Origin: a virus
Virus record (IMG/VR): IMGVR_UViG_3300028666_000033
Span: 1-64,000 of that record
Length of the DNA stretch: 64,000 nucleotides
Reading direction: 5' to 3' (one strand)
Shown piece by piece: positions 1-64,000 of the stretch; positions within the stretch are counted from its first letter, which is position 1; every line of letters begins with the position of its first letter. The position numbers were made by a program, and so were the translations under genes. The notes beneath the pieces are model-generated. The model made no database searches. It was not told the DNA's origin and saw nothing but the letters and a program-made list of their open reading frames with translations.

Positions 1-711
1 GCCTGGGCCAGTGTCACCTGCATCTTCTTGTCGTCCAGATATGCTGCCATCCCCGACCAGCGAGCTCGCTGCGGAATTGATCTCCCGCCGTTGGGGACGT
101 TCGGGGTAGGCCAGTTCACCTGATGGGCCAGCATCACCTGCACCGATCTCCCTGGTCTGCCCCACTCCCCCGATGGATGATGATCTCGTGAGGTAGGTGT
201 CCGCCACTGCGTTTCGGCTTCGGATGGCGACACACCACCATCGTTTTCGTTCGTGGGGAGCGCCAACTGCGGAAGCTGGAATAATTCGCCATTGAGCGTC
301 ATACCCCAACGCGGTAAGGTCTGCAATGACTCGTTCTCCATCCCGACCAGTGATTGCTGCAACGTTTTCCAGGAACACGACTCTGGGTCGAATCTCGCCA
401 ATAATACGGGCAAACTCGATCCAGAGACCTGAGCGCGTGCCTTCTTTGATCCCCGCGCGTTTCCCTGCGTTGGAGATGTCGGTGCAGGGGAACCCTCCGA
501 CCAAAGCGGTAACTGGTTCAAGGTTATGACTTCCGACTTCTTTGACATCACTGAACACCTTTGCGTTAGGCCAGTATTCTGGCGCATGTTTTTGAAGAAT
601 CTTCTGGCAAAATGGATCGATCTCTACCTGCCAGCGGATGTCGAATCCCGCGAGGCTGAATGCTAAGTCAATGCCACCTATACCAGAAAATAGGCTACCA
701 ACTGTGTACAT
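1..711 (-). CDS. C5-cytosine DNA methyltransferase, 3' end cut off
   Basis: Transfers a methyl group from SAM to carbon 5 of cytosine in DNA. The frame is open for 237 codons from the ATG at 711 to the window edge. It starts MYTVGSLFSGIGG, which holds motif I (FSGIGG) for SAM binding. Motif IV follows as GGFPCTDIS with the catalytic cysteine, motif VI as FLENV, and motif VIII as SAVGAPHERKRWW. The target-recognition domain and motifs IX-X would lie beyond base 1. The start overlaps the end of the upstream HNH gene by 17 bases, so the two are probably co-translated. It may protect phage DNA from restriction or mark it. The family call is secure, the target sequence unknown. Confidence 0.93.
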   Translation of the reverse strand, partial: MYTVGSLFSGIGGIDLAFSLAGFDIRWQVEIDPFCQKILQKHAPEYWPNAKVFSDVKEVGSHNLEPVTALVGGFPCTDISNAGKRAGIKEGTRSGLWIEFARIIGEIRPRVVFLENVAAITGRDGERVIADLTALGYDAQWRIIPASAVGAPHERKRWWCVAIRSRNAVADTYLTRSSSIGGVGQTREIGAGDAGPSGELAYPERPQRREINSAASSLVGDGSISGRQEDAGDTGPG

Positions 712-1261
712 TGGGACCCCATCCTTTCGGCTTGCCTTTAGCGTGCATCCTTGAATGCTGCGGAGTGCAATAATTTCGCTTTGAGAATGCGGACGGAGTT
801 TCCCATCCATTAGTTCTGAGTTTGCGCGTTAATCGTTCTCCGCAATAGAGGCAGAATTTTTCTTCTACCTCACGCATTGGGTTGTGAAGTCTTGTATGAT
901 CGGGCGTTGGAAGACATTCAAAATTAGAAAGCTCATTGTGCTGCTTGTTTTCGTCTTTGTGGTGAATATCATAGCCGTCGGGAATTGGTCCATTGAAGAA
1001 TTCCCACATATCACGATGCATCAGTGTTCGTTCGCCATCTGTTCGACGGTAGTAACCGAGAATGTTTACAGTGTATTGAGCGCCATTAAACTCAACAGTT
1101 TCGAGTCGCATCTTTGAACGAAGCGGGAAGTTTCGACTGGCAAACATGCCGTAAACGGCTGTGCGCGAAACCCCGAAGCGTTTTCCTACTTCGGATAAGC
1201 TCAGCCCTGATTGATATGCAGCATACAATTCTGCTGCGCGTTCGTCCTTTCGCTGTCCCAT
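695..1261 (-). CDS. HNH endonuclease with N-terminal HTH
   Basis: A 188-residue predicted nuclease. Residues about 5-40 resemble a helix-turn-helix (LSLSEVGKRFGVSRTAVYG). The centre carries the HNH pattern: LMHRDMWE, then GYDIHHKDENKQHNE, then ECLPTPDHTRLH, typical of phage HNH_3-type enzymes. The C-terminus has a CLYCGE...NYCTPQH zinc-knuckle-like segment. The start shares TAATG with the preceding stop. It may be a homing-type nuclease or act with the neighbouring methyltransferase, and sequence alone does not separate these. Confidence 0.85.
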   Translation of the reverse strand: MGQRKDERAAELYAAYQSGLSLSEVGKRFGVSRTAVYGMFASRNFPLRSKMRLETVEFNGAQYTVNILGYYRRTDGERTLMHRDMWEFFNGPIPDGYDIHHKDENKQHNELSNFECLPTPDHTRLHNPMREVEEKFCLYCGERLTRKLRTNGWETPSAFSKRNYCTPQHSRMHAKGKPKGWGPNVHSW

Positions 1262-2010
1262 TACGCTTGCACCTCGACAGGGATTTCATAGACCACGAAC
1301 CGATAGCATTTACCAGCCATCAATGCCGCAATCTGCTCAGCCGTGTGACCGATAAACGTGAAGCCCAGTGCGGGATCATCATCCTTATAGGACTCTTCAA
1401 ATGTGCCCTCAAACACTGCCGCAGGCTTGCTGCGTTTACTACGGGCGCGTGCCGCTTTGACGTTATCGCGCATCCGCTGTATGCGTTCGCCTTCTTTGAT
1501 GATGGTCGACTCGGTGACGTTCTCTGCCGTAACAGGTGCATTCACACCTCTGTTCAAATCGACACTTTCCATTACCTTTGCTTCGGTCAGGGTCTGCACG
1601 CTGCTTTTGACCCATGAGCCAGATGGCTGGTCCTCTCCGCTGGCAGTTTGTGCGCCCAGCCATGCGGCAGCCAGTTCAACCGGGTCAGAGAATTTCAATT
1701 CACGAGTCTGGCGTTCGTTGTCTGGCAGCACCGTGATCCCCGGCTGCTGGGCCAGCGTATCGACAATGCCCACATGCCGGATGAGTTGAGCGGCACGCTT
1801 TGCGCCACGGGCAATTTTTACCTGGCGTGCTGCCAGAAAAGCCTCAAATGTGTCGAAGCCTTTGATGCGGTACAACTGACCATCTGAGATAGTCTTGAGC
1901 GCACGGATCGAAGCAAGAAAAGCCGACTCGTTTTCGTTGAGCACCTTTTCGCAATCGGTGAACGTCTTCCGCTGTTCGTCCGTGAACGTGGTAATAATCT
2001 GGGTATCCAT
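1261..2010 (-). CDS. Hypothetical protein, possible ParB-like DNA-binding protein
   Basis: A 249-residue soluble, charged protein with no clear enzyme motif. Residues about 60-110 (helical segment, then ITVLPDNERQTREL) resemble phage and plasmid proteins with a ParB-like NERQ/R element. A basic stretch (KAARARSKRSK) lies near residue 195. The start has AGGAATCTCAA before ATG. It sits just after the helicase gene with a 9-base gap and before the HNH gene, so a role in DNA replication or control is inferred from context only. Confidence 0.6.
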   Translation of the reverse strand: MDTQIITTFTDEQRKTFTDCEKVLNENESAFLASIRALKTISDGQLYRIKGFDTFEAFLAARQVKIARGAKRAAQLIRHVGIVDTLAQQPGITVLPDNERQTRELKFSDPVELAAAWLGAQTASGEDQPSGSWVKSSVQTLTEAKVMESVDLNRGVNAPVTAENVTESTIIKEGERIQRMRDNVKAARARSKRSKPAAVFEGTFEESYKDDDPALGFTFIGHTAEQIAALMAGKCYRFVVYEIPVEVQA

Positions 2011-2019
2011 TTGAGATTC

Positions 2020-3747
2020 CTATGCTGCGTCGATTTTCTCGGCAGGCTTCGCTGGACTATCTGGAATTTCTAGCATCAATTGGTCGGATACAGGTCTTGG
2101 CTGAGCAATGGGCCTACCTGCCAGAAACGCTTGGACTTCGGGAGAGATAATCAGGTCTTTCATATAAACAGGTCGTCGAAGCACCAAACCTGCCAGAGTG
2201 CGTGCGCGACTGATGGCAACATACGTCTGTCCAGCAGCAAAAGCCTTGTGACCCAGATCGACAATAACACGGCTCAGGGACAACCCCTGCGCTTTATGGA
2301 TCGTAATGGCAGCAGCGAGCTTGAGCGGAATCTGGATGAACTGGCCTTTGACATGCTTAACGATCTTTCTTTCTTTCCTGTCATAATCGTAAGTAATCTG
2401 ATCCCAGGTTGCTTTGCTGACCTCGACTTCAAACTGACTCTCGCCTTCCTCGTTAGTAATCTCGACTTTGAGCGGCTTAACCGAGGTGATACGCCCCATC
2501 GTGCCATTGATATAACCCGCTGCCCTGTTGTTTTTGATGAACATAACAACAGCACCAACCTTGAGTTTTAATTCTGCATCGGTAGGCGAGTCGGATAACT
2601 TGAAGTCTCCAATAACATCCGCCTTGAAGATGGTTGGCTCACCTGGCAGTTCATCCATCATTGTCTGATTGGCTACATCGGCAGCGCTGTTTGTTGTGGT
2701 AAGCGTGACCCACACTTCATTGCTGGGCGGTTTAAAGGCAGCGTTGGTACGGTGATTGATGAGATTTAAATCCGCGTTATTAGCCTTGCCATTGCGAATC
2801 AGGTTGAGCGTATTGGTGAATACCGGGTCTTTCTGGCGAAAGATAGTTTTTAGTTCGCAGGTAATCAGTGGAGTCTCGCGCCAGACTGCGGCATGGAAAA
2901 AGTAGGGCGTATTGATGCCGTAGCGATCTTCCAGCCAGTGTTTCACTTCATCTTCGCTGGAAACAGGGGCAAGCTGGAAGAGGTCCCCGATCATGATCAT
3001 CCGGCATCCGCCAAATGGACGACTGGCATCATTGCCATTTTTGCGCATAAAAACATCTATCGCGTCCATTAAATCAGCACGGACCATGCTAATTTCGTCA
3101 ATGATGATCATCCGCAGTGACTTAAACTTGTCTTTGCTGTCATCAGGCAGTTCGTGAATCTTGTCGGGTGACAGCGCTTCGGGCTTGAGGCCAAAAAAGG
3201 AGTGAATAGTCATACCGTTGACGTGAACCGCAGCCTTGCCTGTCGGGGCCAGCGTTACGGTAGACCCCCACGATAACCGCTTAACCAGTTCGGTCAACAC
3301 TACACTTTTGCCCGTTCCTGCATTGCCTGTAATGAAGAAGTGCTCAGTTCCATTCACTACCCTGTCTATTACTTCTTTTTGTTCTGGAGACAGGACAATA
3401 GATTCTTCTACAGGTTCAGATGGCACACGCCCCAACGCAACATCCAATTCGCTCGTTGCTTTGGGGGGGACTTGTCCCAGCGCATAGCCAATATTCGCTG
3501 GCATGGGCTTCTCCACGCCTGCCATCTTTCGCGCACCAGGAAGATCAATAGTCTCCGCTGAAGTCGCAAGGAACGAACTCAGACCGACCAGACTCTTTGG
3601 CGGGGGAGGAGCATCCACCACTGCGGGTTTCAGGTTGTTGTCCTTCGCAACCTGTTCAATCTCCAGCAGTTCAATTTCCAGAATGAGATCGTTCAGGGCG
3701 GTCTGAATGGCCTCGGCCTTCTTCCGCAGTGTGGTGATATCGCTCAT
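2020..3747 (-). CDS. SF1 ATP-dependent DNA helicase, Pif1/RecD2-like
   Basis: Unwinds DNA using ATP, probably 5'-3' by family. Residues 1-115 form a coiled, Pro-rich N-terminal extension. Walker A is GNAGTGKS at about 141-148, Walker B is MIIIDEISMV near 213-222, and the C-terminal part has ITIHKAQGLSLSRV and GQTYVAISRA, the hallmarks of the RecD2/Pif1/Dda group. Length (575 aa) suits this family. It starts one base after the Sak4-like gene stops, so the two form a replication-recombination pair. Confidence 0.93.
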   Translation of the reverse strand: MSDITTLRKKAEAIQTALNDLILEIELLEIEQVAKDNNLKPAVVDAPPPPKSLVGLSSFLATSAETIDLPGARKMAGVEKPMPANIGYALGQVPPKATSELDVALGRVPSEPVEESIVLSPEQKEVIDRVVNGTEHFFITGNAGTGKSVVLTELVKRLSWGSTVTLAPTGKAAVHVNGMTIHSFFGLKPEALSPDKIHELPDDSKDKFKSLRMIIIDEISMVRADLMDAIDVFMRKNGNDASRPFGGCRMIMIGDLFQLAPVSSEDEVKHWLEDRYGINTPYFFHAAVWRETPLITCELKTIFRQKDPVFTNTLNLIRNGKANNADLNLINHRTNAAFKPPSNEVWVTLTTTNSAADVANQTMMDELPGEPTIFKADVIGDFKLSDSPTDAELKLKVGAVVMFIKNNRAAGYINGTMGRITSVKPLKVEITNEEGESQFEVEVSKATWDQITYDYDRKERKIVKHVKGQFIQIPLKLAAAITIHKAQGLSLSRVIVDLGHKAFAAGQTYVAISRARTLAGLVLRRPVYMKDLIISPEVQAFLAGRPIAQPRPVSDQLMLEIPDSPAKPAEKIDAA

Positions 3748-3748
3748 G

Positions 3749-5461
3749 TTAACCTACCAGTGCTTTGCTGAGGACAGCGGCAACTTCTTTGCCTGCCTTC
3801 GGATAGGAGGCTGCGTTCAGTTCGGGATAACGGGATTTGGTGACAGTCATGGTGTTCTCCATGTCTATCTCGGCAAAGACATCGAATTCGTATTCAATGC
3901 CATCCTTCATCTTTGGCGCGAGGCCAACCTTGCGTGGCTGAGTCTTGGACCGTCCCTGATTGTCAGTGTAAGGCTCCATGACGTACTCGGTTTTCACGCG
4001 CATGGTGGCAATGATGTGAATGTCGGCATCCAGGATGGTGCTGATCAGTCTCCACAGAATTGGATTGGCAGTCTTCCACTTATCGAACGATCCGCCTGCA
4101 TCATTGACGATGCTCAGGATGCCCCGATCTCCGTCCCATGCGTGAGATAAACTATCAATGACCAGCGCGCTGTAACCGAACTTCACAGCATCATTGATAG
4201 CCTTCACATAGGTATCAGGGTGATAACTGGACAGTTCCGTAACATCGAACTGAAAGTATTTGGCGTACTTTTTCGCACTGCCCCGCTCAGTGTCAATAAC
4301 AGCCACTTTGCCGCCTTCGACCAGACCAGAGGCAACAGTAAGCGCGGTCCATGTCTTCCCTGATCCAGACGGACCGGCCAGTGCCATCCGCAGTTTGCTG
4401 CCTGCAAATACCGCAGGATGAAAAGGATTGCCGCCACCAGGCTGGACAGGTGGACGGGCAGGCGGCGCGGCTTTCTTCTCTGCTGCTGGAGGTGGAGTCT
4501 TCTTTTCTTCTTCTGCGGGTTTATCTCCCCGGTTTGCCAGATAGAGTTGAACCGCATCCTCAGCCGCTTCGAGGTCCAGATCCCATTCGCTGCCGCCCTT
4601 AATGGCTGGCAATTCACGAGAAGCGCGATTGGCGTTGAGCGCAGTCAGGATCTCGCTTTTAATGTCTTCGTGGCTACTCGCCCACTCTTTCCAGTCGGCA
4701 GGAGTAAACTTGGCTACCATTGGTGGTTTGTCCTTCTTATAGGTTACTTCGATATAGGCCAGAACTTTAATGACCACTGCCTGCGGTCCCAGTGTCGTCT
4801 TGTGAATGTCATCCACTTCCAGCGCTGCGCGGATAATGCCCGACTTATCCTTTGGATGGATGTTGTAGCGGTTGAACCCCTGCTCGTCCAGTTCAGCATA
4901 GACCGCGTTCAGTTTGGCAGTCTCATGAGTCCAATTGCCGGGATTAACCAGATCGCGGCGGGGAGGCTTCTTCCCGAAAGCCTCATCTGCTTCCTGGGCA
5001 TCAGTCTTTGTCGGTGGAGCAGGCTGCACCGGAGGCTTTGCTGGCTGGCGCATCTTGATCACAGCCTTTTCCATTGCCTCGTAGTAGTGCGTGACGTTGG
5101 ACAACCCACCAGGGGCAGCCAGATGCTCAATCTCCTTAATCTTTTCAAGAGGAAGATTAAGTTTGAGACCGTAAGCACGAATGCGCTCAGCAGCGGGAGT
5201 CTCTGACCGCTTATCTGTGCGGTAGAACTCGACCATCTTGTTGAAACGTTCCCACATGGCATCCATGTCACCAAGTACGCCAGATGCATCGGCCTGTCGC
5301 CATGCTGAGTTGACAATGTAATTGACAGCCGATTGGTATTGGTCGATCTTCTCGACCTTAAGCTGATTCTTCATCAGACCCCGCGCATACGCCTCCCACT
5401 TCCACGGGTCAGCCTTGTAGTTCGGGACGGTCTGGGCAGGAGTATTGGGTAAGGCAGACAT
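3749..5461 (-). CDS. Sak4-type recombination ATPase with long N-terminal extension
   Basis: A RecA-fold phage ATPase of the Sak4/AAA_24 type, which works in single-strand annealing recombination. Walker A is GPSGSGKT at 363-370. It is followed by VAVIDTERGSAKKY, Walker B SALVIDSLSHAW near 431-442, IIATMRVKTEYV and GLAPKMKDGIEYEFD, all typical of the family. Usual Sak4 proteins are near 240 aa, and here about 345 residues precede the ATPase. The extension has two segments separated by Pro-rich linkers (around 140-150 and 315-345) and ends in an acidic helix. It may recruit DNA or a partner, but I do not recognise its fold. The next gene downstream is the helicase. Confidence 0.88.
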   Translation of the reverse strand: MSALPNTPAQTVPNYKADPWKWEAYARGLMKNQLKVEKIDQYQSAVNYIVNSAWRQADASGVLGDMDAMWERFNKMVEFYRTDKRSETPAAERIRAYGLKLNLPLEKIKEIEHLAAPGGLSNVTHYYEAMEKAVIKMRQPAKPPVQPAPPTKTDAQEADEAFGKKPPRRDLVNPGNWTHETAKLNAVYAELDEQGFNRYNIHPKDKSGIIRAALEVDDIHKTTLGPQAVVIKVLAYIEVTYKKDKPPMVAKFTPADWKEWASSHEDIKSEILTALNANRASRELPAIKGGSEWDLDLEAAEDAVQLYLANRGDKPAEEEKKTPPPAAEKKAAPPARPPVQPGGGNPFHPAVFAGSKLRMALAGPSGSGKTWTALTVASGLVEGGKVAVIDTERGSAKKYAKYFQFDVTELSSYHPDTYVKAINDAVKFGYSALVIDSLSHAWDGDRGILSIVNDAGGSFDKWKTANPILWRLISTILDADIHIIATMRVKTEYVMEPYTDNQGRSKTQPRKVGLAPKMKDGIEYEFDVFAEIDMENTMTVTKSRYPELNAASYPKAGKEVAAVLSKALVG

Positions 5462-5463
5462 AA

Positions 5464-6144
5464 TCAGTTAATCCCGTTTGATCTCAGGGCATTAATGCCC
5501 TCGGACGTGATGCGATACACCATACATTTGAAAGTGCGGAGACCATCGACAGACATCAATTTCTTCTCGACCAGACCCTGCGCAGCCAGTGTGCGAAAAC
5601 AAGCGTGGCGAAGAAACTTGCCTGCCGCTTTCTGTTCGAGATAGGTATCTTTTGGATCAACCCATTCACCATAGTGAGGATGAGGATGAGCTTGCCGCGC
5701 TTTGGCAACTCGTAAGTGATGTATCTGACTCTTGCTCAGTTTGACACGATCAGCCGTTGGACCCATTGGTTCTTCCAGCCACTCATTCCCGCAGGCAGAG
5801 CAGTCCCACGCCCGATCTGTCATCTGGTTGGTCTGTTCCGACCCGCATTGAGGGCAGTTGTGTCCAGGTTCACGGTAAAAGCCCAGCGACTTCAAGCGCT
5901 TGAAGGAGTGACCATCTGCCTGATCCTTCAGCCACTCCTCTGCGCGTTCTTTCGTTGGCGTAGGCCATTGCGCAGGGTTCGCCAGTACAGGATCGTGCGA
6001 GGCGGCAGTCACAAAACAACTGCCAATGGCCTCATCCATCGTTCTGCCATTGCCCCATGTAGCCGTACTAAGTTTCAGGCAGGCGTACCAGTCATCCTGT
6101 CGCTTTGTTGCTACAATTACCACGCCGTTCACGTTAAATTCAGG
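5464..6144 (-). CDS. Hypothetical protein with central zinc ribbon
   Basis: Start chosen at 6144 because that ATG overlaps the preceding stop by five bases and has AAAGGCGG upstream. An in-frame ATG at 6186 would overlap far more. The 226-residue product has a clear zinc ribbon, CPQCGSEQ...WDCSACGNEW, near the middle, and a C-terminal region that looks like a winged helix (LRHACFRTLAAQGLVEKK). No enzyme motif is visible. It lies between small unknown genes and the Sak4 gene, so it may bind nucleic acid in the early module. Confidence 0.75.
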   Translation of the reverse strand, partial: PEFNVNGVVIVATKRQDDWYACLKLSTATWGNGRTMDEAIGSCFVTAASHDPVLANPAQWPTPTKERAEEWLKDQADGHSFKRLKSLGFYREPGHNCPQCGSEQTNQMTDRAWDCSACGNEWLEEPMGPTADRVKLSKSQIHHLRVAKARQAHPHPHYGEWVDPKDTYLEQKAAGKFLRHACFRTLAAQGLVEKKLMSVDGLRTFKCMVYRITSEGINALRSNGIN

Positions 6145-6457
6145 CATTGCTACCGCCTTTGATATAGGCCAGTGCGAGAAATGCATTGCAGCGCTGTGCC
6201 CAATCGTCCATTTCCGCTTCGCTCAAGTGATACGGGTCGATGCCGTTGGCGCGTTCCATCTGATAAGCCAGATATTCGTCGACTGCGAACACTGCCCCAT
6301 AATGCCATGAGCAAGTGTGCTCATGGACGAGCATCATCATGTTGGAGTAGTCTTCAATCGTTGTTGGTCCACCGACCAGACAGTGATTGCAGATGAACAC
6401 GCCACCTTCTTCGTGGAGCGTTACATTAGAACGTCCGCATTCTTCACAGCGCCGCAT
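6140..6457 (-). CDS. Small zinc-finger protein
   Basis: 105 residues. The N-terminus has two CxxC pairs, CEECGRSN and ICNHCLVG, likely binding one zinc. The rest is acidic and helical. The start shares TAATG with the stop of the upstream gene, and the end overlaps the next gene by five bases. Function unknown. Confidence 0.75.
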   Translation of the reverse strand: MRRCEECGRSNVTLHEEGGVFICNHCLVGGPTTIEDYSNMMMLVHEHTCSWHYGAVFAVDEYLAYQMERANGIDPYHLSEAEMDDWAQRCNAFLALAYIKGGSNA

Positions 6458-6696
6458 TAGTCGTCCTCCATGATGAGTTTCATACAGACCGCGTGAACGC
6501 TGGCAGCCAACTTCCGTCGCCCCATTTCCTTGAAGGCACGTTCTGCCAGCCGCAGATATTCTGTCGGGCTAAGGCTAAGCATCGCAGCCAGACCGGCAGC
6601 AGCAGTGATGTCGATCAGGGCCTGCTCATCGGAGATGGTTACAGAGTCCTGACGAATTGAGGTCACAATGTCCTGGCAGAGTTGAGCGTGAGTCAT
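6457..6696 (-). CDS. Hypothetical protein, 79 aa
   Basis: A small, mostly helical soluble protein. Its ATG overlaps the preceding stop in an ATGA junction and its own stop overlaps the next start in TAATG. No recognised motif. The tight overlaps on both sides are the main support. Confidence 0.7.
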   Translation of the reverse strand: MTHAQLCQDIVTSIRQDSVTISDEQALIDITAAAGLAAMLSLSPTEYLRLAERAFKEMGRRKLAASVHAVCMKLIMEDD

Positions 6697-6956
6697 CGGG
6701 ACACCGCCAGTAATTCCTTGCGAGTCCGCTCACCGTAGATTGAGATGTCGTAGAACTGGAACTCAAGCGTGGTGGGATCGTAGTATTCTTCGATCAATCC
6801 CCCGACATACATTTCCCAGAATATCCTGAGAGGAATATCATAGGCAGCCCATTCGCACTCAGAATAAAGCGGATAGACTTCAGCGTGATCTGTATGGCGG
6901 TAAATGCAACCGCCACAGGCCAGCGAGTTAAGAATGGCAAGAATGGTGTAGTTCAT
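6693..6956 (-). CDS. Hypothetical protein, 87 aa
   Basis: A small protein with a cysteine pair near the N-terminus (CGGCIY) and many aromatic residues. It joins both neighbours by ATGA overlaps, so it is part of the same translationally coupled string. No family recognised. Confidence 0.68.
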   Translation of the reverse strand: MNYTILAILNSLACGGCIYRHTDHAEVYPLYSECEWAAYDIPLRIFWEMYVGGLIEEYYDPTTLEFQFYDISIYGERTRKELLAVSR

Positions 6957-7474
6957 GACAGCACCAGACTGACTGCATCGCTGCGTATCCAGCCTGTCAG
7001 GCCAGCAGACGTAACAAAGAAGTAGATATAACCGTACCCGTGCGTCATCCGACGCAGGACAGTAACCCTGTCACCTTTGTGGACAAGCGGGTTATCGATG
7101 GTGTGTCGCTTGCCGGGGAAGATGGCAAGATCGGGATTGTCAATCTTGTAACAATCCAGGAATGTTGTGTTAATATCAAACATAGGCACGCTCCCTTTCA
7201 GTGTGCTGAGGTCCCAGTTTGTGCTTTCGACACACTCTGGGACCGTTTCCATATAAACAAAATTGCCGATTGGCTCCTGTGCTTCGAGACTTTGCACATC
7301 CTTGTCAGGGGATGGCTTTGAAGCACATGAGTCAAGCGGCAATCGGCTTGACAGCAGGTATTCAATTCGTCTCATCGCTTGACCAAACGTGGGGTTGACA
7401 AGACCCTCAAGCGATGTAAATAGCTTACAGCAATCTGTCATTGGTGTCAAGGAAGTCGCGTATAACGAAATCAT
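6953..7474 (-). CDS. Hypothetical protein with possible C-terminal SH3b-like domain
   Basis: 173 residues. The last 45 (KGDRVTVLRR ... GWIRSDAVSL) look like a bacterial SH3 repeat, which often binds cell walls or peptides. There is no signal peptide, so an intracellular role is possible. The ATG at 7474 forms an ATGA overlap with the upstream stop. Function unknown. Confidence 0.65.
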   Translation of the reverse strand: MISLYATSLTPMTDCCKLFTSLEGLVNPTFGQAMRRIEYLLSSRLPLDSCASKPSPDKDVQSLEAQEPIGNFVYMETVPECVESTNWDLSTLKGSVPMFDINTTFLDCYKIDNPDLAIFPGKRHTIDNPLVHKGDRVTVLRRMTHGYGYIYFFVTSAGLTGWIRSDAVSLVLS

Positions 7475-7743
7475 TTCAGCCTCGACAGAGTATCAACGTC
7501 CCAGTAGATTGGAATTCTCAGGTCATCAGGACCTCGTGGTATGCGGATAAACTGCGCACCATTGGTAGCAATCAAAATCACATTGGGCGTGGTCTGACCG
7601 AGTGCCCAGCCTTGCAGGGCATGGGTCGAGTAATGGCTCATCTCAGCCGCAATGACTGTGGGATACCATGTTCTGCCAAACATCTCGACAGGCAATTTGG
7701 CACGGGCGCGAATGATGGCGCTTTGTTCTTTGATAGAGATCAT
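7471..7743 (-). CDS. Hypothetical protein, about 90 aa
   Basis: Start set at 7743, where ATG overlaps the upstream TGA. An in-frame start 15 bases upstream is possible. Short, mixed alpha/beta composition, no motif recognised. Coupled on both sides by ATGA overlaps. Confidence 0.65.
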   Translation of the reverse strand: MISIKEQSAIIRARAKLPVEMFGRTWYPTVIAAEMSHYSTHALQGWALGQTTPNVILIATNGAQFIRIPRGPDDLRIPIYWDVDTLSRLK

Positions 7744-8819
7744 GCTATGCGCTCCCATACATTGAGTGGACGCTTACGACCAGATACCGTACCGTTCAAT
7801 TTCATCCCCTGTCGTTCATAAAAAGTGTTGGCAGGGTTATCAACCGTACATTTCAATCTCACAGTTCCAGTTAACGCACCGAGAAGCGCTGTTCCGATTT
7901 GTTTGCCATGCCAGTCTCGATGTACCGCAATTTCATACACAGTAGTGATGCCGTCTTTTCTGACTCGACTATTCACAAAGCCAACAATCTGCTGATTGAC
8001 CTCAGCCACAAATAGAGATTTTCGTGCAACGCTTTCTTTTAGTGCAGGGATCATCACAAACCCAAGTTCCTGCTTGTATTGATTAGCAATTTTTTTAATA
8101 GAGGGGATATCTTCTTCCTGCGCATAACGAATCATCGCTGGGCAACCACGCCACGCTGCCTTGATATTGATGCAGGAAAGCTCAAAGGCATAGTAAGGTG
8201 CATCATGAGTAATTCCACCCTTTTTGACCTCTTGAAGTTGGGGCCAAAAACGATTCTTGCATTGTCGCGCTGAGCCGGGAGCAAAGAACTGGTTGTAACG
8301 GAGTGCCATCTTGTGCGCGTAATTGCCGTCTGCGCTATGCACATCCATATAGCGCGAAAGTTTCATCTGTTCCTGCGGAGAGCCACCGAGTAAATGAATA
8401 GGCCAGCCCTGGAATTCCCATGTAGGAACTTCTGTACCTGCAAATTTAGTTGGTACGCTGTAGCCCAGTCGGACTTGTTTACCATTAATCTCACGAGGCA
8501 GTTTAGGAATAATGCTAAAGACTTTCGGGATGATGATCACTGCTTCGGAAAGATATTGTGTTGCTTCGCTAGCCCAGCTCAACACTTCGTCCAGTTGATC
8601 TTCCCGTTCTAAATCAAGAACAGTGGCAAGAGCAGGCGTGTGTTCAGTCAGTGCCTTCATGTACTGATCTCGTACAGGCTTGCGCCAGTTCTGATCTACA
8701 AACTCTGGTTTGTAGTAGATAGTGTTCGGCAGTTGAGCACCGTACACAAATCCATATCGGATGGCAATTTCAGCAAACCGAGAATTGCCAGCAGCGCAAT
8801 AAATAAGCCGTGGGGTCAT
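7740..8819 (-). CDS. TGT/DpdA-like (DUF6610-type) domain fused to GNAT acetyltransferase
   Basis: A two-domain protein of 359 residues. The N-terminal about 225 residues resemble phage proteins annotated DUF6610 or queuine tRNA-ribosyltransferase-like: TPRLIYCAAGNSRF, ATVLDLERE, RLGYSVPTKF, WPIHLLGGSP. This would be a TIM-barrel base-exchange enzyme if the resemblance holds. The C-terminal about 130 residues are a GNAT domain with motif A as YEIAVHRDWHGKQIGTALL, which binds acetyl-CoA. The start at 8819 forms ATGA with the preceding stop. A PP-loop enzyme gene is 350 bases upstream, so a base-modification role is possible. The GNAT call is strong, the TGT link is an inference. Confidence 0.72.
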   Translation of the reverse strand: MTPRLIYCAAGNSRFAEIAIRYGFVYGAQLPNTIYYKPEFVDQNWRKPVRDQYMKALTEHTPALATVLDLEREDQLDEVLSWASEATQYLSEAVIIIPKVFSIIPKLPREINGKQVRLGYSVPTKFAGTEVPTWEFQGWPIHLLGGSPQEQMKLSRYMDVHSADGNYAHKMALRYNQFFAPGSARQCKNRFWPQLQEVKKGGITHDAPYYAFELSCINIKAAWRGCPAMIRYAQEEDIPSIKKIANQYKQELGFVMIPALKESVARKSLFVAEVNQQIVGFVNSRVRKDGITTVYEIAVHRDWHGKQIGTALLGALTGTVRLKCTVDNPANTFYERQGMKLNGTVSGRKRPLNVWERIA

Positions 8820-9172
8820 TGATCTTCGCCATCCGTAATCCACAGCACCAGATGACCTTCGACCAGTTGAAAATCTTTGTGCTCCGGCCAGTAAGCATCG
8901 ACCACAGCGGTAAAAAAGTCAGCCTCTTCACCGTTGCGACATTTCGCCTGAGTCATTTCCAGCTCGCCTGAGTACCATGCGCTGTAAACAGCCTCGCGGA
9001 AGGTCGCTCCCTCGCGGAAGTGAGGATCGCCTTCCTTGCACCACATGCCAGCGTTGCAGGCATCGTGGTAAGCCTTGCGCAACATCATGTGATCGTAGTA
9101 GACACCAGGTGTCAGATAGGTTCGGAGATCGAAGTCGTCAGTGAGTATGGGTGCGTCTAGTAGTGCTATCAT
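8816..9172 (-). CDS. Hypothetical protein, 118 aa
   Basis: Start set at 9172, an ATGA overlap with the PP-loop gene. Rich in acidic and aromatic residues, with a central ATFREAVYSAWYSGE helix. No recognised motif. It sits between the PP-loop enzyme and the TGT-like/GNAT fusion and may belong to the same pathway. Confidence 0.68.
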   Translation of the reverse strand: MIALLDAPILTDDFDLRTYLTPGVYYDHMMLRKAYHDACNAGMWCKEGDPHFREGATFREAVYSAWYSGELEMTQAKCRNGEEADFFTAVVDAYWPEHKDFQLVEGHLVLWITDGEDQ

Positions 9173-10080
9173 GTCATGCAGTATCCTGTGTCGCAAACAT
9201 CGTCAATTTCATCTGGGATCAGACGAGGCTGAGCGCCCACTGCCTGATCAAGCGGCACTAAATCAGGGTGCAGGAACAGACCGTCGTCCACACGCTTTTT
9301 GTTGATCTGACGTTCAACATCAACGGCTTTCTGGAAGAGGTCAGGCGTTTCGCGCTTCATCTCAATCCATTCAGCACGTTTATGGAATGGACAGAAATAG
9401 CAGGAGGACTTCGGAGGCAGGGGCAAGCCCACACTGGTGATGATCTCTTTACAGGCTGCCCGGTTCATGCGCAGATCGATCAGTGGATATTCGCGCTTCT
9501 TCACGAAACCGATCTTCTGCTTGCCGTAGAACTCATGCCACTCAGTATCCTTAACTCTGGTAATCTCATCAGTGGAGATTCCCAGACCGACCACGGCATG
9601 AATGTACTTGAGGCTGCGGATTGCCCGATCAATGACTTCGATCTTGTAGTCATCGGTACAATTGCGATTGCCCAGTGCGCCTGAGCCAGACATTCTGGCG
9701 GGGATGATGATGCTGCGTGTATCACGGTACAGCGCCTGCACCAGTGTATCTACCTGCTTTTTGTACTTCTTTTGCATCTCCCAGAAGGCGATGCCGTGAT
9801 CTGCCAGAAAAGGTTTGATGTACTTCTCGGTATATTCCAGCGTGGCAGGGTTCTCACTGTCAGCACCGACATTGGCAAAAGCGAAGATGTCATAAGGAAC
9901 AGGTAACTTGTCAAGCGCCTGTAGCACCATCACCGCAACGGATTGAGTCCCATTACCGGATGAGAACACACGGATAGGTCTCCGAAGTGGAATAGGTGGA
10001 CACGCAGGGGATGGCTTTCGACCACGCACTTTGCCTGGTCCAAGCAGCAACACTGGCGCTGGCGCTGATAACAGTAACAT
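9169..10080 (-). CDS. PP-loop ATPase, PAPS reductase-like
   Basis: An adenine-nucleotide alpha hydrolase-fold enzyme of the PAPS reductase/DndC-like group, which adenylates a substrate or uses PAPS. The loop is FSSGNGTQS (usual form SGGKDS), near residue 40. The C-terminal part has SCYFCPFHKRAEW, the Cys-x-x-Cys region seen in phage members. The start shares TGATG with the small upstream gene. Phage enzymes of this group are often linked to DNA modification, but the substrate here is not evident. The first about 30 residues are a weakly conserved extension. Confidence 0.82.
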   Translation of the reverse strand: MLLLSAPAPVLLLGPGKVRGRKPSPACPPIPLRRPIRVFSSGNGTQSVAVMVLQALDKLPVPYDIFAFANVGADSENPATLEYTEKYIKPFLADHGIAFWEMQKKYKKQVDTLVQALYRDTRSIIIPARMSGSGALGNRNCTDDYKIEVIDRAIRSLKYIHAVVGLGISTDEITRVKDTEWHEFYGKQKIGFVKKREYPLIDLRMNRAACKEIITSVGLPLPPKSSCYFCPFHKRAEWIEMKRETPDLFQKAVDVERQINKKRVDDGLFLHPDLVPLDQAVGAQPRLIPDEIDDVCDTGYCMT

Positions 10081-10259
10081 CAGGCGGTTTGCCCCTCACT
10101 GACTTCGTAGGCCAGCACTTCTGCCATCTCCGCGGCGAAGTCCAGTGCCTGCTGCTTATCAGGGAACACGGCTGCCCCGATGGGGGCCTTGCCGACAATA
10201 AGCGAGACCCAGACTGTCAGAATTTCATGATCGATCAGGACACAAAAAACCATATCCAT
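10080..10259 (-). CDS. Small hypothetical protein, 59 aa
   Basis: Starts ATG at 10259 with AGGAGAG upstream and ends in TGATG shared with the PP-loop gene. The N-terminal half is hydrophobic beta-like (MDMVFCVLIDHEIL), the C-terminal half an acidic helix (LDFAAEMAEVLAYE). No family recognised. The strong ribosome-binding site and coupling support it. Confidence 0.7.
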   Translation of the reverse strand: MDMVFCVLIDHEILTVWVSLIVGKAPIGAAVFPDKQQALDFAAEMAEVLAYEVSEGQTA

Positions 10260-10264
10260 CTCTC

Positions 10265-10360
10265 CTATGCTGCTGCAATGAGGCAGGCAACAATGATCAC
10301 CAGTGCGATAACGAACAACAGAATGCGAACAACAACGCGCCTTGTTCGCAGCGTGCTCAC
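10265..10360 (-). CDS. Very small membrane peptide, 31 aa
   Basis: GTG start at 10360 overlapping the previous TGA (GTGA). A basic N-terminus with three arginines is followed by one hydrophobic span (ILLFVIALVIIVACLIAAA) to the stop. Likely a single-pass inner-membrane peptide with cytoplasmic N-terminus. A 15-base stretch coding its RILLF part is identical to one in the 47-aa gene at 12986-13129. Confidence 0.55.
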   Translation of the reverse strand: MSTLRTRRVVVRILLFVIALVIIVACLIAAA

Positions 10361-10788
10361 GGGTTTTCTGCCTTCAATGTCAGGCGCAGGTTATTGATCT
10401 GCTCAGCATAGACAGGGCGATACATTACGCCCGACCATACCATGTCCCTGCTTTTGTCTTTGCGTGGCATCTGTGCCGCTGCTTTGACCAATTTCTGCGA
10501 GTCAGTCATGGAGGTTGCGGCTACCGCTGGTAGCAGGAGCGGGACTGGTGCGAATAACGTCTTGAACTTCTCCAGCCAAGCCTTTGCCGCAGCGACAATC
10601 GCCCAGAACTTTTTGTGTTCCCGACGATGCAGACGAACAACAACTTTCTGGATGCCAGGGACAACCACGTACAGGGTGTACGTCTTGCCGCTGGTGTTTC
10701 GCGCGTTGAGAATGACAGTTTCGGTGTGTCCCCGGGCAATCTCAGTAATGCGCCTCAAATAATCGTGGTCTAATGTTTGCTCAATCAT
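10357..10788 (-). CDS. Hypothetical protein, first gene of the early operon
   Basis: 143 residues, basic, with a central KFWAIVAAAKAWLEKF amphipathic helix and a hydrophobic FAPVPLLLPAVAATS stretch. ATG at 10788 is preceded by AGAGAGG. It is the first coding region after the structured leader at 10814-10911, so its expression is the one most directly affected by that leader. No family recognised. Confidence 0.65.
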   Translation of the reverse strand: MIEQTLDHDYLRRITEIARGHTETVILNARNTSGKTYTLYVVVPGIQKVVVRLHRREHKKFWAIVAAAKAWLEKFKTLFAPVPLLLPAVAATSMTDSQKLVKAAAQMPRKDKSRDMVWSGVMYRPVYAEQINNLRLTLKAENP

Positions 10789-10813
10789 GGTTATGCCTCT
10801 CTAATTTCATGCG

Positions 10814-10911
10814 CTCAAGGTAGTGGGAATAAGTCGGGGAGACTCTGTCACATTCCCACACCAAACCTCAATTACGAATTGAGGTGTAGTGTTGCGTTGC
10901 ACTACCTTGAG
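10814..10911 (-). ncRNA. Structured 5' leader, candidate cis-regulatory RNA
   Basis: Read on the minus strand, the leader begins CTCAAGGTAGTG and closes with CACTACCTTGAG (10900-10911 with 10814-10825, perfect 12-bp stem). Inside are a hairpin CCTCAATT/AATTGAGG with a 3-base loop (10866-10884) and a stem GTGGGAAT/ATTCCCAC (10823-10830 with 10852-10859), giving a three-way junction. GTAGTG/CACTAC at 10886-10905 can form a competing stem. It ends 26 bases before the start codon at 10788. It could be a riboswitch-like or protein-binding leader; no known class recognised. Confidence 0.5.
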
Positions 10912-10932
10912 AGCACGAACCGTCCGATGAAT

Positions 10933-10956
10933 AAGGGCACGATATGTCGTGCCCTT
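10933..10956 (-). terminator. Strong hairpin, probable terminator
   Basis: AAGGGCACGA, a 4-base loop, then TCGTGCCCTT: a perfect 10-bp stem. On the minus strand it is followed by a short T-containing stretch. On the plus strand TGCCTTTTAAA follows, so it may work in both directions. It lies after the small genes at 11003-11289 and before the structured leader. Confidence 0.5.
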
Positions 10957-11002
10957 TGCCTTTTAAATTTGCAGCACACCAGTACATTTAATCGAACCAG
11001 GT

Positions 11003-11164
11003 CTATGGTTCCTTTGATGTGCTGCGAAGGACCTCACCCCGTGAAGCCCTTCGCAATTCATCAATCGTGGGACAGATCGCAATCTGCCCCACTGCTAACG
11101 TATTAAGCCCAGCGCGCGTCCGGCTTTGCATTCGACCTGTGGCTAGTTTGTCTGGCGCGTTCAC
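11003..11164 (-). CDS. Small hypothetical protein, 53 aa
   Basis: GTG start at 11164 overlapping the TGA of the upstream small gene (GTGA). Basic, no motif. The frame also continues upstream to a GTG at 11275, which would give a 90-residue product instead. I prefer the two-gene reading because the upstream frame has the strong ribosome-binding site. A near-perfect inverted repeat lies inside it at 11067-11092. Confidence 0.35.
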   Translation of the reverse strand: MNAPDKLATGRMQSRTRAGLNTLAVGQIAICPTIDELRRASRGEVLRSTSKEP

Positions 11165-11289
11165 CCCGCTACCGCAGTTAACGACCCGTTGGACACGTCT
11201 GCCAGCAACAAGGCCGAAAGCTCTTTGCTGTGGTCGAGATTGCGAGTTCGATTGACCCCCTCGTGTCTCTTGCACAACAGCGCCTGCAT
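11161..11289 (-). CDS. Small hypothetical protein, 42 aa
   Basis: ATG at 11289 follows GAAAGGGGGAG at good spacing. The 42-residue product starts MQALLCKRHEG. Only the ribosome-binding site and position after the Cro-like gene support it. Function unknown. Confidence 0.4.
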   Translation of the reverse strand: MQALLCKRHEGVNRTRNLDHSKELSALLLADVSNGSLTAVAG

Positions 11290-11309
11290 AGACTCCCCCT
11301 TTCTATGAA

Positions 11310-11498
11310 TTACGCAGTTTCGCGTTCCCGCTTTGCCATCGGTACAACCTTCACCGTTACCTCGGTGTCCAGATCGTACTTATTCAACATTTTGTAGATG
11401 TAGCCGCGATCACAGTTCAGACGCTTCGCTGCTTCAGCTACTCCGTAGCGCTCAACGAAGACAACGATTTTCTCAATCGGGATATTTAACGGACGCAT
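11310..11498 (-). CDS. Small HTH protein, Cro-like side of the switch
   Basis: Start chosen at 11498, with GAGG nine bases upstream. The frame stays open further upstream, but that would run through the promoter region. The 62-residue product has a helix-turn-helix of Fis/Hin-like type (YGVAEAAKRLNCDRGYIYKMLNK). It is divergent from the XRE repressor at 11617, the classic layout of a phage lysis/lysogeny switch, so it probably opposes the repressor. That role is inferred. Confidence 0.7.
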   Translation of the reverse strand: MRPLNIPIEKIVVFVERYGVAEAAKRLNCDRGYIYKMLNKYDLDTEVTVKVVPMAKRERETA

Positions 11499-11511
11499 TT
11501 GGTTGATCCTC

Positions 11512-11557
11512 GTGTATACTTGTGTATCAGGATAACCCAGTGTGTCCTCCGTGTCAA
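11512..11557 (-). promoter_or_regulatory. Promoter and tandem operator of the divergent switch
   Basis: On the minus strand TTGACA (11557-11552) and TATCCT (11534-11529) are separated by 17 bases, a good sigma70-type promoter for the Cro-like gene. Two direct GTGTAT repeats at 11512-11517 and 11522-11527, ten bases apart, overlap the expected transcription start. GTGT also recurs near 11541 and 11551. These are the likely operators for the flanking HTH proteins. Confidence 0.5.
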
Positions 11558-11616
11558 CTGCTGTTGTAGTTTCATTCTTCAAACCATCGTTTGTCAGCAA
11601 ATCGGAGTAAAAACGA

Positions 11617-12018
11617 ATGTACAAACCTGAGCGGATTACCAAGAGGCGGAACTTCATCGGGCTTCAACAAAACGAACTAGCTGAAAAGGTAGGGGTTTCA
11701 GCACAGCAAATATCAAAGTACGAACGTGGCGTTACGATGCCTAGCGCAGATACGCTTACATTGTTAGCAGATGTACTCCTGTGTTCAACAGATTATCTGC
11801 TAGGCCGCGTGGAGAGTCCTGATGTTGGAACGGACCTTGACACGATGGAGAGGCAAATGGTTTTCACTTTCCGAGAGCGCAAGAAGAAGCTCTCGACGGC
11901 GGTCCTCAATCAAGTGCTCAACAAGCTCGAAGATCCGATGCGCAATGACATCATTCGACTGGTGAAGTTCTTCCTGAAGAATCCAGGCAGTGTTGATGAC
12001 ATCACTGACGATAGCTAG
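11617..12018 (+). CDS. XRE-family repressor (CI-like)
   Basis: 133 residues, with an HTH of the XRE/Cro-CI type in residues about 7-60 (LQQNELAEKVGVSAQQISKY, then TLTLLADVLLCSTDYLLGR). The C-terminal half is helical and charged and lacks the LexA-like Ser-Lys peptidase motif, so RecA-driven self-cleavage is not expected. ATG is preceded by CGGAGTAAAAACG. Divergent from the Cro-like gene with a 118-base control region. Probably keeps lytic genes off in the quiescent state. Confidence 0.85.
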   Translation: MYKPERITKRRNFIGLQQNELAEKVGVSAQQISKYERGVTMPSADTLTLLADVLLCSTDYLLGRVESPDVGTDLDTMERQMVFTFRERKKKLSTAVLNQVLNKLEDPMRNDIIRLVKFFLKNPGSVDDITDDS

Positions 12019-12062
12019 GTCTCTCGGTGTAAGCCCTTGCAAAAGTGTCTCTGTTGACATGG

Positions 12063-12104
12063 AATCCCCTTAGTACAAATGCGCCATTGAATATTAAGGG
12101 GATT
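12063..12104. repeat. Inverted repeat after the repressor gene
   Basis: AATCCCCTTA at 12063-12072 and TAAGGGGATT at 12095-12104 form a perfect 10-bp inverted repeat with a 22-base spacer. It could terminate repressor transcription or bind a dimeric protein. A minus-strand ATG with AAGGGG lies at its left edge. Confidence 0.4.
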
Positions 12105-12300
12105 TTAACGCATCAACATAACAAATGCTGTTACTTTCCCATTACAGGGTTATAAAAATAGCCTACAGATACCTTGCAGGAGGCTGCGTTTTACCTTGCA
12201 ACGACCTAAACAAATCATATTCATATCACAACGTAACGATGTTATAACAACATGTGATGACTTTTACGATCTATTTTGTGATCATTTGTGACTTGGCAGA
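12105..12300. repeat. AT-rich non-coding segment with TGTGA repeats
   Basis: No convincing gene lies between the repressor and the gene at 12346. The segment is AT-rich and holds TGTGA at 12253, 12277 and 12287 in direct orientation, an ATCACA in the opposite direction at 12235, and a TGTTATAACA palindrome near 12240-12249. This could be an operator cluster or iteron-like origin. The repeats are short and degenerate, so the call is tentative. Confidence 0.35.
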
Positions 12301-12321
12301 GACTGCTTACTCCTGTAACCT
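12293..12321 (+). promoter_or_regulatory. Possible promoter for the gene at 12346
   Basis: TTGGCA (12293-12298), 17 bases, then TAACCT (12316-12321), followed by AGGAGGG and a GTG start. A fair but not strong match to a sigma70 promoter. It directly abuts the TGTGA repeats. Confidence 0.35.
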
Positions 12322-12345
12322 ACTATCAGGCATAGGAGGGATATC

Positions 12346-12567
12346 GTGGAAACGACTCAACTGGTAGAACAACTCAACTGGCTCAATGCCAATTATATGA
12401 AGCTCATCAACAGTTATGGTGGGCGCTGGCTGTCTCTGGACGACCAGAGTACAGTGCGCGTTGGACAGAGCCTCAGTTCGGTCAGCCTGTCTGGACAGCA
12501 AACTATTATTGTGCGCCTGCCAACGGTGAGCGAAGTAAAGCAGACGATCCAGATCGCATCCATATAA
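12346..12567 (+). CDS. Hypothetical protein, 73 aa
   Basis: GTG start preceded by ATAGGAGGGATATC, an excellent ribosome-binding site. The product begins METTQLVEQLNWLN, helical, followed by a beta-rich second half (WLSLDDQSTVRVGQ). A hairpin terminator follows directly. A minus-strand frame covers the same bases but lacks such signals. Function unknown; the position next to the switch suggests a gene expressed in the quiescent state. Confidence 0.65.
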   Translation: METTQLVEQLNWLNANYMKLINSYGGRWLSLDDQSTVRVGQSLSSVSLSGQQTIIVRLPTVSEVKQTIQIASI

Positions 12568-12572
12568 ACGCA

Positions 12573-12599
12573 AACGAGCCACTGATAAGGTGGCTCGTT
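12573..12599 (+). terminator. Hairpin terminator
   Basis: AACGAGCCAC, a 7-base loop, then GTGGCTCGTT: a perfect 10-bp stem just after the stop of the 73-aa gene. No long T run follows, so efficiency is uncertain. Confidence 0.5.
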
Positions 12600-12695
12600 G
12601 CTCGAAACAGTTAGTTATTTTAAGAGGTCATCGGTGGCTGCCCCGTGTCAATGACACACCCTGGGGAATAATGGATCTCGCCTCTAATTGGTATG

Positions 12696-12768
12696 TTGCA
12701 GCAGTAGGATTCGAACCTACGACCTTGAGGATATGAGCCTCACGAGCTAACCGCTGCTCTATGCTGCA
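12696..12768 (-). tRNA. tRNA with anticodon CAT (Met or Ile2)
   Basis: Full cloverleaf on the minus strand: acceptor TGCAGCA/TGCTGCA (7 bp), D arm GAGC...GCTC, anticodon stem TGAGG/CCTCA with loop CTCATAT, variable loop of five, and T arm GTAGG TTCGAAT CCTAC. The discriminator is A and CCA is not encoded. A CAT anticodon reads Met, or Ile(AUA) if modified to lysidine; I cannot tell which. Confidence 0.93.
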
Positions 12769-12985
12769 TCGCATGGGAGAGAAAGGTTCACGGAGGATGT
12801 CCGGTTTGTGCTAGCCTGCCCCGTCATCTGATTCCGCTTACCCCTTCTCTCCGCTATATTGGGTTCCGTTGTTAAAGTGCGGTTCGCTTTGATTACCGTG
12901 AGCGCTCACCACAAACCTCTCACTGATGCCCGTTCAGACGTTCCTATGAGGTGGACCTTCATCATACATCTGTTCTAAATGGGAG
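12769..12985. other. Non-coding segment with a 12-bp palindrome
   Basis: No gene recognised. It contains GTGAGCGCTCAC at 12898-12909, a perfect palindrome that looks like an operator. On the minus strand this segment is the leader of the tRNA and follows the 47-aa gene. Confidence 0.4.
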
Positions 12986-13129
12986 TCAAGAAATTGGATT
13001 ACCGTCGAGGTCCATGTGCCACTCATCGAGTTTTTGACAGGTAAGATGGCATAGCCAGATCCAGCGATCATGCAGGACAGTCTGATCAATGAACAACAGA
13101 ATGCGGATTGCAATGCGGTTGAATAACAT
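12986..13129 (-). CDS. Small hypothetical protein, 47 aa
   Basis: ATG at 13129 follows AAAAGGAGTCTCAA, a strong ribosome-binding site. It begins MLFNRIAIRILLFIDQ, an amphipathic N-terminus resembling the 31-aa peptide at 10265-10360, then a Trp-rich part. It is divergent from the RHH/ParM operon, with a TATACT box upstream. Another frame over the same DNA is longer but has no such start signal. Confidence 0.5.
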   Translation of the reverse strand: MLFNRIAIRILLFIDQTVLHDRWIWLCHLTCQKLDEWHMDLDGNPIS

Positions 13130-13171
13130 TTGAGACTCCTTTTATTGTCAGTATAGCATATTTTTTGACAG

Positions 13172-13200
13172 TTGACTGAGTATGCAGATGCGCATATAAT
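13172..13200 (+). promoter_or_regulatory. Strong sigma70-type promoter of the partition operon
   Basis: TTGACT at 13172-13177, exactly 17 bases, then a perfect TATAAT at 13195-13200. TGTCA (13147-13151) and TGACA (13166-13170) form an inverted repeat just upstream and could be an operator. The RHH gene starts 23 bases after the -10 box. Confidence 0.75.
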
Positions 13201-13222
13201 AAGCATACTACGGAGGCAAGAT

Positions 13223-13390
13223 ATGGCAAATGATCGTACAAGTGTAGTCCTGACCGATCAAGACCGCGAATATATCAAGGAGATCAAAAACATAGAAAAT
13301 CTGGACAACGATTCGAGCGCCATCCGCTGGGCAATCCGGCAGCAGGTCAAACGTTCAAGAAAGAAATTGCTCAAGCAGCAACAGAGTTAA
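13223..13390 (+). CDS. Small RHH (CopG/Arc-like) DNA-binding protein
   Basis: Start chosen at 13223 (ATG after ACGGAGGCAAGAT). A longer in-frame reading would begin inside the promoter. The 55 residues follow the ribbon-helix-helix pattern: a short strand TSVVLT, a helix with DREYIKEIKNI, a turn, then the helix SSAIRWAIRQQ, and a basic tail. Such proteins bind DNA as dimers and often control plasmid copy number or their own operon. It leads the ParM/ParR operon. Confidence 0.7.
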   Translation: MANDRTSVVLTDQDREYIKEIKNIENLDNDSSAIRWAIRQQVKRSRKKLLKQQQS

Positions 13391-13408
13391 GGATAGCTGC
13401 AAAATAAA

Positions 13409-13440
13409 GGACGTGTTCCCTGTAGGCTGGGAACACGTCC
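13409..13440 (+). terminator. Perfect 12-bp hairpin between RHH gene and parM
   Basis: GGACGTGTTCCC, an 8-base loop, then GGGAACACGTCC. It lies 19 bases after the RHH stop and 38 before the ParM start. GGTCAAAAGG follows rather than a T run, so it may lower rather than stop transcription into parM, or shape mRNA ends. Confidence 0.5.
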
Positions 13441-13477
13441 GGTCAAAAGGAAACTCAACACAAAAGGATTATAGCAC

Positions 13478-14602
13478 ATGGTTATCAAATCTAAGCGAAG
13501 CATCATCCAGGAAGATGCACCTATCATTGAAATTCCCACGCTGCCTGGTTATGTTCTTGAGCACATGAGAGAGATTATTGAGAACATCCTCAATGGCAAT
13601 CTCCTCCTGCTGGGATTGGATGTCGGATACGGTGTAACGAAAGCTCTGTCATGGGGATTTGAACCGATCCTGTTCAAAACTCTGTACGGTTACGGGCGTG
13701 ACCTCGGTTATGACACCGACAAAATCTTGAAGCAAAACCCTGGCGAATCCATTATTACCGAGGAAGGCAAATGGTTCGTGGGGAAACTTGCCTCAACTCA
13801 CCTTGCGGCCCGTGAACAGCTATCTCTCCGTGGACGCGATGATGCCAATGTAGTGCGTCGGCTCATGATGCTGGCTGCTATTGGAAAGATGTTCCCTGGC
13901 CTCTATCGCAATGACCCTATTCGCGTCATTGTCGCCACGGGATTGCCCGAAGGTCATATGAAGGGCGCAGATCGCCTGAAGCATGAACTGGTCGGGCACT
14001 GGATGGTCGAGACAGATCAATCTCGCTTCCCAGTTGAGATCGAGTATGTCAGCGTGATGCCGCAGCCCACGGGCACAATCAATGCTTACAGCCTGCTCCC
14101 CAATGGCGCAGAAAATCCGCGCTTTATCTTCAACAAGATTGCAGTTGTGGACAATGGGAAGTTCTCTGTTGACCTGAGCACCGAAGAAGCTGCGCTGCAT
14201 GTAGAGGCACAATCGGGCACTTCTGAGACGGGAATGCACACTGCCTTTGAGCGTCTTGCCAATCGATACAACACGATGTTCGGAGAGTATCCAGAAGATC
14301 GCACTGTCGAAAGCATCCTGCTCAATGATGGCAAGTTCAAAGTCTATGGCGAAGCGCAGGATTGGAGCGCGGAAGTCGCAGATGACTTGAAGCCAATGCG
14401 CGAAGCTACCATTGCGCTGTGCCGCGAAAAGATTGGTCGGGCAGCCCAGCATGAACTGATTCTCAATGTCGGTGGTCCTGCACCCCTGGTAAAAGAGCAG
14501 ATCAAAAAGGAGTATCGGCAGGCCATGATGCCCGATCACTCCCAGACAACAAACGCACTCGGATACCTGCATTACGCCAGCTTTATCGCCAGCGAATTAT
14601 AG
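13478..14602 (+). CDS. parM: ParM-like actin ATPase for replicon partition
   Basis: An actin-fold protein that would polymerise with ATP to push replicon copies apart. The phosphate-1 loop is LGLDVGYGVTKAL near residues 45-57. The phosphate-2 segment is IAVVDNGKFSVDLS, and the adenosine motif is LNVGGPAPLVKEQ near the C-terminus. It has an unusual 40-residue extension before the actin fold. The usual DxG of phosphate-2 appears as DNG. A ParR-like gene follows after a repeat-bearing gap. ParM families vary widely; the actin-like call is strong. Confidence 0.85.
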   Translation: MVIKSKRSIIQEDAPIIEIPTLPGYVLEHMREIIENILNGNLLLLGLDVGYGVTKALSWGFEPILFKTLYGYGRDLGYDTDKILKQNPGESIITEEGKWFVGKLASTHLAAREQLSLRGRDDANVVRRLMMLAAIGKMFPGLYRNDPIRVIVATGLPEGHMKGADRLKHELVGHWMVETDQSRFPVEIEYVSVMPQPTGTINAYSLLPNGAENPRFIFNKIAVVDNGKFSVDLSTEEAALHVEAQSGTSETGMHTAFERLANRYNTMFGEYPEDRTVESILLNDGKFKVYGEAQDWSAEVADDLKPMREATIALCREKIGRAAQHELILNVGGPAPLVKEQIKKEYRQAMMPDHSQTTNALGYLHYASFIASEL

Positions 14603-14603
14603 G

Positions 14604-14643
14604 GGTGTTACAACCGTAACACACGTAATACGTCTGTAACACC
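14604..14643 (+). promoter_or_regulatory. Candidate parC centromere/operator
   Basis: Between parM and parR lie GGTGTTAC (14604-14611) and its inverse GTAACACC (14636-14643), with further GTAACAC and GTAATACG copies inside. Short repeated units next to a ParR-like RHH gene are what a centromere or ParR operator looks like, although parC is more often upstream of parM. Confidence 0.5.
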
Positions 14644-14655
14644 GAGGAGCGTGGC

Positions 14656-15033
14656 ATGGCAAAAACAAGGCACAGGATCGCCATAAACGCATGGCTTTAC
14701 CCTGAACGGGACAGTATGCTGATCGAGAGACTGAAAGACTATCAGGGAGACAGAGCCACGTTGATTGTCAAGGCGCTGGAGAATTATCTGGAAATCCCCG
14801 CCGATCAGCGTCGTGATCCGGCAGAAAGACTCGTGGAGGAGATTGCGCAACTTCGGCAGGCGATCAATCTTCTTCCGAGTCGACTATTGAACCAGCTTAC
14901 AACATCACTGGCCGGTCTTGTTATCCGAAATCGCGGGAAGGATGACGATGATAGCGAACTGGACACAAAGCCAGTGGTTACAGATGCTGAATTGAAGCGC
15001 CGAAGAGAAAATCGTTTAGCCAACAGATGGTAA
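14656..15033 (+). CDS. ParR-like RHH adaptor protein
   Basis: 125 residues. The N-terminal half suits an RHH fold (HRIAINAWLYPERDSMLI, then DRATLIVKALENYLEI). The C-terminus is basic and disordered (ELKRRRENRLANRW), fitting a tail that contacts ParM filaments. ATG is preceded by GAGGAGCG. Position right after the actin-like gene makes ParR the best reading; sequence conservation of ParR is low, so this rests partly on context. Confidence 0.7.
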   Translation: MAKTRHRIAINAWLYPERDSMLIERLKDYQGDRATLIVKALENYLEIPADQRRDPAERLVEEIAQLRQAINLLPSRLLNQLTTSLAGLVIRNRGKDDDDSELDTKPVVTDAELKRRRENRLANRW

Positions 15034-15044
15034 GGAGAATGTCT

Positions 15045-15986
15045 ATGAAACACAATCTACTTCGCGGTATCACCCTTATTGCCTTCGCCCTGCTTATGGT
15101 CGCCTCTACCGAGGTGTCCGCCCGTATGCTGTCACCTCGTCCAACCGAGAATGACTTTCTGCGCCAACACGCGCCTGTAATCGATAATATGATCGCCATC
15201 GCGCCACTTCGCATCGATGACAAGCTGCCAGACTATAGCAGTCCGCTGCTCAACGTCCGCAATGGTGAGCGTGTCACGGCTGGGCAACCATTGGTAGCCA
15301 CACACGATATTTATATGTTCGGCAGTTCAACGCTATTTGGCTTCCTGAACTCGGATGAAGAAACCCTGTCCAGCCAACTCCAACGCCTTATCCCCGATGC
15401 ACGTATCCATAACATGGGACTGGTCGCAGACAACGCGACTCTGATGCTAGCTCATCTCAAGCATACAAAATTGCATCCAGGGGATTCGGTAATTTTCTAC
15501 ACTGGAAGTATGGAATTGATCAATGCCGCGCGTGAACTGGATGGGCAGCACTATGATTTCTGTCGCTCTGCATTGTCGATGGCAAATGACATCCATCTAC
15601 TGCACTGGTTATGCGATAATCGCATCACTCCTGTACCGCTGGACGACCAGACTCGCGATGATATTGTCAGCCACTATGACAGTGCCATTACGCGAGCTCG
15701 CCAGTACACTGAGCAGGCAGGCGCAGCCTTTTACAACTTCCTTGAGCCAACGCAGGCAATGGGAGCGCGGCAAACGTTCTTCAGTTCGACTTATGACGTG
15801 GACACAGCCACAGCCTATTCGCTGTATCCAATGCTGTATCCACTGCTGAGGCAGACTGGCGCTATCGACTTAAGCCGCCGCCTGGACAACGTGCCAGGGG
15901 CTTACATCGATGACTGGCATACCACGGGATCGGCAAATGCTTTGATAGCTCAAAGTATCAAACAGCATTTGATACTTCCGATCTAA
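15045..15986 (+). CDS. Secreted SGNH-hydrolase-like protein
   Basis: Start chosen at 15045, where AAGGAG sits at proper spacing; two upstream in-frame ATGs fit less well. Residues 1-27 are a signal peptide with cleavage near VSA-RM. The mature part shows SGNH-like blocks: YMFGSSTLFGFL (nucleophile Ser region), HNMGLVADN, FYTGSMELI, and near the end YIDDWHTTGSAN, which supplies the Asp-x-x-His pair. It would be an esterase or acetyl-group hydrolase outside the cytoplasm, perhaps acting on surface polysaccharide. It ends in a 4-base overlap with a convergent small gene. Confidence 0.65.
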   Translation: MKHNLLRGITLIAFALLMVASTEVSARMLSPRPTENDFLRQHAPVIDNMIAIAPLRIDDKLPDYSSPLLNVRNGERVTAGQPLVATHDIYMFGSSTLFGFLNSDEETLSSQLQRLIPDARIHNMGLVADNATLMLAHLKHTKLHPGDSVIFYTGSMELINAARELDGQHYDFCRSALSMANDIHLLHWLCDNRITPVPLDDQTRDDIVSHYDSAITRARQYTEQAGAAFYNFLEPTQAMGARQTFFSSTYDVDTATAYSLYPMLYPLLRQTGAIDLSRRLDNVPGAYIDDWHTTGSANALIAQSIKQHLILPI

Positions 15987-16078
15987 TCATCTCTCCACGT
16001 CCAGGACGACCCCGACTTCCAGTATTGTCCCCGCCGTGGCTTGCGCTGAAACAACCAGCGCAGGAAACGGCGGATCAT
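15983..16078 (-). CDS. Tiny basic peptide, 31 aa
   Basis: ATG at 16078 overlaps the lysin stop (ATGA). The product is rich in Arg and Trp (MIRRFLRWLFQRKPRRG). Such a cationic amphipathic peptide directly after a lysin could assist lysis, but this is speculation. Only the coupling supports expression. Confidence 0.4.
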   Translation of the reverse strand: MIRRFLRWLFQRKPRRGQYWKSGSSWTWRDD

Positions 16079-17385
16079 AGCGTTAGATTGTTGTAACACC
16101 AGTCGGCTCCCTGAAATGCGCCTGTGCCATTGAGAACCCACGCCATCACCGGAATCCCCGCATTACCAAGCAATCGATAAGCATTGAGAACTGCCACAGG
16201 GGTCACAACTGCGGACCCTACAGGACCAATCTCGGTCCCAATAACGGGCTTGTTCCCAAACATCTGCCGCCACGCATTGATCGGCGGATTGAAGTCTGAG
16301 CCATCGTTCTTTTCCCAGTAACAATGCACGCCAACCCAGTCCGCAGATCGCACGGCTGCCGCAGCATCTGCGATAAACTGGATCTCATTCACGCGCACGC
16401 CTGCATAAGCTGGTCCGGGTGAGGTTGCCGGAAACCCTATCTTGCAACCGGGAAACGCATTCCGGTAAGTCTGCGCCACAGTAGCAAAGAACGAGGCGAA
16501 GCCTGCCCCATTCTGCCAGCCAACGGACAGTCCTTCACTGACAAGGTTCGGCTCGTTGTGCAGGGCAATCATCATGCCTGGTGCGCTGCCCAGTGCGGCA
16601 TAGTATTCACGCAGGATCGGCATTGTGATATCCAGAAAGTGTTGAGCAGTAGAGATTGGCGACGTTGTACTGGCCCGCACGATAAGTTGTTTGATGCCTG
16701 CGGCCCGTACTTTCGGGATTAAATCTGCTGCCACGGCCTGATTATAAGCAACAGCCAGCGCGACTTCGATATTGTTCCTCTGGATGAGCGCCAGTTCAGT
16801 GGGACTGGTCGTCCAGCCTCCGGCATTCAGGCCAACGCCGCGCATCGAAGCGCTAAAAGGCAGAGTCCACGGTAGGCTGGGCGGAAGTGGCGCTGGTGTA
16901 GGCTGCGGTACCGGCACCGGAGTCCCATCTGGAACAAGTACAACAAATTTTGCTGCAATCCAGCGCTGATCGCTCGTAGCCAGTTGATACCATGTGTAGC
17001 CATCGGCAATCTGGGAAACGTGGGCATACACAACTATGGTAACGCCTGCTGCGAGAGTCGTGACAACCGGATTGCTCAGTCCTGGACCGCTCCGCACTCG
17101 CAAACTGTCCGTGGTTTTCACCTTCATGGTGTCACCATTGGTAGCAGGCGGAACTGGTGTGGGCACTACAATGTCCAGTGGTTGTACAGTGGGCGCACCC
17201 GTGGCAGTCGCTGTAGCGATGTACCCGATATGTGGCGAAGTCACATGTAGCCATGCCATATCGGGCGCATAGCTATCGACTACTGCATGATCTCCATTAA
17301 AGAGGGCAGACGAGGCATTGAAGCCTACGCCTGCACCATCTCGCACATTGATCGCATGTACAATTACCTGGACAACAACACTCAT
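16075..17385 (-). CDS. Candidate endolysin: two SH3b domains plus clan GH-A glycosidase
   Basis: 436 residues. Residues about 5-60 and 86-152 are bacterial SH3 repeats (INVRDGAG, SLRVRSGPG), likely wall-binding, followed by a Pro/Thr linker. The rest is a TIM-barrel glycosidase: ALHNEPNL carries the acid/base Glu and VIGTEIGPV the nucleophile Glu, as in clan GH-A. There is no signal peptide, so export would need the holin encoded directly upstream (stop/start overlap). Clan GH-A is unusual for a phage lysin. An alternative is a virion glycosidase that degrades host polysaccharide. Confidence 0.78.
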   Translation of the reverse strand: MSVVVQVIVHAINVRDGAGVGFNASSALFNGDHAVVDSYAPDMAWLHVTSPHIGYIATATATGAPTVQPLDIVVPTPVPPATNGDTMKVKTTDSLRVRSGPGLSNPVVTTLAAGVTIVVYAHVSQIADGYTWYQLATSDQRWIAAKFVVLVPDGTPVPVPQPTPAPLPPSLPWTLPFSASMRGVGLNAGGWTTSPTELALIQRNNIEVALAVAYNQAVAADLIPKVRAAGIKQLIVRASTTSPISTAQHFLDITMPILREYYAALGSAPGMMIALHNEPNLVSEGLSVGWQNGAGFASFFATVAQTYRNAFPGCKIGFPATSPGPAYAGVRVNEIQFIADAAAAVRSADWVGVHCYWEKNDGSDFNPPINAWRQMFGNKPVIGTEIGPVGSAVVTPVAVLNAYRLLGNAGIPVMAWVLNGTGAFQGADWCYNNLTL

Positions 17386-17852
17386 TAGCCGTGTGGCTCC
17401 GCTCCAACATCAAGAGACTTCGTGGACTTTTTGGCTATGGTGTTGTTCGCTTTCACTGCGGCTTTTGTCGTAACCGTTATTGTATAAGCCTTAGCGAAAG
17501 CGTCCCGACCCATGAGAAAGCGCATACCGAGCAATTGCATACCGAACCATATTTGACCAATGGCCTGCGGAGCATAGTAAGCAGCAATCGCAGTTGCCAG
17601 AATTGCCCATAAGGGTTGGATGGCCGTCACGAAAGCAGGGGCAAACAGGGTAAGCCCATAGCTTGCCAGACCATCGACAATAAAGACGATGAACCGAACG
17701 AAGTTTTTCTGGTCAGGTGTGTCGTTGCTGGCAAACTCAGTGATGACGAGATTTGCGAACAACGCGATAACGGCTGGCATCAGCAGCCATGCGCCCAGTT
17801 GGGTAAAATCGGTTGGGATAGGCGGAATTGCCTGAGCAAAGATGTGAAACAT
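17385..17852 (-). CDS. Holin-like membrane protein
   Basis: 155 residues with hydrophobic segments near 20-40, 52-75 and 78-98, and a long basic, Lys-rich C-terminal tail. It precedes the lysin with overlapping stop and start and has AAGGAGAGAACT before ATG. Size, topology and position fit a holin, though no family signature was recognised. Confidence 0.65.
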   Translation of the reverse strand: MFHIFAQAIPPIPTDFTQLGAWLLMPAVIALFANLVITEFASNDTPDQKNFVRFIVFIVDGLASYGLTLFAPAFVTAIQPLWAILATAIAAYYAPQAIGQIWFGMQLLGMRFLMGRDAFAKAYTITVTTKAAVKANNTIAKKSTKSLDVGAEPHG

Positions 17853-17895
17853 AGTTCTCTCCTTAACTTAACGCCTTATGGCGTATAATCGACCC

Positions 17896-17994
17896 ATGAA
17901 AGACGAACGATTCCTGCGTGCTGCACTTGGCTTACTGTGTCTTATTGCTTGCGAGGTGATCTATCTTGTTCAGATTCACCTGCTGCATCCATAA
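17896..17994 (+). CDS. Possible leaderless membrane peptide, 32 aa
   Basis: MKDERFLRAALGLLCL and a single hydrophobic span, on the strand opposite its neighbours. A perfect TATAAT at 17884-17889 ends only six bases before the ATG and there is no ribosome-binding site, as in leaderless genes. A small hairpin (ACGCC/GGCGT, 17871-17884) precedes it. It overlaps the 3' end of the minus-strand JAMM-like gene by 19 bases. Confidence 0.35.
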   Translation: MKDERFLRAALGLLCLIACEVIYLVQIHLLHP

Positions 17995-18473
17995 TGCAAG
18001 CCATATAAATAGGCGTAGTGCTGCCATACGCCATTCCAGTTGCCGTAATCCTCCGCGCCGATTGAGTCAATGGAGTGAGGATAGTCTTCGGTCAATTCCA
18101 TATCGACAAAGGGATGTTGACTGGTAGCCGTGAGCACACAGGTTATATCTGGCTCAACGACACGTACCTGACTAAGTTTCATCCTCACTGCATTTTCGAC
18201 ATCAGCAGTGCTGAATGAAACATTTAGCGTGTGATTATGGGTCATGATACAGCCCTGACATACACTTGTGTCGATACGTACATCATCGGCAGTGCCATTG
18301 TCATAACGAGCCAGGATGTCACCGTTGGCATTGAACAGAATCGCGTGCTCTGTAGGCAAGCCTTGAATAGTGGCCTCGGCAATGCGAATTTTGACCAGTG
18401 GAGACTGAGTCGCACTGATCGGAGTGGGTAGAAAAGTACCGAGTAGAAAGACGAGAATGAATAGTTTGCGCAT
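17976..18473 (-). CDS. Secreted JAMM/JAB-like metallopeptidase candidate
   Basis: 165 residues with an N-terminal signal peptide (MRKLFILVFLLGTFLPTPISA). The middle has CIMTHNHTLNVSFSTADVENA, matching the JAMM zinc motif His-x-His...Ser-x-x-Asp. The glutamate earlier in the motif could be in EATIQGLPTEH. It lies in the lysis region with AAGGAG before ATG. It might cut cell-wall peptides or host surface proteins. The motif is suggestive, not proof. Confidence 0.55.
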   Translation of the reverse strand: MRKLFILVFLLGTFLPTPISATQSPLVKIRIAEATIQGLPTEHAILFNANGDILARYDNGTADDVRIDTSVCQGCIMTHNHTLNVSFSTADVENAVRMKLSQVRVVEPDITCVLTATSQHPFVDMELTEDYPHSIDSIGAEDYGNWNGVWQHYAYLYGLHYGCSR

Positions 18474-18501
18474 AGTAGTTTCTCCTTGATATATCTACAG
18501 T

Positions 18502-18777
18502 CTACGCTTCTTTGGGCTGCTGTTCCTGACTATCCACTGATACTTCGCGCCCATTTTTCGCAGATACAGACGCGAGAAGCGCAGCGTGTTCTGCTTCAAG
18601 GTAGTCAATCGCTTTCTGACAGCGCTCGACTGCTTTGATCTGCATTTCCATCCTCTGCTCATCATCCAACACCTTAAAGGTGCGATAACGCAACGCTTCC
18701 ATGTCTCGTTCAACCTTCCATGCGTGCAGAAGATTCTCGTTGTTGAAAAGCTGTTCCTGAAGTGTTATGTCTGTCAT
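18502..18777 (-). CDS. Hypothetical coiled-coil protein after the tail fibre
   Basis: Start set at 18777, after TAGGAGAAAAA; an earlier in-frame ATG lies inside the fibre gene. 91 residues, strongly helical and charged, ending in a Gln/Glu-rich tail. It could be a fibre assembly chaperone from position, but this is only inference. Confidence 0.6.
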   Translation of the reverse strand: MTDITLQEQLFNNENLLHAWKVERDMEALRYRTFKVLDDEQRMEMQIKAVERCQKAIDYLEAEHAALLASVSAKNGREVSVDSQEQQPKEA

Positions 18778-18785
18778 TTTTTCTC

Positions 18786-21700
18786 CTATGCTGCTGCTGG
18801 CAGCCATTCCCACGGCGCGAATTGCGCCAATATGTCATTTGTCGTTCCGCCTGTGCCGACCTGTCCAGTGACTTTAAATACCTGATCGTTAGATAGCGTC
18901 AGCCCTGTCACCGGAAGATAAACAGGCGAAGCAGCCATTGTCGTATTTGTCGATATGCGACAACTCGTTTTTACGCTGCTGCTACTATCGCGTGTAATTA
19001 GCACTTCTATGATCATGACCGCGTTAGCGAGAGAGGTGGCGACGGCTGCTGGCTGATAAATGGGAGTGCCACCGAAATCGACTTCGATCTGCTTGGTTCG
19101 AGCGTTATTGGCAAAGGTGATTGTGATGGTAGTGCGAAGCGTGTCACCATTATTGACGAGCGTGTTGCCTTTGACTGTATGTGTGAACAGGTCAGTCTTT
19201 GTGGTGGTCGAATTGGAGACAGCAGTAACATCAGTGAAGATCATTCCGCCGACACGCGGAAGGTTTGTCGTCTGCGTGCCCGCTGCGATTGCTACAATGT
19301 CGCCAAGATGCACGATCCCGCTGTTTGTGAATATGGCGTAATTCGCTGCACCCGTTGTGAGAGATTCAACATACAATCCATATTGCGTTGATACAGTTGC
19401 ACCGACATTGCCTTTAACGCCGTTTCCAGCATAAAACGCATAATTACTAATAGTGCCAGTATAGCTAGCGTTTGTATCAATACGTGCATAGATACCCGCT
19501 ACGATTGTTATGTTTTTACTGGTCCCAGCGTTGTCGCTAATTGTTGGGATAAACAACATCCCAAAGAGAGTATTTAAATTAGCGGTAGGTTTTGCAGTTG
19601 CCTGGGCACTAATAATAGGTAATCCGTCAGTACCTTGCAAAATCGTTGGCGAAAAACTGATGCCAGCCTGATTCGTGACTGTTGCAGAGACAGATACAGC
19701 TAACACACCACTCGCCAGACCTGTGCCTGTGACGCTAAATTGTGACGCTGTTATCGCCGCCGGGGTCGTGCCGCCGATAGCGGGTGGCGTGGTCAGTGCC
19801 GTGGTCAGGTCAGCGCTGGCAATTGTGCGCACGCTGACAACGTGACTACCGTCCTGTGCGAGAAAAGACGTAGCGCCACCCGTTGCACTCAGGTCTTGTC
19901 CTGTGCCGCCCTTTGCGGTTGACAGGATGCCTGTCAGAACCGAGATGGCAAGCGTGCCACCGCCCGCCGCGTTGGTGTGGTTGTGAGTGGAATTTGTGAA
20001 GTCAGCAATCGTCGGCGTGGTCAGCGTCTTGTTTGTGAGCGTCTGCGTTGCTGTGAGTGTGACAAGCGTGTCAGTTACATCAGGCAGCGTGTACGTGCGC
20101 GTTGTTGCTGTTGTGATGCTGGATAGTTGAAATTGCGCTTGTTTGGTCGTATCGCCATCGTCTTGCAGGGTAAATAGCGTGTCTTTGAGTGTGACGGTAT
20201 TAGTGTTGCCAATGGTCTTATTGGACAGCGATTCTGTACCCGTTGGGCTGGTATAATCCGTACCCGCCGCTGCAATGCTCTGTATGCCCGTTGTGGTCGT
20301 ATTCTTGACGATGCCAGTGCCCAGCGCGCCCATAACCTGAGCGTTGGGTACGTTGCTATCGGCAGTCCGCAAAAGGAATTGGGCGGGTAGTGTAGCGGCC
20401 TGTGAACCAGTACCAGGGCCAGCCGTTACGCCGCCTGTAAGCTGATTGATGCCCGCGCCCTGAAACTTGACGAAAGTGACAGCAGTTACACCGATGGTAA
20501 TCGCAGATGAATTGGAACACAGGAATGCTGTATCAGCATTAACTGTGCCTTGCAAGGCGAACGCATACGCCCCGATGAGTTCAGCGCTAGTATTTGCATC
20601 TACGGTGCGCGTGAGCACAAAGGATACGCCGACAGCACCCGCTGTAGTGCAGACGTAGATACCGTTCTGGAACTGTGTTGTCTGATCTTTGACACCGATA
20701 CGCATTCCGAGCGTAACCGCCACGCCATCCACCGTAAGTACGCCTGTCAAAACGCCGGTCAGCGTGGCTCCTACGCCCGACGAGCCGTTGACATAAATAG
20801 CCGTTGGCAGGGGTGCATTGGTCCACAGAGCGAGGTCGGCTTTCGGGGCGAGGCCATTGATAGCGTTCTGGACAGCGTTATCGGTGTAAGTCTTCGCTGC
20901 CTTTTGTGACGGGATAAGACTATCACTGTTACCAGCAAATGAGCCATCAGTGGATAGCGATAATCCGGTGTCATTGATTGTGGTTGCGGTAATGTCATCC
21001 CACATAGCAAAGTCACCGATCACCGTAGATGGCACGCCTGTAACTGCTCCACCCGCCGTGGTTGCATCCCACTGGGTTCCGTTGTAGGTAACAGTGACCG
21101 TGCCATAATTGTTGGACAGCACCAGAGTCGAGGCTCCGTTGATGTTGCCCGATGCAGGCGTTATCGTGATATGGTGAGTAGCAGCATCACCTTTGCCATC
21201 ATGAATGACATAGGTGACACCCGTGGATGGGGTTGCTGGCAGATTAACCACTGTAGCTGCGCCAGACGTTTTGTCAATCGATATAATGTCATCGCTGGTT
21301 GCGACTGTGACCGCGCCTGCGGCAGTGACAACCCGTGTCTTGCGCACCTTGCCAGATTGCGTCGTTTCAATGCCTGGGATAGTGATGTTGTTGCTGTCAT
21401 CGATGATAACGCCGCTGTTCTGGATAGTGTCCGGCGTTGTACCACCAGGATTATCATATCTGGCGATAGCATTGTCAGTCGATGAACCAGGACCAGTGAC
21501 ATTCCCACTGCCGCCTGCACCCTGCACATTGACAAGCTGACGATTGTCCATATACGTGTCAGTGTCAAGCACAGTAGTCGCTGTATCTTTGAGGTCATAC
21601 GACCATGCTGCCGTGCTGCCGGGTGTACACAGTGCCAGCGCTTCATTCAGGTCATCAACAGTAAGCGCCTGCACCAGAGACACTGGTGTTGAGGCAAACA

Positions 21701-22262
21701 CCTCGGTAGTGGCATAGTCATTCTTAACGAAGATAACTACGCAGCAATGTAGGCCAGAGGACGGCACAAAGCTGGTGAGGTCAATGTCATCGCCCTGAAA
21801 CTCATAGGCGAAGTTGGAGATAATAGGGACCCACTGCCCGATATGGACAACCATTGAAGGTTGATCAGTGTTCTGGGAAACACGAAGCGTGGAAAGCTGG
21901 TCCTGAGTCGATCCGTCTCCAGCCCCGATAGCCGCAGGGGGATTTTGTACTGGGTAGTAGCCCGAAATGACAGCGGCATGAACATCCACGTCATCGATGT
22001 AGGGTTCGGTGCTGCCATCGTACTTAATTTTTACATTCAAGCCATCCGTGAGAGCAGTTGCAAGTTGCTTTGAAGGACCACGTACCAGCGTAGGCGTGGA
22101 ATAGCCGTTATCCGTCAGAAAACGTACCCAGACTCGTCCTGAGCCGACCCAGTAGGGATCATTGATATTGCCACTGCCATCTCCCACGATAGCAGTATTC
22201 CACTCGATATTGAGGGACTGACGAAAAGCGCCACGTGCGCGACTCTGCATTACGTTGCTCAA
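18786..22262 (-). CDS. Tail fibre / receptor-binding protein
   Basis: 1,158 residues, rich in Thr, Gly, Asn and Ala. The centre holds the TLTNKTL repeat family ([30 protein letters not shown]) followed by [14 protein letters not shown], a signature of phage long-fibre shafts. The C-terminal about 250 residues probably form the receptor-binding tip. The start is TTG at 22262 (TTGA overlap) or ATG at 22250. It is the last large virion gene, downstream of the tail-tip gene. Confidence 0.85.
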
Positions 22263-25200
22263 TTGTAAATATCTCCCGCTGTAATGCTAACGCCCGGTGC
22301 GACGCGCGGCTTTTCACCGCTGTTAGCCCATGTCTTGGTGTACCCGCAGGGGGCATCAAAGACAAATATCTGGCCCTTGTGGCTACCGAGACTACTATCG
22401 TTTCGACGAACGCGCAGCACGGCATCACCCGACACATTCTCTATGAAGGTCCATGTGACCGTACCCGCTCCGGTCAGGTTCTCTGCTACGTACAATTTGC
22501 ATACACCGCCAACGCTGACAATGACTGCGATCTTCTTGCCCCGTAGCATCGTGATTTTGTTGGGACCATCGACAATTGCACCGCTGGCAGGCGTAGTAAT
22601 GGCGGTCAGGCTACCCGTACCGCTCATAATATATAGACAGGTTCCACTCACCTCAGTGTCCAGACCGATGACGGCCTGTGGTGTGGACGAACTTCGCTGC
22701 GAAGTAGCATCTGAACCAACCTGGAAGTAGGGGATAACGATGCTGGTAGGGTTCCCGCCCAGACTTGCGGCAAGACTGCTATAGGACCCGCCTAGCGTGC
22801 TGGCCTTCAGCACCGTGGCTACCCCTGCTGCATAGCTAACGCCTGTTACGTTGGCAAGGTCGAAGCCACATTCAACAGGGGGCGATGAGCCAAGATCGAG
22901 TGCGCTACCAATGGTAGCCCCATAATCACTGATGAGGCGCACATTGGCGTTGGCGCTGCTGCCGTAGGTCAGGATAACTTTGCTGACCCAGCACGGTCCA
23001 CCAGGCGGCAACTGAATAGTCGCGCCCCAGACTTCCATTGTTGTTGAATCTGTACCGCCCAGATCGACCAGTCCGCCTTCCTGCGGGAAATTATTTACTG
23101 TTAGCGAATCGAATGTCAGAACTGGATAAAAGAAAGTAGTGAAATTGCCCGATGTAAATACACGGCAACTTAGCAAATGGCGCGTTGACGGGAACGTAAT
23201 CTTACAGGACAGCGGATAACTGTGGTCAGTCGGAGACAGTCCTGAAGTGCTGCCCTGAAAGCCTAGCCCAGCAGTCCAGCCCAGTGTACCAGTAGGCCAG
23301 CGTGCCGGGTTGACACTCCAACCTGCCTGCGAGGCAGTGAAGTCGTAAGTAACAGTTTGCCCATCCGGGTTGCTGGTATAAACTTCCACACTTCCAGCCA
23401 CGCCTGCACCGCGTATCTGGGTATAAGCTCCGCTGAAGGTGGCGCTTTTCGACCATACTGGCGGATGTGCCAGAACATTGGGCGCATAGTACAACACACT
23501 GTCTGTACCGTCCTCAGCCAGGATGTATCCGCCGCAAGTGTTGGAAGAAGGTCCGAGAGGATCAAAGATCGCGTCTCGAATGACAAATGATCCCAGATCG
23601 CTTGGCGTAATCCCTATCCATGTAGGGGCAGCCAGCGCAGCGTAATTCTGCGTTATCCATGCATTTGTATCATCACTGGCCATTACCGTATTACCGTCCA
23701 GATGCGTGATTTTTCCCACGGCTGGCTTAAAGCCAGGGGGGAGAACAGGCAATCCTTCTTCAGGGAATGGCGGCAGAGTCGGTAGTGATGGGAACGGGAT
23801 AGGCGCGAGTGGCGGCACAGTGTTAGCTACATCAGGCGAAGCTGGTGGCACCAGTCCTGCTGGCGCATCCAGAACAACCCGACGATAGACCACACGCACT
23901 TTGCGAGTGCCATCATTGGCAGTCTGATAACTCACACTCTTCACAAACCAGAAGGTCGAGGTGTCGAAAACGATGCGATTGACACCATTGGTTCCCACCA
24001 CGGTGCTATCAATCGTCCAGGTGTACAGCTCTGACTTGGAGGGAATGAGAAAGTCGTAACCATCAGGATGGTCGATGGTCAGTTCTTCCACGAAGTTCTG
24101 GACTGCAAAGTACGTTCCGCAGCGCTGACAAACTTCCAACTGCGACTCGACAGGATTCCCGTTCTTCAATATCTGGTCGGTCAAATTAGCGCTGCCCTGT
24201 GCTTCGCCAAATGTGATGTAAGCCTTGTATGCCTGAACAGTCGATCCGTTCTGGCTTGCGCCAGTCATGTCTACGCGACCAATGGTATTGTCGTAGCTCA
24301 CGGTATGATTGACTGCTACACCGTCGGAGATAGCCCCGACTCCAGCGGTAAAGTTAGCAATAACAGGCAGTGCTGCAAATTCAGCATCGGTTAGATACTG
24401 CGCATCGCGGCAGCCAAAGATTCGACCATCTGGCGCAAACTCCAACGCACCGTTCACCTGCGCCAGCAAGTTGTTGCAGATGTCGAGTACATTGTTGCCC
24501 TTGAAGGGAATCGCAGGCAGTTCAAAGTCCTCGGTGAGCAGTTCAGTATCGAAGTCGAGATCGCAGAGCGTGGCAACGGTGCTATGTCGCGTAAGAACAT
24601 GCCAGACAGATCGCCGCGGGACGGCAAACCATATCTGGTCCCACACTGAAGGCGAACTCTGATTGATGATCATAAGCAACTGCTGGATGAGATAGGCCAT
24701 GCGTGCCCCGACTCCAGCCAGTGAGAATGTTACATCCGAGGTCGTACTATAAGTCTTGTCGCCTTTGATATTGCCGTTTTCACTGACAAACCAACCGATG
24801 AACTCAATATTGTTATCGGTTAGTCCGCCGTAAGTGTTCCCGTAGACCTCATCTGAGCGCCACAGCACCGCAGGCGTTCCAGGCAGAATGTCATCCACGC
24901 CAGCAAACGCAGGCAGCGTGGCTGTATAGTTTTGCGTCCATGCCGCTGCATTTTGCAGATTATCAAAGGATACATTCGGGGGATGATCGGCATCATGAAT
25001 CTTGATCCCGAACTGCCGTTCAATGAATACACCATCGCTCTGGGTAACGAGCAGTGTGCCCCAGGTCTCACCCCACTCCGCGCAGGCTGCCGGATCAATG
25101 TCTACGGTAACAGTCGGGCTGGACAGCGATCCACTGATCACTGTAGCGATGCCAGACCGGAATGAGTAGAGATAAGCCGTGATCGTTTCGCCTGCCTGCT

Positions 25201-25753
25201 CGACTTTGGCAGTGATATGCAGGTTCATGCGAAATTTGCCAGTGATAGGATCGGGCGTTCCCGCATAGCAGGTCTGCAATCCTGTGACACGTGGCAGCAT
25301 ATCCTGATAAGCCAGTGTCGTGTCTTTATACTGCACAATGGCGGGCACAGTACCAACCGGGCGGGAAAGACGGTTCAGGATCTCGAATTCGTCCAGCACC
25401 CAGAAGTAGTAGTCGTCTGATACAGGCGCATTGGTGATATTACAGGTAATGACTGACGAGGTGGGAATCAGACGAATACGCCCGTGAAACAGCCGCTCCT
25501 GAAGCGCTGAGTATTTCAGATCGTTGGTCGAACCAATGATGAGGGTCATGCCGTCCATCACATCGGTATAAGAACCGACGGTGACATTATCGTAATTGAA
25601 CTGATACCAGGGGAAAGGGGATGGCAGGTTGCCGCTGACCTGACCTGCGAACACCACACGCTGGCTGAAAAATGACACGTTAACCTGGCCTGCGTAGCGT
25701 CCAGAGCGCAGGAGATTGTACTGGTCAGTGGTCAGCGGTTCGTTGAAGGCCAT
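22259..25753 (-). CDS. Large tail-tip / baseplate protein
   Basis: 1,164 residues. The N-terminal about 600 residues look like a tail-hub protein ([16 protein letters not shown] start). A Pro-rich linker follows (residues about 620-670, [15 protein letters not shown]). The C-terminal half is beta-rich with carbohydrate-binding-like segments. It follows the 141-aa distal tail gene by TAATG, the usual place for the tail-associated protein. Exact subtype not recognised. Confidence 0.7.
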
Positions 25754-26178
25754 TAGCTCAGTTGCACCAATCTGGTATAGGATAAAGTGAAGGTTTTGAA
25801 GGCAGGAGCCATCTGTTTGCCCTGATTTGGCAACTGCTCAATTTTCAGGATAGCGTTATAGACATGCCAGACGTTGGGATTTTCCTGTCTGAATTCCGCT
25901 GTAACAAACGACCAGTATTTATCGCTGTTGATATTGTGGAAGATGTAATAGAACTGCGCCTCGGTAACGTATCCCCACACCGGTTTGGCAGACGAGAAGC
26001 CTGCATAATAGAACGAACCATCGGTGTTGGTCTTTTCCTGACCCAACATAAATGATCCGTAGATCACTGGCGCAAGAAATGGCACGTCTCCCGCAGGTGT
26101 AATAGATTCCCATGCCGCCAGTCCTGCTGCGTTGTTATAGCCCACGGCTATTTTGGAGTTAGCGTATTGATAACTCAT
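25753..26178 (-). CDS. Minor tail protein, distal-tail position
   Basis: 141 residues, beta-rich (VPFLAPVIYGSFMLGQEKT, VWGYVTEAQFYYIF). It sits between the tape measure and the large tail-tip gene, where distal tail proteins occur, and joins both by overlaps. No conserved signature recognised. Confidence 0.6.
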   Translation of the reverse strand: MSYQYANSKIAVGYNNAAGLAAWESITPAGDVPFLAPVIYGSFMLGQEKTNTDGSFYYAGFSSAKPVWGYVTEAQFYYIFHNINSDKYWSFVTAEFRQENPNVWHVYNAILKIEQLPNQGKQMAPAFKTFTLSYTRLVQLS

Positions 26179-29075
26179 TGGCCTTTTGTCCAGTTCTGTA
26201 GCATTGCAGCTACGGCATCGGCATTGGCCTGCGGGTCGGAGACACCCTGAATGGTAATGCTAATAGGTCCAAGATTATTGTTGTTCTGAGGTGCTTGCAC
26301 GTTACCACCTTGCAGGGGGGTGACATAAGCCGCACCGCCGCCGACGCGGTAAGAGCGTCCAGCGATATTGAGCGTTTCATCCTGACCTGCTTCGCTCATC
26401 ACGAAGCCCTGGCCTGCACTAAAATCACCGCCGCCAGCAAACTCCGAGAAAGTGGAATGGCCCGCATAACTTGTTCCGCCGCCAGTAGCACCGCCGCTAG
26501 CGCCTGTGAGAACATCCAACTCCTGTTGAAGGAGTGCCATCCGCGCATTGTAATTTTCCTGATAGAGCGTAAGTTCACGGTTCAGATTTACGCCAATCTG
26601 GGTCAGCTTGGCCTGTTCAGCCGTGTCCAGATCTTCCTGCTGGCGCTGCGCCCATGTGTTGAGGTCACGAGTTTTGCGATCCTCGTTGGTATTTTCCTGA
26701 TCAATGGCTCGATTGGCAGCCACCTGATCCGCTTCGACCTTGCGCTGCTCAGCCGTGATCTGCGCCGTCTCCTGATTCTTGATCGACGTGTTCAATGCAT
26801 CCTGCTGCTGCTGAAGATGCTGTTGAAGCAATGCTTCCTGATTGGAATAGGAATTAACCTCATCCTGTTCCTGCTGTTGGAGTTGGAGGTGAAGCTGAGC
26901 CAGTTTGTTATCATAACTGGTGTTTTCAGTCGCCTCTTTATCCTTTTCGGCCTGCTGATCCTGATACAGCTTCTCGAAGTTGCCATTGAGAACATCATCC
27001 TGCTCGGACTGCATCGCGTTCTGGCGAATACTAGCGAGAGTCTGTTCATGGGTCAGTTCATCGGAAACTTCGCTATCGTGCTCTTTAACAACCAGGTCTG
27101 ACATCTTCTGCTGCTCTTTGAGAAGATCGTCAGCCTGAGTATTGTGATTGTCTTGAATAAGTTTCGCGGAATCTTCCTGATATTTAGTCTGGTCGTCCGC
27201 AAGCTGATTTAAGTAAGCATTCCAGGCATCTTCATCCTTCTGAGAAGCGCTGGTGCGTATATCTGCGATCTTGTCAGCAGAAGCCTGAACAATATCTTCT
27301 TCTTTGCGAGTGCCATCCGTAACAATTTTTTGGAGATTGGCGCTGCCCTGATTTACTGCATCCTGATATGCCTGGTCAGCTTTCGTCTTGGCATCAGACA
27401 CTTGCTGCGTGTACTGATCTTCTGTCGATGTCAGTTGCTGGAGAACTGCCGTGCGCTCTTTGTCGGCCTCGGCAGCAGCCTTGCTAGCATCTGCAAGGTC
27501 TTGCTCATGCTGCGCCCAGTCATCTGCTGCCTGCCCCGCCGGGATAACAACATCGGTCAGGTGCTGTTGGGCATATCTGTTATCATCCAGCGCTTTGTTG
27601 TTAGCAGCAATGGCATCGGTGGTCGCTTTGGATGTGTCATTGATCTGGGCAAGTTGATCATGCTGCGCCTGAAGATTCGTCTGCTCTTCTTTAAGCTGTG
27701 CGAGTTTCCCCTGAGCCTGCTCAGCAGTAAGCCCATCCAATGACTGATTAATCTGCTCTTGATCCGCCAGCTTCTGAGCAGCTTGCGTATGATTGTAGAT
27801 GGCATCAGCGGCTTTGTTCGACCCACCCTGGATTGCCAGAAACGCATTAGTATCTGTTTCCTGCATCGCCTCAACACTGGTGTTGAGCTTATCCACAGCG
27901 TCCTGAGCATCCTTGTAGCCTTTAGTGCCTTTGGCTTGCGAGGCTGCACCGACTTCTTGTTCATTGCCAGCGACATCCTCAGCGTTACTGGCCTTCTGGA
28001 ATTCCTGTGCCTTAGCCTTGAGTTGATCCTCTGTGGTTCCAGGATCGGCATAGGGGCGAATAGCATCTTCTAGAAGTTTAGTTTGGCCGGCCTGAAGGTC
28101 TTTGACTTTCTGCTGATTATCAGAGATCGTCTGCTGGTTATCATTGAGGTCCTGAGTAGCCTGAGTAGTGTTTTCATGCGATATCTTAGCAAACTGATCT
28201 TCCTCAGTAACCTGACGTTCTAGCCCTGAAGCAGCCAGGTCTGCCTGTTCCTGCAAAGTATGCAGCACTGCAATAAGACCGATAATTGCAGTAGCAACCG
28301 CAGCCACAGGAAGGGCAACACCTGCGATGCCAGCCAGCGGCACTTCCATTGCAACCAGACCTTCAGTGAAGCCTGGGATCAGCCCACCAGTTTCAACCAG
28401 CTTGTCATTGAGACCAACAAAAGCATCCTGAACTTCCTGGATACCGCGCTGGATAAAGAGAACGTCTGCGCCACCGGTGAGCGGACCGGCCAACCCTGGC
28501 GCACCTGCTAATCTTGCCAGACCACCTGCGGCACGCGCACCTCGCCCGATAGCAAGAGGATTGCCAATACCGCCGCCGCCACCTTCACTATCATCTTCAG
28601 CGGGTCCAATGAGACCGCCTTCTGCACCATAGCCAATATCACCAGGTTGGGATAATCCAGGCGTGTAGGACCCAGTAGGTGAACTAGCTAACTGCTGCTG
28701 GACCGCAGCCTGCTGTTCAGCTTCAGCACGATAAGCATCTGCCAGCGCATTGATCTGGTCGATTTGCTTTTGCGTGGTGTCGATGGATTTGTTCTGCTCA
28801 TCATCAAATGTCTGCCATGCATCAGACTGAGCACGAAACGAATCAGCCAGTGAGTTGATCTGCTGCATTTCCTGATCAACCACGGCTTGAAGATCGTTGA
28901 CCGATTGAGCAACCTGATTGCTGCTCTGGTCAACGGCATCAGAAAAGGCTTTAGGCGCGGCTGAGGCACGCTGAAAGGCATCTGCAATCTGGTCCAGACT
29001 TGCAGCAGCCTGATCATCGCCTGTAACCTGAATCTGGATGCTTTCCAGAATCTGCCGTACAGTCTGATCTGCCAT
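26175..29075 (-). CDS. Tail tape measure protein
   Basis: 966 residues. Long coiled coils fill residues about 1-120 and 290-880, rich in Gln, Asp and Ala. A hydrophobic segment (GIAGVALPVAAVATAIIGLIA) lies around 250-280. This architecture and position, after the frameshifted chaperone, define tape measure proteins, which set tail length and enter the host membrane. At about 0.15 nm per residue the tail would be near 140 nm, typical of siphoviruses. Confidence 0.92.
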   Translation of the reverse strand: MADQTVRQILESIQIQVTGDDQAAASLDQIADAFQRASAAPKAFSDAVDQSSNQVAQSVNDLQAVVDQEMQQINSLADSFRAQSDAWQTFDDEQNKSIDTTQKQIDQINALADAYRAEAEQQAAVQQQLASSPTGSYTPGLSQPGDIGYGAEGGLIGPAEDDSEGGGGGIGNPLAIGRGARAAGGLARLAGAPGLAGPLTGGADVLFIQRGIQEVQDAFVGLNDKLVETGGLIPGFTEGLVAMEVPLAGIAGVALPVAAVATAIIGLIAVLHTLQEQADLAASGLERQVTEEDQFAKISHENTTQATQDLNDNQQTISDNQQKVKDLQAGQTKLLEDAIRPYADPGTTEDQLKAKAQEFQKASNAEDVAGNEQEVGAASQAKGTKGYKDAQDAVDKLNTSVEAMQETDTNAFLAIQGGSNKAADAIYNHTQAAQKLADQEQINQSLDGLTAEQAQGKLAQLKEEQTNLQAQHDQLAQINDTSKATTDAIAANNKALDDNRYAQQHLTDVVIPAGQAADDWAQHEQDLADASKAAAEADKERTAVLQQLTSTEDQYTQQVSDAKTKADQAYQDAVNQGSANLQKIVTDGTRKEEDIVQASADKIADIRTSASQKDEDAWNAYLNQLADDQTKYQEDSAKLIQDNHNTQADDLLKEQQKMSDLVVKEHDSEVSDELTHEQTLASIRQNAMQSEQDDVLNGNFEKLYQDQQAEKDKEATENTSYDNKLAQLHLQLQQQEQDEVNSYSNQEALLQQHLQQQQDALNTSIKNQETAQITAEQRKVEADQVAANRAIDQENTNEDRKTRDLNTWAQRQQEDLDTAEQAKLTQIGVNLNRELTLYQENYNARMALLQQELDVLTGASGGATGGGTSYAGHSTFSEFAGGGDFSAGQGFVMSEAGQDETLNIAGRSYRVGGGAAYVTPLQGGNVQAPQNNNNLGPISITIQGVSDPQANADAVAAMLQNWTKGQ

Positions 29076-29078
29076 TAA

Positions 29079-29411
29079 CTAAAACGCTCCCTTATAATCT
29101 GCCGCGCGTGGTCCCATCTCCTCAAGATCCTCGTCTTCAATGAGGCCATGAGCTTTCGACCACTTCCGATAGTTCACCTGTCTGTCCATCAGCATGATGT
29201 CATCCATCAATGCCTCGTCCTGATCTTCCAGACCACCTCTCCGAGGCCACATTTGAAAGCGGTCCAGGAAGAAATAGGCTAGCTTAACTTCATTCTCATC
29301 ACTGTGGAATTTGGCTTCAATGTCCACAGGTTCCGGCGCATCATCGCTCAGTGGCTCTGGGTTGAGGACCCCGCTTCCGACGTACCGCTTGACGATATTG
29401 CGGATACTATT
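29079..29411 (-). CDS. Tail assembly chaperone, frameshifted C-terminal part (gpT-like)
   Basis: Read in the -1 frame after the A AAA AAA site, the frame is open from AAT at 29411 to the stop at 29079, adding 110 residues to the first 114 of the upstream frame. The added part is acidic and helical (VKLAYFFLDRFQMWPRRGG). An internal GTG at 29327 exists, but the frame is open right back to the slip site. This is the gpGT-type fusion that recruits tail tube protein to the tape measure. Confidence 0.88.
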   Translation of the reverse strand, partial: NSIRNIVKRYVGSGVLNPEPLSDDAPEPVDIEAKFHSDENEVKLAYFFLDRFQMWPRRGGLEDQDEALMDDIMLMDRQVNYRKWSKAHGLIEDEDLEEMGPRAADYKGAF

Positions 29412-29752
29412 TTTTTTTCAGCGTCCACCGTTGAATAGCCGTTCAATGCTGGGACGCGCATTTCCAGTAGTTCGCACAACTTTTCATCAGTCTGTGCAAT
29501 GAATTTCAGGAATATTTCCAGCGTGGCGGCATCACCCGCAAAAGCAGTCATCTTCGCAAAATCGAAGTTTTCACACTTCACGATCTGCGTGATGAAGAAG
29601 CCAAAGATAGTGATATAGCGCTTATAGAAGGGGGTTTCATCCCCCGCTGGCTTCAGCGATACCCACACCTGCCGCCTCACCTGCCCGTCCAAAATGGTTG
29701 GACGGGCAAGTTCGATGCGGATGTCACCGTACTCGATGGTATCCGTTTGCAT
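29348..29752 (-). CDS. Tail assembly chaperone, zero-frame product (gpG-like)
   Basis: Start at 29752, one base after the stop of the tail tube gene. The 134-residue product begins MQTDTIEYGDIRIELARP and ends with a Ser-rich tail after the slip site (ISSSGTSEAGSS). It lies between tail tube and tape measure genes, as chaperone G does. Most ribosomes make this form, a minority shift to the longer one. Confidence 0.88.
   Translation of the reverse strand: MQTDTIEYGDIRIELARPTILDGQVRRQVWVSLKPAGDETPFYKRYITIFGFFITQIVKCENFDFAKMTAFAGDAATLEIFLKFIAQTDEKLCELLEMRVPALNGYSTVDAEKKIVSAISSSGTSEAGSSTQSH
29411..29417 (-). promoter_or_regulatory. Programmed -1 ribosomal frameshift site, A AAA AAA
   Basis: A run of nine A (29410-29418 on the minus strand). 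The zero frame reads GAA AAA AAA ATA, giving the heptamer A_AAA_AAA in proper phase. A slip of -1 enters the long downstream frame. A sequencing error in the A run would be the alternative, but tail chaperones commonly slip here. Confidence 0.88.
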
Positions 29753-29753
29753 C

Positions 29754-30620
29754 CTACAAAAACTCCACTTGGGCAATCAACCGCAGGCCAGCCGTTGGCA
29801 CAGACCCGAAGTCGAACTGGTAGTTCGTGCTCACCAGTGTCACCGTCGGTGTCACCAACACGCCATCCTTACGAGTGACGTTCGGATAGCCTGGGGCCAG
29901 CAAACCGCTGCCAGGGATCGCGCTCTGAGGCAGGTTGAACACCGAAGCAATGCCGTCGGCCTTCCAGCCGTAGTACATCGCCTTGTTCGGGCTGCTGAAC
30001 GGGAACTCAACACCATTGCTGGTCTTGAAATTCGAGGACGTGATCGCCAGACCGTTCGGCAATATGCTCGACGGGTTGCAGATCACATGGCGCTTCCAGT
30101 CGGTGATCTTCTTTTCCGCCATGCCGTCAGACGACATGGGGACTGCTTTCACCTTCGGGAAGAGAACGCCGTCCCAGTTACCCTGACCCTGGCTTGCCTG
30201 GTCCTTCGAGATTGACAGCCGCTGCATGAGCAGAGCGCCATCAATGTAGGCTGGCAGATAGGGCTGGATAACACCGAACGAAAGGTTGCCCTCAGCGACC
30301 ACGGCTGTGGTCTGCGTGAGTGCGTCCAGCGTGAGGTCGGAGACACTACCAACAATGTCGAAACTCGGCAGTGTTTGTTGTGGCTCAACGATCTGACCCT
30401 GAACCTGATCTTCGCCCGTGCCCAGAAGAACCAATGGTTCTATGGCCTTATAGGCTGCGGTTTTCACGCCGGACATGAAGTAACCGGCCTGCCCATTGTT
30501 GGGTCCAGGCACAAGCGTACCCGTTGCTCCGGCAAAGTATCCGTCCTGGTCGAGCGGAATGAACCATGCGATTCGGAATCCGCCCGACAGGACCTTGATA
30601 ACGTTGTCAATTGCTGGCAT
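29754..30620 (-). CDS. Major tail tube protein
   Basis: 288 residues, beta-rich with Gly/Pro turns, no TM or signal sequence. GGAGAGG precedes ATG. It is directly upstream of the chaperone pair, the standard place for the tail tube gene. The family is too diverse to name from motifs; size and position carry the call. Confidence 0.75.
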   Translation of the reverse strand: MPAIDNVIKVLSGGFRIAWFIPLDQDGYFAGATGTLVPGPNNGQAGYFMSGVKTAAYKAIEPLVLLGTGEDQVQGQIVEPQQTLPSFDIVGSVSDLTLDALTQTTAVVAEGNLSFGVIQPYLPAYIDGALLMQRLSISKDQASQGQGNWDGVLFPKVKAVPMSSDGMAEKKITDWKRHVICNPSSILPNGLAITSSNFKTSNGVEFPFSSPNKAMYYGWKADGIASVFNLPQSAIPGSGLLAPGYPNVTRKDGVLVTPTVTLVSTNYQFDFGSVPTAGLRLIAQVEFL

Positions 30621-31118
30621 TTAGTAGTCCCTCTCCGGGTTTGTCAGATAGAAACCCAGTGTCCATAAAAATTTCGCAGCGATGATGTCACCTGGCATCA
30701 GGGGAGTAGTTAATTCCAGTGACGCACCCAGAAAGTTATTGATCCGACCCGGTTTCGCGTCGGAGGTCAGCAACGGTCTGGACCGACCCATCGCCATTGT
30801 GTAAGGAATCCAGGTATACAGTTGTTCTTCCAGTGCGCCATCAAAGCCCTCGGTTCGCTTTCCGAGCTGTAGTTCAGTCACAATTGCTGTGACCTCAGCA
30901 TCTTCCCAGATACCGATGGGCTGTGGCTTGATAGTCGATATCCCGTTCAACCACTTGGGATAGATAGCCTCGGCTTCATAGCGCATAAAAGGCTTTGCTG
31001 CTGTCCCAAAGTTCTGACCGAGTATTTGCCCGACTGCCGTGGATATTTCCTGTTCAATGGCAACAAGATGATCCATCGCGTCCTGGACGTTGATATAGTT
31101 GAGCAGGGTGACGGTCAT
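30621..31118 (-). CDS. Tail completion / terminator-like protein
   Basis: Start set at 31118 (ATGA overlap); an ATG 12 bases upstream is possible. 165 residues, acidic N-terminal helix (INVQDAMDHLVAIEQE), then beta-rich. Position between the connector and tail tube genes fits a tail terminator or neck protein. Confidence 0.6.
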   Translation of the reverse strand: MTVTLLNYINVQDAMDHLVAIEQEISTAVGQILGQNFGTAAKPFMRYEAEAIYPKWLNGISTIKPQPIGIWEDAEVTAIVTELQLGKRTEGFDGALEEQLYTWIPYTMAMGRSRPLLTSDAKPGRINNFLGASLELTTPLMPGDIIAAKFLWTLGFYLTNPERDY

Positions 31119-32047
31119 ACCGCGCTCCATCCCCAGTCACGGGTCTGGTTAGTGATATTCAAGATCTCCGACGGTGCATCACTCGGATAGATCATCGTCT
31201 TGCCCTGCGACAGGTCGGTTTTTACTGCCTCGTAAGCCCCACGCCGTGAGTACCAGTATCCCAGCCATCGGTAGGCTGCCCGGTTGATCTCTGGCTGGAC
31301 CTGCCATGTGGATATCTTAGTTCCCGCAGGCCATGCCTGAGCGGTAGATCCGTTCTGCCCACGAAGAGCAGTGATCGTTAGCCCGACAGGATCTGTGGAG
31401 AGAACCATCATCCATTCAAACACAGCGGGAGTCGCCAGACTATCTCCGACCTGAATCATGTTTCCGGCAGACAGCGCTGGACTGTAGCCCCAGCTATTCA
31501 TGCCTGCCGGAGTCGAAACTGCAAACGTGATAATGTGGTTATCGATGTCACTCGTAATGGTTTGCAAGCTGTCTATCCAGCTTTGTGGGTAGTTCTGTCC
31601 GTAGCCCCAGTAGCCCGTGACTCGAATCTTTCGCAGAAACTGACCGGGGGCAATCCAGAAGTACGTGCCAAAACCAAAACCATACGACCAGCCATAGACC
31701 TGATTGCTGATAAGCTGCAACTGCATGTTTGGCGAGTCTTTCTGCACAAACACATAATCCACATCGAATACCAGCACATTGTCAAAGGCATCAATAACCT
31801 GAGTCGGATACAGGATGGGACGGCCCAGATCTAACTTGCGCTGAACGTCATCGATCCATGTGCCGAAAGCATCATAGCGATATTCCTGATAGTAAGGCAG
31901 ATAGCGCTGGCGTGTCATGACATTCAGACGCGATCCCAGATCGACCAGATTGTTGACAATCCAGTTGTCACCGGAATGATCGCTATCAGGCACTTTAGCC
32001 TCGTCACGAACCTGCGCCAGCGTACATAACCTGTCAGGAGGGAACAT
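31115..32047 (-). CDS. Head-tail connector-like protein
   Basis: 310 residues. The N-terminus (CTLAQVRDEAKVPD...WIVNNLVDLGSRLN) resembles the helical start of gp6-like connectors. The middle is aromatic and beta-rich (YGWSYGFGFGTYFWIAPG). The length exceeds simple connectors (about 100-200 aa), so an extra domain is likely. Position between capsid and tail genes supports it. Confidence 0.65.
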   Translation of the reverse strand: MFPPDRLCTLAQVRDEAKVPDSDHSGDNWIVNNLVDLGSRLNVMTRQRYLPYYQEYRYDAFGTWIDDVQRKLDLGRPILYPTQVIDAFDNVLVFDVDYVFVQKDSPNMQLQLISNQVYGWSYGFGFGTYFWIAPGQFLRKIRVTGYWGYGQNYPQSWIDSLQTITSDIDNHIITFAVSTPAGMNSWGYSPALSAGNMIQVGDSLATPAVFEWMMVLSTDPVGLTITALRGQNGSTAQAWPAGTKISTWQVQPEINRAAYRWLGYWYSRRGAYEAVKTDLSQGKTMIYPSDAPSEILNITNQTRDWGWSAV

Positions 32048-32049
32048 CG

Positions 32050-32373
32050 CTAATCCGTCTCCACAATCACAGTGACCGTCGCATCGGCTGAGCCATCCCG
32101 AATCATCAGAAGCGCAGCAGTATTTTCCCGACCAACGACCTCGAAGATCGGGAAATTATTCGTCGGCAGTCGCAACCCGGCAGTTGTTGTGGGTGGATTG
32201 GTCGTCACAGGGTGATCCCACGCCACGCGAAGGGCATTGGCTCCGACGCTGATAAAGACTCGGTCTGCTGCCGCAGCCACACCGGGATCAAATCCGAACG
32301 CCACCAGACTCAATGCCACTGTAGACACGGTGCCTGTGATGTGAACTGACTGCGAACTACCGTTAACTGCCAT
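32050..32373 (-). CDS. Small beta-sandwich-like virion protein
   Basis: 107 residues, Val/Ala/Thr-rich and beta-like throughout (VALSLVAFGFDPGVAAAADRVFIS is spread over positions 17-41). It has AGGCGGTG before ATG. In the head gene cluster, possibly decorating the capsid. No family recognised. Confidence 0.55.
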   Translation of the reverse strand: MAVNGSSQSVHITGTVSTVALSLVAFGFDPGVAAAADRVFISVGANALRVAWDHPVTTNPPTTTAGLRLPTNNFPIFEVVGRENTAALLMIRDGSADATVTVIVETD

Positions 32374-32383
32374 GCTGCACCGC

Positions 32384-32797
32384 CTACTTCAACACGTAGC
32401 GACAGGCCAGATAGGCCAACCCTACGGTTGGAGATCCGCCCATCGTGACGTACACGGGCTTCTGCGAACTGAACTTGGTGAACCACTTGTTGAGAGTGAT
32501 CCATGCTGTGCTGAACACCGGTCCTGCTGTACCCAGAACAGACTGGGCGTTCAGGAACGAGGTGGGCAGCGCCACGCTCTCACCCACGGACAGAGTTGCG
32601 CTACCATCGAAGATCGTCTGGACATCCAGATCGAAGCCGATGATCGTTGCGCCCTGTGGAAGGGTGAAGGCCAACTTGTTTGAACCCGTGGTCGGTGTCA
32701 ATTGGAAGTACTTGACACCGAGAGTGCCCCCCAACATCGGGGGGGCATAGCCGTCGCCATCACTGGCGTATACTGCGGGGAAAGGTCCATCTACCAT
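32384..32797 (-). CDS. Hypothetical virion protein, 137 aa
   Basis: Beta-rich with a central IIGFDLDVQTIFDGSATLS segment. Strong AAAGGGGGAACC before ATG. It lies in the row of three small genes after the capsid polyprotein, where decoration or cement proteins occur. Assignment rests on position. Confidence 0.55.
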   Translation of the reverse strand: MVDGPFPAVYASDGDGYAPPMLGGTLGVKYFQLTPTTGSNKLAFTLPQGATIIGFDLDVQTIFDGSATLSVGESVALPTSFLNAQSVLGTAGPVFSTAWITLNKWFTKFSSQKPVYVTMGGSPTVGLAYLACRYVLK

Positions 32798-32809
32798 GAG
32801 GTTCCCCCT

Positions 32810-33223
32810 TTATACGCTCAGTGAGGTGTAGGATTGAAGGTGCAGCTCGATGGCGTTGACCGTGACACTGACCGCACCAACTGGAGCCAGCGTGACGCTG
32901 AGATAGCGCATCAACTCATCGCGCTTCAGGCCGAACTGAACTTTGCCGCCAGCAGAGCCAACGACATTGGGAATGGTGTAACCGGGCACACCAGTCACAG
33001 GATTGAGAATGGCATCGGCTGGGACATTCACGAATGTCGTGTTGTCAGTAGCCATCACGGGCTGAATAGACAGCGTGCCAGTGCCGCCGCTTGGGACCTG
33101 AATGGCCATCAAGACTGGTCCAACTGCGTTCACCAGGTCCACGCCCGCAGGTGTGGTGCTGGACGTAACCGCACCGTTTTGCAGCCAGTTGATGCCAAGA
33201 GCATTATCTAAATACGTAAACAT
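32810..33223 (-). CDS. Hypothetical virion protein, possible capsid decoration
   Basis: 137 residues, beta-rich with many Val, Thr and Gly and a likely jelly-roll-like pattern (LSIQPVMATDNTTFVNVP). AAGGAG precedes ATG, signalling high translation as expected of an abundant virion protein. Directly downstream of the major capsid protein. Confidence 0.55.
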   Translation of the reverse strand: MFTYLDNALGINWLQNGAVTSSTTPAGVDLVNAVGPVLMAIQVPSGGTGTLSIQPVMATDNTTFVNVPADAILNPVTGVPGYTIPNVVGSAGGKVQFGLKRDELMRYLSVTLAPVGAVSVTVNAIELHLQSYTSLSV

Positions 33224-33235
33224 GCTTCATTCTCC

Positions 33236-36200
33236 TTAGTTGGTACCGGTGGTTACGCCGGAGATGGAGACGGGAAGAACGCCCTTCATGACGAAGAACG
33301 CCTGGGGGTACACGATTTTCACATCCGCGTACACATAGATCAGCAGGCCAGCCTGCAAGTTCCCAGCGAAGGTCTGGTCCAGACGCACCTCAACCTGATC
33401 GCTCAGGCCGATGTACATATACTGCCAGTCGCCACCAAAGACATAGGACGAGTTGGTGCTGGTCCCTTCAACGACATTGGTCGGAATCTGGTTGGAGATC
33501 GCATATGGCATCGCCATGATCTCACGCTCGGCTGCGGCACGCCACGCAGGACGCAGCAGAGGATTGCCCAGAGTGTCAGTCGCCAGCGTAAAGGCGCGGC
33601 TGATCTGGCTGTGGAGTGCGATACCGCGACGTGACCCGTCATCATAGGGCACGTTGGCATCGTCCAGCAAACCAAACGCCTGACCAATATCCGTGAACTG
33701 AGGAATACGCCCGTTCCCGCCCATGTCATAGGTCTGAGCCGATGGTGTGTTCAGGATACCGACGATTTCCATACCGCCGCCGGACACGAGCGCACCGCCC
33801 GTACCAAGCAAAGCAGCCTTGTCGATCTTCAAGGCAATCGACTTCGCCATCTGGTTGCGCAACTGCGACTCGGCTTGTGGAGTCATATTTGCTTCAACGT
33901 TGAAGGGGACCTTCACCAGGCTTGAGACACCGTGCGGGTACAACGTAACCGTGCGGTACCCAGGCTGGCTGTCAGAGACGGCCTGATTCTCACCAACCCA
34001 TTGCGCATCGGGCGCTGAGTTCATGATAGGAACGGTCAGGACGTTCGTGCCCTGCATGTCGATGTGCTCAGCCCCAAGCTGATAACAAACGACTTTGGCA
34101 CGCAGCGGGTCCAACACGACTGGAGAAATCTCCTGGTGCAGGATATAACCACCGTTTGGACCCGAAGCGGAGGACATTGCCTTTTCCGCGCCGATCACAA
34201 AACGAGGACGTTCCATCCGCGCGATGCGCTTCAGGTCGGCATACACACCAGCCAGAGGCGTTTTGGTGATGCCAGTGTTTTGATTGATGCCCTTCTGGGC
34301 GATTGAACCAGTCATATATGGCCCCACTGACTTTGAACCACCGCCGCTTGATAAGTGACGGCTAAGGACGGAATAGTTGTACGGTGCTGGATCGCTCATC
34401 GTCGCGGTAGGAACATCGTCCTTTTCGCTTGACATCGCAGCGCTGTACAGGTTGTTGAGGTGGCTGGTCACATCTTCGGCCTTGCTATCTTCGGGCATAC
34501 CAAGTGCCTTGATCAGATCCGGGTGAGCTTTGCCTTCGGTATTAATCGCTGCAATGTGGTTGTCCATTGCACCGCGTACCGCAGTAGGCTCCGGTTCACA
34601 GCCATACATCTGTGCCAGGGCGTGCAGGGTTGATTCGGGCTGCTCGTCGGCATCGAAGTCGTCATTTGCATCATTGACTTCTTCGAGACCGTCCTTTGCA
34701 GCGTCTTCCTTCTGCTCTTCCTGGTCTTCCTTCTCGTCTTCTTTATCCATTTTTCCCTCTCTTATTTCTGCTTTTGTGGCTTCCTCAAGCGTGTCAGTCG
34801 CCTCCCGCTCCTGCATCACACTCTTCAAAGCCAGTTCCAAACTCTTGGCGGCAAGCACGGGGCCAAGTCCCGGTTCGGCAGGGGTGCGAGTAAGGCTGCA
34901 TCCCGCTAACGGCCACAATCCCAGATGTCCGTCAGCGGGGTCATACCCCTGCTGCGCATAATGGGAAAGGCTGTCACTAGAGTAGGCAAACACACCGTTC
35001 GCTGCGTCTTTCGCAGTGCGGACGTAAAGTGGATGGTCGGTGTGGAGAGCGTGCTCTCCCCAGATTCCCCGTGGGTACACCTTTACCAGGGTGCGTTGCC
35101 CAATAGGGTCCCCGCCGTAATCGGGGTTTTTGCCGTGTTCCATCCACAGAGGCGCGTTCGGGTAGTAATCCGCAAACGTTTTGGTCATGTCATCAAAAAA
35201 GGTATCCTGCAAATCGAGATTTTCAGGATCCGTGAAAAGCATCATCCAGCCCTCAACCGAGGTCGGTAGACCATCGACTGCCTTCGAGCCAATCATTGAG
35301 GCACGGTTGCAAGCACCCTGCGCTGCCAGCGTAGCCTTAACGTCATCCCCGGTTTCTTGCATCACCTGATCGTAGACTTTTGCCCACAGGCTAAAGTCTT
35401 TCTCGCTCAGATCGGATGGCATTTTGCCAGACAGATAAGCCGCAACCTTTGCCTTATCCTCTTTGGACAGGCCAAGTTCAGCCGCGCGTGCCCGAATGCG
35501 GGAACGAACTGTTGGCTTGTCAGCATCGGGAATGTCGGCACGATTACCGTGCGGAGGGTTAGGTCCCATCGCTGCGGCTGCCAGCAACACATGTCGAGCG
35601 TCTGGCATCGGCAGTTTCCACGAAGATGGTGTGTCCTTATCGGGCACATAACCATACGTGTCAGGATTGGCATCCTTGCCTGCTGCTTCTTCCTCTGGCG
35701 CTTCACCGTAGAAGTAGGCATTGAAGTCTTCTGAGCCACGAGGATGATGAGCCTTTTCGCCTGCCACTTCATCGACTGCTGTTTCAGTCTCAGCAGGCGC
35801 ATCGGAGATCTCTTCGATCACTTCCTCATCTGGCTCAGACTTGGTAGCAACGGGCACTTCCCCGTGCGCATGGGCAATGGCTTCTTCGCGTGTGGCGTAG
35901 CCTTCTTCAGGAGAACGCACACCGGAAGTCATGTCCAGAACGCGGTATTTACCGTCGGTCTTGCTCTTTACAATTTTCACTGTCAAGGACTTCTTTCCTT
36001 TCCCGCCGGATAGCGGAATGGTGTAATCCCCTGCCTCTCCATAGGATTCCCAGAGACTGTCAAAGGTCACAGGGACAGGTTGGAGTGGGATTGTCGGGGT
36101 AGGCATCTCTTTATCGATATAGGCCAACGTCATATGCGGCGTGTAGCCATGAGTCTCCAGCGGATCGGCATCCGCACCTTTCAGGAAAGCAACCAGTGCC

Positions 36201-36613
36201 TGCCGGAAACGTGGAAGGTCAGGGCAATCGAAGTTCAGGTAGATGCAGTCCTTATCAGGCGCATCCATGAACCGACCAATGCCGTTCAGAGTGCCACTGA
36301 GCGCAGGCCAGCCCTGTGCGAACTTAGTCAGTTCGGACTCCAGCGCTTCCTCATCTGGCATCCAACCGGGATCATCAGTGCTGCCCAGATAGGCCAGCGT
36401 GACATGCATTTCATCGACTGGCATCAGGCAGTCTTCTGGTAGTCCAGCGCCCTTCGCCAGTGCGATCAGATGTTGGGCAATAACAGGCGGAATCTTGAAC
36501 GCGATCATGATTCCGTCCTGGTGGTCAGCATCCTTTGCCGGGATACCAATGGTAGAACGGAGAACATAACCGCCTGCTGCCCCTGTCGCGCTGCTCATCG
36601 CTTTGGCCGTCAT
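33236..36613 (-). CDS. Capsid polyprotein: 2H phosphoesterase, maturation protease, scaffold, HK97-like major capsid protein
   Basis: 1,125 residues with, in order: (a) 30-200, a 2H phosphoesterase/2'-5' RNA ligase-like domain with HVTLAYLG (His70) and HMTLAYID (His160); (b) 330-400, a WKLPMPDARHVLLAAAAMG DUF6582-like helical region; (c) 450-590, a capsid maturation protease-like domain with WMEHG (His493), VFAYSSD (Ser545) and SLTRTPAEPG; (d) 600-740, a very acidic scaffold-like coil; (e) from about 811, the major capsid protein with KAMSSASGPNGGYIL. The N-terminus repeats that element (KAMSSATGAAGGYVL, 4-18). Capsid proteins are usually separate from the protease, so proteolytic processing is expected. 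ATG overlaps the upstream stop. Confidence 0.85.
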   Translation of the reverse strand: MTAKAMSSATGAAGGYVLRSTIGIPAKDADHQDGIMIAFKIPPVIAQHLIALAKGAGLPEDCLMPVDEMHVTLAYLGSTDDPGWMPDEEALESELTKFAQGWPALSGTLNGIGRFMDAPDKDCIYLNFDCPDLPRFRQALVAFLKGADADPLETHGYTPHMTLAYIDKEMPTPTIPLQPVPVTFDSLWESYGEAGDYTIPLSGGKGKKSLTVKIVKSKTDGKYRVLDMTSGVRSPEEGYATREEAIAHAHGEVPVATKSEPDEEVIEEISDAPAETETAVDEVAGEKAHHPRGSEDFNAYFYGEAPEEEAAGKDANPDTYGYVPDKDTPSSWKLPMPDARHVLLAAAAMGPNPPHGNRADIPDADKPTVRSRIRARAAELGLSKEDKAKVAAYLSGKMPSDLSEKDFSLWAKVYDQVMQETGDDVKATLAAQGACNRASMIGSKAVDGLPTSVEGWMMLFTDPENLDLQDTFFDDMTKTFADYYPNAPLWMEHGKNPDYGGDPIGQRTLVKVYPRGIWGEHALHTDHPLYVRTAKDAANGVFAYSSDSLSHYAQQGYDPADGHLGLWPLAGCSLTRTPAEPGLGPVLAAKSLELALKSVMQEREATDTLEEATKAEIREGKMDKEDEKEDQEEQKEDAAKDGLEEVNDANDDFDADEQPESTLHALAQMYGCEPEPTAVRGAMDNHIAAINTEGKAHPDLIKALGMPEDSKAEDVTSHLNNLYSAAMSSEKDDVPTATMSDPAPYNYSVLSRHLSSGGGSKSVGPYMTGSIAQKGINQNTGITKTPLAGVYADLKRIARMERPRFVIGAEKAMSSASGPNGGYILHQEISPVVLDPLRAKVVCYQLGAEHIDMQGTNVLTVPIMNSAPDAQWVGENQAVSDSQPGYRTVTLYPHGVSSLVKVPFNVEANMTPQAESQLRNQMAKSIALKIDKAALLGTGGALVSGGGMEIVGILNTPSAQTYDMGGNGRIPQFTDIGQAFGLLDDANVPYDDGSRRGIALHSQISRAFTLATDTLGNPLLRPAWRAAAEREIMAMPYAISNQIPTNVVEGTSTNSSYVFGGDWQYMYIGLSDQVEVRLDQTFAGNLQAGLLIYVYADVKIVYPQAFFVMKGVLPVSISGVTTGTN

Positions 36614-37155
36614 GATTGGAAAGCTCCCAACGCTTCGTCCAGCGCTTCAAGTAACATGTCTTCGACCAGATCTGCAATCTCATTCTCAGCGTCCTCGAAG
36701 TCGTTGCCCCAGCCTGTATTCTCATGGCCTGGAACAGCATCTGGACCGTAGACCGCCTGCGCGTAGTTGTCACCCTTCCAGTCCACAGCGTCATTCTCTA
36801 TGGTCAGGAAAGTATCATTGGCACTGGTGTTTTCGGAGACGACCCAACTGCTTTCCAGTTTGTCGGTGCGGTCCCACTGTCCACCGTTCGGGTCCCAGTC
36901 CTGTCCAGGGATCTGCCCGGTTCTCTTCATCCAGAAATACCAGTTGCGACTGGGAAGGGTTGCGAAATCAAAGGGATGCACAACATCACCAGGTGGAGGG
37001 GCAAAGCGGTCATTGACCACTTCCACCACTGCCTCATGGATGGGACCATGCACAGCTTCGTAGATTGGTTCGCGGATGGCAGCGACCTTCTGGCGAATGT
37101 CACGCAGAACATCTACAGCGACTGAGGGGTTGTACTCCACGCTGAAGAAACTCAT
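36610..37155 (-). CDS. Hypothetical head-region protein, 181 aa
   Basis: Between portal and capsid genes with ATGA overlaps on both sides. N-terminal helices (VLRDIRQKVAAIREPIYEAV), a Trp/Tyr-rich middle, and an acidic helical C-terminus (EIADLVEDMLLEALDEAL). Could be a minor head protein; no family recognised. Confidence 0.6.
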   Translation of the reverse strand: MSFFSVEYNPSVAVDVLRDIRQKVAAIREPIYEAVHGPIHEAVVEVVNDRFAPPPGDVVHPFDFATLPSRNWYFWMKRTGQIPGQDWDPNGGQWDRTDKLESSWVVSENTSANDTFLTIENDAVDWKGDNYAQAVYGPDAVPGHENTGWGNDFEDAENEIADLVEDMLLEALDEALGAFQS

Positions 37156-39512
37156 ATCGCCACCGCCTCAGTGTCAATGACCATATTGTGCTCATGGTCA
37201 TGATGGTCATGTGACTTTGTGCCTGCGATGGGTACGCCTGCCAGTGAACCATTGGCCGGTTCAGTTGTGTCATCGAGCGTACACAGACAGTTAATCCCCG
37301 TGCAGATACAACTATCGGAGCGGGGATAGATTCCATATTTGAGCCAGGTACGCGCACGATGCACCTGCCCGTCAGCACCAGAACACGTTTCGCAGTGGTC
37401 TTTCGTGCCGCCAAGCGTAAATTTCTTCATGCCGTTCATCTTGCCGTACATGTTGCCCAGTATCTTCATGCCCTGTAGACCCTTATTGATCCACAGTTCA
37501 ATTCGACTAAGCATGGCATTACGGGCTGCTGAAAACTCAGGGGTCTCCCTGAGCGGAATCACATTGCGATACATGTCGTTTGCCAGCGCAGTCCAGTAAC
37601 TGCGTTCCTGCTTTGTTTCCAGATCGAGCGCTGACTTTTCTTCATCGGTCATCTCAGCGGGATCTGTACCCGCTTCCTGCATTCCGTTCTTAAACGCATT
37701 CAGGAAAGCCATCTCAATTTCGCTACGCCCTGCTACTCCGAACTGATTGCGATTCAAGTTTCCCTGGAAAGCATCGGTCATGAGTTCATATAGAGCAGTG
37801 CGATACTGTGCCTCGGTGTCCTCGTAGCCTTTAACCGCCTGCACCCGGATGGCATTCCAGATTGATTCCGACGGTTCTTCACCGGAAAGCAGGAAACGAC
37901 CAAACGCTACTGCATGGGCGGGTAGAGAGTCGCTCTTAAATGCATAATTTCTGCCCTTGCGCTCAATGAGAACACGCCAGTTCTTCAACTCTTTGTGCTG
38001 GGCATCGGGCAGGAACGGAATAGGATCGACACTTTTGCCTGTTGGTGCGGTAGGTGCAGTCGCTTCGGTAGATGCGCCCACTTCCGCAGCACGTGGAGTG
38101 CTTTCGCCTGTGCGGGATGGCTTATCGGGCTTAGCATTTTCTCCACCGGAAACCATGCCTGGATTACCAGGGGCCACACGCCAGTAGTTCTGCATTTCAG
38201 CGGATGGCACTGGAATGCCGCCGATAAGGTACAGACCTGTCAGGTTTTCGTCTACATTCAGCCCCAGTGTTTTCTGAGCATTTGCCAGATCCAGAACACC
38301 GTCCTTAAGCTGCTTGCTCACGGTATCCGTGCGGGATGAGATATCCTCGTCCAGGCCACGTACACGCTTGAAGGTGGGGACAATGCGCCATTCAGGATTG
38401 AGTGGCTTGGCAACCTGCTCAGTGAAGATGTCGGCATAGCGTTCTGACTGCGGGACCAGCCAGCTAATGAGCCATTCACGCTTCTGGTCGTAGAACTTTG
38501 TGCCCTGCGCACGCTGCGCCTGACGTGGCTCAATAAGTTCAAGTGGAACGCGCAGGATACGCAGACAGGCATCACGCGCCTGGTCGGTCAGGTTGGGCAT
38601 TCCCAGCTTATCGAAGTCTTGCTGGAATTTCAGCATTTCCCAACGTGTGGGTAGAACAACCGTGCGACCTGCATTGGCTGCGCCCTGATACATCCGGCGC
38701 AGGTATTCACTCAGTTCGAGTTTCTGGTCAGGACCAGGGACATAACTCGACCCGTCCGCAGGCTGAATAACAAAGGATGGCATCGCCATGTTGCGAAAGA
38801 ACATCAATTGCGTGGCTGTGATCTCTGTCTCGGTAGCAGCCTGCGCATAAGCGACCATCAGCGGACCCGTGCCGCCAAAGTCTTCAAAGAAGTCAATGTT
38901 ATGGAAATAAACAGTGTCTTCCGGCGGCAACCAGTCCAGATCTGGTTCAAGCTCGCTGCCCCAGACCGGACGGATATGGAAACCGCCCAGACCGCGTGAA
39001 GTATCGGTCTCACGGCGGAAGAAGTTATTGTTAATCCACTGAAACCCGTCGAGAATGCCAGACTGAGTCTTCAACCGACGCAGCAACACTTCGCCATAGC
39101 AGCAGTAGGACGTTTCAGACCGCTCAATAATGCTCTGGAAGTTAGACTGGAATGCCGCCTGAATGCCCTGAGCGCGAGGGGTGAAGAATTTGGGATCTCC
39201 CTCTTCGAGCAGTTCTCCAGCGGCATTGGCGATCTTAAAGTCAACCTGGCGCAGCGACTCAGCGCGGAGTTCAATGGCAGAACGTGCTGTAACTGCTGTC
39301 CTGAACAAATGTGCGATCTCGCTGTAGGAGACCTGCGGACGTAGCAGTGCGACTTCCTGATTCAGGTAAGTCTTGATAGCGCTGCCGCTGTTTTCCATGA
39401 CGTTGAAGGGCAGGTCATTCAGGTCCAGTTCAAAGCGATTCTTGCGAATCGTTTGCGTGATCTGCTTTGATCGATTCTTTTTGCCCTGGAAGTGTCGATT
39501 ACGGTGACTCAT
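37152..39512 (-). CDS. Portal protein with C-terminal MuF-like domain
   Basis: 786 residues; start at 39512 gives an ATGA overlap with the terminase. Residues about 40-430 are portal-like (AIKTYLNQEVALLRPQVSY, LLRRLKTQSGILDGFQWI). A Pro/Thr linker follows. The C-terminal part has a MuF-type cysteine cluster, DHCETCSGADGQ then CICTGINCLC, with WLKYGIYPRSD between. The very end is a metal-binding-like HDHHDHEH. Portal-MuF fusions are known; the His-rich tail is unusual. Confidence 0.85.
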   Translation of the reverse strand: MSHRNRHFQGKKNRSKQITQTIRKNRFELDLNDLPFNVMENSGSAIKTYLNQEVALLRPQVSYSEIAHLFRTAVTARSAIELRAESLRQVDFKIANAAGELLEEGDPKFFTPRAQGIQAAFQSNFQSIIERSETSYCCYGEVLLRRLKTQSGILDGFQWINNNFFRRETDTSRGLGGFHIRPVWGSELEPDLDWLPPEDTVYFHNIDFFEDFGGTGPLMVAYAQAATETEITATQLMFFRNMAMPSFVIQPADGSSYVPGPDQKLELSEYLRRMYQGAANAGRTVVLPTRWEMLKFQQDFDKLGMPNLTDQARDACLRILRVPLELIEPRQAQRAQGTKFYDQKREWLISWLVPQSERYADIFTEQVAKPLNPEWRIVPTFKRVRGLDEDISSRTDTVSKQLKDGVLDLANAQKTLGLNVDENLTGLYLIGGIPVPSAEMQNYWRVAPGNPGMVSGGENAKPDKPSRTGESTPRAAEVGASTEATAPTAPTGKSVDPIPFLPDAQHKELKNWRVLIERKGRNYAFKSDSLPAHAVAFGRFLLSGEEPSESIWNAIRVQAVKGYEDTEAQYRTALYELMTDAFQGNLNRNQFGVAGRSEIEMAFLNAFKNGMQEAGTDPAEMTDEEKSALDLETKQERSYWTALANDMYRNVIPLRETPEFSAARNAMLSRIELWINKGLQGMKILGNMYGKMNGMKKFTLGGTKDHCETCSGADGQVHRARTWLKYGIYPRSDSCICTGINCLCTLDDTTEPANGSLAGVPIAGTKSHDHHDHEHNMVIDTEAVAI

Positions 39513-40867
39513 AAGAATATGTACTCCGCAGTGGGCCATGCAACATCAATGGGCGGAGGAGGCGGAAACTGGACATTTCCATAAAGCACATCAGCGGGGA
39601 TAATGCCCTGCGAGGCGTGCGGGATATCGATAAGTTCCGGTGCCCACTTGGGAACACCGTAGGTTGCGCCATGATAGGCCAGCGCTAGAGACATCACCAT
39701 ATCGTCATTCGAGTCACGGGGACCGGAATAACGGAATGCGCCAGATGGCAGTCGCTCCATCTGGAATGCATGGAGTTCGTCCAGAAGAAGCTGACCTATC
39801 GGCTGACCGTCAATGGCTTCACCCTTGTGAAGAACCTGTAGCTGACGATTGTCGAAGGCGGCAGCCAGTGCCTCAATGATGAGCGCCTTACTGCTACCAC
39901 TGGTAGTGAAGGGCATAATGGGCAAGCCAGTGTCCATGAGACTTTCCATGAACGCCAGGTTGGTATTCTGCTCGACAATGATGCCTGCTGCGTGGAAAAG
40001 ATTTGCCAGTGCAACAATGCGACCTTTTTGCAGCTTGTAGTCCACATGGTTGGCCCGGTCAATATAACAAACCGACATCAACGTTACGTCGATGACGGTG
40101 AACACGGAAAAGTCATTGGTCTTGGCAAGGTCAACGCCGATGACGTAGGTATGACCGGCCTTTGGCTGAGCCTGAACAAAGCCCTGCGCCATCTCTTCCA
40201 GATTGCGGAACACAGATCCTGCATCCGAAATGAACTCGGCCAGGTATTCCTGCGAGAAAATGTTGACGGGCGTAGTTTTACGTGCATCTTCAATTTCACT
40301 TGCAGGCAGGAACGGATTGTCGGAAGAAGGCTTGTGCCAGCTCTCCCAGTCGGGAAAAGCGTCGTTTTTGCCCAGTCGATACAGATTCCAGAACCAGTTG
40401 TAACCCTTTGGCGTTGAGGCAAACAGGGCACGACCCTGCGTGGTCATGAGCATGGGTCGGATAACTTCTTGCCAGGTGTCACCAGAGGGAACAACCGCAG
40501 CCTCGTCAATGAGCACGAGATCGTATTCGCGTCCACGAGGACCATCTGGGTTGTCCAGTGACCACATTTCCACGACTGCACCGTTGATGGTCTCAATACG
40601 GTGTTCGTCTTCCTTCTTTTCCTTCGTGATGGGCGCAAGCATGTTCTTGACAATGCGCCACATGTCTGCCAGCATCTTGTAGGTCGGGCACATGTAGGCA
40701 ATGCGCTTGGCCTCGGACACTGCTCGAAGTATTTCAGCACGAAGGGTAACGGTCTTGCCCCATCGTCGACCACAGTCCAGAACACGGAACCGGGCAGGCG
40801 ACTCATAGACTTCTATCTGTCCAGGATGAAGGGCGAGACCCAGATAGACATTAATCCTGTTGTCCAT
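39509..40867 (-). CDS. terL: Terminase large subunit (packaging ATPase and nuclease)
   Basis: Packages DNA into proheads. Start at 40867 (AGGTGG before ATG), overlapping terS by 17 bases. Walker A is CGRRWGKT near residue 32-39, Walker B is YDLVLIDEAAVV near 112-123, and motif III is FASTPKG. The RNase H-like nuclease has VIGVDLAKTNDFS and DSNDDMVMSLALAY. At 452 residues it is complete. A second, split terminase lies at 42964 and 50094. Confidence 0.95.
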   Translation of the reverse strand: MDNRINVYLGLALHPGQIEVYESPARFRVLDCGRRWGKTVTLRAEILRAVSEAKRIAYMCPTYKMLADMWRIVKNMLAPITKEKKEDEHRIETINGAVVEMWSLDNPDGPRGREYDLVLIDEAAVVPSGDTWQEVIRPMLMTTQGRALFASTPKGYNWFWNLYRLGKNDAFPDWESWHKPSSDNPFLPASEIEDARKTTPVNIFSQEYLAEFISDAGSVFRNLEEMAQGFVQAQPKAGHTYVIGVDLAKTNDFSVFTVIDVTLMSVCYIDRANHVDYKLQKGRIVALANLFHAAGIIVEQNTNLAFMESLMDTGLPIMPFTTSGSSKALIIEALAAAFDNRQLQVLHKGEAIDGQPIGQLLLDELHAFQMERLPSGAFRYSGPRDSNDDMVMSLALAYHGATYGVPKWAPELIDIPHASQGIIPADVLYGNVQFPPPPPIDVAWPTAEYIFL

Positions 40868-41348
40868 CGACCACCTGTGCATCTATGACTCTGGTGGTCT
40901 CTTCATCCTTCTTTTGCGGAGCGCCCAGAACGAAATTGATAACAATGTCGCCCCGTCCAGATTCCTGCTTCGGGCTGTACTTCTCTGGCCGGTTGCCTTT
41001 CAGGTGAATTTCAATCGCCTTGATTTTGGCTCCGGCAGGCGTATCCGGGGCAAGCGCCATGTCAACCAGCGCATCTTCGACATCATCTACAATGGACTCT
41101 TGAACATCATCCATAAGCTGGCGGAAGGCTGGATCAGTCTCACGCCAACGATAGACCATAAACTTTTGTAGATCCGCTGCTTTACAGGCTTTACCGAGGT
41201 GCGCCCGAAACTCGGAATAGGTCCGCAGAAAGCGTTCTTTCTGGTCCTGAATCTCAGCAAGCCGTTCTTCTTCCACATTGAATGCAGGAGAAAACGACTT
41301 GATATCTCGGTCTGGAGTTTGATCTAAGCGCTGCTGCCCGTCAGTCAC
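40851..41348 (-). CDS. Terminase small subunit-like protein
   Basis: 165 residues. An N-terminal helix-turn-helix-like part (HLGKACKAADLQKFMVYRWR) suits packaging-site recognition, followed by an acidic helix (VQESIVDDVEDALVDMAL) for oligomerisation. The C-terminus links to the large subunit by overlap. GTG is used as start; the start has no strong ribosome-binding site. Function called from HTH plus position. Confidence 0.8.
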   Translation of the reverse strand: MTDGQQRLDQTPDRDIKSFSPAFNVEEERLAEIQDQKERFLRTYSEFRAHLGKACKAADLQKFMVYRWRETDPAFRQLMDDVQESIVDDVEDALVDMALAPDTPAGAKIKAIEIHLKGNRPEKYSPKQESGRGDIVINFVLGAPQKKDEETTRVIDAQVVDGQQD

Positions 41349-41370
41349 ATGATTTAGCCCATAAACAAAG

Positions 41371-41400
41371 AAGCATCTAATGGCAACAGATTAGATGCTT
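41371..41400 (-). terminator. Terminator upstream of the packaging operon
   Basis: AAGCATCTAA / TTAGATGCTT, a perfect 10-bp stem with a 10-base loop. On the minus strand CTTTGTTTA follows, so it probably ends transcripts from the genes at 41445 and beyond. It is only 23 bases before the terS start, so a late promoter or antitermination would be needed for the structural block. Confidence 0.65.
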
Positions 41401-41444
41401 TTGAGGCTATAGACAATTAAGTAGTCTGGGGTAATAAAACTATC

Positions 41445-41798
41445 CTACGAGGTGTGTATTACCTCAGAAAATCTACTCTCTCTTATGACGGGATGGCTAT
41501 ATTGAGAATTGACCAGAAAGAATTCACCGTTCTTTTTAACGGCACGGCATTCCCAGGGACGGGTCAGTTGCATTGCATAGTTGAACGCATTGCCCGTCGA
41601 GATGCCCATGATTTTCCCGATCTTCTCGTAGGTCGGTGTATTGCCACCGTGATCTGCGGCATAGAAAGCAATAATGAGTTCGACCCGATCTCGCTGCAAT
41701 AAATCCTTGTTTGCAATGAGTTCAATGAGTTCATCGGGCGGGATCCACTCGTCCAGGTCAGGCTGGAAGGGTTTGCGTTCTGTAGATTTATTTGACAT
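41445..41798 (-). CDS. Winged-helix regulator A
   Basis: 117 residues. The centre (ELIIAFYAADHGGNTPTYEKIG, interrupted here) fits a LexA-N-type winged helix, followed by SYAMQL-like recognition helix (STGNAFNYAMQLTR). It is clearly related to the next gene, sharing HGG...PT..EI...STAGNA-type residues. It ends just before the terminator at 41371. Perhaps controls the late block. Confidence 0.65.
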   Translation of the reverse strand: MSNKSTERKPFQPDLDEWIPPDELIELIANKDLLQRDRVELIIAFYAADHGGNTPTYEKIGKIMGISTGNAFNYAMQLTRPWECRAVKKNGEFFLVNSQYSHPVIRESRFSEVIHTS

Positions 41799-42027
41799 CG
41801 GTCAATGCCTTTAATCGCTCAGATATATCCCACGAGGACTCACTTAGCCAGTACTTCTTGTCTTTGCAGGATACTTTTCCATATGATACCAGTTCCCTGA
41901 CATACATGTGGGCGTTCCCTGCGCTTGTGGCAGCCCCTTCCGCTATTTCGCGCATCGTGGGAAACTGTCCACCATGAGAAAGTCCATAGGTTGCAATAAA
42001 GAGTTCTATTTGATCGCGTTTTACCAT
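41788..42027 (-). CDS. Winged-helix regulator B
   Basis: 79 residues, LexA-N-type winged helix (YGLSHGGQFPTMREIAEG, SAGNAHMYVREL). A paralogue of the neighbouring 117-aa protein, with which it overlaps by 11 bases, so the two probably arose by tandem duplication and may form a heterodimer. Confidence 0.65.
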   Translation of the reverse strand: MVKRDQIELFIATYGLSHGGQFPTMREIAEGAATSAGNAHMYVRELVSYGKVSCKDKKYWLSESSWDISERLKALTDVK

Positions 42028-42563
42028 GATTTTGACTTTACCATAAAAGGTCCACGGACGTTAGGACTAAAGCGTGCAGCAACAGTCAGCGCCAGTTCGA
42101 TCCGATGATCAACATCCCTCATTTTCTCAGTAGACCCAAGCGATCCGAGTGCATAATCTTCGCCAGATCCACAGGCAGCATAGTTCTCTGCGTAATGATT
42201 GACCTGAAAATCACTACAGACGCAGTAGATAGTTCCATGATAGCCTACCAGAAATTCTCCGCTGCTTTCCAGATTGTTTTCGATCTTGGAGATACCATGT
42301 TCTTTGAACAAACTGCGAACGTTTTCTGCAAAAACTTTGACCATGTAGGCATCGTCAGAAACACCGTCTTTCTGCCTGGGAACAGTCAGATGATGCTGCA
42401 AGATTTGCCCCATCCTGAATGACCAGGTATAGCCAATGAGGAAGTCTCCGACCTCGAAAACCTTTGGCAGCAGGCTGGTTCGCATTGTATTGCCTACGCT
42501 GGATGAACTATCAGCGCCTATGTATACCGTGTCGTTTTTAGCGATGCCAACAATGCAGGTCAT
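42021..42563 (-). CDS. Proteasome-like Ntn hydrolase
   Basis: 180 residues beginning MTCIVGIAKNDTVYIGADS, the 20S/HslV-type start in which Thr2 becomes the catalytic N-terminal nucleophile after Met removal. KVFEVGDFLIGYTWS and LVGYHGTIYCV follow the family pattern, with GSGEDYALG as the last motif (the usual GSG...A.G). Conserved Asp18 and Lys34-like residues are present. No ATPase partner gene is nearby, so its regulator and substrates are unknown. It starts in an ATGA overlap. Confidence 0.85.
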   Translation of the reverse strand: MTCIVGIAKNDTVYIGADSSSSVGNTMRTSLLPKVFEVGDFLIGYTWSFRMGQILQHHLTVPRQKDGVSDDAYMVKVFAENVRSLFKEHGISKIENNLESSGEFLVGYHGTIYCVCSDFQVNHYAENYAACGSGEDYALGSLGSTEKMRDVDHRIELALTVAARFSPNVRGPFMVKSKSW

Positions 42564-42967
42564 TTGTATCCTTTGCTACTATCGTTTATGCTGCTAATTT
42601 CACTGGATATTGTGGCAATATAGGCGCGGCCATCCTTAAATTTCACAATTACTTTTGTGCCCGGATATTTACCAGCCGCAACCCCCAATGGATCGTCAAT
42701 GGAAATAGAGATAAAGGAGCCTTTTCGCATAAACCGTACAAAGGTTTTCCCTTCGGAATCTGGGTCGTAAATATAGCCTTCCGCAGTCCCTAATATGCCA
42801 ACCTCACCTTCCTCAGTGTCTGGCGTATCGGATGGCGGACTCCACCAGGGCAAATAGAGATCAGGCCACATTTCGCGCTGATCGAAGTACCGATCCCGCT
42901 TCGACTGCCACTTGTGCTGCCGTGCATCTCGCCCCAGTCGGCGGATGGCTTCCAGTAAGGTTGTCAT
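42560..42967 (-). CDS. Hypothetical protein, 135 aa
   Basis: N-terminal basic helical part (LLEAIRRLGRDARQHKW), then Trp/Pro-rich segment, then a beta-rich domain (VIVKFKDGRAYIATIS). It lies between a terminase-like ATPase and the Ntn hydrolase with ATGA overlaps. No family recognised. Confidence 0.6.
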   Translation of the reverse strand: MTTLLEAIRRLGRDARQHKWQSKRDRYFDQREMWPDLYLPWWSPPSDTPDTEEGEVGILGTAEGYIYDPDSEGKTFVRFMRKGSFISISIDDPLGVAAGKYPGTKVIVKFKDGRAYIATISSEISSINDSSKGYK

Positions 42968-43572
42968 GATATCCTGTAAGGACTTTCCATGACAGGCGGA
43001 TCATCCCCGGTAAGTTCAACAAACTCTCCGAGCATATCCGCGCGAAACCCGACCTCGGAGGAGGACTCCACCACACTGCGAAGATCCTCGGCATTAAGGA
43101 ACGGGTTGGTTTTGATGGGGAACATGAAGAACGCTGCATCGAGAAAGTGCTTCTTGCTCTGGGCGAACTTCTTCAACTCGATAAACAGGTCGGTCTGGTG
43201 CTTATGGCTTGGAACAGGCGTACCGACTGCCAGCAGTTTCCCGTCTGGGATTAAGCACGGCAAAAGTTCATCGAGCAAATAAGGAGTCATGGTCGCAGGC
43301 TCATTGATGATGACGAGATCGAACTGATGTCCCCTGTATTTATCCTCGTTTTTCTCCATGTAGACAATTTTTCTGCCGCTGCTTACCACCATTGTTGTTT
43401 TGAAGAATTTGTTCATCCCGTGATTTGGACCAACAAAGAGGATTTCACGAGCATCGGATATCTCTATGCAAAATCTGCATAGTGCATCTTTGCCCCAGCG
43501 CCGACTGGTAGACACAACACGGTAGCGATCTCTGGAGTCCAGGACTAATTGCTGTCCAGTATGCGGGATCAT
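42964..43572 (-). CDS. Second terminase large subunit, ATPase half only
   Basis: 202 residues matching just the ATPase domain of a large terminase: Walker A STSRRWGKD near 22-30, Walker B FDLVIINEPA with Asn in place of the usual Asp, motif III AVGTPVPSH, and FPIKTNPFLNAED followed by the end of the domain at GEFVE. The nuclease domain is missing. The matching nuclease half is at 50094-50642. It may be a separate two-chain motor or remnant; the Asn before Glu may affect catalysis. Confidence 0.82.
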   Translation of the reverse strand: MIPHTGQQLVLDSRDRYRVVSTSRRWGKDALCRFCIEISDAREILFVGPNHGMNKFFKTTMVVSSGRKIVYMEKNEDKYRGHQFDLVIINEPATMTPYLLDELLPCLIPDGKLLAVGTPVPSHKHQTDLFIELKKFAQSKKHFLDAAFFMFPIKTNPFLNAEDLRSVVESSSEVGFRADMLGEFVELTGDDPPVMESPYRIS

Positions 43573-43835
43573 TCTGTTGCCGCCTTGATCTCCTGATCGA
43601 TCTGATCTGCCAGTGAACGCAATTCATTGGCGCGACTTTTGACCTGCATCCACGAAGCAATGGAATTAAGCAATGGTTCGTAATTGAAGTCGGGCAAAAT
43701 CGCTGGTCCGTTAGGCAAAAAACGGGGAAGTGAATTCCCGCTGGCAACATCATTTAGTAGATGGAAAGCCCGAATTTCCTCCTCGGTGCAGGTTACAATA
43801 ATCTCACCCTGAGACGTATAGCCAATTTGTTTCAT
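43569..43835 (-). CDS. Hypothetical protein, 88 aa
   Basis: Small acidic protein with a helical N-half (CTEEEIRAFHLLNDVA) and a coiled-coil-like C-half (VKSRANELRSLADQIDQEI). It joins the aminotransferase and the split terminase ATPase by ATGA overlaps. Function unknown. Confidence 0.6.
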   Translation of the reverse strand: MKQIGYTSQGEIIVTCTEEEIRAFHLLNDVASGNSLPRFLPNGPAILPDFNYEPLLNSIASWMQVKSRANELRSLADQIDQEIKAATE

Positions 43836-44959
43836 TTCGTTTTCACTCCTTCAATAGCCTTCCGTAGTTCTTCAGCAACTCTGCCCACCTCTACCGATCT
43901 CATCTTCAAGTGCATGGGGAGCGACAATAGACGGTTACTGGCCTCGGTTGCTCTGGGCAAGTATCCGTGATACATCGGATACTGCGTGTTATCGACATAA
44001 TGTACACCCGTTCCAATGCCAGCCAACTTCAGCGCATTGACCACTTCATTGCGGTTATCTACCAGTACCTGATACAGATGGCGAGACGGGACGCAATCTG
44101 GGGACATGGGCACGGTCTCGCAGACACCTGCTAACAGCTTGTCATACAGGGCTGCGATGCTCCGTCGATGCTGATTGTCATCGTCCAGATATTGCAGGGC
44201 AACCAGTCCCATTGCTGCCATGATACTGTTGCCGTTGTATTTCCAGCCAACATTCTCCACGTCATATTCCCATGAGTATCCGGTGCCGGAAGACCTTGCA
44301 TAGGTATCCTTGTCGATGCCCATCCAGGACAATTTGCGCGACTGAGCATCCATTTCAGGATCTGCCCAACAGATCATGCCAGAATCGCCCGTCGGTAGAT
44401 TTTTCACTGCCTGAAAGCTGAACACGGAAACATCAGCGGTTGCACCAACATGATCGCCATCTAGCCAGCGCGTTCCTGCCATGTGAGCAGCGTCCAGAAT
44501 GAGCTTTAACCCATGAGATTGGCATATCTCCCAGATTTTGGCGTACTGTCCTACATTGCCTCCAAGTCCTACGAAAACTACGGCTCTGGTGCGCGGGGTG
44601 ATTTGCTCCTCTACACTGTCGGGGTCCAGACACATGTACTGGTCAACATCTGCGAATACAGGTGTTAATCGTTCATACAAAATAGGATGATTCGTGCTGA
44701 CGAAGGTGATCGGCGTGGTGATCACTTCATCACCATCGGACCATCCATAACTGAGTTGGTGCATTGCCAAATGAAGTCCTGCTGTCGCACTATTCAAGAA
44801 GCACGCATTTGGCAGTCCAGTGTATTTCTTCCACGCTTCTTCAAACTCAACAGTCTTGTAACCGATGCCCGTCCAGCCCTTTTCGAGACACTGGCGAATC
44901 TCGGCAAGCACTTCTTCGGTGCGAAAGACGGGGGTGAAAAGTTGGATGGAATCGCTCAT
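43832..44959 (-). CDS. DegT/DnrJ/EryC1-type PLP sugar aminotransferase
   Basis: Transfers an amino group to a nucleotide-activated keto-sugar. 375 residues of the expected size. Lines include LNSATAGLHLAMHQL (PLP phosphate region), LILDAAHMAG (Asp for the PLP ring) and FSFQAVKNLPTGDSG with the Lys that forms the Schiff base. It opens the sugar-related cassette 43.8-49.6 kb. Its product may be an amino sugar attached by the following glycosyltransferases. Confidence 0.88.
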   Translation of the reverse strand: MSDSIQLFTPVFRTEEVLAEIRQCLEKGWTGIGYKTVEFEEAWKKYTGLPNACFLNSATAGLHLAMHQLSYGWSDGDEVITTPITFVSTNHPILYERLTPVFADVDQYMCLDPDSVEEQITPRTRAVVFVGLGGNVGQYAKIWEICQSHGLKLILDAAHMAGTRWLDGDHVGATADVSVFSFQAVKNLPTGDSGMICWADPEMDAQSRKLSWMGIDKDTYARSSGTGYSWEYDVENVGWKYNGNSIMAAMGLVALQYLDDDNQHRRSIAALYDKLLAGVCETVPMSPDCVPSRHLYQVLVDNRNEVVNALKLAGIGTGVHYVDNTQYPMYHGYLPRATEASNRLLSLPMHLKMRSVEVGRVAEELRKAIEGVKTK

Positions 44960-45213
44960 TTGATCACCTGCGAATTACCACTGCCACCAACAATATTCTG
45001 TGTCGTACTGATCGGCGGACCATCGTAGCAGTCAATGATGGTCGATTGTCGTCCTGTACCATGCCAGAACGCCCACTTAATGAAGTGTCGATGTTCCATC
45101 CAGAACTCGATCAATTCTTCAGCAGCCTCTTTGCCATCGTTGCCATGCGGATACATTTCACTGGCGTTATCGACCAGTTCCTGAAATTTTTTGCGAAGTT
45201 GTGCAGGAGTCAT
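44956..45213 (-). CDS. Hypothetical protein, 85 aa
   Basis: Starts with AGAGGAAAAACAACGAA before ATG, and ends in ATGA with the aminotransferase. N-terminal helix (PAQLRKKFQELVDNASE), aromatic centre (HFIKWAFWHGTG). Role unknown. Confidence 0.6.
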   Translation of the reverse strand: MTPAQLRKKFQELVDNASEMYPHGNDGKEAAEELIEFWMEHRHFIKWAFWHGTGRQSTIIDCYDGPPISTTQNIVGGSGNSQVIK

Positions 45214-45344
45214 TTCGTTGTTTTTCCTCTCATTTTGCGGTAAAATACGAATTACTGTGGTCTAGGGTAGCTCCCGAAAAGGTGGTTTCGTCACCGCCCT
45301 GACCCATATACATCTTGACGAACTAGCACAAGACGAGGTGCTAA

Positions 45345-46136
45345 GTGATCTACCAGCCGTCTCCAATTGGTCGGATATGCAAAAAGTGCAACGAATGGAA
45401 ACCGCGAGCAAGGCTCGTAAAGGAAAAACGCTGTCTCTGGGGCGTACATGCCCTTTGCCTTGACTGTGTTGCTGCGAGAATAAGAGAAGACAGACAGAAA
45501 AATCCTCTCAAATACCGTATTTATGAGCGGAAATTTAGAAAAGAACATCCAGATCGGTATCGCACATATCAAAGAAGCCATAACGAACAGAGAAACGCAG
45601 GAAACCGTCGCCGCCGCGCTCTCAATCCACAACATGCTAGAGACTATCACAATAGATGGCGAAAGAAGAATCGTGAACTTGTCAGACGGTATGAACAAGC
45701 GACTAATAGCCGTCATCCTGATCGCGTAAAGCAAAAATCGCAGGTGAGAAGATCCCGAAAGCATAACCTTCCCTCCGAATTCACTGAAAAACATTGGTTG
45801 GAATGTCTTCAATACTTCAACAATAGATGCGCATACTGCGGTAGACCACAAGGACTGTGGCATTCTCTTTCGCAAGATCACTTTATCCCAGTTAAAAAAG
45901 AGGGCGGTTATATTCCAGGCAACATCGTACCAGCATGTCATGGTATAGATGGTTGCAATGAGAGCAAACACGACAAGGATGCCGTTGATTGGCTGACTGC
46001 AAAGTACGGAAAGCGAACAAGCAAATTGATCTTGCAAAGAATATTTGCCTATTTTCAATGGGTCGAGCATTCTAGCGCGTTACCCTCAACTGAAAATCCC
46101 GCGCAGGTTCATGCCACACACCAGGGACAATCGTAA
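45345..46136 (+). CDS. HNH homing-type endonuclease, opposite strand
   Basis: 263 residues with an N-terminal zinc finger (CKKCNEWK...LCLDC), a long basic repeat-like middle rich in Arg/Tyr, and a C-terminal HNH domain: CAYCGRPQG, DHFIPVKKEGGY, NIVPACHGIDGCN. GTG start after GAGGTG. It is the only plus-strand gene in a minus-strand cassette and overlaps the end of the methyltransferase gene by 65 bases. This points to a recently inserted mobile nuclease gene. Confidence 0.85.
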   Translation: MIYQPSPIGRICKKCNEWKPRARLVKEKRCLWGVHALCLDCVAARIREDRQKNPLKYRIYERKFRKEHPDRYRTYQRSHNEQRNAGNRRRRALNPQHARDYHNRWRKKNRELVRRYEQATNSRHPDRVKQKSQVRRSRKHNLPSEFTEKHWLECLQYFNNRCAYCGRPQGLWHSLSQDHFIPVKKEGGYIPGNIVPACHGIDGCNESKHDKDAVDWLTAKYGKRTSKLILQRIFAYFQWVEHSSALPSTENPAQVHATHQGQS

Positions 46137-46590
46137 TGTTTTCACGATTGAACCCGGCATCCACTACCATATCTGACAGTGACTGCGGCGTATAACCCCA
46201 GCGGTGTCCCATTAACGGTTCATCGGGCGAACTATTTCCGAAGACTCCCCACCATCCGAACTGCTCAACCGATCTGCCATCTGGTGGTTGAATAACACCT
46301 GCGATCACTTTGCAGCAGTATGCCAGATCGGGCTGCTCAAGGATCAGAAGACCTTCAGGCAGCAAAACATCATAGCATTGCTTGAGCACAATCAAAGCGT
46401 CCTGTTTGAAGAAATGCTCGATAATGTGCGATGCTACGACTTCTGTGAATTTTTGTGACATCACTTCGTCGGGTAACGGCGGTAGCATAGCGCAAATATC
46501 AGGTTCGTTGGCAGGATTCCCATCAATGGTTACATATTCCTGCCAATGCCATTCTCCGCTGCCTATGAGCAACTTCGTCTTATTTATCAC
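46072..46590 (-). CDS. SAM-dependent methyltransferase-like protein
   Basis: 172 residues. VVASHIIEHF is the class I methyltransferase type-11 post-motif II pattern, followed by LPEGLLILEQPD. The N-terminus is short for the fold (IGSGEWHWQEY in place of a full motif I), as in sugar-linked methyltransferases of phage cassettes. GTG start after AAAGGAAGACC. Probably methylates a sugar. Confidence 0.72.
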   Translation of the reverse strand: MINKTKLLIGSGEWHWQEYVTIDGNPANEPDICAMLPPLPDEVMSQKFTEVVASHIIEHFFKQDALIVLKQCYDVLLPEGLLILEQPDLAYCCKVIAGVIQPPDGRSVEQFGWWGVFGNSSPDEPLMGHRWGYTPQSLSDMVVDAGFNRENITIVPGVWHEPARDFQLRVTR

Positions 46591-46834
46591 GGTCTTCCTT
46601 TCCCTTCACTAATTCTTTCCAGATTACAGGTTGTGCTGTCAAATCTTCACAGATATAAAAATGTCCGCTGCCGTCCTGCACCATCACCCTGTTACTGGGA
46701 GGTGATATCTTGAAAATAGCCAACTCTGCAAACGATGGCATTGTCATCGGCAAGATAATCGTTCTCAGTGGCTGATATATCATGCAGCCCCACCGATAGT
46801 CTCCTGCGACATAGTATGGTTTCATTGATCTCAT
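46580..46834 (-). CDS. Hypothetical protein, 84 aa
   Basis: ATG at 46834 overlaps the glycosyltransferase stop. Beta-rich, ending in a charged tail (LVKGKEDRDK). Nothing recognised beyond its place in the cassette. Confidence 0.55.
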   Translation of the reverse strand: MRSMKPYYVAGDYRWGCMIYQPLRTIILPMTMPSFAELAIFKISPPSNRVMVQDGSGHFYICEDLTAQPVIWKELVKGKEDRDK

Positions 46835-47730
46835 GGCTTGAAACCCGCAAGCACCTTTATCCACTTGAGCGCCACCTTGTCCGCTGTGAATTGCTGTGCA
46901 GCGACCCATCCCAACTCAGCATCCGACTCGCGCAGGGTTTTGTCGTTTGCGCTGGACAGAGCTGCGCACCATTGCTCAGTAGTCTCTGCCATCCAGAACA
47001 ATCCTATCTCCTGATAAGAAGGGATAGGCGTTCCTACCACTGGTAGACCGAGGCCATAGGCTTTCAGCAGTCGGTTGGCACTCTTGGTCATCACCCAGTT
47101 GACCGACCATTGGGGACTGCCAAACACGAACGGGAAGATCGCCATATCATGCTCGACCATCAATTGGTCTACTGTATCAGCGGACCACTGCTGCGCATTC
47201 CAGCCTTCTTTAGGCAGTTGATCCGTCTGCTCGGAGAAATGCGGATTGTTGAGATCCGTAATAATGGTCAGATTAATGCCCAGTGTACGGCAAGCACGGG
47301 CTGCATAGCATAGATGATACATGTTCTGAGTATTGCCGACCCAGACAGCGCTATTCAAGTTGTCTGCGTGTACTTTCTTGCGAGGGCTGGTCGGCTCAGT
47401 ATCCAGACAATCTGGAATAACGATTGCCCCAGGGAAATGAGCGAGCTTGGACTCAGTGTCCACTGTGATCTGATCCACCTCGGCAGGGATAGGCGTGGAA
47501 ATAAGATCGTCAATGTCGAAAATGATACGCTTCCCCGCAGCCTTGAACATCTTCATTGAGCCATCCTGCGGCCAGACCTTCTGATACACCACAACGTCAC
47601 AATCCGATGAATTGTAACTGTTGAAGGTAACGGTATGCCCCATCGCTCGGAGCGCTGTAGCGACCTTCCAGACACGGAGTCGACTACTGGCAAAGTCTGT
47701 GCTGCCTGCGGGGAAATAGTTAATGCGCAT
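46831..47730 (-). CDS. Glycosyltransferase, GT-B fold (GT4-like)
   Basis: 299 residues. N-terminal MRINYFPAGSTDFASSRLRVWK resembles the acceptor-binding domain of GT-B enzymes. The C-terminal donor site has SANRLLKAYGLGLPVVGTPI in the place of the E(x7)E motif. It is shorter than classic GT4 (about 350-400). Likely transfers a sugar to the virion or host surface. Confidence 0.78.
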   Translation of the reverse strand: MRINYFPAGSTDFASSRLRVWKVATALRAMGHTVTFNSYNSSDCDVVVYQKVWPQDGSMKMFKAAGKRIIFDIDDLISTPIPAEVDQITVDTESKLAHFPGAIVIPDCLDTEPTSPRKKVHADNLNSAVWVGNTQNMYHLCYAARACRTLGINLTIITDLNNPHFSEQTDQLPKEGWNAQQWSADTVDQLMVEHDMAIFPFVFGSPQWSVNWVMTKSANRLLKAYGLGLPVVGTPIPSYQEIGLFWMAETTEQWCAALSSANDKTLRESDAELGWVAAQQFTADKVALKWIKVLAGFKP

Positions 47731-48103
47731 TGTTGTCTCTCAATTCACTGAACAACTGGTCAATGGCACCAGCTTCGATATAAACGCTAGCTTTTACTGA
47801 CTCTGCCATTCTCCGATAAGCATCCTCGTAAGTATCTGCCCACATACAATCAATGAAGTCTGGCTGCTTACCTTCCTTCCAGATGTCCCATGCGATGCGA
47901 CGTTCAATGCCCGATTCTGCTATCTCTAGCGGAGGTGCTGTATATGTATGCAATGTCCACCAGTTAACTTCAAGCGGTTTAATTTGCGCCACATTGTAAG
48001 GGAAAGCGATGCCGCGATAATCGAAGTCGCCGCGGTTGGTTCCCACATGGAATGTCCACTGCTTTGAAATAAGAAGGATGGCAGGAGCCAGTTTGATCTT
48101 CAT
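47720..48103 (-). CDS. Hypothetical protein, 127 aa
   Basis: Trp/Tyr-rich, alpha/beta (LEVNWWTLHTYTAPPLE, ADTYEDAYRRMAESVK). It overlaps both neighbours in the glycosyltransferase cassette. No family recognised. Confidence 0.58.
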   Translation of the reverse strand: MKIKLAPAILLISKQWTFHVGTNRGDFDYRGIAFPYNVAQIKPLEVNWWTLHTYTAPPLEIAESGIERRIAWDIWKEGKQPDFIDCMWADTYEDAYRRMAESVKASVYIEAGAIDQLFSELRDNNAH

Positions 48104-48597
48104 CGTCTGCCTACAAACAATCTATCCGACATGGGATCATAAGCGGCAAAAATATCGAGATAGTCATATGGATTAGAGGGGTAGCCATGATAATTACCAA
48201 CCATATAACGTTCAAATCGGATAGTGCGAACACTAACACTGGGACTAACACCGAAGTTGAGATCGATCATGCCAATATGTTCGATGCTCATTGGTCGCCA
48301 GTTGGCGGGCCGGTCCGCCGGATGGTAGCGATTATCGACCAGCCACTTGTGAAACCGCTTGACGCAGCGCAAATAGAACGCCTTCCAGCCTTTTGCGGGA
48401 TACCAGTTATTCCGATAAGGACGCATCATTGAATCGTCCTGTACAGGGATCTGTATCTCACGGGGAGAATTGTACACAAGTTCAATGGTCGTCTTGTCAT
48501 TCAACTGTGGAATTTTGCTGCGCATTTCGCGCCACAGATAAAAGGCAAGCGGACCATCTCCGATAACTGACTGCAAAGGATGAACGGGCGCTCTCAT
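48100..48597 (-). CDS. Hypothetical protein, 165 aa
   Basis: Basic, aromatic protein (GWKAFYLRCVKRFHKWL) with ATGA overlaps on both sides. Located between two glycosyltransferase genes; a role in sugar transfer is only inferred. Confidence 0.58.
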   Translation of the reverse strand: MRAPVHPLQSVIGDGPLAFYLWREMRSKIPQLNDKTTIELVYNSPREIQIPVQDDSMMRPYRNNWYPAKGWKAFYLRCVKRFHKWLVDNRYHPADRPANWRPMSIEHIGMIDLNFGVSPSVSVRTIRFERYMVGNYHGYPSNPYDYLDIFAAYDPMSDRLFVGRR

Positions 48598-49559
48598 GCC
48601 TTTACCCCCACATGCTCCAGTATATCCATAACACGCTGACGACTTCGTTCAAAGGTGAATTGTTCAACCATTCGATATTGTTCAGCAACTGCATTCCCAT
48701 AATAACTGTTGCTGCTGAGCAATTCAGCCATCACGCTAGCCTGCGCAGGGTCAAAGGGGTCAATATGTAGTCCTGGCGCATCATTGCACCACTCAGAACT
48801 GATCACAGGTGTACCGACCATCGCGCACAGAACCTGCTGCCGACCATAGCTATGGCGCGTGTAAATGTCCACGCACATCTGCGCCTTAGCCGTAATCGCC
48901 ACAAAATAAGGCCATGCGACGTGCCCCAGAAACTCAGCCTTGAGGCCAGCGATACGCGCATAGTCCGAGGTCCAGTCCCGCTGCGCTGCATACAGCACCC
49001 GACAGCCTGTTTTGCGCTGGATGGCAGCCACTGCCGCAACGTTATTGGCAGTATTGTTGTCAATGTCGATGCTGTGGTCGAGCGTGAGAATGTAGTCTTC
49101 TTTGGGCAAGTCACGATAAGGCAAGAAGAATTCTGTGTCACCGATAGGGGATGGGAGATAAAACGTTGGTTTGTTCAATAGCTCGCCATACACATTGCAA
49201 TCTGCATGTGTACGCCCCCCAATGGCATCTGCCATGCTCATCTGGTGCAGCATAAACATCCAGTCTGGACGAGTCAACACAATATCCACGCAGGCATCCG
49301 GGCAGGCAATACAGTAACAGGTCGGGTTGACCGCTTTTATCTGCTCAATGTGACGCGAGTCTGTGGTGTGGAATAAGTTAACTATAACGATCCTTGCTTT
49401 CCGCACCGCATCTGGCATTGTCCCTGGTTGCCGTGTATCCCAGCGTTGCCACGGCAAATCCAACACGGTAGACCAATTAGAGACGCTTACGGTAGGCGGA
49501 CCACCTGGTCCGCTTGTAACGAACTCGCCCCACACAAGCGCAAGATCACTCAGTTGCAT
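48594..49559 (-). CDS. Glycosyltransferase-like protein
   Basis: 321 residues, GT-B-like. The second half has YILTLDHSIDIDNNT, RVLYAAQRDW, and HSYGRQQVLCAMVGTPVISS, the donor-binding pattern with G(T/V)PVI. It is part of the cassette of sugar genes and overlaps the next gene by 14 bases. Confidence 0.7.
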   Translation of the reverse strand: MQLSDLALVWGEFVTSGPGGPPTVSVSNWSTVLDLPWQRWDTRQPGTMPDAVRKARIVIVNLFHTTDSRHIEQIKAVNPTCYCIACPDACVDIVLTRPDWMFMLHQMSMADAIGGRTHADCNVYGELLNKPTFYLPSPIGDTEFFLPYRDLPKEDYILTLDHSIDIDNNTANNVAAVAAIQRKTGCRVLYAAQRDWTSDYARIAGLKAEFLGHVAWPYFVAITAKAQMCVDIYTRHSYGRQQVLCAMVGTPVISSEWCNDAPGLHIDPFDPAQASVMAELLSSNSYYGNAVAEQYRMVEQFTFERSRQRVMDILEHVGVKA

Positions 49560-49842
49560 TGTTAACCACCTTGTTCATTTCTTCCCGCACAATAAGGCGG
49601 ATCATTCTGGTCAAGTCAACCGACTTCTCCAGCGGGACATAATTTGCCGCGTAATCAGTGGAGATGCCCAGTGCCACCACGCCCGGAATGCTTGCCCTCA
49701 TTCTTTGCAAAACAGCATTGATAAGTTCCCCGTCTCGGCCTGCAACAATCCAGACATCATCACCCAGATTGAACATTTTCATCTTTCCCAGGTCGAAGAT
49801 TCCAGGTTGAGTAGCATCAATTGGCTCAGGTAGATCACTCAT
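49546..49842 (-). CDS. Hypothetical protein, 98 aa
   Basis: ATG after AAAGGAATGTTGG. A compact alpha/beta protein with DDVWIVAGRDGELINAVL and a C-terminal helix (LTRMIRLIVREEMNKVV). Function unknown. Confidence 0.6.
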   Translation of the reverse strand: MSDLPEPIDATQPGIFDLGKMKMFNLGDDVWIVAGRDGELINAVLQRMRASIPGVVALGISTDYAANYVPLEKSVDLTRMIRLIVREEMNKVVNNATE

Positions 49843-50092
49843 CCAACATTCCTTTCACAACACCCTCAATGTATTTCTTTAAAACTTCATTGTCATTAAG
49901 ATTAAGCACTATTTCCAGCGAGAAGGGCAAGACTACCATTCGCACACCGATAGGAGCCAGCCTTTCCTGGTACACACTCACAACATGATCGAGCTTTTCA
50001 TGATATAGTGGCGATGCACCGAGCGGTAGTCCAAACAGTATCAGCGTCGGGCTAACAACGATAACCGAAAGCAGAATGTCAGGCGTAGCCAT
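49835..50092 (-). CDS. Hypothetical protein, 85 aa
   Basis: ATG at 50092 (AAGG ten bases upstream). Hydrophobic N-terminus (DILLSVIVVSPTLILFGLPLG) that may be a membrane or beta segment. Directly after the terminase nuclease half. Not recognised. Confidence 0.55.
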   Translation of the reverse strand: MATPDILLSVIVVSPTLILFGLPLGASPLYHEKLDHVVSVYQERLAPIGVRMVVLPFSLEIVLNLNDNEVLKKYIEGVVKGMLDE

Positions 50093-50093
50093 A

Positions 50094-50642
50094 TTATGCA
50101 AACCTTATCGATAGGCCACCGTGCCGCGTGCCATGCAAAGCCAGTGCGGTAGCCACTACTGTTTCAGTGTTTCTGACGGGCAGAAAATCTCCCTGTCCGC
50201 CAGCGCGGTATTCATAGCCAGATAGCTCATTGATAAGCCCTTCGTCAGGAACAATGCGCAATCGCCCCATATTTAATTCCAGCGCCAGATTATTGAGCAT
50301 GTCGGCTCTGCTTGCCCTGGTCATACGTAGTGGGTACACGGGTAATCCCTCCGATCGCAACGCTTCGATGTTAGGACCGCCAATGCTGGCCGCCTCAACA
50401 TAGATAAGCTGCGGTTTCCATATTTTGTGCAACGCGGATACTCGATCTCGCTGCACTGCATAACCCTCACCTATGGTTCGGTCCAGCGCGACCAGTTGAT
50501 GCGTTGTAGCATCCATAATGGCTACGCCCATACGGTCCATATGGTTTCCCCAGTCCAGCCCGAAGACTATCCGATGACCAACAACAGGCTTATCCTGCGG
50601 CTCAACTCTGGCATATCGTTCTGGATTGGGGAAGAGCCTCAT
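50094..50642 (-). CDS. Second terminase large subunit, nuclease half only
   Basis: 182 residues with the RNase H-like fold of terminase nucleases: VFGLDWGNHMDRMGVAIMD (first Asp), IYVEAASIGGPNIEALR (Glu), and a C-terminal VATALALHG helix where TETVV stands in place of the usual Asp. There is no ATPase domain. It fits as the missing half of the ATPase at 42964-43572. The two lie 6.5 kb apart with sugar genes between. Confidence 0.82.
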   Translation of the reverse strand: MRLFPNPERYARVEPQDKPVVGHRIVFGLDWGNHMDRMGVAIMDATTHQLVALDRTIGEGYAVQRDRVSALHKIWKPQLIYVEAASIGGPNIEALRSEGLPVYPLRMTRASRADMLNNLALELNMGRLRIVPDEGLINELSGYEYRAGGQGDFLPVRNTETVVATALALHGTRHGGLSIRFA

Positions 50643-51268
50643 CTCTTTGTTGCCTTTCGTGCTGGCGCTTTGGCCTTTGCCTTTGTGGTAATGGCTCCAG
50701 TACCTTCGCCTATCGTAGGCGTTCCACCGGACACTTCAAACTCATAGTGGGCAGGAGAAGACTTTGGCTCATCAATCTCACCCCACACTCGTACAGCACT
50801 GGCGCAGACATCGTAGCCAGATTCCACGGTGCGAATATCATCGAGTACGCCCGTGTTCGTCATGAGTTCACGCAGGGCTTCTTCGGACATTCGCCACAGG
50901 TCCGGTCCAGATTTTACGGGCGGTTTGGTGAAGGAGGGGGTAACAATTACCAGTAACCCCTGCGGATGCATTACGCGGACCAATTCTTTCATCCATGACA
51001 CGAGATCCAGCACTGCGTAAGCCACGCTGCCTGAGATAACAATGTCATAGTGACCGCTTTCGATGGGATAGTGGTAGGGATTATCTGCCACGATATCCAC
51101 ATTGGAGTTGGCTTCCAGGTCCAGCCCCGTGTAATGCCAGCCAAGCGACACGATGTACTCCCTGTAGGACCCGTTTACGTTGAAAGCGCCAACGTCCAGC
51201 ACTGAAGCGCCAGTCTCAGGGTAGCGTTGCAAAGCGTCAGCCATAAGGTCCAGACTTCCCTGGTGCAT
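50639..51268 (-). CDS. SAM-dependent methyltransferase
   Basis: 209 residues. Motif I is SVLDVGAFNVNGSY, then TGLDLEANSNVDIV (ribose-binding Asp), and HYDIVISGSVAY. A class I fold, type-11-like, with a long C-terminal tail ending in a Lys/Ala-rich segment (AKAKAPARKATKR). It follows the small membrane gene and overlaps the nuclease half. The substrate is unknown, perhaps a sugar or lipid. Confidence 0.82.
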   Translation of the reverse strand: MHQGSLDLMADALQRYPETGASVLDVGAFNVNGSYREYIVSLGWHYTGLDLEANSNVDIVADNPYHYPIESGHYDIVISGSVAYAVLDLVSWMKELVRVMHPQGLLVIVTPSFTKPPVKSGPDLWRMSEEALRELMTNTGVLDDIRTVESGYDVCASAVRVWGEIDEPKSSPAHYEFEVSGGTPTIGEGTGAITTKAKAKAPARKATKR

Positions 51269-51276
51269 AATTCTCC

Positions 51277-51453
51277 CTATCCTGTAATATGAGCGGTTAA
51301 AATGACGATCCCGAAGAAAAACAGTGCAGCGGCAAGGCTAGCCCAGTCGGGCAGTTTCATCTTGCCACCAATCCAGCGAACCAATCCGCCTACGAGGGCA
51401 GCAACAAGGCACAACACAATAACAACCGCGGCGACATGCGTATCGACAGTCAT
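51277..51453 (-). CDS. Small two-span membrane protein, 58 aa
   Basis: ATGA overlap with the glycosyltransferase stop. Two hydrophobic segments: VAAVVIVLCLVAALVGGL and WASLAAALFFFGIVIL, with a basic loop (RWIGGKMK). Likely a hairpin inner-membrane protein. It might anchor a glycosyltransferase or work as a small holin-like factor; unknown. Confidence 0.6.
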   Translation of the reverse strand: MTVDTHVAAVVIVLCLVAALVGGLVRWIGGKMKLPDWASLAAALFFFGIVILTAHITG

Positions 51454-52799
51454 AGATTCTCCGTTTTCTTTATTTCCTGTAGCACACGTTTTTTGTCCCA
51501 GATAGGGGCAACTTTTTCAGGTTCAGTCTTCTTCCTCAACCATTCGGCATGAGGTTCGGCCTTCAACTGTGCATCAATCTCATTGAGCACAGGGATAAAA
51601 TGATCTTTCAGCACTGTCTCTACATCATAGACCAGTGCAGCCTTACGGGTACGCTCACGCAGTTCTGGCATCTCGCCTGCCTTCCAGATGCTATAAGCGT
51701 GCGCCAGACAGTCAGCGGCATCATAAGGGTCTGCCAGCATCTGATAGCTTCGCGGAATGCGTTCTGGCTGAAAACGAATACCGCTGACTTTCCAGCCGGT
51801 CAGGTTAATCTCACTGCTAGCGGCAAAATCGATGGCGATCAGTGGACAACCACACGCCTGCGCCTCAACATCGGTCAGGCCAAAACCTTCGCCATAGGAG
51901 AGCATCAGTTTCGCGTCCGCTGCGTTGTAAACATCGACCAGATGATCATCCGTGGGAATGCCAGTCACCATCATGTAAGTACCGAGGCTGCGCAGGCTAC
52001 CATTACCATCGCCATCGACCAGAAGATGGTTCCCGCCGGGGAAGATAACCTTGTCGGCAATGCCCAGTTGAGCAGCCATCGCATCGATGGGATGGCCATG
52101 GACTCCAGAAGGGTCAGCGTGGACGTAAAGAAGCGCATCGGGATGGTCATGCGAAAAGAGTTGGAACGCCTCGAACATTCCCGCGAAATTCTTGCGCCCA
52201 CCTTCGCCATTGTTGGCTACGATAACGACCAGGAATGCATCATCGGGGATAACCTGATCGATCAGGTTCTTGGTGAACATGTTCTTCCGCGCCTGACTTC
52301 GATCAGTGGGTTTAAACACCTCAGTCTCAATGCCGTGTGGCACATAGAGAGGCTTCAATCCAATTTCCTTCATCTGCGCTTCGCCATGTCGTGAAATAGC
52401 GATGGGCCAGCGGCAAGCATTGAACTGAGCACGCTCGTTTTGCAGAATAGGTTCACAATCTACCGGACACCAGGCTGCCCACGGGAGCGGCATCCACAGG
52501 TCTGGACGCATCGCAAAAATGTCAATGAGCGACCAGATTACACTGGTGCGTTGATGGTTCGGAAAGTATGTCTGGGCGTACAGATAGTGACCGTAGATCA
52601 CGTCATTGCCGTGCTGTTCTTTGACACGTGGCAAATGCACAATGCCTGCTGCATCAGCCAGCGGAGATCCTTCCAGGCCACGATAAGCGCTGACGACTAC
52701 ACCATAGCCTGCTTCTTTAAGACGGTGAGTCCAGATGCGCGATTGTGTGCCGTACCCGCTGGGCATCCAGGTTGCGTTAGAGTGCCAGAGTATATTCAC
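51450..52799 (-). CDS. Glycosyltransferase family 4
   Basis: 449 residues; GTG at 52799 gives a GTGA overlap. The N-terminus NILWHSNATWMPSGYGTQS is the GT4 acceptor loop. The donor site is LSYGEGFGLTDVEAQACGCPLI, here cited in parts: GEGFGLTDVEAQ with the two Glu of the E(x7)E motif, then CGCPLIAID. A retaining GT-B enzyme using a nucleotide sugar. The best-conserved enzyme of the sugar cassette. Confidence 0.88.
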   Translation of the reverse strand: MNILWHSNATWMPSGYGTQSRIWTHRLKEAGYGVVVSAYRGLEGSPLADAAGIVHLPRVKEQHGNDVIYGHYLYAQTYFPNHQRTSVIWSLIDIFAMRPDLWMPLPWAAWCPVDCEPILQNERAQFNACRWPIAISRHGEAQMKEIGLKPLYVPHGIETEVFKPTDRSQARKNMFTKNLIDQVIPDDAFLVVIVANNGEGGRKNFAGMFEAFQLFSHDHPDALLYVHADPSGVHGHPIDAMAAQLGIADKVIFPGGNHLLVDGDGNGSLRSLGTYMMVTGIPTDDHLVDVYNAADAKLMLSYGEGFGLTDVEAQACGCPLIAIDFAASSEINLTGWKVSGIRFQPERIPRSYQMLADPYDAADCLAHAYSIWKAGEMPELRERTRKAALVYDVETVLKDHFIPVLNEIDAQLKAEPHAEWLRKKTEPEKVAPIWDKKRVLQEIKKTENL

Positions 52800-53251
52800 G
52801 ATTCGTCCTTTACTACATAAATAGTCCGCTGATCTTCCCAGACCACGCGGCAACTGAACGGACCTATAGTCATAAATCCACCGAACTTGTGGGTTTCAAA
52901 CGAGTCTGCCAAAAGCTCTTTAGCAACCCCCACAATTTCTTTATTCCCCCACATATACTGATAAGTGATCATGTTGTTCGTCATGTCTTTCTCACGAACG
53001 ACTGTAATAACGCCTGTATCTGTCGGTCTCGGATACGACCTTATCAGTTCATCGATCTTCTTATAACCAGCGTCGGATAAGCCGCGCAGGAATTTCTGCG
53101 TTCCGATGGATCTTGTCCATACATAGGGACTATCTAGCAATTCAGTATATTCGGCATCAGTGATGACCTGAACGAAATTATCATTCGGGTGTTTCCCAGC
53201 CCTCTCTAGCCAGGGCAGTATTCTGAGCAGGTCGAGATCACTTAGGGGCAT
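52796..53251 (-). CDS. Hypothetical protein, 151 aa
   Basis: Soluble, mixed alpha/beta. Helix LSDLDLLRILPWLERAGK near the start, then a charged centre. Linked to both neighbours by GTGA and TAATG overlaps. Unrecognised. Confidence 0.6.
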   Translation of the reverse strand: MPLSDLDLLRILPWLERAGKHPNDNFVQVITDAEYTELLDSPYVWTRSIGTQKFLRGLSDAGYKKIDELIRSYPRPTDTGVITVVREKDMTNNMITYQYMWGNKEIVGVAKELLADSFETHKFGGFMTIGPFSCRVVWEDQRTIYVVKDES

Positions 53252-53769
53252 TATTTTCTCTTCTTTCTGGACTTCCGTTCAAAATCGCCAGTTTCAATGA
53301 GAGCAAGCACTTCGCTGCGTCTGACATAAGTCGAGTGATAAATGCGACCAGTCTGTTTGTATCTGGCAGCGATAACATTTGGATTGAAATAACTATGCAA
53401 ATATTCATATTCTATAAGTCGAGCGACTTTGCGCAGTTGCAAATTCCCTGCCGATCCCCAGAACAACCGGGCAGCCTGACTGGGCGTGAGCGCTTCTTCG
53501 CTGTACAACTTCCACTGCGCCCAAGCAACCTTACGTCCACCTTTTGTCTCCCATAACCACGGGGAGATTTTGAGCGCAGGGAATGGACACAGCGCTTTGA
53601 CCACATGCTTGACTGCATCCTCCAGAACCGATGGTTCTGCCGTGCATTCTTCTACAATGTCGATGTATTTTTGCTTGCAATGCTTCTGGCAAAGTTCAGT
53701 GAGCGATGCAGTCCAGACATTCTTAGCCTGCTTGCGAACCCTTTTAAGGACTACGGGATCAACGTTCAT
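53251..53769 (-). CDS. Hypothetical basic protein, 172 aa
   Basis: Helical, strongly basic, with cysteines in the N-half (LCQKHCKQKYIDIVEEC) and a Lys/Arg tail (RKSRKKRK). Could bind nucleic acid. Overlaps the next gene by 11 bases. Not recognised. Confidence 0.6.
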   Translation of the reverse strand: MNVDPVVLKRVRKQAKNVWTASLTELCQKHCKQKYIDIVEECTAEPSVLEDAVKHVVKALCPFPALKISPWLWETKGGRKVAWAQWKLYSEEALTPSQAARLFWGSAGNLQLRKVARLIEYEYLHSYFNPNVIAARYKQTGRIYHSTYVRRSEVLALIETGDFERKSRKKRK

Positions 53770-54055
53770 AGGATTCCAGCCTTTTGATAAGCGCTGACAG
53801 GTCTCGGCCTTCTATTTCCCAGTAACGGAAGAAGTCGGCATGGAAGAAAATCTCTTTCGTCATTTCTGCTATCAGGAGAAAGCCACCAGCGCCAGCATCA
53901 TTCGCAAAAAACTGTTTCATCCGCGCCTGCACGTCTGCGGCAATGTCTGTTGCTGAGGATGCGTTTATAGTGACAGTGAGTTTCGACTCGCGCATTTCAC
54001 GCGGAGTGATTGTGCCTTCAGGCCAGCTTTCAGAATGTCCGTTTACATTGATCAT
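53759..54055 (-). CDS. Hypothetical protein, about 98 aa
   Basis: ATG at 54055 lies one base after the upstream stop; in-frame ATGs at 54067 and 54073 are alternatives. Beta-strand N-terminus (KLTVTINASSATDIA), then a helical C-half (LSALIKRLESYE). No family recognised. Confidence 0.55.
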   Translation of the reverse strand: MINVNGHSESWPEGTITPREMRESKLTVTINASSATDIAADVQARMKQFFANDAGAGGFLLIAEMTKEIFFHADFFRYWEIEGRDLSALIKRLESYER

Positions 54056-54056
54056 T

Positions 54057-54203
54057 TTACGGCTCATTGTCATCCCAATCTTCTGGTTTCTCCGCAGTCC
54101 ACAACGGCGTTTTCTCCTTCGGTGGCGCTGAGGGATAAGGGACCGTGCGAAAGTGATTGCGCAGCTCTGGATAGTTGCGTCGGTGCGCCATCTTCTTTCT
54201 CAT
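54057..54203 (-). CDS. Small hypothetical protein, 48 aa
   Basis: ATG at 54203 overlaps the upstream TGA (ATGA). Basic N-terminus (MRKKMAHRRNYPELRNHF), Pro-rich middle, acidic C-terminus (EDWDDNEP). Supported by the overlap and tight packing between genes. Confidence 0.55.
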   Translation of the reverse strand: MRKKMAHRRNYPELRNHFRTVPYPSAPPKEKTPLWTAEKPEDWDDNEP

Positions 54204-54502
54204 CTTTTTGGTTTTGTAGTGTCGTTTGACCATATCTTCAGCCCTTCGTACATAGCTCTGGCCTGCGCAATGCCCGCCTCTGGCAATACACCTGCTTCAA
54301 ATGCTCTGAATGAACCGACTGGAATGCGAAGCGTACCAACGATGAGTTCCACATGATTCCACCAGAGACTGTGTGTAGCAGTATCCATTTTCTCAGTGAT
54401 CTGTATCTGGGCATCTTCGAGATTGATCACCGTGATTAGAGGATGCTCATTGTTCTCCCATGCCGTTTTTGTCCATAACTGCCAGATGTCACTCAGGTTC
54501 AT
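54200..54502 (-). CDS. Hypothetical protein, 100 aa
   Basis: Starts in an ATGA overlap with the small membrane gene upstream. The C-terminal part has EAGVLPEAGIAQARAMYEG, helical and basic at the end. No known family. Confidence 0.58.
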   Translation of the reverse strand: MNLSDIWQLWTKTAWENNEHPLITVINLEDAQIQITEKMDTATHSLWWNHVELIVGTLRIPVGSFRAFEAGVLPEAGIAQARAMYEGLKIWSNDTTKPKR

Positions 54503-54636
54503 TGTGGTTTAATCCGACTGATCACTGCACGAATAGCAGACTTCCCGCCCTCAAACGCTCCGATGAGCCACACGCGATAGCCAATTATTACAACCGCAGC
54601 GATAATTAGCGGGATGTAAATGCATAGGTCGCTCAT
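54499..54636 (-). CDS. Small membrane protein, 45 aa
   Basis: ATGA overlaps at both ends. One clear hydrophobic span, CIYIPLIIAAVVIIGYRVWL, then a basic tail (AIRAVISRIKPQ). A single-pass inner membrane peptide. Function unknown. Confidence 0.6.
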   Translation of the reverse strand: MSDLCIYIPLIIAAVVIIGYRVWLIGAFEGGKSAIRAVISRIKPQ

Positions 54637-55088
54637 TGAGTAGCCTTCCATTTACCGAAACGCATCATCAATGCATCGACCAGTTGGTACAGATCGAAGA
54701 AAACATACTGAAGATATCTCTCTGCTGAGATTTCCAGATTGCGCCGTCGGTAGAACTGGCTACCGGCACCAACAATTAACTTCCCAGACTTCCAGTACAA
54801 ACCCGCCTCAAAAAAGCTGATCGGCGCTTTCGATGAGGATGGCAACCACATAAAGATAAGGTCAGCCTTCTCCAGTGCGTCCAGTTCCCAGTGAATTTGC
54901 CCGTCTAGCGTATCTGGCGTGAATGCTGCTCGACGGGGATTGATCAGCACCAGATCGTCGTAGTCCTTCAATGTCTCAATAACTTTTGCCTGCCAGTCTT
55001 CGGCAGCACCCATATCAATTGCGCCTGCCAGAAAGACGCGATAACCAGGAACATCGACAGACTCAGGGGCAGTAATTACAGTGGTCAC
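54633..55088 (-). CDS. Nucleoside 2-deoxyribosyltransferase-like protein
   Basis: 151 residues of the Nuc_deoxyrib_tr type. VFLAGAIDMGAAEDW starts the Rossmann-like fold, followed by LINPRRAAF, DLIFMWLPSS and PISFFEAGLYW, where Glu (FFEAG) is in the place of the catalytic residue. It could swap bases on deoxynucleosides or hydrolyse N-glycosidic bonds, and thus remodel host nucleotides or make modified ones. GTG start in GTGA. Family good, reaction uncertain. Confidence 0.8.
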   Translation of the reverse strand: MTTVITAPESVDVPGYRVFLAGAIDMGAAEDWQAKVIETLKDYDDLVLINPRRAAFTPDTLDGQIHWELDALEKADLIFMWLPSSSKAPISFFEAGLYWKSGKLIVGAGSQFYRRRNLEISAERYLQYVFFDLYQLVDALMMRFGKWKATQ

Positions 55089-55522
55089 AGGTCAATCTTT
55101 CTGGCATTCACAATCGCTCTGAAGAAACGCTGTCGCATCTCTTCTTCGGAAAGTTCTTCAATCTTCTCAATCTCCGGCGGACCAACGGTCACTGCCCCGT
55201 CTTTCAGGGTAACAGTATTGACAACCGTCTTGTCCTCATACTCGCCACCGCAATGCACTTTGAGTGAGAGAGAAGGGCACGCTGCGCCCAATTTGAGCAA
55301 CGTTTTAGCCACACTCTCTACGGTATAATTGCGCTCAGCCAGATTGCCACGCGCATTGATCTTCGCAGCAGGCCAGTCGCCCAGACCGCCAAGCCCATCG
55401 GTTACAGACAGACAGTGGAAATGCTTGTAGTCTTCGCCTGGATCGCACTCATGGCGAAGATCGCGCACCTCGGATTCGGCACAATCCCCGATAATTTGAA
55501 CAGACATCCAATCGCCCATCAT
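55085..55522 (-). CDS. Hypothetical protein, 145 aa
   Basis: Acidic, with Cys residues in VQIIGDCAESEVRDLRHECD and a helix-rich C-terminus (ELSEEEMRQRFFRAI). AAGGAGTAG precedes ATG. Sits between the RNA ligase and deoxyribosyltransferase genes. Function unknown. Confidence 0.6.
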   Translation of the reverse strand: MMGDWMSVQIIGDCAESEVRDLRHECDPGEDYKHFHCLSVTDGLGGLGDWPAAKINARGNLAERNYTVESVAKTLLKLGAACPSLSLKVHCGGEYEDKTVVNTVTLKDGAVTVGPPEIEKIEELSEEEMRQRFFRAIVNARKIDL

Positions 55523-56155
55523 CTACTCCTTCACCGGCCACGGCAAACCAAAGTCTCGGCGCTTGATCTTCGCCATTCTGCCATCGGGATGATGCCAGAC
55601 AATGCCTTCGATGGCATGGGGAATTTCGAGGTCCCTATCCCACAGCGCATCATGCGCCACAAAGCTACCTCTTGAAAGATAGGCGATCAGCCCGATGTAA
55701 TCACGCGGAGCATCGAGCAATTGAGTCTCGCCATGCCGATAGAGACCATGCGTGTGAAGCCGATAGATGTTCCCCTGCACCTTTGGTCCCACCAGTTCGT
55801 AAGTGCCATCGAGAATTGGACGATCCGTCATTTTCGTCCAGCCCTCATAGTTCTCCATTGCTTCCCGATGCCACTTATCTTCAGGACCATCAGTAACTCG
55901 CACCCAACCGGGAACATCCCCCGTTACAGGATCGGGACCCTGCGCAGGAATAAAGTCTTTCGGGACAGGTCTGCCATTTTTGAGTTCATAACGCTTGAAC
56001 ATAACGCCGTTCTGGATGAGGCAGCATGTGCCATCCGTTTTCTCTGTGGCAACGCCTTCGCCTGCTAGCACCCACTCGCAGCCTGCTGCAACCTCGTCAC
56101 GAACCTGACGATCAGTCTCGTAATTCCGCTCAAAGAGCGTTGGAATTTTCTTCAT
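55523..56155 (-). CDS. RNA ligase-like nucleotidyltransferase (DUF5565 type)
   Basis: 210 residues. Motif I is ATEKTDGTCC with Lys39 as the adenylated residue (KxDG), followed by FKRYELKNG. A DGTYELVGPKVQGN motif is followed by EGIVWHHPDGRMAKIKRRDFGLPWP (given in parts: EGIVWHH is motif IV, MAKIKRRDF is motif V). It would seal RNA or nicked nucleic acid, perhaps repairing tRNA cut by host defences. Short length suits the phage-encoded RNA ligase group. Confidence 0.82.
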   Translation of the reverse strand: MKKIPTLFERNYETDRQVRDEVAAGCEWVLAGEGVATEKTDGTCCLIQNGVMFKRYELKNGRPVPKDFIPAQGPDPVTGDVPGWVRVTDGPEDKWHREAMENYEGWTKMTDRPILDGTYELVGPKVQGNIYRLHTHGLYRHGETQLLDAPRDYIGLIAYLSRGSFVAHDALWDRDLEIPHAIEGIVWHHPDGRMAKIKRRDFGLPWPVKE

Positions 56156-56859
56156 TTCGCATACCTACCATACCCAGTATCTCCACCAGGCCACGCGCTG
56201 GGCAACTGCGGATTAACAATGCCGTTCTCCAGCAGCCACGCCATCGACCTGTACTGAATCTCGACCATTGCGGCAGGAAACACATTGGCCCGCTCGAATA
56301 CAGTGTGCCCCACGGAATCATGTCGCGTTTCGCCCATGCCAGTGCCAAGATCGGCAGTCCGACTCATGTCACCAGTCAGACTTTTCACAGTCATTTCAGA
56401 CCGAAAGGCGCTGTCCATAACAGATTGACCAGATGCCCTTGAGTACGAGGCTGAAGCACGGTAAACAGGCGCTTTCTCAGTGAAGATCGCCACGCCGATC
56501 ACGCCAACATTTTCTGCACTGCCCGTGGCCTGCGCAGCAATGGAAGACGCTGGGTCGGAGAACACAAAATCACGGGTTGTATTGTCATCGATGCGCCAGC
56601 CGTGATTTGTCCATTCTCCGGTGATGATCATGCCCTTATTACTGAGCAAAGCTAACTGGTCCCGCAGCACATCCCGACCATCCACGCTTTCCAACACTTC
56701 GATGCGTCCACTTACCCGATGGCGCACCACAATGGCGTAGGCTTTGCCCGGTTCTCCAGCAATCCAGTTCCGCCCGTTCTTCTCGTAGATGGGCAGCGGC
56801 AGACCATCTACTGCAATGGCAATATCGACACCGCCTGGTAACACAATCAAGTTTCTCAA
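56152..56859 (-). CDS. Conserved hypothetical protein of a bacterial family
   Basis: 235 residues; TTG start at 56859 with GGAGG at good spacing. It shows LPIYEKNGRNWIAGEPGKAY, RIEVLESVDGRDVL and NVGVIGVAIFTEKA, a pattern I associate with a conserved bacterial family of unknown function. The C-half is different: it resembles an adhesin-like or repeat region. A host-derived gene in phage is possible. Confidence 0.65.
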   Translation of the reverse strand: MRNLIVLPGGVDIAIAVDGLPLPIYEKNGRNWIAGEPGKAYAIVVRHRVSGRIEVLESVDGRDVLRDQLALLSNKGMIITGEWTNHGWRIDDNTTRDFVFSDPASSIAAQATGSAENVGVIGVAIFTEKAPVYRASASYSRASGQSVMDSAFRSEMTVKSLTGDMSRTADLGTGMGETRHDSVGHTVFERANVFPAAMVEIQYRSMAWLLENGIVNPQLPSAWPGGDTGYGRYAK

Positions 56860-56868
56860 TTCAGCCTC

Positions 56869-57624
56869 CTATTCGTTATCGTACCGATGATGTTTGTTGT
56901 GTAGTTCAGCGAGCTTGTCCATCCAGACTTTGGCTGGAACACTCTCGTAACACACCTTGCATAGAAAATCAGGCGGATCGCCTTCCTGCACTTGAATGAG
57001 ATCCACCGTGCGCTTTTCATGACACAGATTGCAGGTGAAGGTGTCCAACCCCTGCTCCGCGCATACATCGCAGATATAGCCATCCTTCGAGACTGACCAT
57101 GCGCCAACCTTGTGGATGCCAGCACGCGCCATCTGCGCTTTCTGGTCAAGTTTATTCCACACAGGCCAATGTCCATGCCATTCGCTCAGCATCGGCATCA
57201 TCGGATTGCCACAGATGGGACATTTCTTTATCTCTAGCGCAAAATCCATGTAGATTTTGCTGCCAGACTCGTTAGGCTTCAGGTTATGTGGCGTGAACTC
57301 TGCAATGTCGATCTTCAAGTCTTCTCGATGGCGCACTCCTTCATAGATCAAATTCTTCAACTGTCCCTTCAGGTCGCCAAGTTCAGGCTCAGTCGAGAAG
57401 CCCGTAAAGTGCGACAGATACAGGACAACTCTCGATGGATAACTAACCGTGTTGGCTATCACTTCTGAGATTTTTCGAGTAAGTTCTATATCCACATCGC
57501 TTTTGAAGGCCAGGATAGTCTCCTTATCGCTCAGAGAGATAATCGTCAACTCATCGGAGTTCACAATGCTGGGCGACTCTAGCGCCGTCACTGGCAGTTG
57601 CACATTGATAGATTTAACGGTCAT
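56869..57624 (-). CDS. Hypothetical protein with three zinc-ribbon pairs
   Basis: Start at 57624 (MTVKSINVQLP). The N-terminal 120 residues are alpha/beta (VVLYLSHFTGFS), then cysteine pairs CPICGNPM, CDVCAEQG, CNLCHEK and CKVCYE form ribbons. It looks like a nucleic-acid or protein-binding factor; no family named. Confidence 0.65.
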   Translation of the reverse strand: MTVKSINVQLPVTALESPSIVNSDELTIISLSDKETILAFKSDVDIELTRKISEVIANTVSYPSRVVLYLSHFTGFSTEPELGDLKGQLKNLIYEGVRHREDLKIDIAEFTPHNLKPNESGSKIYMDFALEIKKCPICGNPMMPMLSEWHGHWPVWNKLDQKAQMARAGIHKVGAWSVSKDGYICDVCAEQGLDTFTCNLCHEKRTVDLIQVQEGDPPDFLCKVCYESVPAKVWMDKLAELHNKHHRYDNE

Positions 57625-57844
57625 GAGGATCACGCTTCATTTCTACCAGTCCACCTGGCGCATCCTTGCCGTCCCACGTCTTTGTGTGATCTACCCTGTC
57701 GCGCATGATATAACTGCCATCGGGCAGGAGCGTCACCGTATAATGTTTGTGGCATTCTGAGCAGAACACATCGAAACTGTCAGCATTGTCACCAAAAACC
57801 CATCGACCCCTGTGACCTGCTGGACACTTAAGATTAATTTCCAT
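57614..57844 (-). CDS. Small zinc-binding protein, 76 aa
   Basis: Cys/His-rich N-terminus: LKCPAGHRGRW then VFCSECHKHYT. Overlaps the previous gene by 11 bases and the next start slightly. Role unknown. Confidence 0.6.
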   Translation of the reverse strand: MEINLKCPAGHRGRWVFGDNADSFDVFCSECHKHYTVTLLPDGSYIMRDRVDHTKTWDGKDAPGGLVEMKRDPHDR

Positions 57845-58022
57845 TTTTCACCTCGGCCTGTGGGGGCAGCGCTGCGATCAACGTTGTGCGTATCCAGTCG
57901 GCAGCCGTGCCCTTCTCGGTCAGCTTCTGGTAATAGGTCCACAGCAATTTTTGCTGGGCATTATCCATGTCCAGCGTTACTGGCTGAAGGCGCTGCACAT
58001 TGACCAGTTTTTTACGTGACAT
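57834..58022 (-). CDS. Hypothetical protein, 62 aa
   Basis: ATG at 58022 lies one base after the preceding stop. Helical, basic (MSRKKLVNVQRL), with LLWTYYQKLTEKGTAADWIR in the centre. RHH- or helix-like DNA binding is possible but not shown. Confidence 0.55.
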   Translation of the reverse strand: MSRKKLVNVQRLQPVTLDMDNAQQKLLWTYYQKLTEKGTAADWIRTTLIAALPPQAEVKNGN

Positions 58023-58023
58023 G

Positions 58024-58230
58024 TTACTCAGATTCTGGAGTAATTTGATACCAGGCGATTGAATTGCTCCGCACAACTAGAACCCCCAGCGCTCCTGTTA
58101 CACGCAGAATATCCGCGTCCTCGGAGAATTCACCCTCAAACTCTTCTCGCCCCTCGTCACTAACCGAGTGCATTTCCAATAGCTGCCCATCGTGCAGCTT
58201 AATCTTTATTGTAAATGTCGGGTTTTCCAT
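58024..58230 (-). CDS. Hypothetical protein, 68 aa
   Basis: AAGGGG precedes ATG. Acidic, beta-rich (FTIKIKLHDGQLLEM, then GVLVVRSNSIAWYQI). Small, soluble, unrecognised. Confidence 0.58.
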   Translation of the reverse strand: MENPTFTIKIKLHDGQLLEMHSVSDEGREEFEGEFSEDADILRVTGALGVLVVRSNSIAWYQITPESE

Positions 58231-58231
58231 G

Positions 58232-58519
58232 TTATTCCCCTTTTCTCATTTTATCTGCCACGTCTTTTGAAGATGTGACCACGCGGGCTGTAGATCCACG
58301 CTGAATAAGCGCACCAATGGCAGCATCGAAAGCTGAAGCAAAAGAAGTGTGATGCTCAATATCCCGTCCAGCCTCCAGAATGTGCCAGAGGCCATCCTTG
58401 CCTTCCAGCATCACCAGCGCATGGGCGTGCAATCGTCTGTTGAGAATCTTTACCGCCTCGCGCATATGAGTGCCGTCGGCAAGCATTCCACGAATAATTT
58501 CTTCAGTTGATTCGTTCAT
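58232..58519 (-). CDS. Hypothetical protein, 95 aa
   Basis: ATG in ATGA with the ThyX stop. Compact alpha/beta protein with MREAVKILNRRLHAHALVML and a C-terminal Lys/Arg region. It might help the nucleotide pathway; unknown. Confidence 0.58.
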   Translation of the reverse strand: MNESTEEIIRGMLADGTHMREAVKILNRRLHAHALVMLEGKDGLWHILEAGRDIEHHTSFASAFDAAIGALIQRGSTARVVTSSKDVADKMRKGE

Positions 58520-59283
58520 TTTATTTCCTCAAATGCTTCGGCAGTCCAGGGGAGGACCACTTTGAAAAAGTTATCGTAAATCACCTGAGCATAGACGCGA
58601 ATTTCATACTGGGCATCGCTGGCCATGCGCAAGCGCAGGAAGTTCATCAGATTGTGAGCATCGATCTTAATCACGCCCGTGTAGTAGACTGCAAATCCGG
58701 GCAGGAACAACCGTGCAATCTCCCGTGCCACGCCCTTCTTCAGCGCTGCCTCATACAACTCATACGAGTGCGCGTAGTGGGCAATAAGGGCTGCTGTGGT
58801 CTCATTGCCCACAGCCTCGTCCAGTTCGCCTTCACTGGCCTGTTTGTTGTTCTTAGCCTGCTGCCGCCAGACATCCGGCACATAGAAGTCGTTTTCCTCA
58901 AAGGGGGTATAGCGGCCCGATTGCAGGTTAATATTAAAAGTCCGGTGTCGGACCAGTTGCCACCATGTTACCAGTGGGGCACGCAGCCTGAACTTGAACT
59001 CGACCATCTCAAAGGGACTGGTGTGATGATTGCGCAGCAGGTAGAAGAGTAACTTCTTGTCGGACTCTGCGCCCTTGCTCTGTCCGAGGAAGGAAACGCG
59101 AGCTGCATTGACAATGGCGAGATCATTGCCCATGACAGATTGCAGTTCCACGAAGCCTTTGTCGAGCACAGGAATAGTATTGCCGATAGGAGCCTGCGCT
59201 TTGGGATGTCGTTCACGCAATTCTTCCCATAAATTGTTATCTATCAACTCGTCATCAGTTAATTTGTCGTTACCCTTTTGCAT
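58516..59283 (-). CDS. thyX: Flavin-dependent thymidylate synthase ThyX
   Basis: Makes dTMP from dUMP using FAD, NADPH and methylene-tetrahydrofolate. 255 residues, normal for ThyX. The signature RHRTFNINLQSGRY starts near residue 112, and the FAD/substrate regions FLLRNHHTSPFEMVEFKF-like and IDAHNLMNFLRLRM are present (here YLLRNHHTSPFEM). The N-terminal about 40 residues are an extension. Supplies thymidine for phage DNA synthesis. ATG after AGGTGTGGG, overlapping the upstream gene. Confidence 0.95.
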   Translation of the reverse strand: MQKGNDKLTDDELIDNNLWEELRERHPKAQAPIGNTIPVLDKGFVELQSVMGNDLAIVNAARVSFLGQSKGAESDKKLLFYLLRNHHTSPFEMVEFKFRLRAPLVTWWQLVRHRTFNINLQSGRYTPFEENDFYVPDVWRQQAKNNKQASEGELDEAVGNETTAALIAHYAHSYELYEAALKKGVAREIARLFLPGFAVYYTGVIKIDAHNLMNFLRLRMASDAQYEIRVYAQVIYDNFFKVVLPWTAEAFEEIK

Positions 59284-59473
59284 CCCACACCTTTGCTCTC
59301 AAGTCTTTGATATAAGCCTGCGCCCACAACGGCAATTCCGACATTTTGCCTATAAGCGCTCCGTCCACAAACAGTATATTTTCGTCTTCAATGTAGGCTG
59401 TACGTTCATGCTTTAGTCGATCATACTCGGATAGAGCACGCACTTCGTCTATCAAGTCCTGCATTTTACTCAT
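59270..59473 (-). CDS. Small helical protein, copy 1 of a paralogue pair
   Basis: 67 residues with MSKMQDLIDEVRALSEYDRL and LPLWAQAYIKDLRAKVWDA, almost the same layout as the gene at 59693. A conserved helix-loop-helix. Function unknown; pairs with ThyX by overlap. Confidence 0.62.
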   Translation of the reverse strand: MSKMQDLIDEVRALSEYDRLKHERTAYIEDENILFVDGALIGKMSELPLWAQAYIKDLRAKVWDAKG

Positions 59474-59703
59474 CGATCTCCGCCATTCTTTTTCTTCTCC
59501 TTATCCTCATCTCCTGGACCTGGACCAGCGCCCGCGATAATCCCAAATCCCACAATAGCAATGAAAACAGCCAAGACAGCGATAAGCACTTTCTCTGGAT
59601 CTAAAAACAAAGAAAAGAACAGGAAAGCGGCAAAGTGCATTGCGATTAGTCCTACGAGTACTTGTTTGTCCTCGGCATCCATTTTTATAAACTTATCTAT
59701 CAT
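59470..59703 (-). CDS. Two-span membrane protein, 77 aa
   Basis: Two hydrophobic segments (VLVGLIAMHFAAFLFFSLFL and VLIAVLAVFIAIVGFGIIAG) with a charged C-terminus rich in Gly/Asp/Lys. It lies between the two paralogous small genes. It may be a small inner-membrane or holin-like factor. Confidence 0.62.
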   Translation of the reverse strand: MIDKFIKMDAEDKQVLVGLIAMHFAAFLFFSLFLDPEKVLIAVLAVFIAIVGFGIIAGAGPGPGDEDKEKKKNGGDR

Positions 59704-59899
59704 TTCTTGCGTCCCATAATTTGGCTCTCATGTCCTTGATGTAAGCCTGCGCCCATAGTGGCAAGTCCGCCAATTTACCGACAATAGCGCCTGTGAGGCA
59801 TATAAAATCATCGTTAATATAGGCTTCGCGTTCACGCGCCAGCCGATCCCTTTCGGCAAGGTCCTTTATCTCATCGATGGCATCCTGTAGGGTGCTCAT
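59693..59899 (-). CDS. Small helical protein, copy 2 of a paralogue pair
   Basis: 68 residues; MSTLQDAIDEIKDLAERDRL and LPLWAQAYIKDMRAKLWDA match the gene at 59270 closely. Start shares TAATG with the upstream stop. The pair flanks a membrane protein gene. Confidence 0.62.
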   Translation of the reverse strand: MSTLQDAIDEIKDLAERDRLAREREAYINDDFICLTGAIVGKLADLPLWAQAYIKDMRAKLWDARNDR

Positions 59900-60339
59900 T
59901 ACTGATCTTCGCCCATATAGTTGTCCATCAATCGTTCGACTTTTCCCTTTAATTTCACATTATCGGCTTCTAGGGCTTCAATCCGTCGGAGCGCAGCCAC
60001 CAGATTGGCGACCAGAAACACACCCCAGTGATTATTGGTATCCAACGTCGCAGGAAGATCAGGCAACTTGTAGCCATAATCGGTAGAGAGCACGTATAGG
60101 GGCGATGAGGTGAGGCGATTCAGATTGTCGAGTGCTTTCGCTACCAGTTGGTCATCAGCCTTACGGGATAGGTCGGAGAGGATTACGCGCGCTTTCACTG
60201 TTTGTTGCACGCGAAACTCGAACTCTTCCATCGATGCTGACATTTCCCATAGCTGGTTGATGGTAGACAGATACAGGATGGCACTCATATCGTGCGCGGA
60301 GGCATAATTCATTGCTTCGATTGGAGCAGGAGATTGCAT
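59899..60339 (-). CDS. Hypothetical protein, 146 aa
   Basis: Starts after GAGGTAACAA. Helical, ending in a coiled coil (RRIEALEADNVKLKGKVERL). It may oligomerise through that end. Preceded by a structured leader. Function unknown. Confidence 0.62.
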   Translation of the reverse strand: MQSPAPIEAMNYASAHDMSAILYLSTINQLWEMSASMEEFEFRVQQTVKARVILSDLSRKADDQLVAKALDNLNRLTSSPLYVLSTDYGYKLPDLPATLDTNNHWGVFLVANLVAALRRIEALEADNVKLKGKVERLMDNYMGEDQ

Positions 60340-60516
60340 TTGTTACCTCGTAATAGCGCAGGTCATGGTAAATCCGGCTTTTGTCTGCTAAGTTAAAAGG
60401 GGCATGACCTACGCCACGATCTATCCTATCAGAACTCCTGTTCGGAGTGCATTGAGGTTACGTTAAGGTTTCATGCGTTGCGCATGTATTATTCATGCAT
60501 TGGATACATAGCGAAG
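60340..60516 (-). promoter_or_regulatory. Non-coding leader with inverted repeats
   Basis: No gene seen. GCGCAGGTCATG (60356-60367) and CATGACCTACGC (60403-60414) form a 12-bp inverted repeat with one mismatch, giving a large hairpin just before the next ribosome-binding site. Short hairpins ACTCC/GGAGT, ATGCG/CGCAT and ATAGC/GCTAT lie further upstream. Probably a terminator for the upstream gene plus a regulated 5' leader. Confidence 0.4.
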
Positions 60517-60711
60517 CTATTTCAAAAAACGCGCAAGCATATTGGCGACTTGCCCCAGCAGCCCGACCACAACAAGATCGATTCCGATAATAGCCAATAA
60601 CATAGCTGGGAAGGGTAGCGGATGAAATATAATCAAAACAAACACACAGCCTGCATCGAACAGTGAGAGCGAAAGTAGAAAGTGCCCAGTTAAGCGTGTG
60701 TCGTCATCCAT
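60517..60711 (-). CDS. Two-span membrane protein, 64 aa
   Basis: Start at 60711 (ATGGATGA overlap with the preceding stop). Two TM segments, FLLSLSLFDAGCVFVLIIF and MLLAIIGIDLVVVGLLGQV, with short loops. Possible small holin-like protein; no family known. Confidence 0.58.
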   Translation of the reverse strand: MDDDTRLTGHFLLSLSLFDAGCVFVLIIFHPLPFPAMLLAIIGIDLVVVGLLGQVANMLARFLK

Positions 60712-60979
60712 TTTGAATTCCATGTAATATTCGTGCAAGACGTTCCCGAAACTCATTAAAATTCTCAGGGCTGGCATCGATGCCCAGATTTTGCAGTGCA
60801 AGGTCGATGATTTTCTGCTGCCGCTCGATCTCATCGGCAGCCTCCACCATAAACCGCGCAGTGAGAGGCAGGCGTTGATCAGCGTTTTTCTCTGCCATCA
60901 ATCGCAGGTTGTTGAGCAGGATATCCTGACTCACCTGAAGGTCTTTCATGGTCTGGGCATCTGCGTTACTTATTGTCAT
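60704..60979 (-). CDS. Hypothetical protein, 91 aa
   Basis: Helical, with a coiled-coil-like region (EAADEIERQQKIIDLALQNLG). Overlaps the next membrane gene by 14 bases. No motif known. Confidence 0.6.
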   Translation of the reverse strand: MTISNADAQTMKDLQVSQDILLNNLRLMAEKNADQRLPLTARFMVEAADEIERQQKIIDLALQNLGIDASPENFNEFRERLARILHGIQNG

Positions 60980-61328
60980 TGTTGCCTCGACAATCTACTG
61001 AGTGCGCCATCTGGTTATCCTTCACAGCGAAGATGCAGGTATCCCCTACATTGACCAATCCGATCTGTTCAGCGTACAGGCCAACCACGGCGGGTTTGCC
61101 GTTGCTGTCGAGCACTACATAGGTCGTTGACGTGCCTGAGAAAAGAGTCGCGTAGGTGCGCACAACCTTGCCTGAAACAGAGGTGGTAGGCGGGTTGCTG
61201 ATATAATTGGACAGCACAGAGAAAAAGACTAAAATAAGACCAACTATCATCAGACCAATAAAGATCGGCAACAGCCATTTCAGCCATTCGATGGTATCAA
61301 TCCATATGGTCGATCTTTGTTCATTCAT
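60966..61328 (-). CDS. Membrane-anchored protein with external domain
   Basis: 120 residues; one TM span at about 17-42 (WLLPIFIGLMIVGLILVFF), then a soluble beta-rich domain with two cysteines (GDTCIFAV, HSVDCRG) that could form a disulfide outside the membrane. ATGA start. Function unknown. Confidence 0.62.
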   Translation of the reverse strand: MNEQRSTIWIDTIEWLKWLLPIFIGLMIVGLILVFFSVLSNYISNPPTTSVSGKVVRTYATLFSGTSTTYVVLDSNGKPAVVGLYAEQIGLVNVGDTCIFAVKDNQMAHSVDCRGNNDNK

Positions 61329-61762
61329 GATACGCGCATATCCTCATACTTCCATCTATTCCAGTTTAAGGCCAATCCTTCGCCGCACTCCATGACCAGA
61401 TACTGCATAAGGTCATAGCCATTACTAAGTGCCTGCGCCAGCTCCGATAACCGCTGATTATCTTTCTCCAGCATAATTCTCTTTTCCAGCACTTCGCAAT
61501 CTGCGTGGACCCGATGCCATGTCTGACATATCTTCATATAGGGACACCATTCGCGCAGTAGCCTCCCTGAAATCCACCATTGAACGCCAGACGGGGAGAC
61601 TTTGACGTGGCACAATCTCATCTCGACCATCTCTCTCAGGTCATCGTACAGGTCATTGCTGGAAATATGATGACTGTTGATGCAGTGGGCAATCATGAGC
61701 AAACCCAGAACTTCGACCTGGCCTCTGGATGGGGACAGTTTGATAGCAGGTTCAGGGATCAT
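61325..61762 (-). CDS. Hypothetical protein, 145 aa
   Basis: GAGGCCAGA before ATG. A winged-helix-like N-terminus (GQVEVLGLLMIAHCINSHH), then a helical C-half with Cys-rich CPYMKICQTWH. Could bind DNA; not identified. Confidence 0.58.
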   Translation of the reverse strand: MIPEPAIKLSPSRGQVEVLGLLMIAHCINSHHISSNDLYDDLREMVEMRLCHVKVSPSGVQWWISGRLLREWCPYMKICQTWHRVHADCEVLEKRIMLEKDNQRLSELAQALSNGYDLMQYLVMECGEGLALNWNRWKYEDMRVS

Positions 61763-61777
61763 TCTGGCCTCGGCAGT

Positions 61778-61987
61778 CTAGGGATGGACGGGTAAAGGTC
61801 TGGCAATGTTACCTCCCATTGCGCTGCGGATCAGTGCTTGCACTTCATCAATGGTCTCAGTGCAGCGAATCGAGTCGCCGCTAACGGTCTTTATCAGGGT
61901 ATCTCCATCGTCACGATAAACGTACTGTATCTGTCCGACCAGAATCAACACAGGTCCAACATCCCTTATGCCAGTAACTCTAATCAT
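61778..61987 (-). CDS. Small hypothetical protein, 69 aa
   Basis: ATGA start at 61987, overlapping the SAM-fold gene. Beta-rich (VTGIRDVGPVLILVGQIQYVYRDDG split: RVTGIRDVGPVLILVG then QIQYVYRDD). Acidic. No family. Confidence 0.52.
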   Translation of the reverse strand: MIRVTGIRDVGPVLILVGQIQYVYRDDGDTLIKTVSGDSIRCTETIDEVQALIRSAMGGNIARPLPVHP

Positions 61988-62628
61988 CCCATCCACCTGA
62001 AGCCTTTCCGTATGAGTAGTTCTTTCATTTCCCGCTTGAAGGCCCATGCGCCCTGAAACTTCACCCGCTTGGAGAGCGTGTGGATCATTCTGGCGTGCCA
62101 CAGGTCCAGATGGGATGGGTCTTCGTCATGATTGACCCACAGATCATGCCACGCACATGTAAACGGCTGCGTGTTCTGGACAGTCCACTCCAGTGCATCG
62201 GCCTCAATAATCCTCAACCGATCAGTCTGTGGCATATAAGGCTGGACCAGCTTAAGCACATCGGGCGAGTTCTCAATAACAGTAATATGCTCGACCTTCG
62301 GATTGAGCAGCAGTCCCCTGACGACGCAGCCCAGACCCAGCCCTGTTACCAGCACATGCCCGTAGGCTTTCATGGCGAAGCCCAGATGGGTGCTGAGTTC
62401 AAAGGGTGTATCTTCCATGACCAGATCGCCAGGAGGGTTGTTGTAGAGCGTGGCATCAGTGATGCAGCGCAGATAAGTATAAGTTCCGGCGGGAAGGGTG
62501 ATCATCTTCCAGTTGCGGTAGGTCGTGTGATCCTTTTTGATACGGTACTTGCTAATATGCCACAGACCGGAGTATCCGGCAGGGATAGCCTTAGCGCTCA
62601 TGGCAGCCAGATAATCTTTAGCGTTCAT
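61984..62628 (-). CDS. Spermidine-synthase-like SAM-fold protein
   Basis: 214 residues. VLVTGLGLGCVVRGLL is the nucleotide-binding Gly loop, then HITVIENSPDVLKLV (acidic residue for ribose) and LRIIEADALEW. This is the fold of spermidine synthase-like proteins. Aminopropyl transfer or methyl transfer cannot be told apart here. Confidence 0.68.
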   Translation of the reverse strand: MNAKDYLAAMSAKAIPAGYSGLWHISKYRIKKDHTTYRNWKMITLPAGTYTYLRCITDATLYNNPPGDLVMEDTPFELSTHLGFAMKAYGHVLVTGLGLGCVVRGLLLNPKVEHITVIENSPDVLKLVQPYMPQTDRLRIIEADALEWTVQNTQPFTCAWHDLWVNHDEDPSHLDLWHARMIHTLSKRVKFQGAWAFKREMKELLIRKGFRWMG

Positions 62629-62885
62629 TCTATTTCCGAATCTGCCTGCGCGGCATCCATTGCGTCCTGTCGGGTCGGGATTTTATTTTTCCCATAGGAG
62701 ACCGCGAAGCGTTTCCCCTCACCATCCACTAAGTTTTTGTACCGCACCCAGCACCATTTGCCACTGCCATTTTCCTGCGCAACCACATAAGTAAGCCCTT
62801 TTCTGGGCGTTGCCTCCCACGAAATAACAGGCTCTCGTTTATCCTGGGGGACGTGGCTAGTTTCTCGCCATTCCAGTGTTGTCAT
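62625..62885 (-). CDS. Hypothetical protein, 86 aa
   Basis: ATGA start. Beta-rich with many Trp/Tyr (GLTYVVAQENGSGKWCWVRY). Acidic C-terminus. Unidentified. Confidence 0.57.
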   Translation of the reverse strand: MTTLEWRETSHVPQDKREPVISWEATPRKGLTYVVAQENGSGKWCWVRYKNLVDGEGKRFAVSYGKNKIPTRQDAMDAAQADSEIE

Positions 62886-63130
62886 GCTCGTCCTGTCTCC
62901 TGGGTAATTTTGCGGATAATCTTACCATCATCACTGATCTCATTGACCCAGAAATCCCACGGCCCCACATTGTCCACCGTGTCCCAGCCAATATTATTGG
63001 CACGGATCAGGTCAGTGATCACACTCTCATCGTAGGGATCACGATCAATGGTCTCTGTTCCACCGTCAAAGCAGCCATCATAATCTTCACCGGTGCAATC
63101 GTGGCAGAATATAACGACTTCGTAATGCAT
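62882..63130 (-). CDS. Hypothetical protein, 82 aa
   Basis: ATG at 63130 with GGGAG nine bases before it and TGATG overlap. Starts MHYEVVIFCHDCTG; acidic. A cysteine/His cluster may bind metal. Function unknown. Confidence 0.57.
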   Translation of the reverse strand: MHYEVVIFCHDCTGEDYDGCFDGGTETIDRDPYDESVITDLIRANNIGWDTVDNVGPWDFWVNEISDDGKIIRKITQETGRA

Positions 63131-63387
63131 CAGTTGCTCTCCCAACTGCGATAAACGGCATCGACAATGATCGAATCGATGGCCTGTTTTTCTTCTTCGG
63201 TTGCCCTGTCGTCACATTCCCGATGAACACGGTAGAAGTAGCTGCGGCTGTCACCTGGGACCATCAGTGACGGGGAACGCATCGGCTCACTCAACTTCTT
63301 ATGGCAGAAGGGGCACTCCATATCAAAGCCAGGGTCATAGGCTGGAGTGTTGCTATCATCATCAAAGTACCCGAACATTTTGTTCAT
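63130..63387 (-). CDS. Small zinc-binding protein, 85 aa
   Basis: ATG at 63387 in ATGA. CPFCHKKL and a later HRECDD suggest one zinc site. C-terminal helix acidic. No family known. Confidence 0.6.
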   Translation of the reverse strand: MNKMFGYFDDDSNTPAYDPGFDMECPFCHKKLSEPMRSPSLMVPGDSRSYFYRVHRECDDRATEEEKQAIDSIIVDAVYRSWESN

Positions 63388-63917
63388 CCCCAGTAACTCG
63401 ATAGCCACCACTTGGGCTGCTCATTCCCGATTTCAATGTTGTAGGTCTTGCAGAACTCAATGAGCGCTGCCACTTTATCAGGACTGACTACCAATTCTGC
63501 CGGGTCGAATGCTTCTGGCGATCCCCGATAAGCCACCTTAATGCTGGTCGGTACAGCCAGAATGATCATCGGATACTCACCGCTGCAATAGTTAATCTCT
63601 GCCACGGGGAGAGGATGAGCAGCCTCGAAGGCATTCTTTTCATTGAAGTAAGGTGCGTATTCTTCTTTTGTAGGCCGTTTCCCATGAAGATAGATGGCGT
63701 TCTCTCTATCTACGTGCGTTTTAGCCACTGCCATCCTCTGGGCGTAAATCTCGTCATCAGCATAGATAGGATGTTCAGGCTTGAACTGGCAGATGCCATT
63801 AATCCACCAGCCATCCATATCGTTATCGTCCTCATATTCGCCGGAATTCCAGGGCAATTCAGTGCCCTCTTCCAGCATTATCCCGAAGCATATCTGACCA
63901 TCGGCTGATGTTGACAT
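63384..63917 (-). CDS. Hypothetical protein, 177 aa
   Basis: Starts in TAATG with the upstream gene. Acidic, Tyr/Trp-rich, with EYEDDNDMDGWWINGICQF and later VAALIEFCKTYNIEIG. Unrecognised. Last complete gene of the window. Confidence 0.62.
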   Translation of the reverse strand: MSTSADGQICFGIMLEEGTELPWNSGEYEDDNDMDGWWINGICQFKPEHPIYADDEIYAQRMAVAKTHVDRENAIYLHGKRPTKEEYAPYFNEKNAFEAAHPLPVAEINYCSGEYPMIILAVPTSIKVAYRGSPEAFDPAELVVSPDKVAALIEFCKTYNIEIGNEQPKWWLSSYWG

Positions 63918-64000
63918 TAGTACACCGCCCAGACTTCGATGGTGCTAGCTTTTCTCAGCACCTGGATCAACTCCTCGTAAGGATTTACCGAATCGCCTTC
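63917..64000 (-). CDS. C-terminal end of an unknown gene, cut by the window edge
   Basis: Open frame from the window end down to a TAA at 63917, coding 27 residues ending ASTIEVWAVY. It overlaps the next gene as TAATG, so it is the preceding gene of the same operon. Nothing can be said about function. Confidence 0.55.
   Translation of the reverse strand, partial: EGDSVNPYEELIQVLRKASTIEVWAVY

Follow-up and report, generated by a model that had tools for sequence, protein, structure and literature searches.

A 2H phosphoesterase domain joined to a protease-scaffold-capsid polyprotein and its proposed packaging in the phage head

Introduction

In phage HK97, the delta-domain scaffold is joined to the major capsid protein (MCP) in gp4/gp5, with maturation cleavage at K|S, i.e., the HK97 protease cuts its own MCP after lysine and before serine. 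In phage lambda, C/Nu3 is a nested protease-scaffold gene with an internal start for the scaffold. The gene described here resembles lambda C/Nu3 in a nested internal start for the scaffold and HK97 gp4/gp5 in a delta-domain scaffold attached to the MCP, but differs from both in that a single gene unites the protease, scaffold and MCP with a further enzyme. Fused protease-capsid genes have been described for the Arthrobacter phage clusters AM, AU and AN and for Rhodococcus phage RRH1 (PMC5513430). As in the present case, the capsid maturation protease and the MCP share one gene there; no 2H domain was described for these genes (PMC5513430), whereas one is present here.

Fusions of 2H phosphoesterases to head proteins have been reported as well. 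For the 2H-MuF and 2H-portal fusions, packaging, injection and an activity as RNase or against nucleotide signals have been proposed, and the idea of a virion-borne 2H enzyme that degrades immune nucleotides has already been published for both (PMC5512222, PMC9503650). In these phage polyvalent proteins the 2H domain is likewise fused to a head protein, but the partners named are MuF and portal; in the present gene, 2H is attached to a protease-scaffold-MCP polyprotein that brings its own maturation protease and has a predicted internal start. The anti-CBASS nuclease Acb1 (7t26), for which the base-stacking residues Y12, W74, F107 and W147, plus E141, have been defined, shares the 2H fold and the HxT/HxT active site (PMC9117128). 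However, Acb1 stands alone, and the polyprotein 2H domain falls short of the cut-off for the Acb1 family. The nearest structures are those of the ThpR/LigT RNA 2',3'-cyclic phosphodiesterases (CPDases; 5h7e, 5ldm), which have both HxT motifs in common with the polyprotein; these are cellular stand-alone enzymes of about 20% identity, whereas here the domain is part of a head protein.

Fused protease-MCP genes (PMC5513430), 2H-portal and 2H-MuF fusions are known. Our searches of the open-access literature found no report of 2H, protease, scaffold and MCP in combination, of such a fusion arising repeatedly or alternating with the portal, or of a conserved internal start, and yielded nothing relevant on virion-packaged Acb1 or on internal starts in protease-capsid fusions. 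For this gene and its relatives, we computed domains, folds, catalytic motifs, recurrence, the internal start signal and motif enrichment.

An enzyme and a capsid module in one gene

The gene lies in a window of 64,000 nucleotides (the whole stretch of DNA analysed here, positions 1 to 64,000 of the IMG/VR record IMGVR_UViG_3300028666_000033). The source record is a 69,311-base virus contig in which portal and terminase genes neighbour the polyprotein gene. According to the ORF list, the polyprotein (1,125 aa) is read from 36613 down to 33236, and its start ATG (36613) overlaps the stop of the upstream gene. The ORF named in the original prediction is real, but its plus-strand numbering had to be reversed, as the gene is on the minus strand. 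Two further IMG/VR contigs from different metagenome accessions carry the same gene with 0 mismatches over 15 kb. Therefore, the fusion is not the error of a single assembly, and an assembly chimera was rejected as its source. Only one 2H domain was found in the whole record; the portal lacks it.

The polyprotein runs from a 2H phosphoesterase through a DUF6582-like stretch, a capsid maturation protease and an acidic scaffold to an HK97-type MCP (Table 1), and the proposed order of 2H domain, protease, scaffold and MCP was borne out by Pfam matches, alignments and AlphaFold models. The HK97-like MCP suspected from the sequence was recognized, above the respective cut-offs, by Phage_capsid (PF05065; residues 821-1110, E=1.2e-27, 97.5 bits vs 24.2) and by TIGR01554 (93.9 bits vs 27.5). 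The acidic scaffold-like region, likewise proposed at the outset, corresponds to residues 622-810 on the basis of its composition, its position and a phrog_10 match spanning residues 596-1117.

Pfam gave no match on residues 444-600, Peptidase_S78 included. An hhalign comparison of this region with protease segments from six further proteins reached a probability of 98.7 (E=4e-16), and D467, H493 and S545 were invariant over 77 relatives, H493 and S545 being the predicted catalytic residues. The top PDB matches of the protease model (mean pLDDT 86) were all herpesvirus capsid maturation proteases, which points to a herpesvirus-assemblin-like fold, as expected for an S78-type phage protease. 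The maturation protease-like region of the original prediction thus holds up in alignment, in the three invariant residues and in the assemblin-like model; because the Pfam S78 match is absent, we class the protease by fold and active site, without Pfam S78 membership. The DUF6582-like stretch matches phrog_19463, and tblastn also detected it in 9NA gp38 and in a protein of a Klebsiella phage that lies close to the MCP.

At the N-terminus, the tail KAMSSATGAAGGYVLRSTI, predicted to be disordered in the AlphaFold model, is identical to the mature MCP start KAMSSASGPNGGYILHQEI at 12 of 19 positions, and the alignment score of 59 compares with a maximum of 47 in 1,000 shuffles. Such a copy was sought at the N-terminus of the other polyproteins and was absent, i.e., it is confined to the window phage. 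A recent DNA duplication was rejected as the source of the tail (31/57 bases identical). The tail may be an MCP arm that was copied, or may provide a second site of cleavage.

Table 1. Coordinates (positions in the window) and basis of the features of the polyprotein gene, with its neighbour and related proteins
Feature	Position	Strand	Basis or remark
Full-length 2H-protease-scaffold-MCP polyprotein gene, 1,125 aa	33236..36613	-	ORF, Pfam; same in two other assemblies
N-terminal tail, residues 4-22, KAMSSATGAAGGYVLRSTI	36548..36604	-	like mature MCP start, residues 811-829
2H phosphoesterase domain, residues 33-202	36008..36517	-	Pfam, AlphaFold, Foldseek
HVT, first catalytic motif, residues 70-72	36398..36406	-	H and T invariant in 66 sequences
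HMT, second catalytic motif, residues 160-162	36128..36136	-	invariant in 66 sequences; within search pattern
DUF6582-like stretch, residues 316-380	35474..35668	-	phrog_19463, E=6.6e-7; tblastn matches; loci L015, L016
Capsid maturation protease, residues 444-600	34814..35284	-	hhalign, invariant residues, herpesvirus protease fold
Internal Shine-Dalgarno AAGAGAGGG and in-frame ATG622, predicted scaffold-MCP start	34748..34770	-	duplex -8.9
Acidic scaffold-like (delta-domain-like) region, residues 622-810	34184..34750	-	composition, position; phrog_10 match 596-1117
HK97-type MCP, residues 811-1125, predicted cleavage near K811	33239..34183	-	Pfam Phage_capsid, TIGR01554
Portal protein, 795 aa, without 2H domain	37152..39539	-	Pfam Phage_portal, E=2.3e-18
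S78 protease-2H proteins with LEVKA / EAKSA repeats			L069, L072, L082, L085, L086, L088, L091

A 2H domain nearer to ThpR/LigT than to Acb1

Single-protein scans of genome contigs, plasmids and phages gave no full-length relative of the polyprotein, and the 2H and protease domains were therefore used as separate queries. PADLOC returned no match. A seed alignment of seven phage and plasmid-prophage 2H domains led to 80 loci in the scan of viral contigs; the second HxT motif was part of the scan pattern, the first lay outside it. The histidine pair of the original prediction (HVT at 70-72, HMT at 160-162) is present, and H70, T72, H160 and T162 were invariant in 66/66 aligned domains. As the first motif lay outside the search pattern, its conservation is no selection effect and provides independent evidence for catalysis.

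The predicted 2H fold itself was corroborated. An AlphaFold model built with the 66-sequence alignment has a core pLDDT of mostly 93-98, with the first 30 residues disordered, and the top PDB matches in Foldseek were the D. radiodurans CPDase (E=4.2e-9) and E. coli LigT (1.0e-8). Pfam 2_5_RNA_ligase2 matched residues 65-169 above the cut-off (E=2e-12). The ThpR/LigT equivalog model TIGR02258 reached 33.3 bits and missed its cut-off of 65.7, and the domain is thus best described, from its sequence, as related to the ThpR/LigT CPDases without equivalog status.

The original prediction had brought in Acb1-type anti-CBASS enzymes, and we weighed a true Acb1 family member that cuts cyclic di- or trinucleotides. 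The shared 2H fold stands: Acb1 (7t26) ranked 17th among the Foldseek matches of the model (E=7.9e-6), and Pfam Acb1 (PF23474) matched residues 34-182 with E=0.0048. This match is below the cut-off, however, since the gathering score of 27 bits was missed with both the whole protein (17.1 bits) and the domain search (21.4 bits), and on these scores we rejected a direct assignment to Acb1. Moreover, profile comparison gave E=0.07 for Acb1 vs E=2.5e-10 for CPDase. Fold and profiles thus point to an enzyme on the ThpR/LigT side, with Acb1 more distant; the label "Acb1-type anti-CBASS" is unsupported, and membership in that family appears improbable to us.

The likeness to ThpR/LigT is as compatible with RNA end processing as with degradation of a signal. 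In a virion-borne RNA repair, host anticodon nucleases would leave tRNAs or mRNAs with 2',3'-cyclic phosphate ends, which the packaged 2H enzyme would open, and a phage RNA ligase expressed post-infection would act alongside it. The closest folds and sequences are indeed RNA 2',3'-cyclic phosphodiesterases, and the window phage has a tRNA-Met as well as an RLIG1-like RNA ligase with a KTDG motif (55523-56155 (-), E=3e-10). Against this, RLIG1 occurred in only 1 of 50 contigs tested, that of the window phage itself, and PF09414 RNA ligase exceeded its cut-off in 2 of 50, one of them a 2H contig, where all of these contigs are fragments; in addition, PMC5512222 never saw this 2H type with RNA ligases. 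Co-occurrence with an RNA ligase was rejected as a general sign of RNA repair for its rarity. As the window phage is exceptional in carrying an RLIG1-like ligase, RNA repair remains a live rival, and the main one, although we regard it as unlikely.

Repeated fusion to head proteins

As in virion-packaged, injected effectors of the polyvalent type, the polyprotein links an enzyme to head proteins. The 2H-profile scan of viral contigs did not require head genes, and it recovered 62 non-redundant 2H ORFs. These included portal matches (17 Phage_portal, 2 Portal_Mu, 2 P23-45 portal), protease matches (8 XkdF, 7 S78, 2 Mu-I), 7 MuF and 6 capsid matches, counts that may overlap within one protein. 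Full 2H-protease-MCP fusions were found at seven loci (L019, L020, L031, L035, L039, L063, L103).

The first protease alignment (A4) had too little conservation for scanning, and a closer subset was scanned instead. With the protease as query, polyproteins bearing 2H were interspersed with polyproteins without it. In a tree of 42 protease-MCP polyproteins, those with 2H occupied at least 5 separate places, and the minimum number of state changes was 7 with portal-2H and portal-ADP-ribosyltransferase states counted, where rows scored as "none" may hide a 2H domain outside the contig. The window phage sits on a long branch and its exact place in the tree is thus unsure.

In the related head modules L099, L104, L106 and L109, the 2H domain sits in the portal. 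None of the loci checked had two 2H ORFs. Against the polyprotein-type profile, the scores of the portal 2H domains were far lower, which suggests that portals and polyproteins acquired their 2H domains separately rather than by a simple move. Another head module related to the 2H carriers encodes a portal that contains both an ADP-ribosyltransferase (E=2.5e-19) and a MuF domain (L108:349-3792). Portal-fused ADP-ribosyltransferases count as injected effectors (PMC9503650), and this supports an equivalent interpretation of 2H. The same kind of fusion, arising several times in unrelated viruses, suggests that the enzyme is a cargo delivered at infection.

The same distribution bears on a role in assembly, in which the 2H domain would act in the prohead, e.g., by clearing prohead RNA, or would have turned structural or regulatory, with no delivery. 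Its place next to protease and scaffold in many fusions agrees with such a role. However, the domain is missing from related polyproteins, its partner switches between portal and MCP and its catalytic motif is strictly conserved, and we consider an assembly function improbable.

A predicted internal start and candidate cleavage sites

Within the gene, the Shine-Dalgarno sequence AAGAGAGGG precedes ATG622, which lies at the scaffold start, just after the protease. Its pairing (-8.9) is the strongest among 37 in-frame ATGs, compared with -6.5 for the gene's own start. The best internal Shine-Dalgarno-ATG pair fell within 115 codons after the protease in 25 of 36 polyprotein genes vs 7.4 expected, and 25 was never reached in 100,000 simulations (maximum 19); as the sequences are partly related, p-values for this start site and for the K[A/S] counts below are optimistic. 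The signal is also present in the distant members L031, L035, L063 and L172. A strong internal start predicts scaffold-MCP (504 residues, about 54 kDa) as the major product, with the 2H form a minor passenger, i.e., most MCP would be made without 2H. The simple polyprotein assumed at first is thus to be revised: a 1:1 product is probably not formed.

We counted K[A/S] in the 60-residue flanks on either side of 2H, a span that takes in some protease-edge residues. Polyproteins had 16 where 7.2 were expected and S78-type fusions 49 (17.4 expected); in C-terminal (portal-type) fusions the excess was mild (48 vs 31.9). The control dipeptides K[GDEN] and R[AS] were not enriched in these flanks. Candidate cleavage sites in the window polyprotein include K4, K258, K444, K590 and K811. 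In actinobacterial S78-2H proteins (Table 1), LEVKA / EAKSA motifs are repeated on both sides of 2H and resemble arrays of maturation cleavage sites. Among cultivable phages, Arthrobacter phage Wheelbite encodes a 2H-protease fusion in gene 18.

Cleavage around 2H could also mean its loss, since the scaffold or delta domain of HK97 type is lost at maturation (PMC4351075, PMC3706429), and 2H, once cut free, could be degraded in the same way. In the extreme, the fusion would be a chance or degenerate one, with 2H as a functionless passenger that is removed and degraded with the scaffold. Yet the fusion is repeated in separate lineages and the catalytic motifs of 2H are invariant, which makes a functionless passenger very improbable.

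Proposed mechanism

The original prediction had 2H released inside the head, for delivery as a counter-defence enzyme or for use in assembly. Packaging inside the head is the part that is supported, by the recurrent portal, protease and MCP fusions, by the ADP-ribosyltransferase in the portal of a related head module and by the K|[A/S] motifs around 2H. Overall, we favour, with some reserve, a virion-packaged, protease-released nucleotide or RNA phosphodiesterase that is active early in the next host.

The mechanism that we infer as the most economical, with its stoichiometry, cleavage, survival in the virion, injection and substrate, would run as follows. The internal start at codon 622 would produce most capsid subunits as scaffold-MCP (504 aa), and the start at 36613 would yield a minority of 1,125-residue chains. 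The C-terminal MCP of such a long chain would enter the same shell, with scaffold, protease and 2H facing the prohead interior. The protease would cleave K|[A/S]-type sites between the domains and the scaffold would be removed, leaving the 2H phosphodiesterase free in the head to pass into the next host with the DNA. There, its substrate would be an RNA or a nucleotide with a 2',3'-cyclic, 2'-5' or 3'-5' phosphodiester, which it would hydrolyse. The likeliest benefit would be to counter, early in infection, immunity based on nucleotide signalling or defence based on RNases; counter-defence against a nucleotide signal is plausible.

If true, this would amount to a built-in, stoichiometry-controlled loading of an enzyme inside the phage head, and would bring an anti-defence or RNA-processing activity into the host at DNA entry, ahead of phage gene expression. 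More speculatively, and rather less confidently than for packaging and release, the capsid gene may be a cargo loader, in which a weaker outer start and a strong inner start serve to load an enzyme and a built-in protease frees it inside the head. The enzyme module, 2H or another effector, could be swapped and could shift between capsid and portal, and head proteins might thus constitute a general platform for the delivery of early counter-defence enzymes. Fusion of an enzyme to a capsid, portal or protease gene would also be a signature by which further injected effectors can be sought.

Further genes of the window phage

Additionally, we noted several other features in the window. A second, short terminase-large-subunit-like ATPase (202 aa; 42964-43572 (-)) lies upstream of the complete terminase gene (39509-40882), at a distance of about 2 kb. 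A ParM-like actin (13478-14602 (+); ALP_N E=4.7e-14, PHROG partition protein) is encoded on the strand opposite to most genes and could indicate a phage-plasmid lifestyle. An HNH endonuclease (695-1261 (-)) has a weak GcrA-like N-terminus, which hints at a possible alphaproteobacterial host. Finally, genes for a DegT-type aminotransferase, glycosyltransferases and a methyltransferase adjoin the packaging genes (43832-52853 (-)), suggesting sugar modification of the virion or the host surface.
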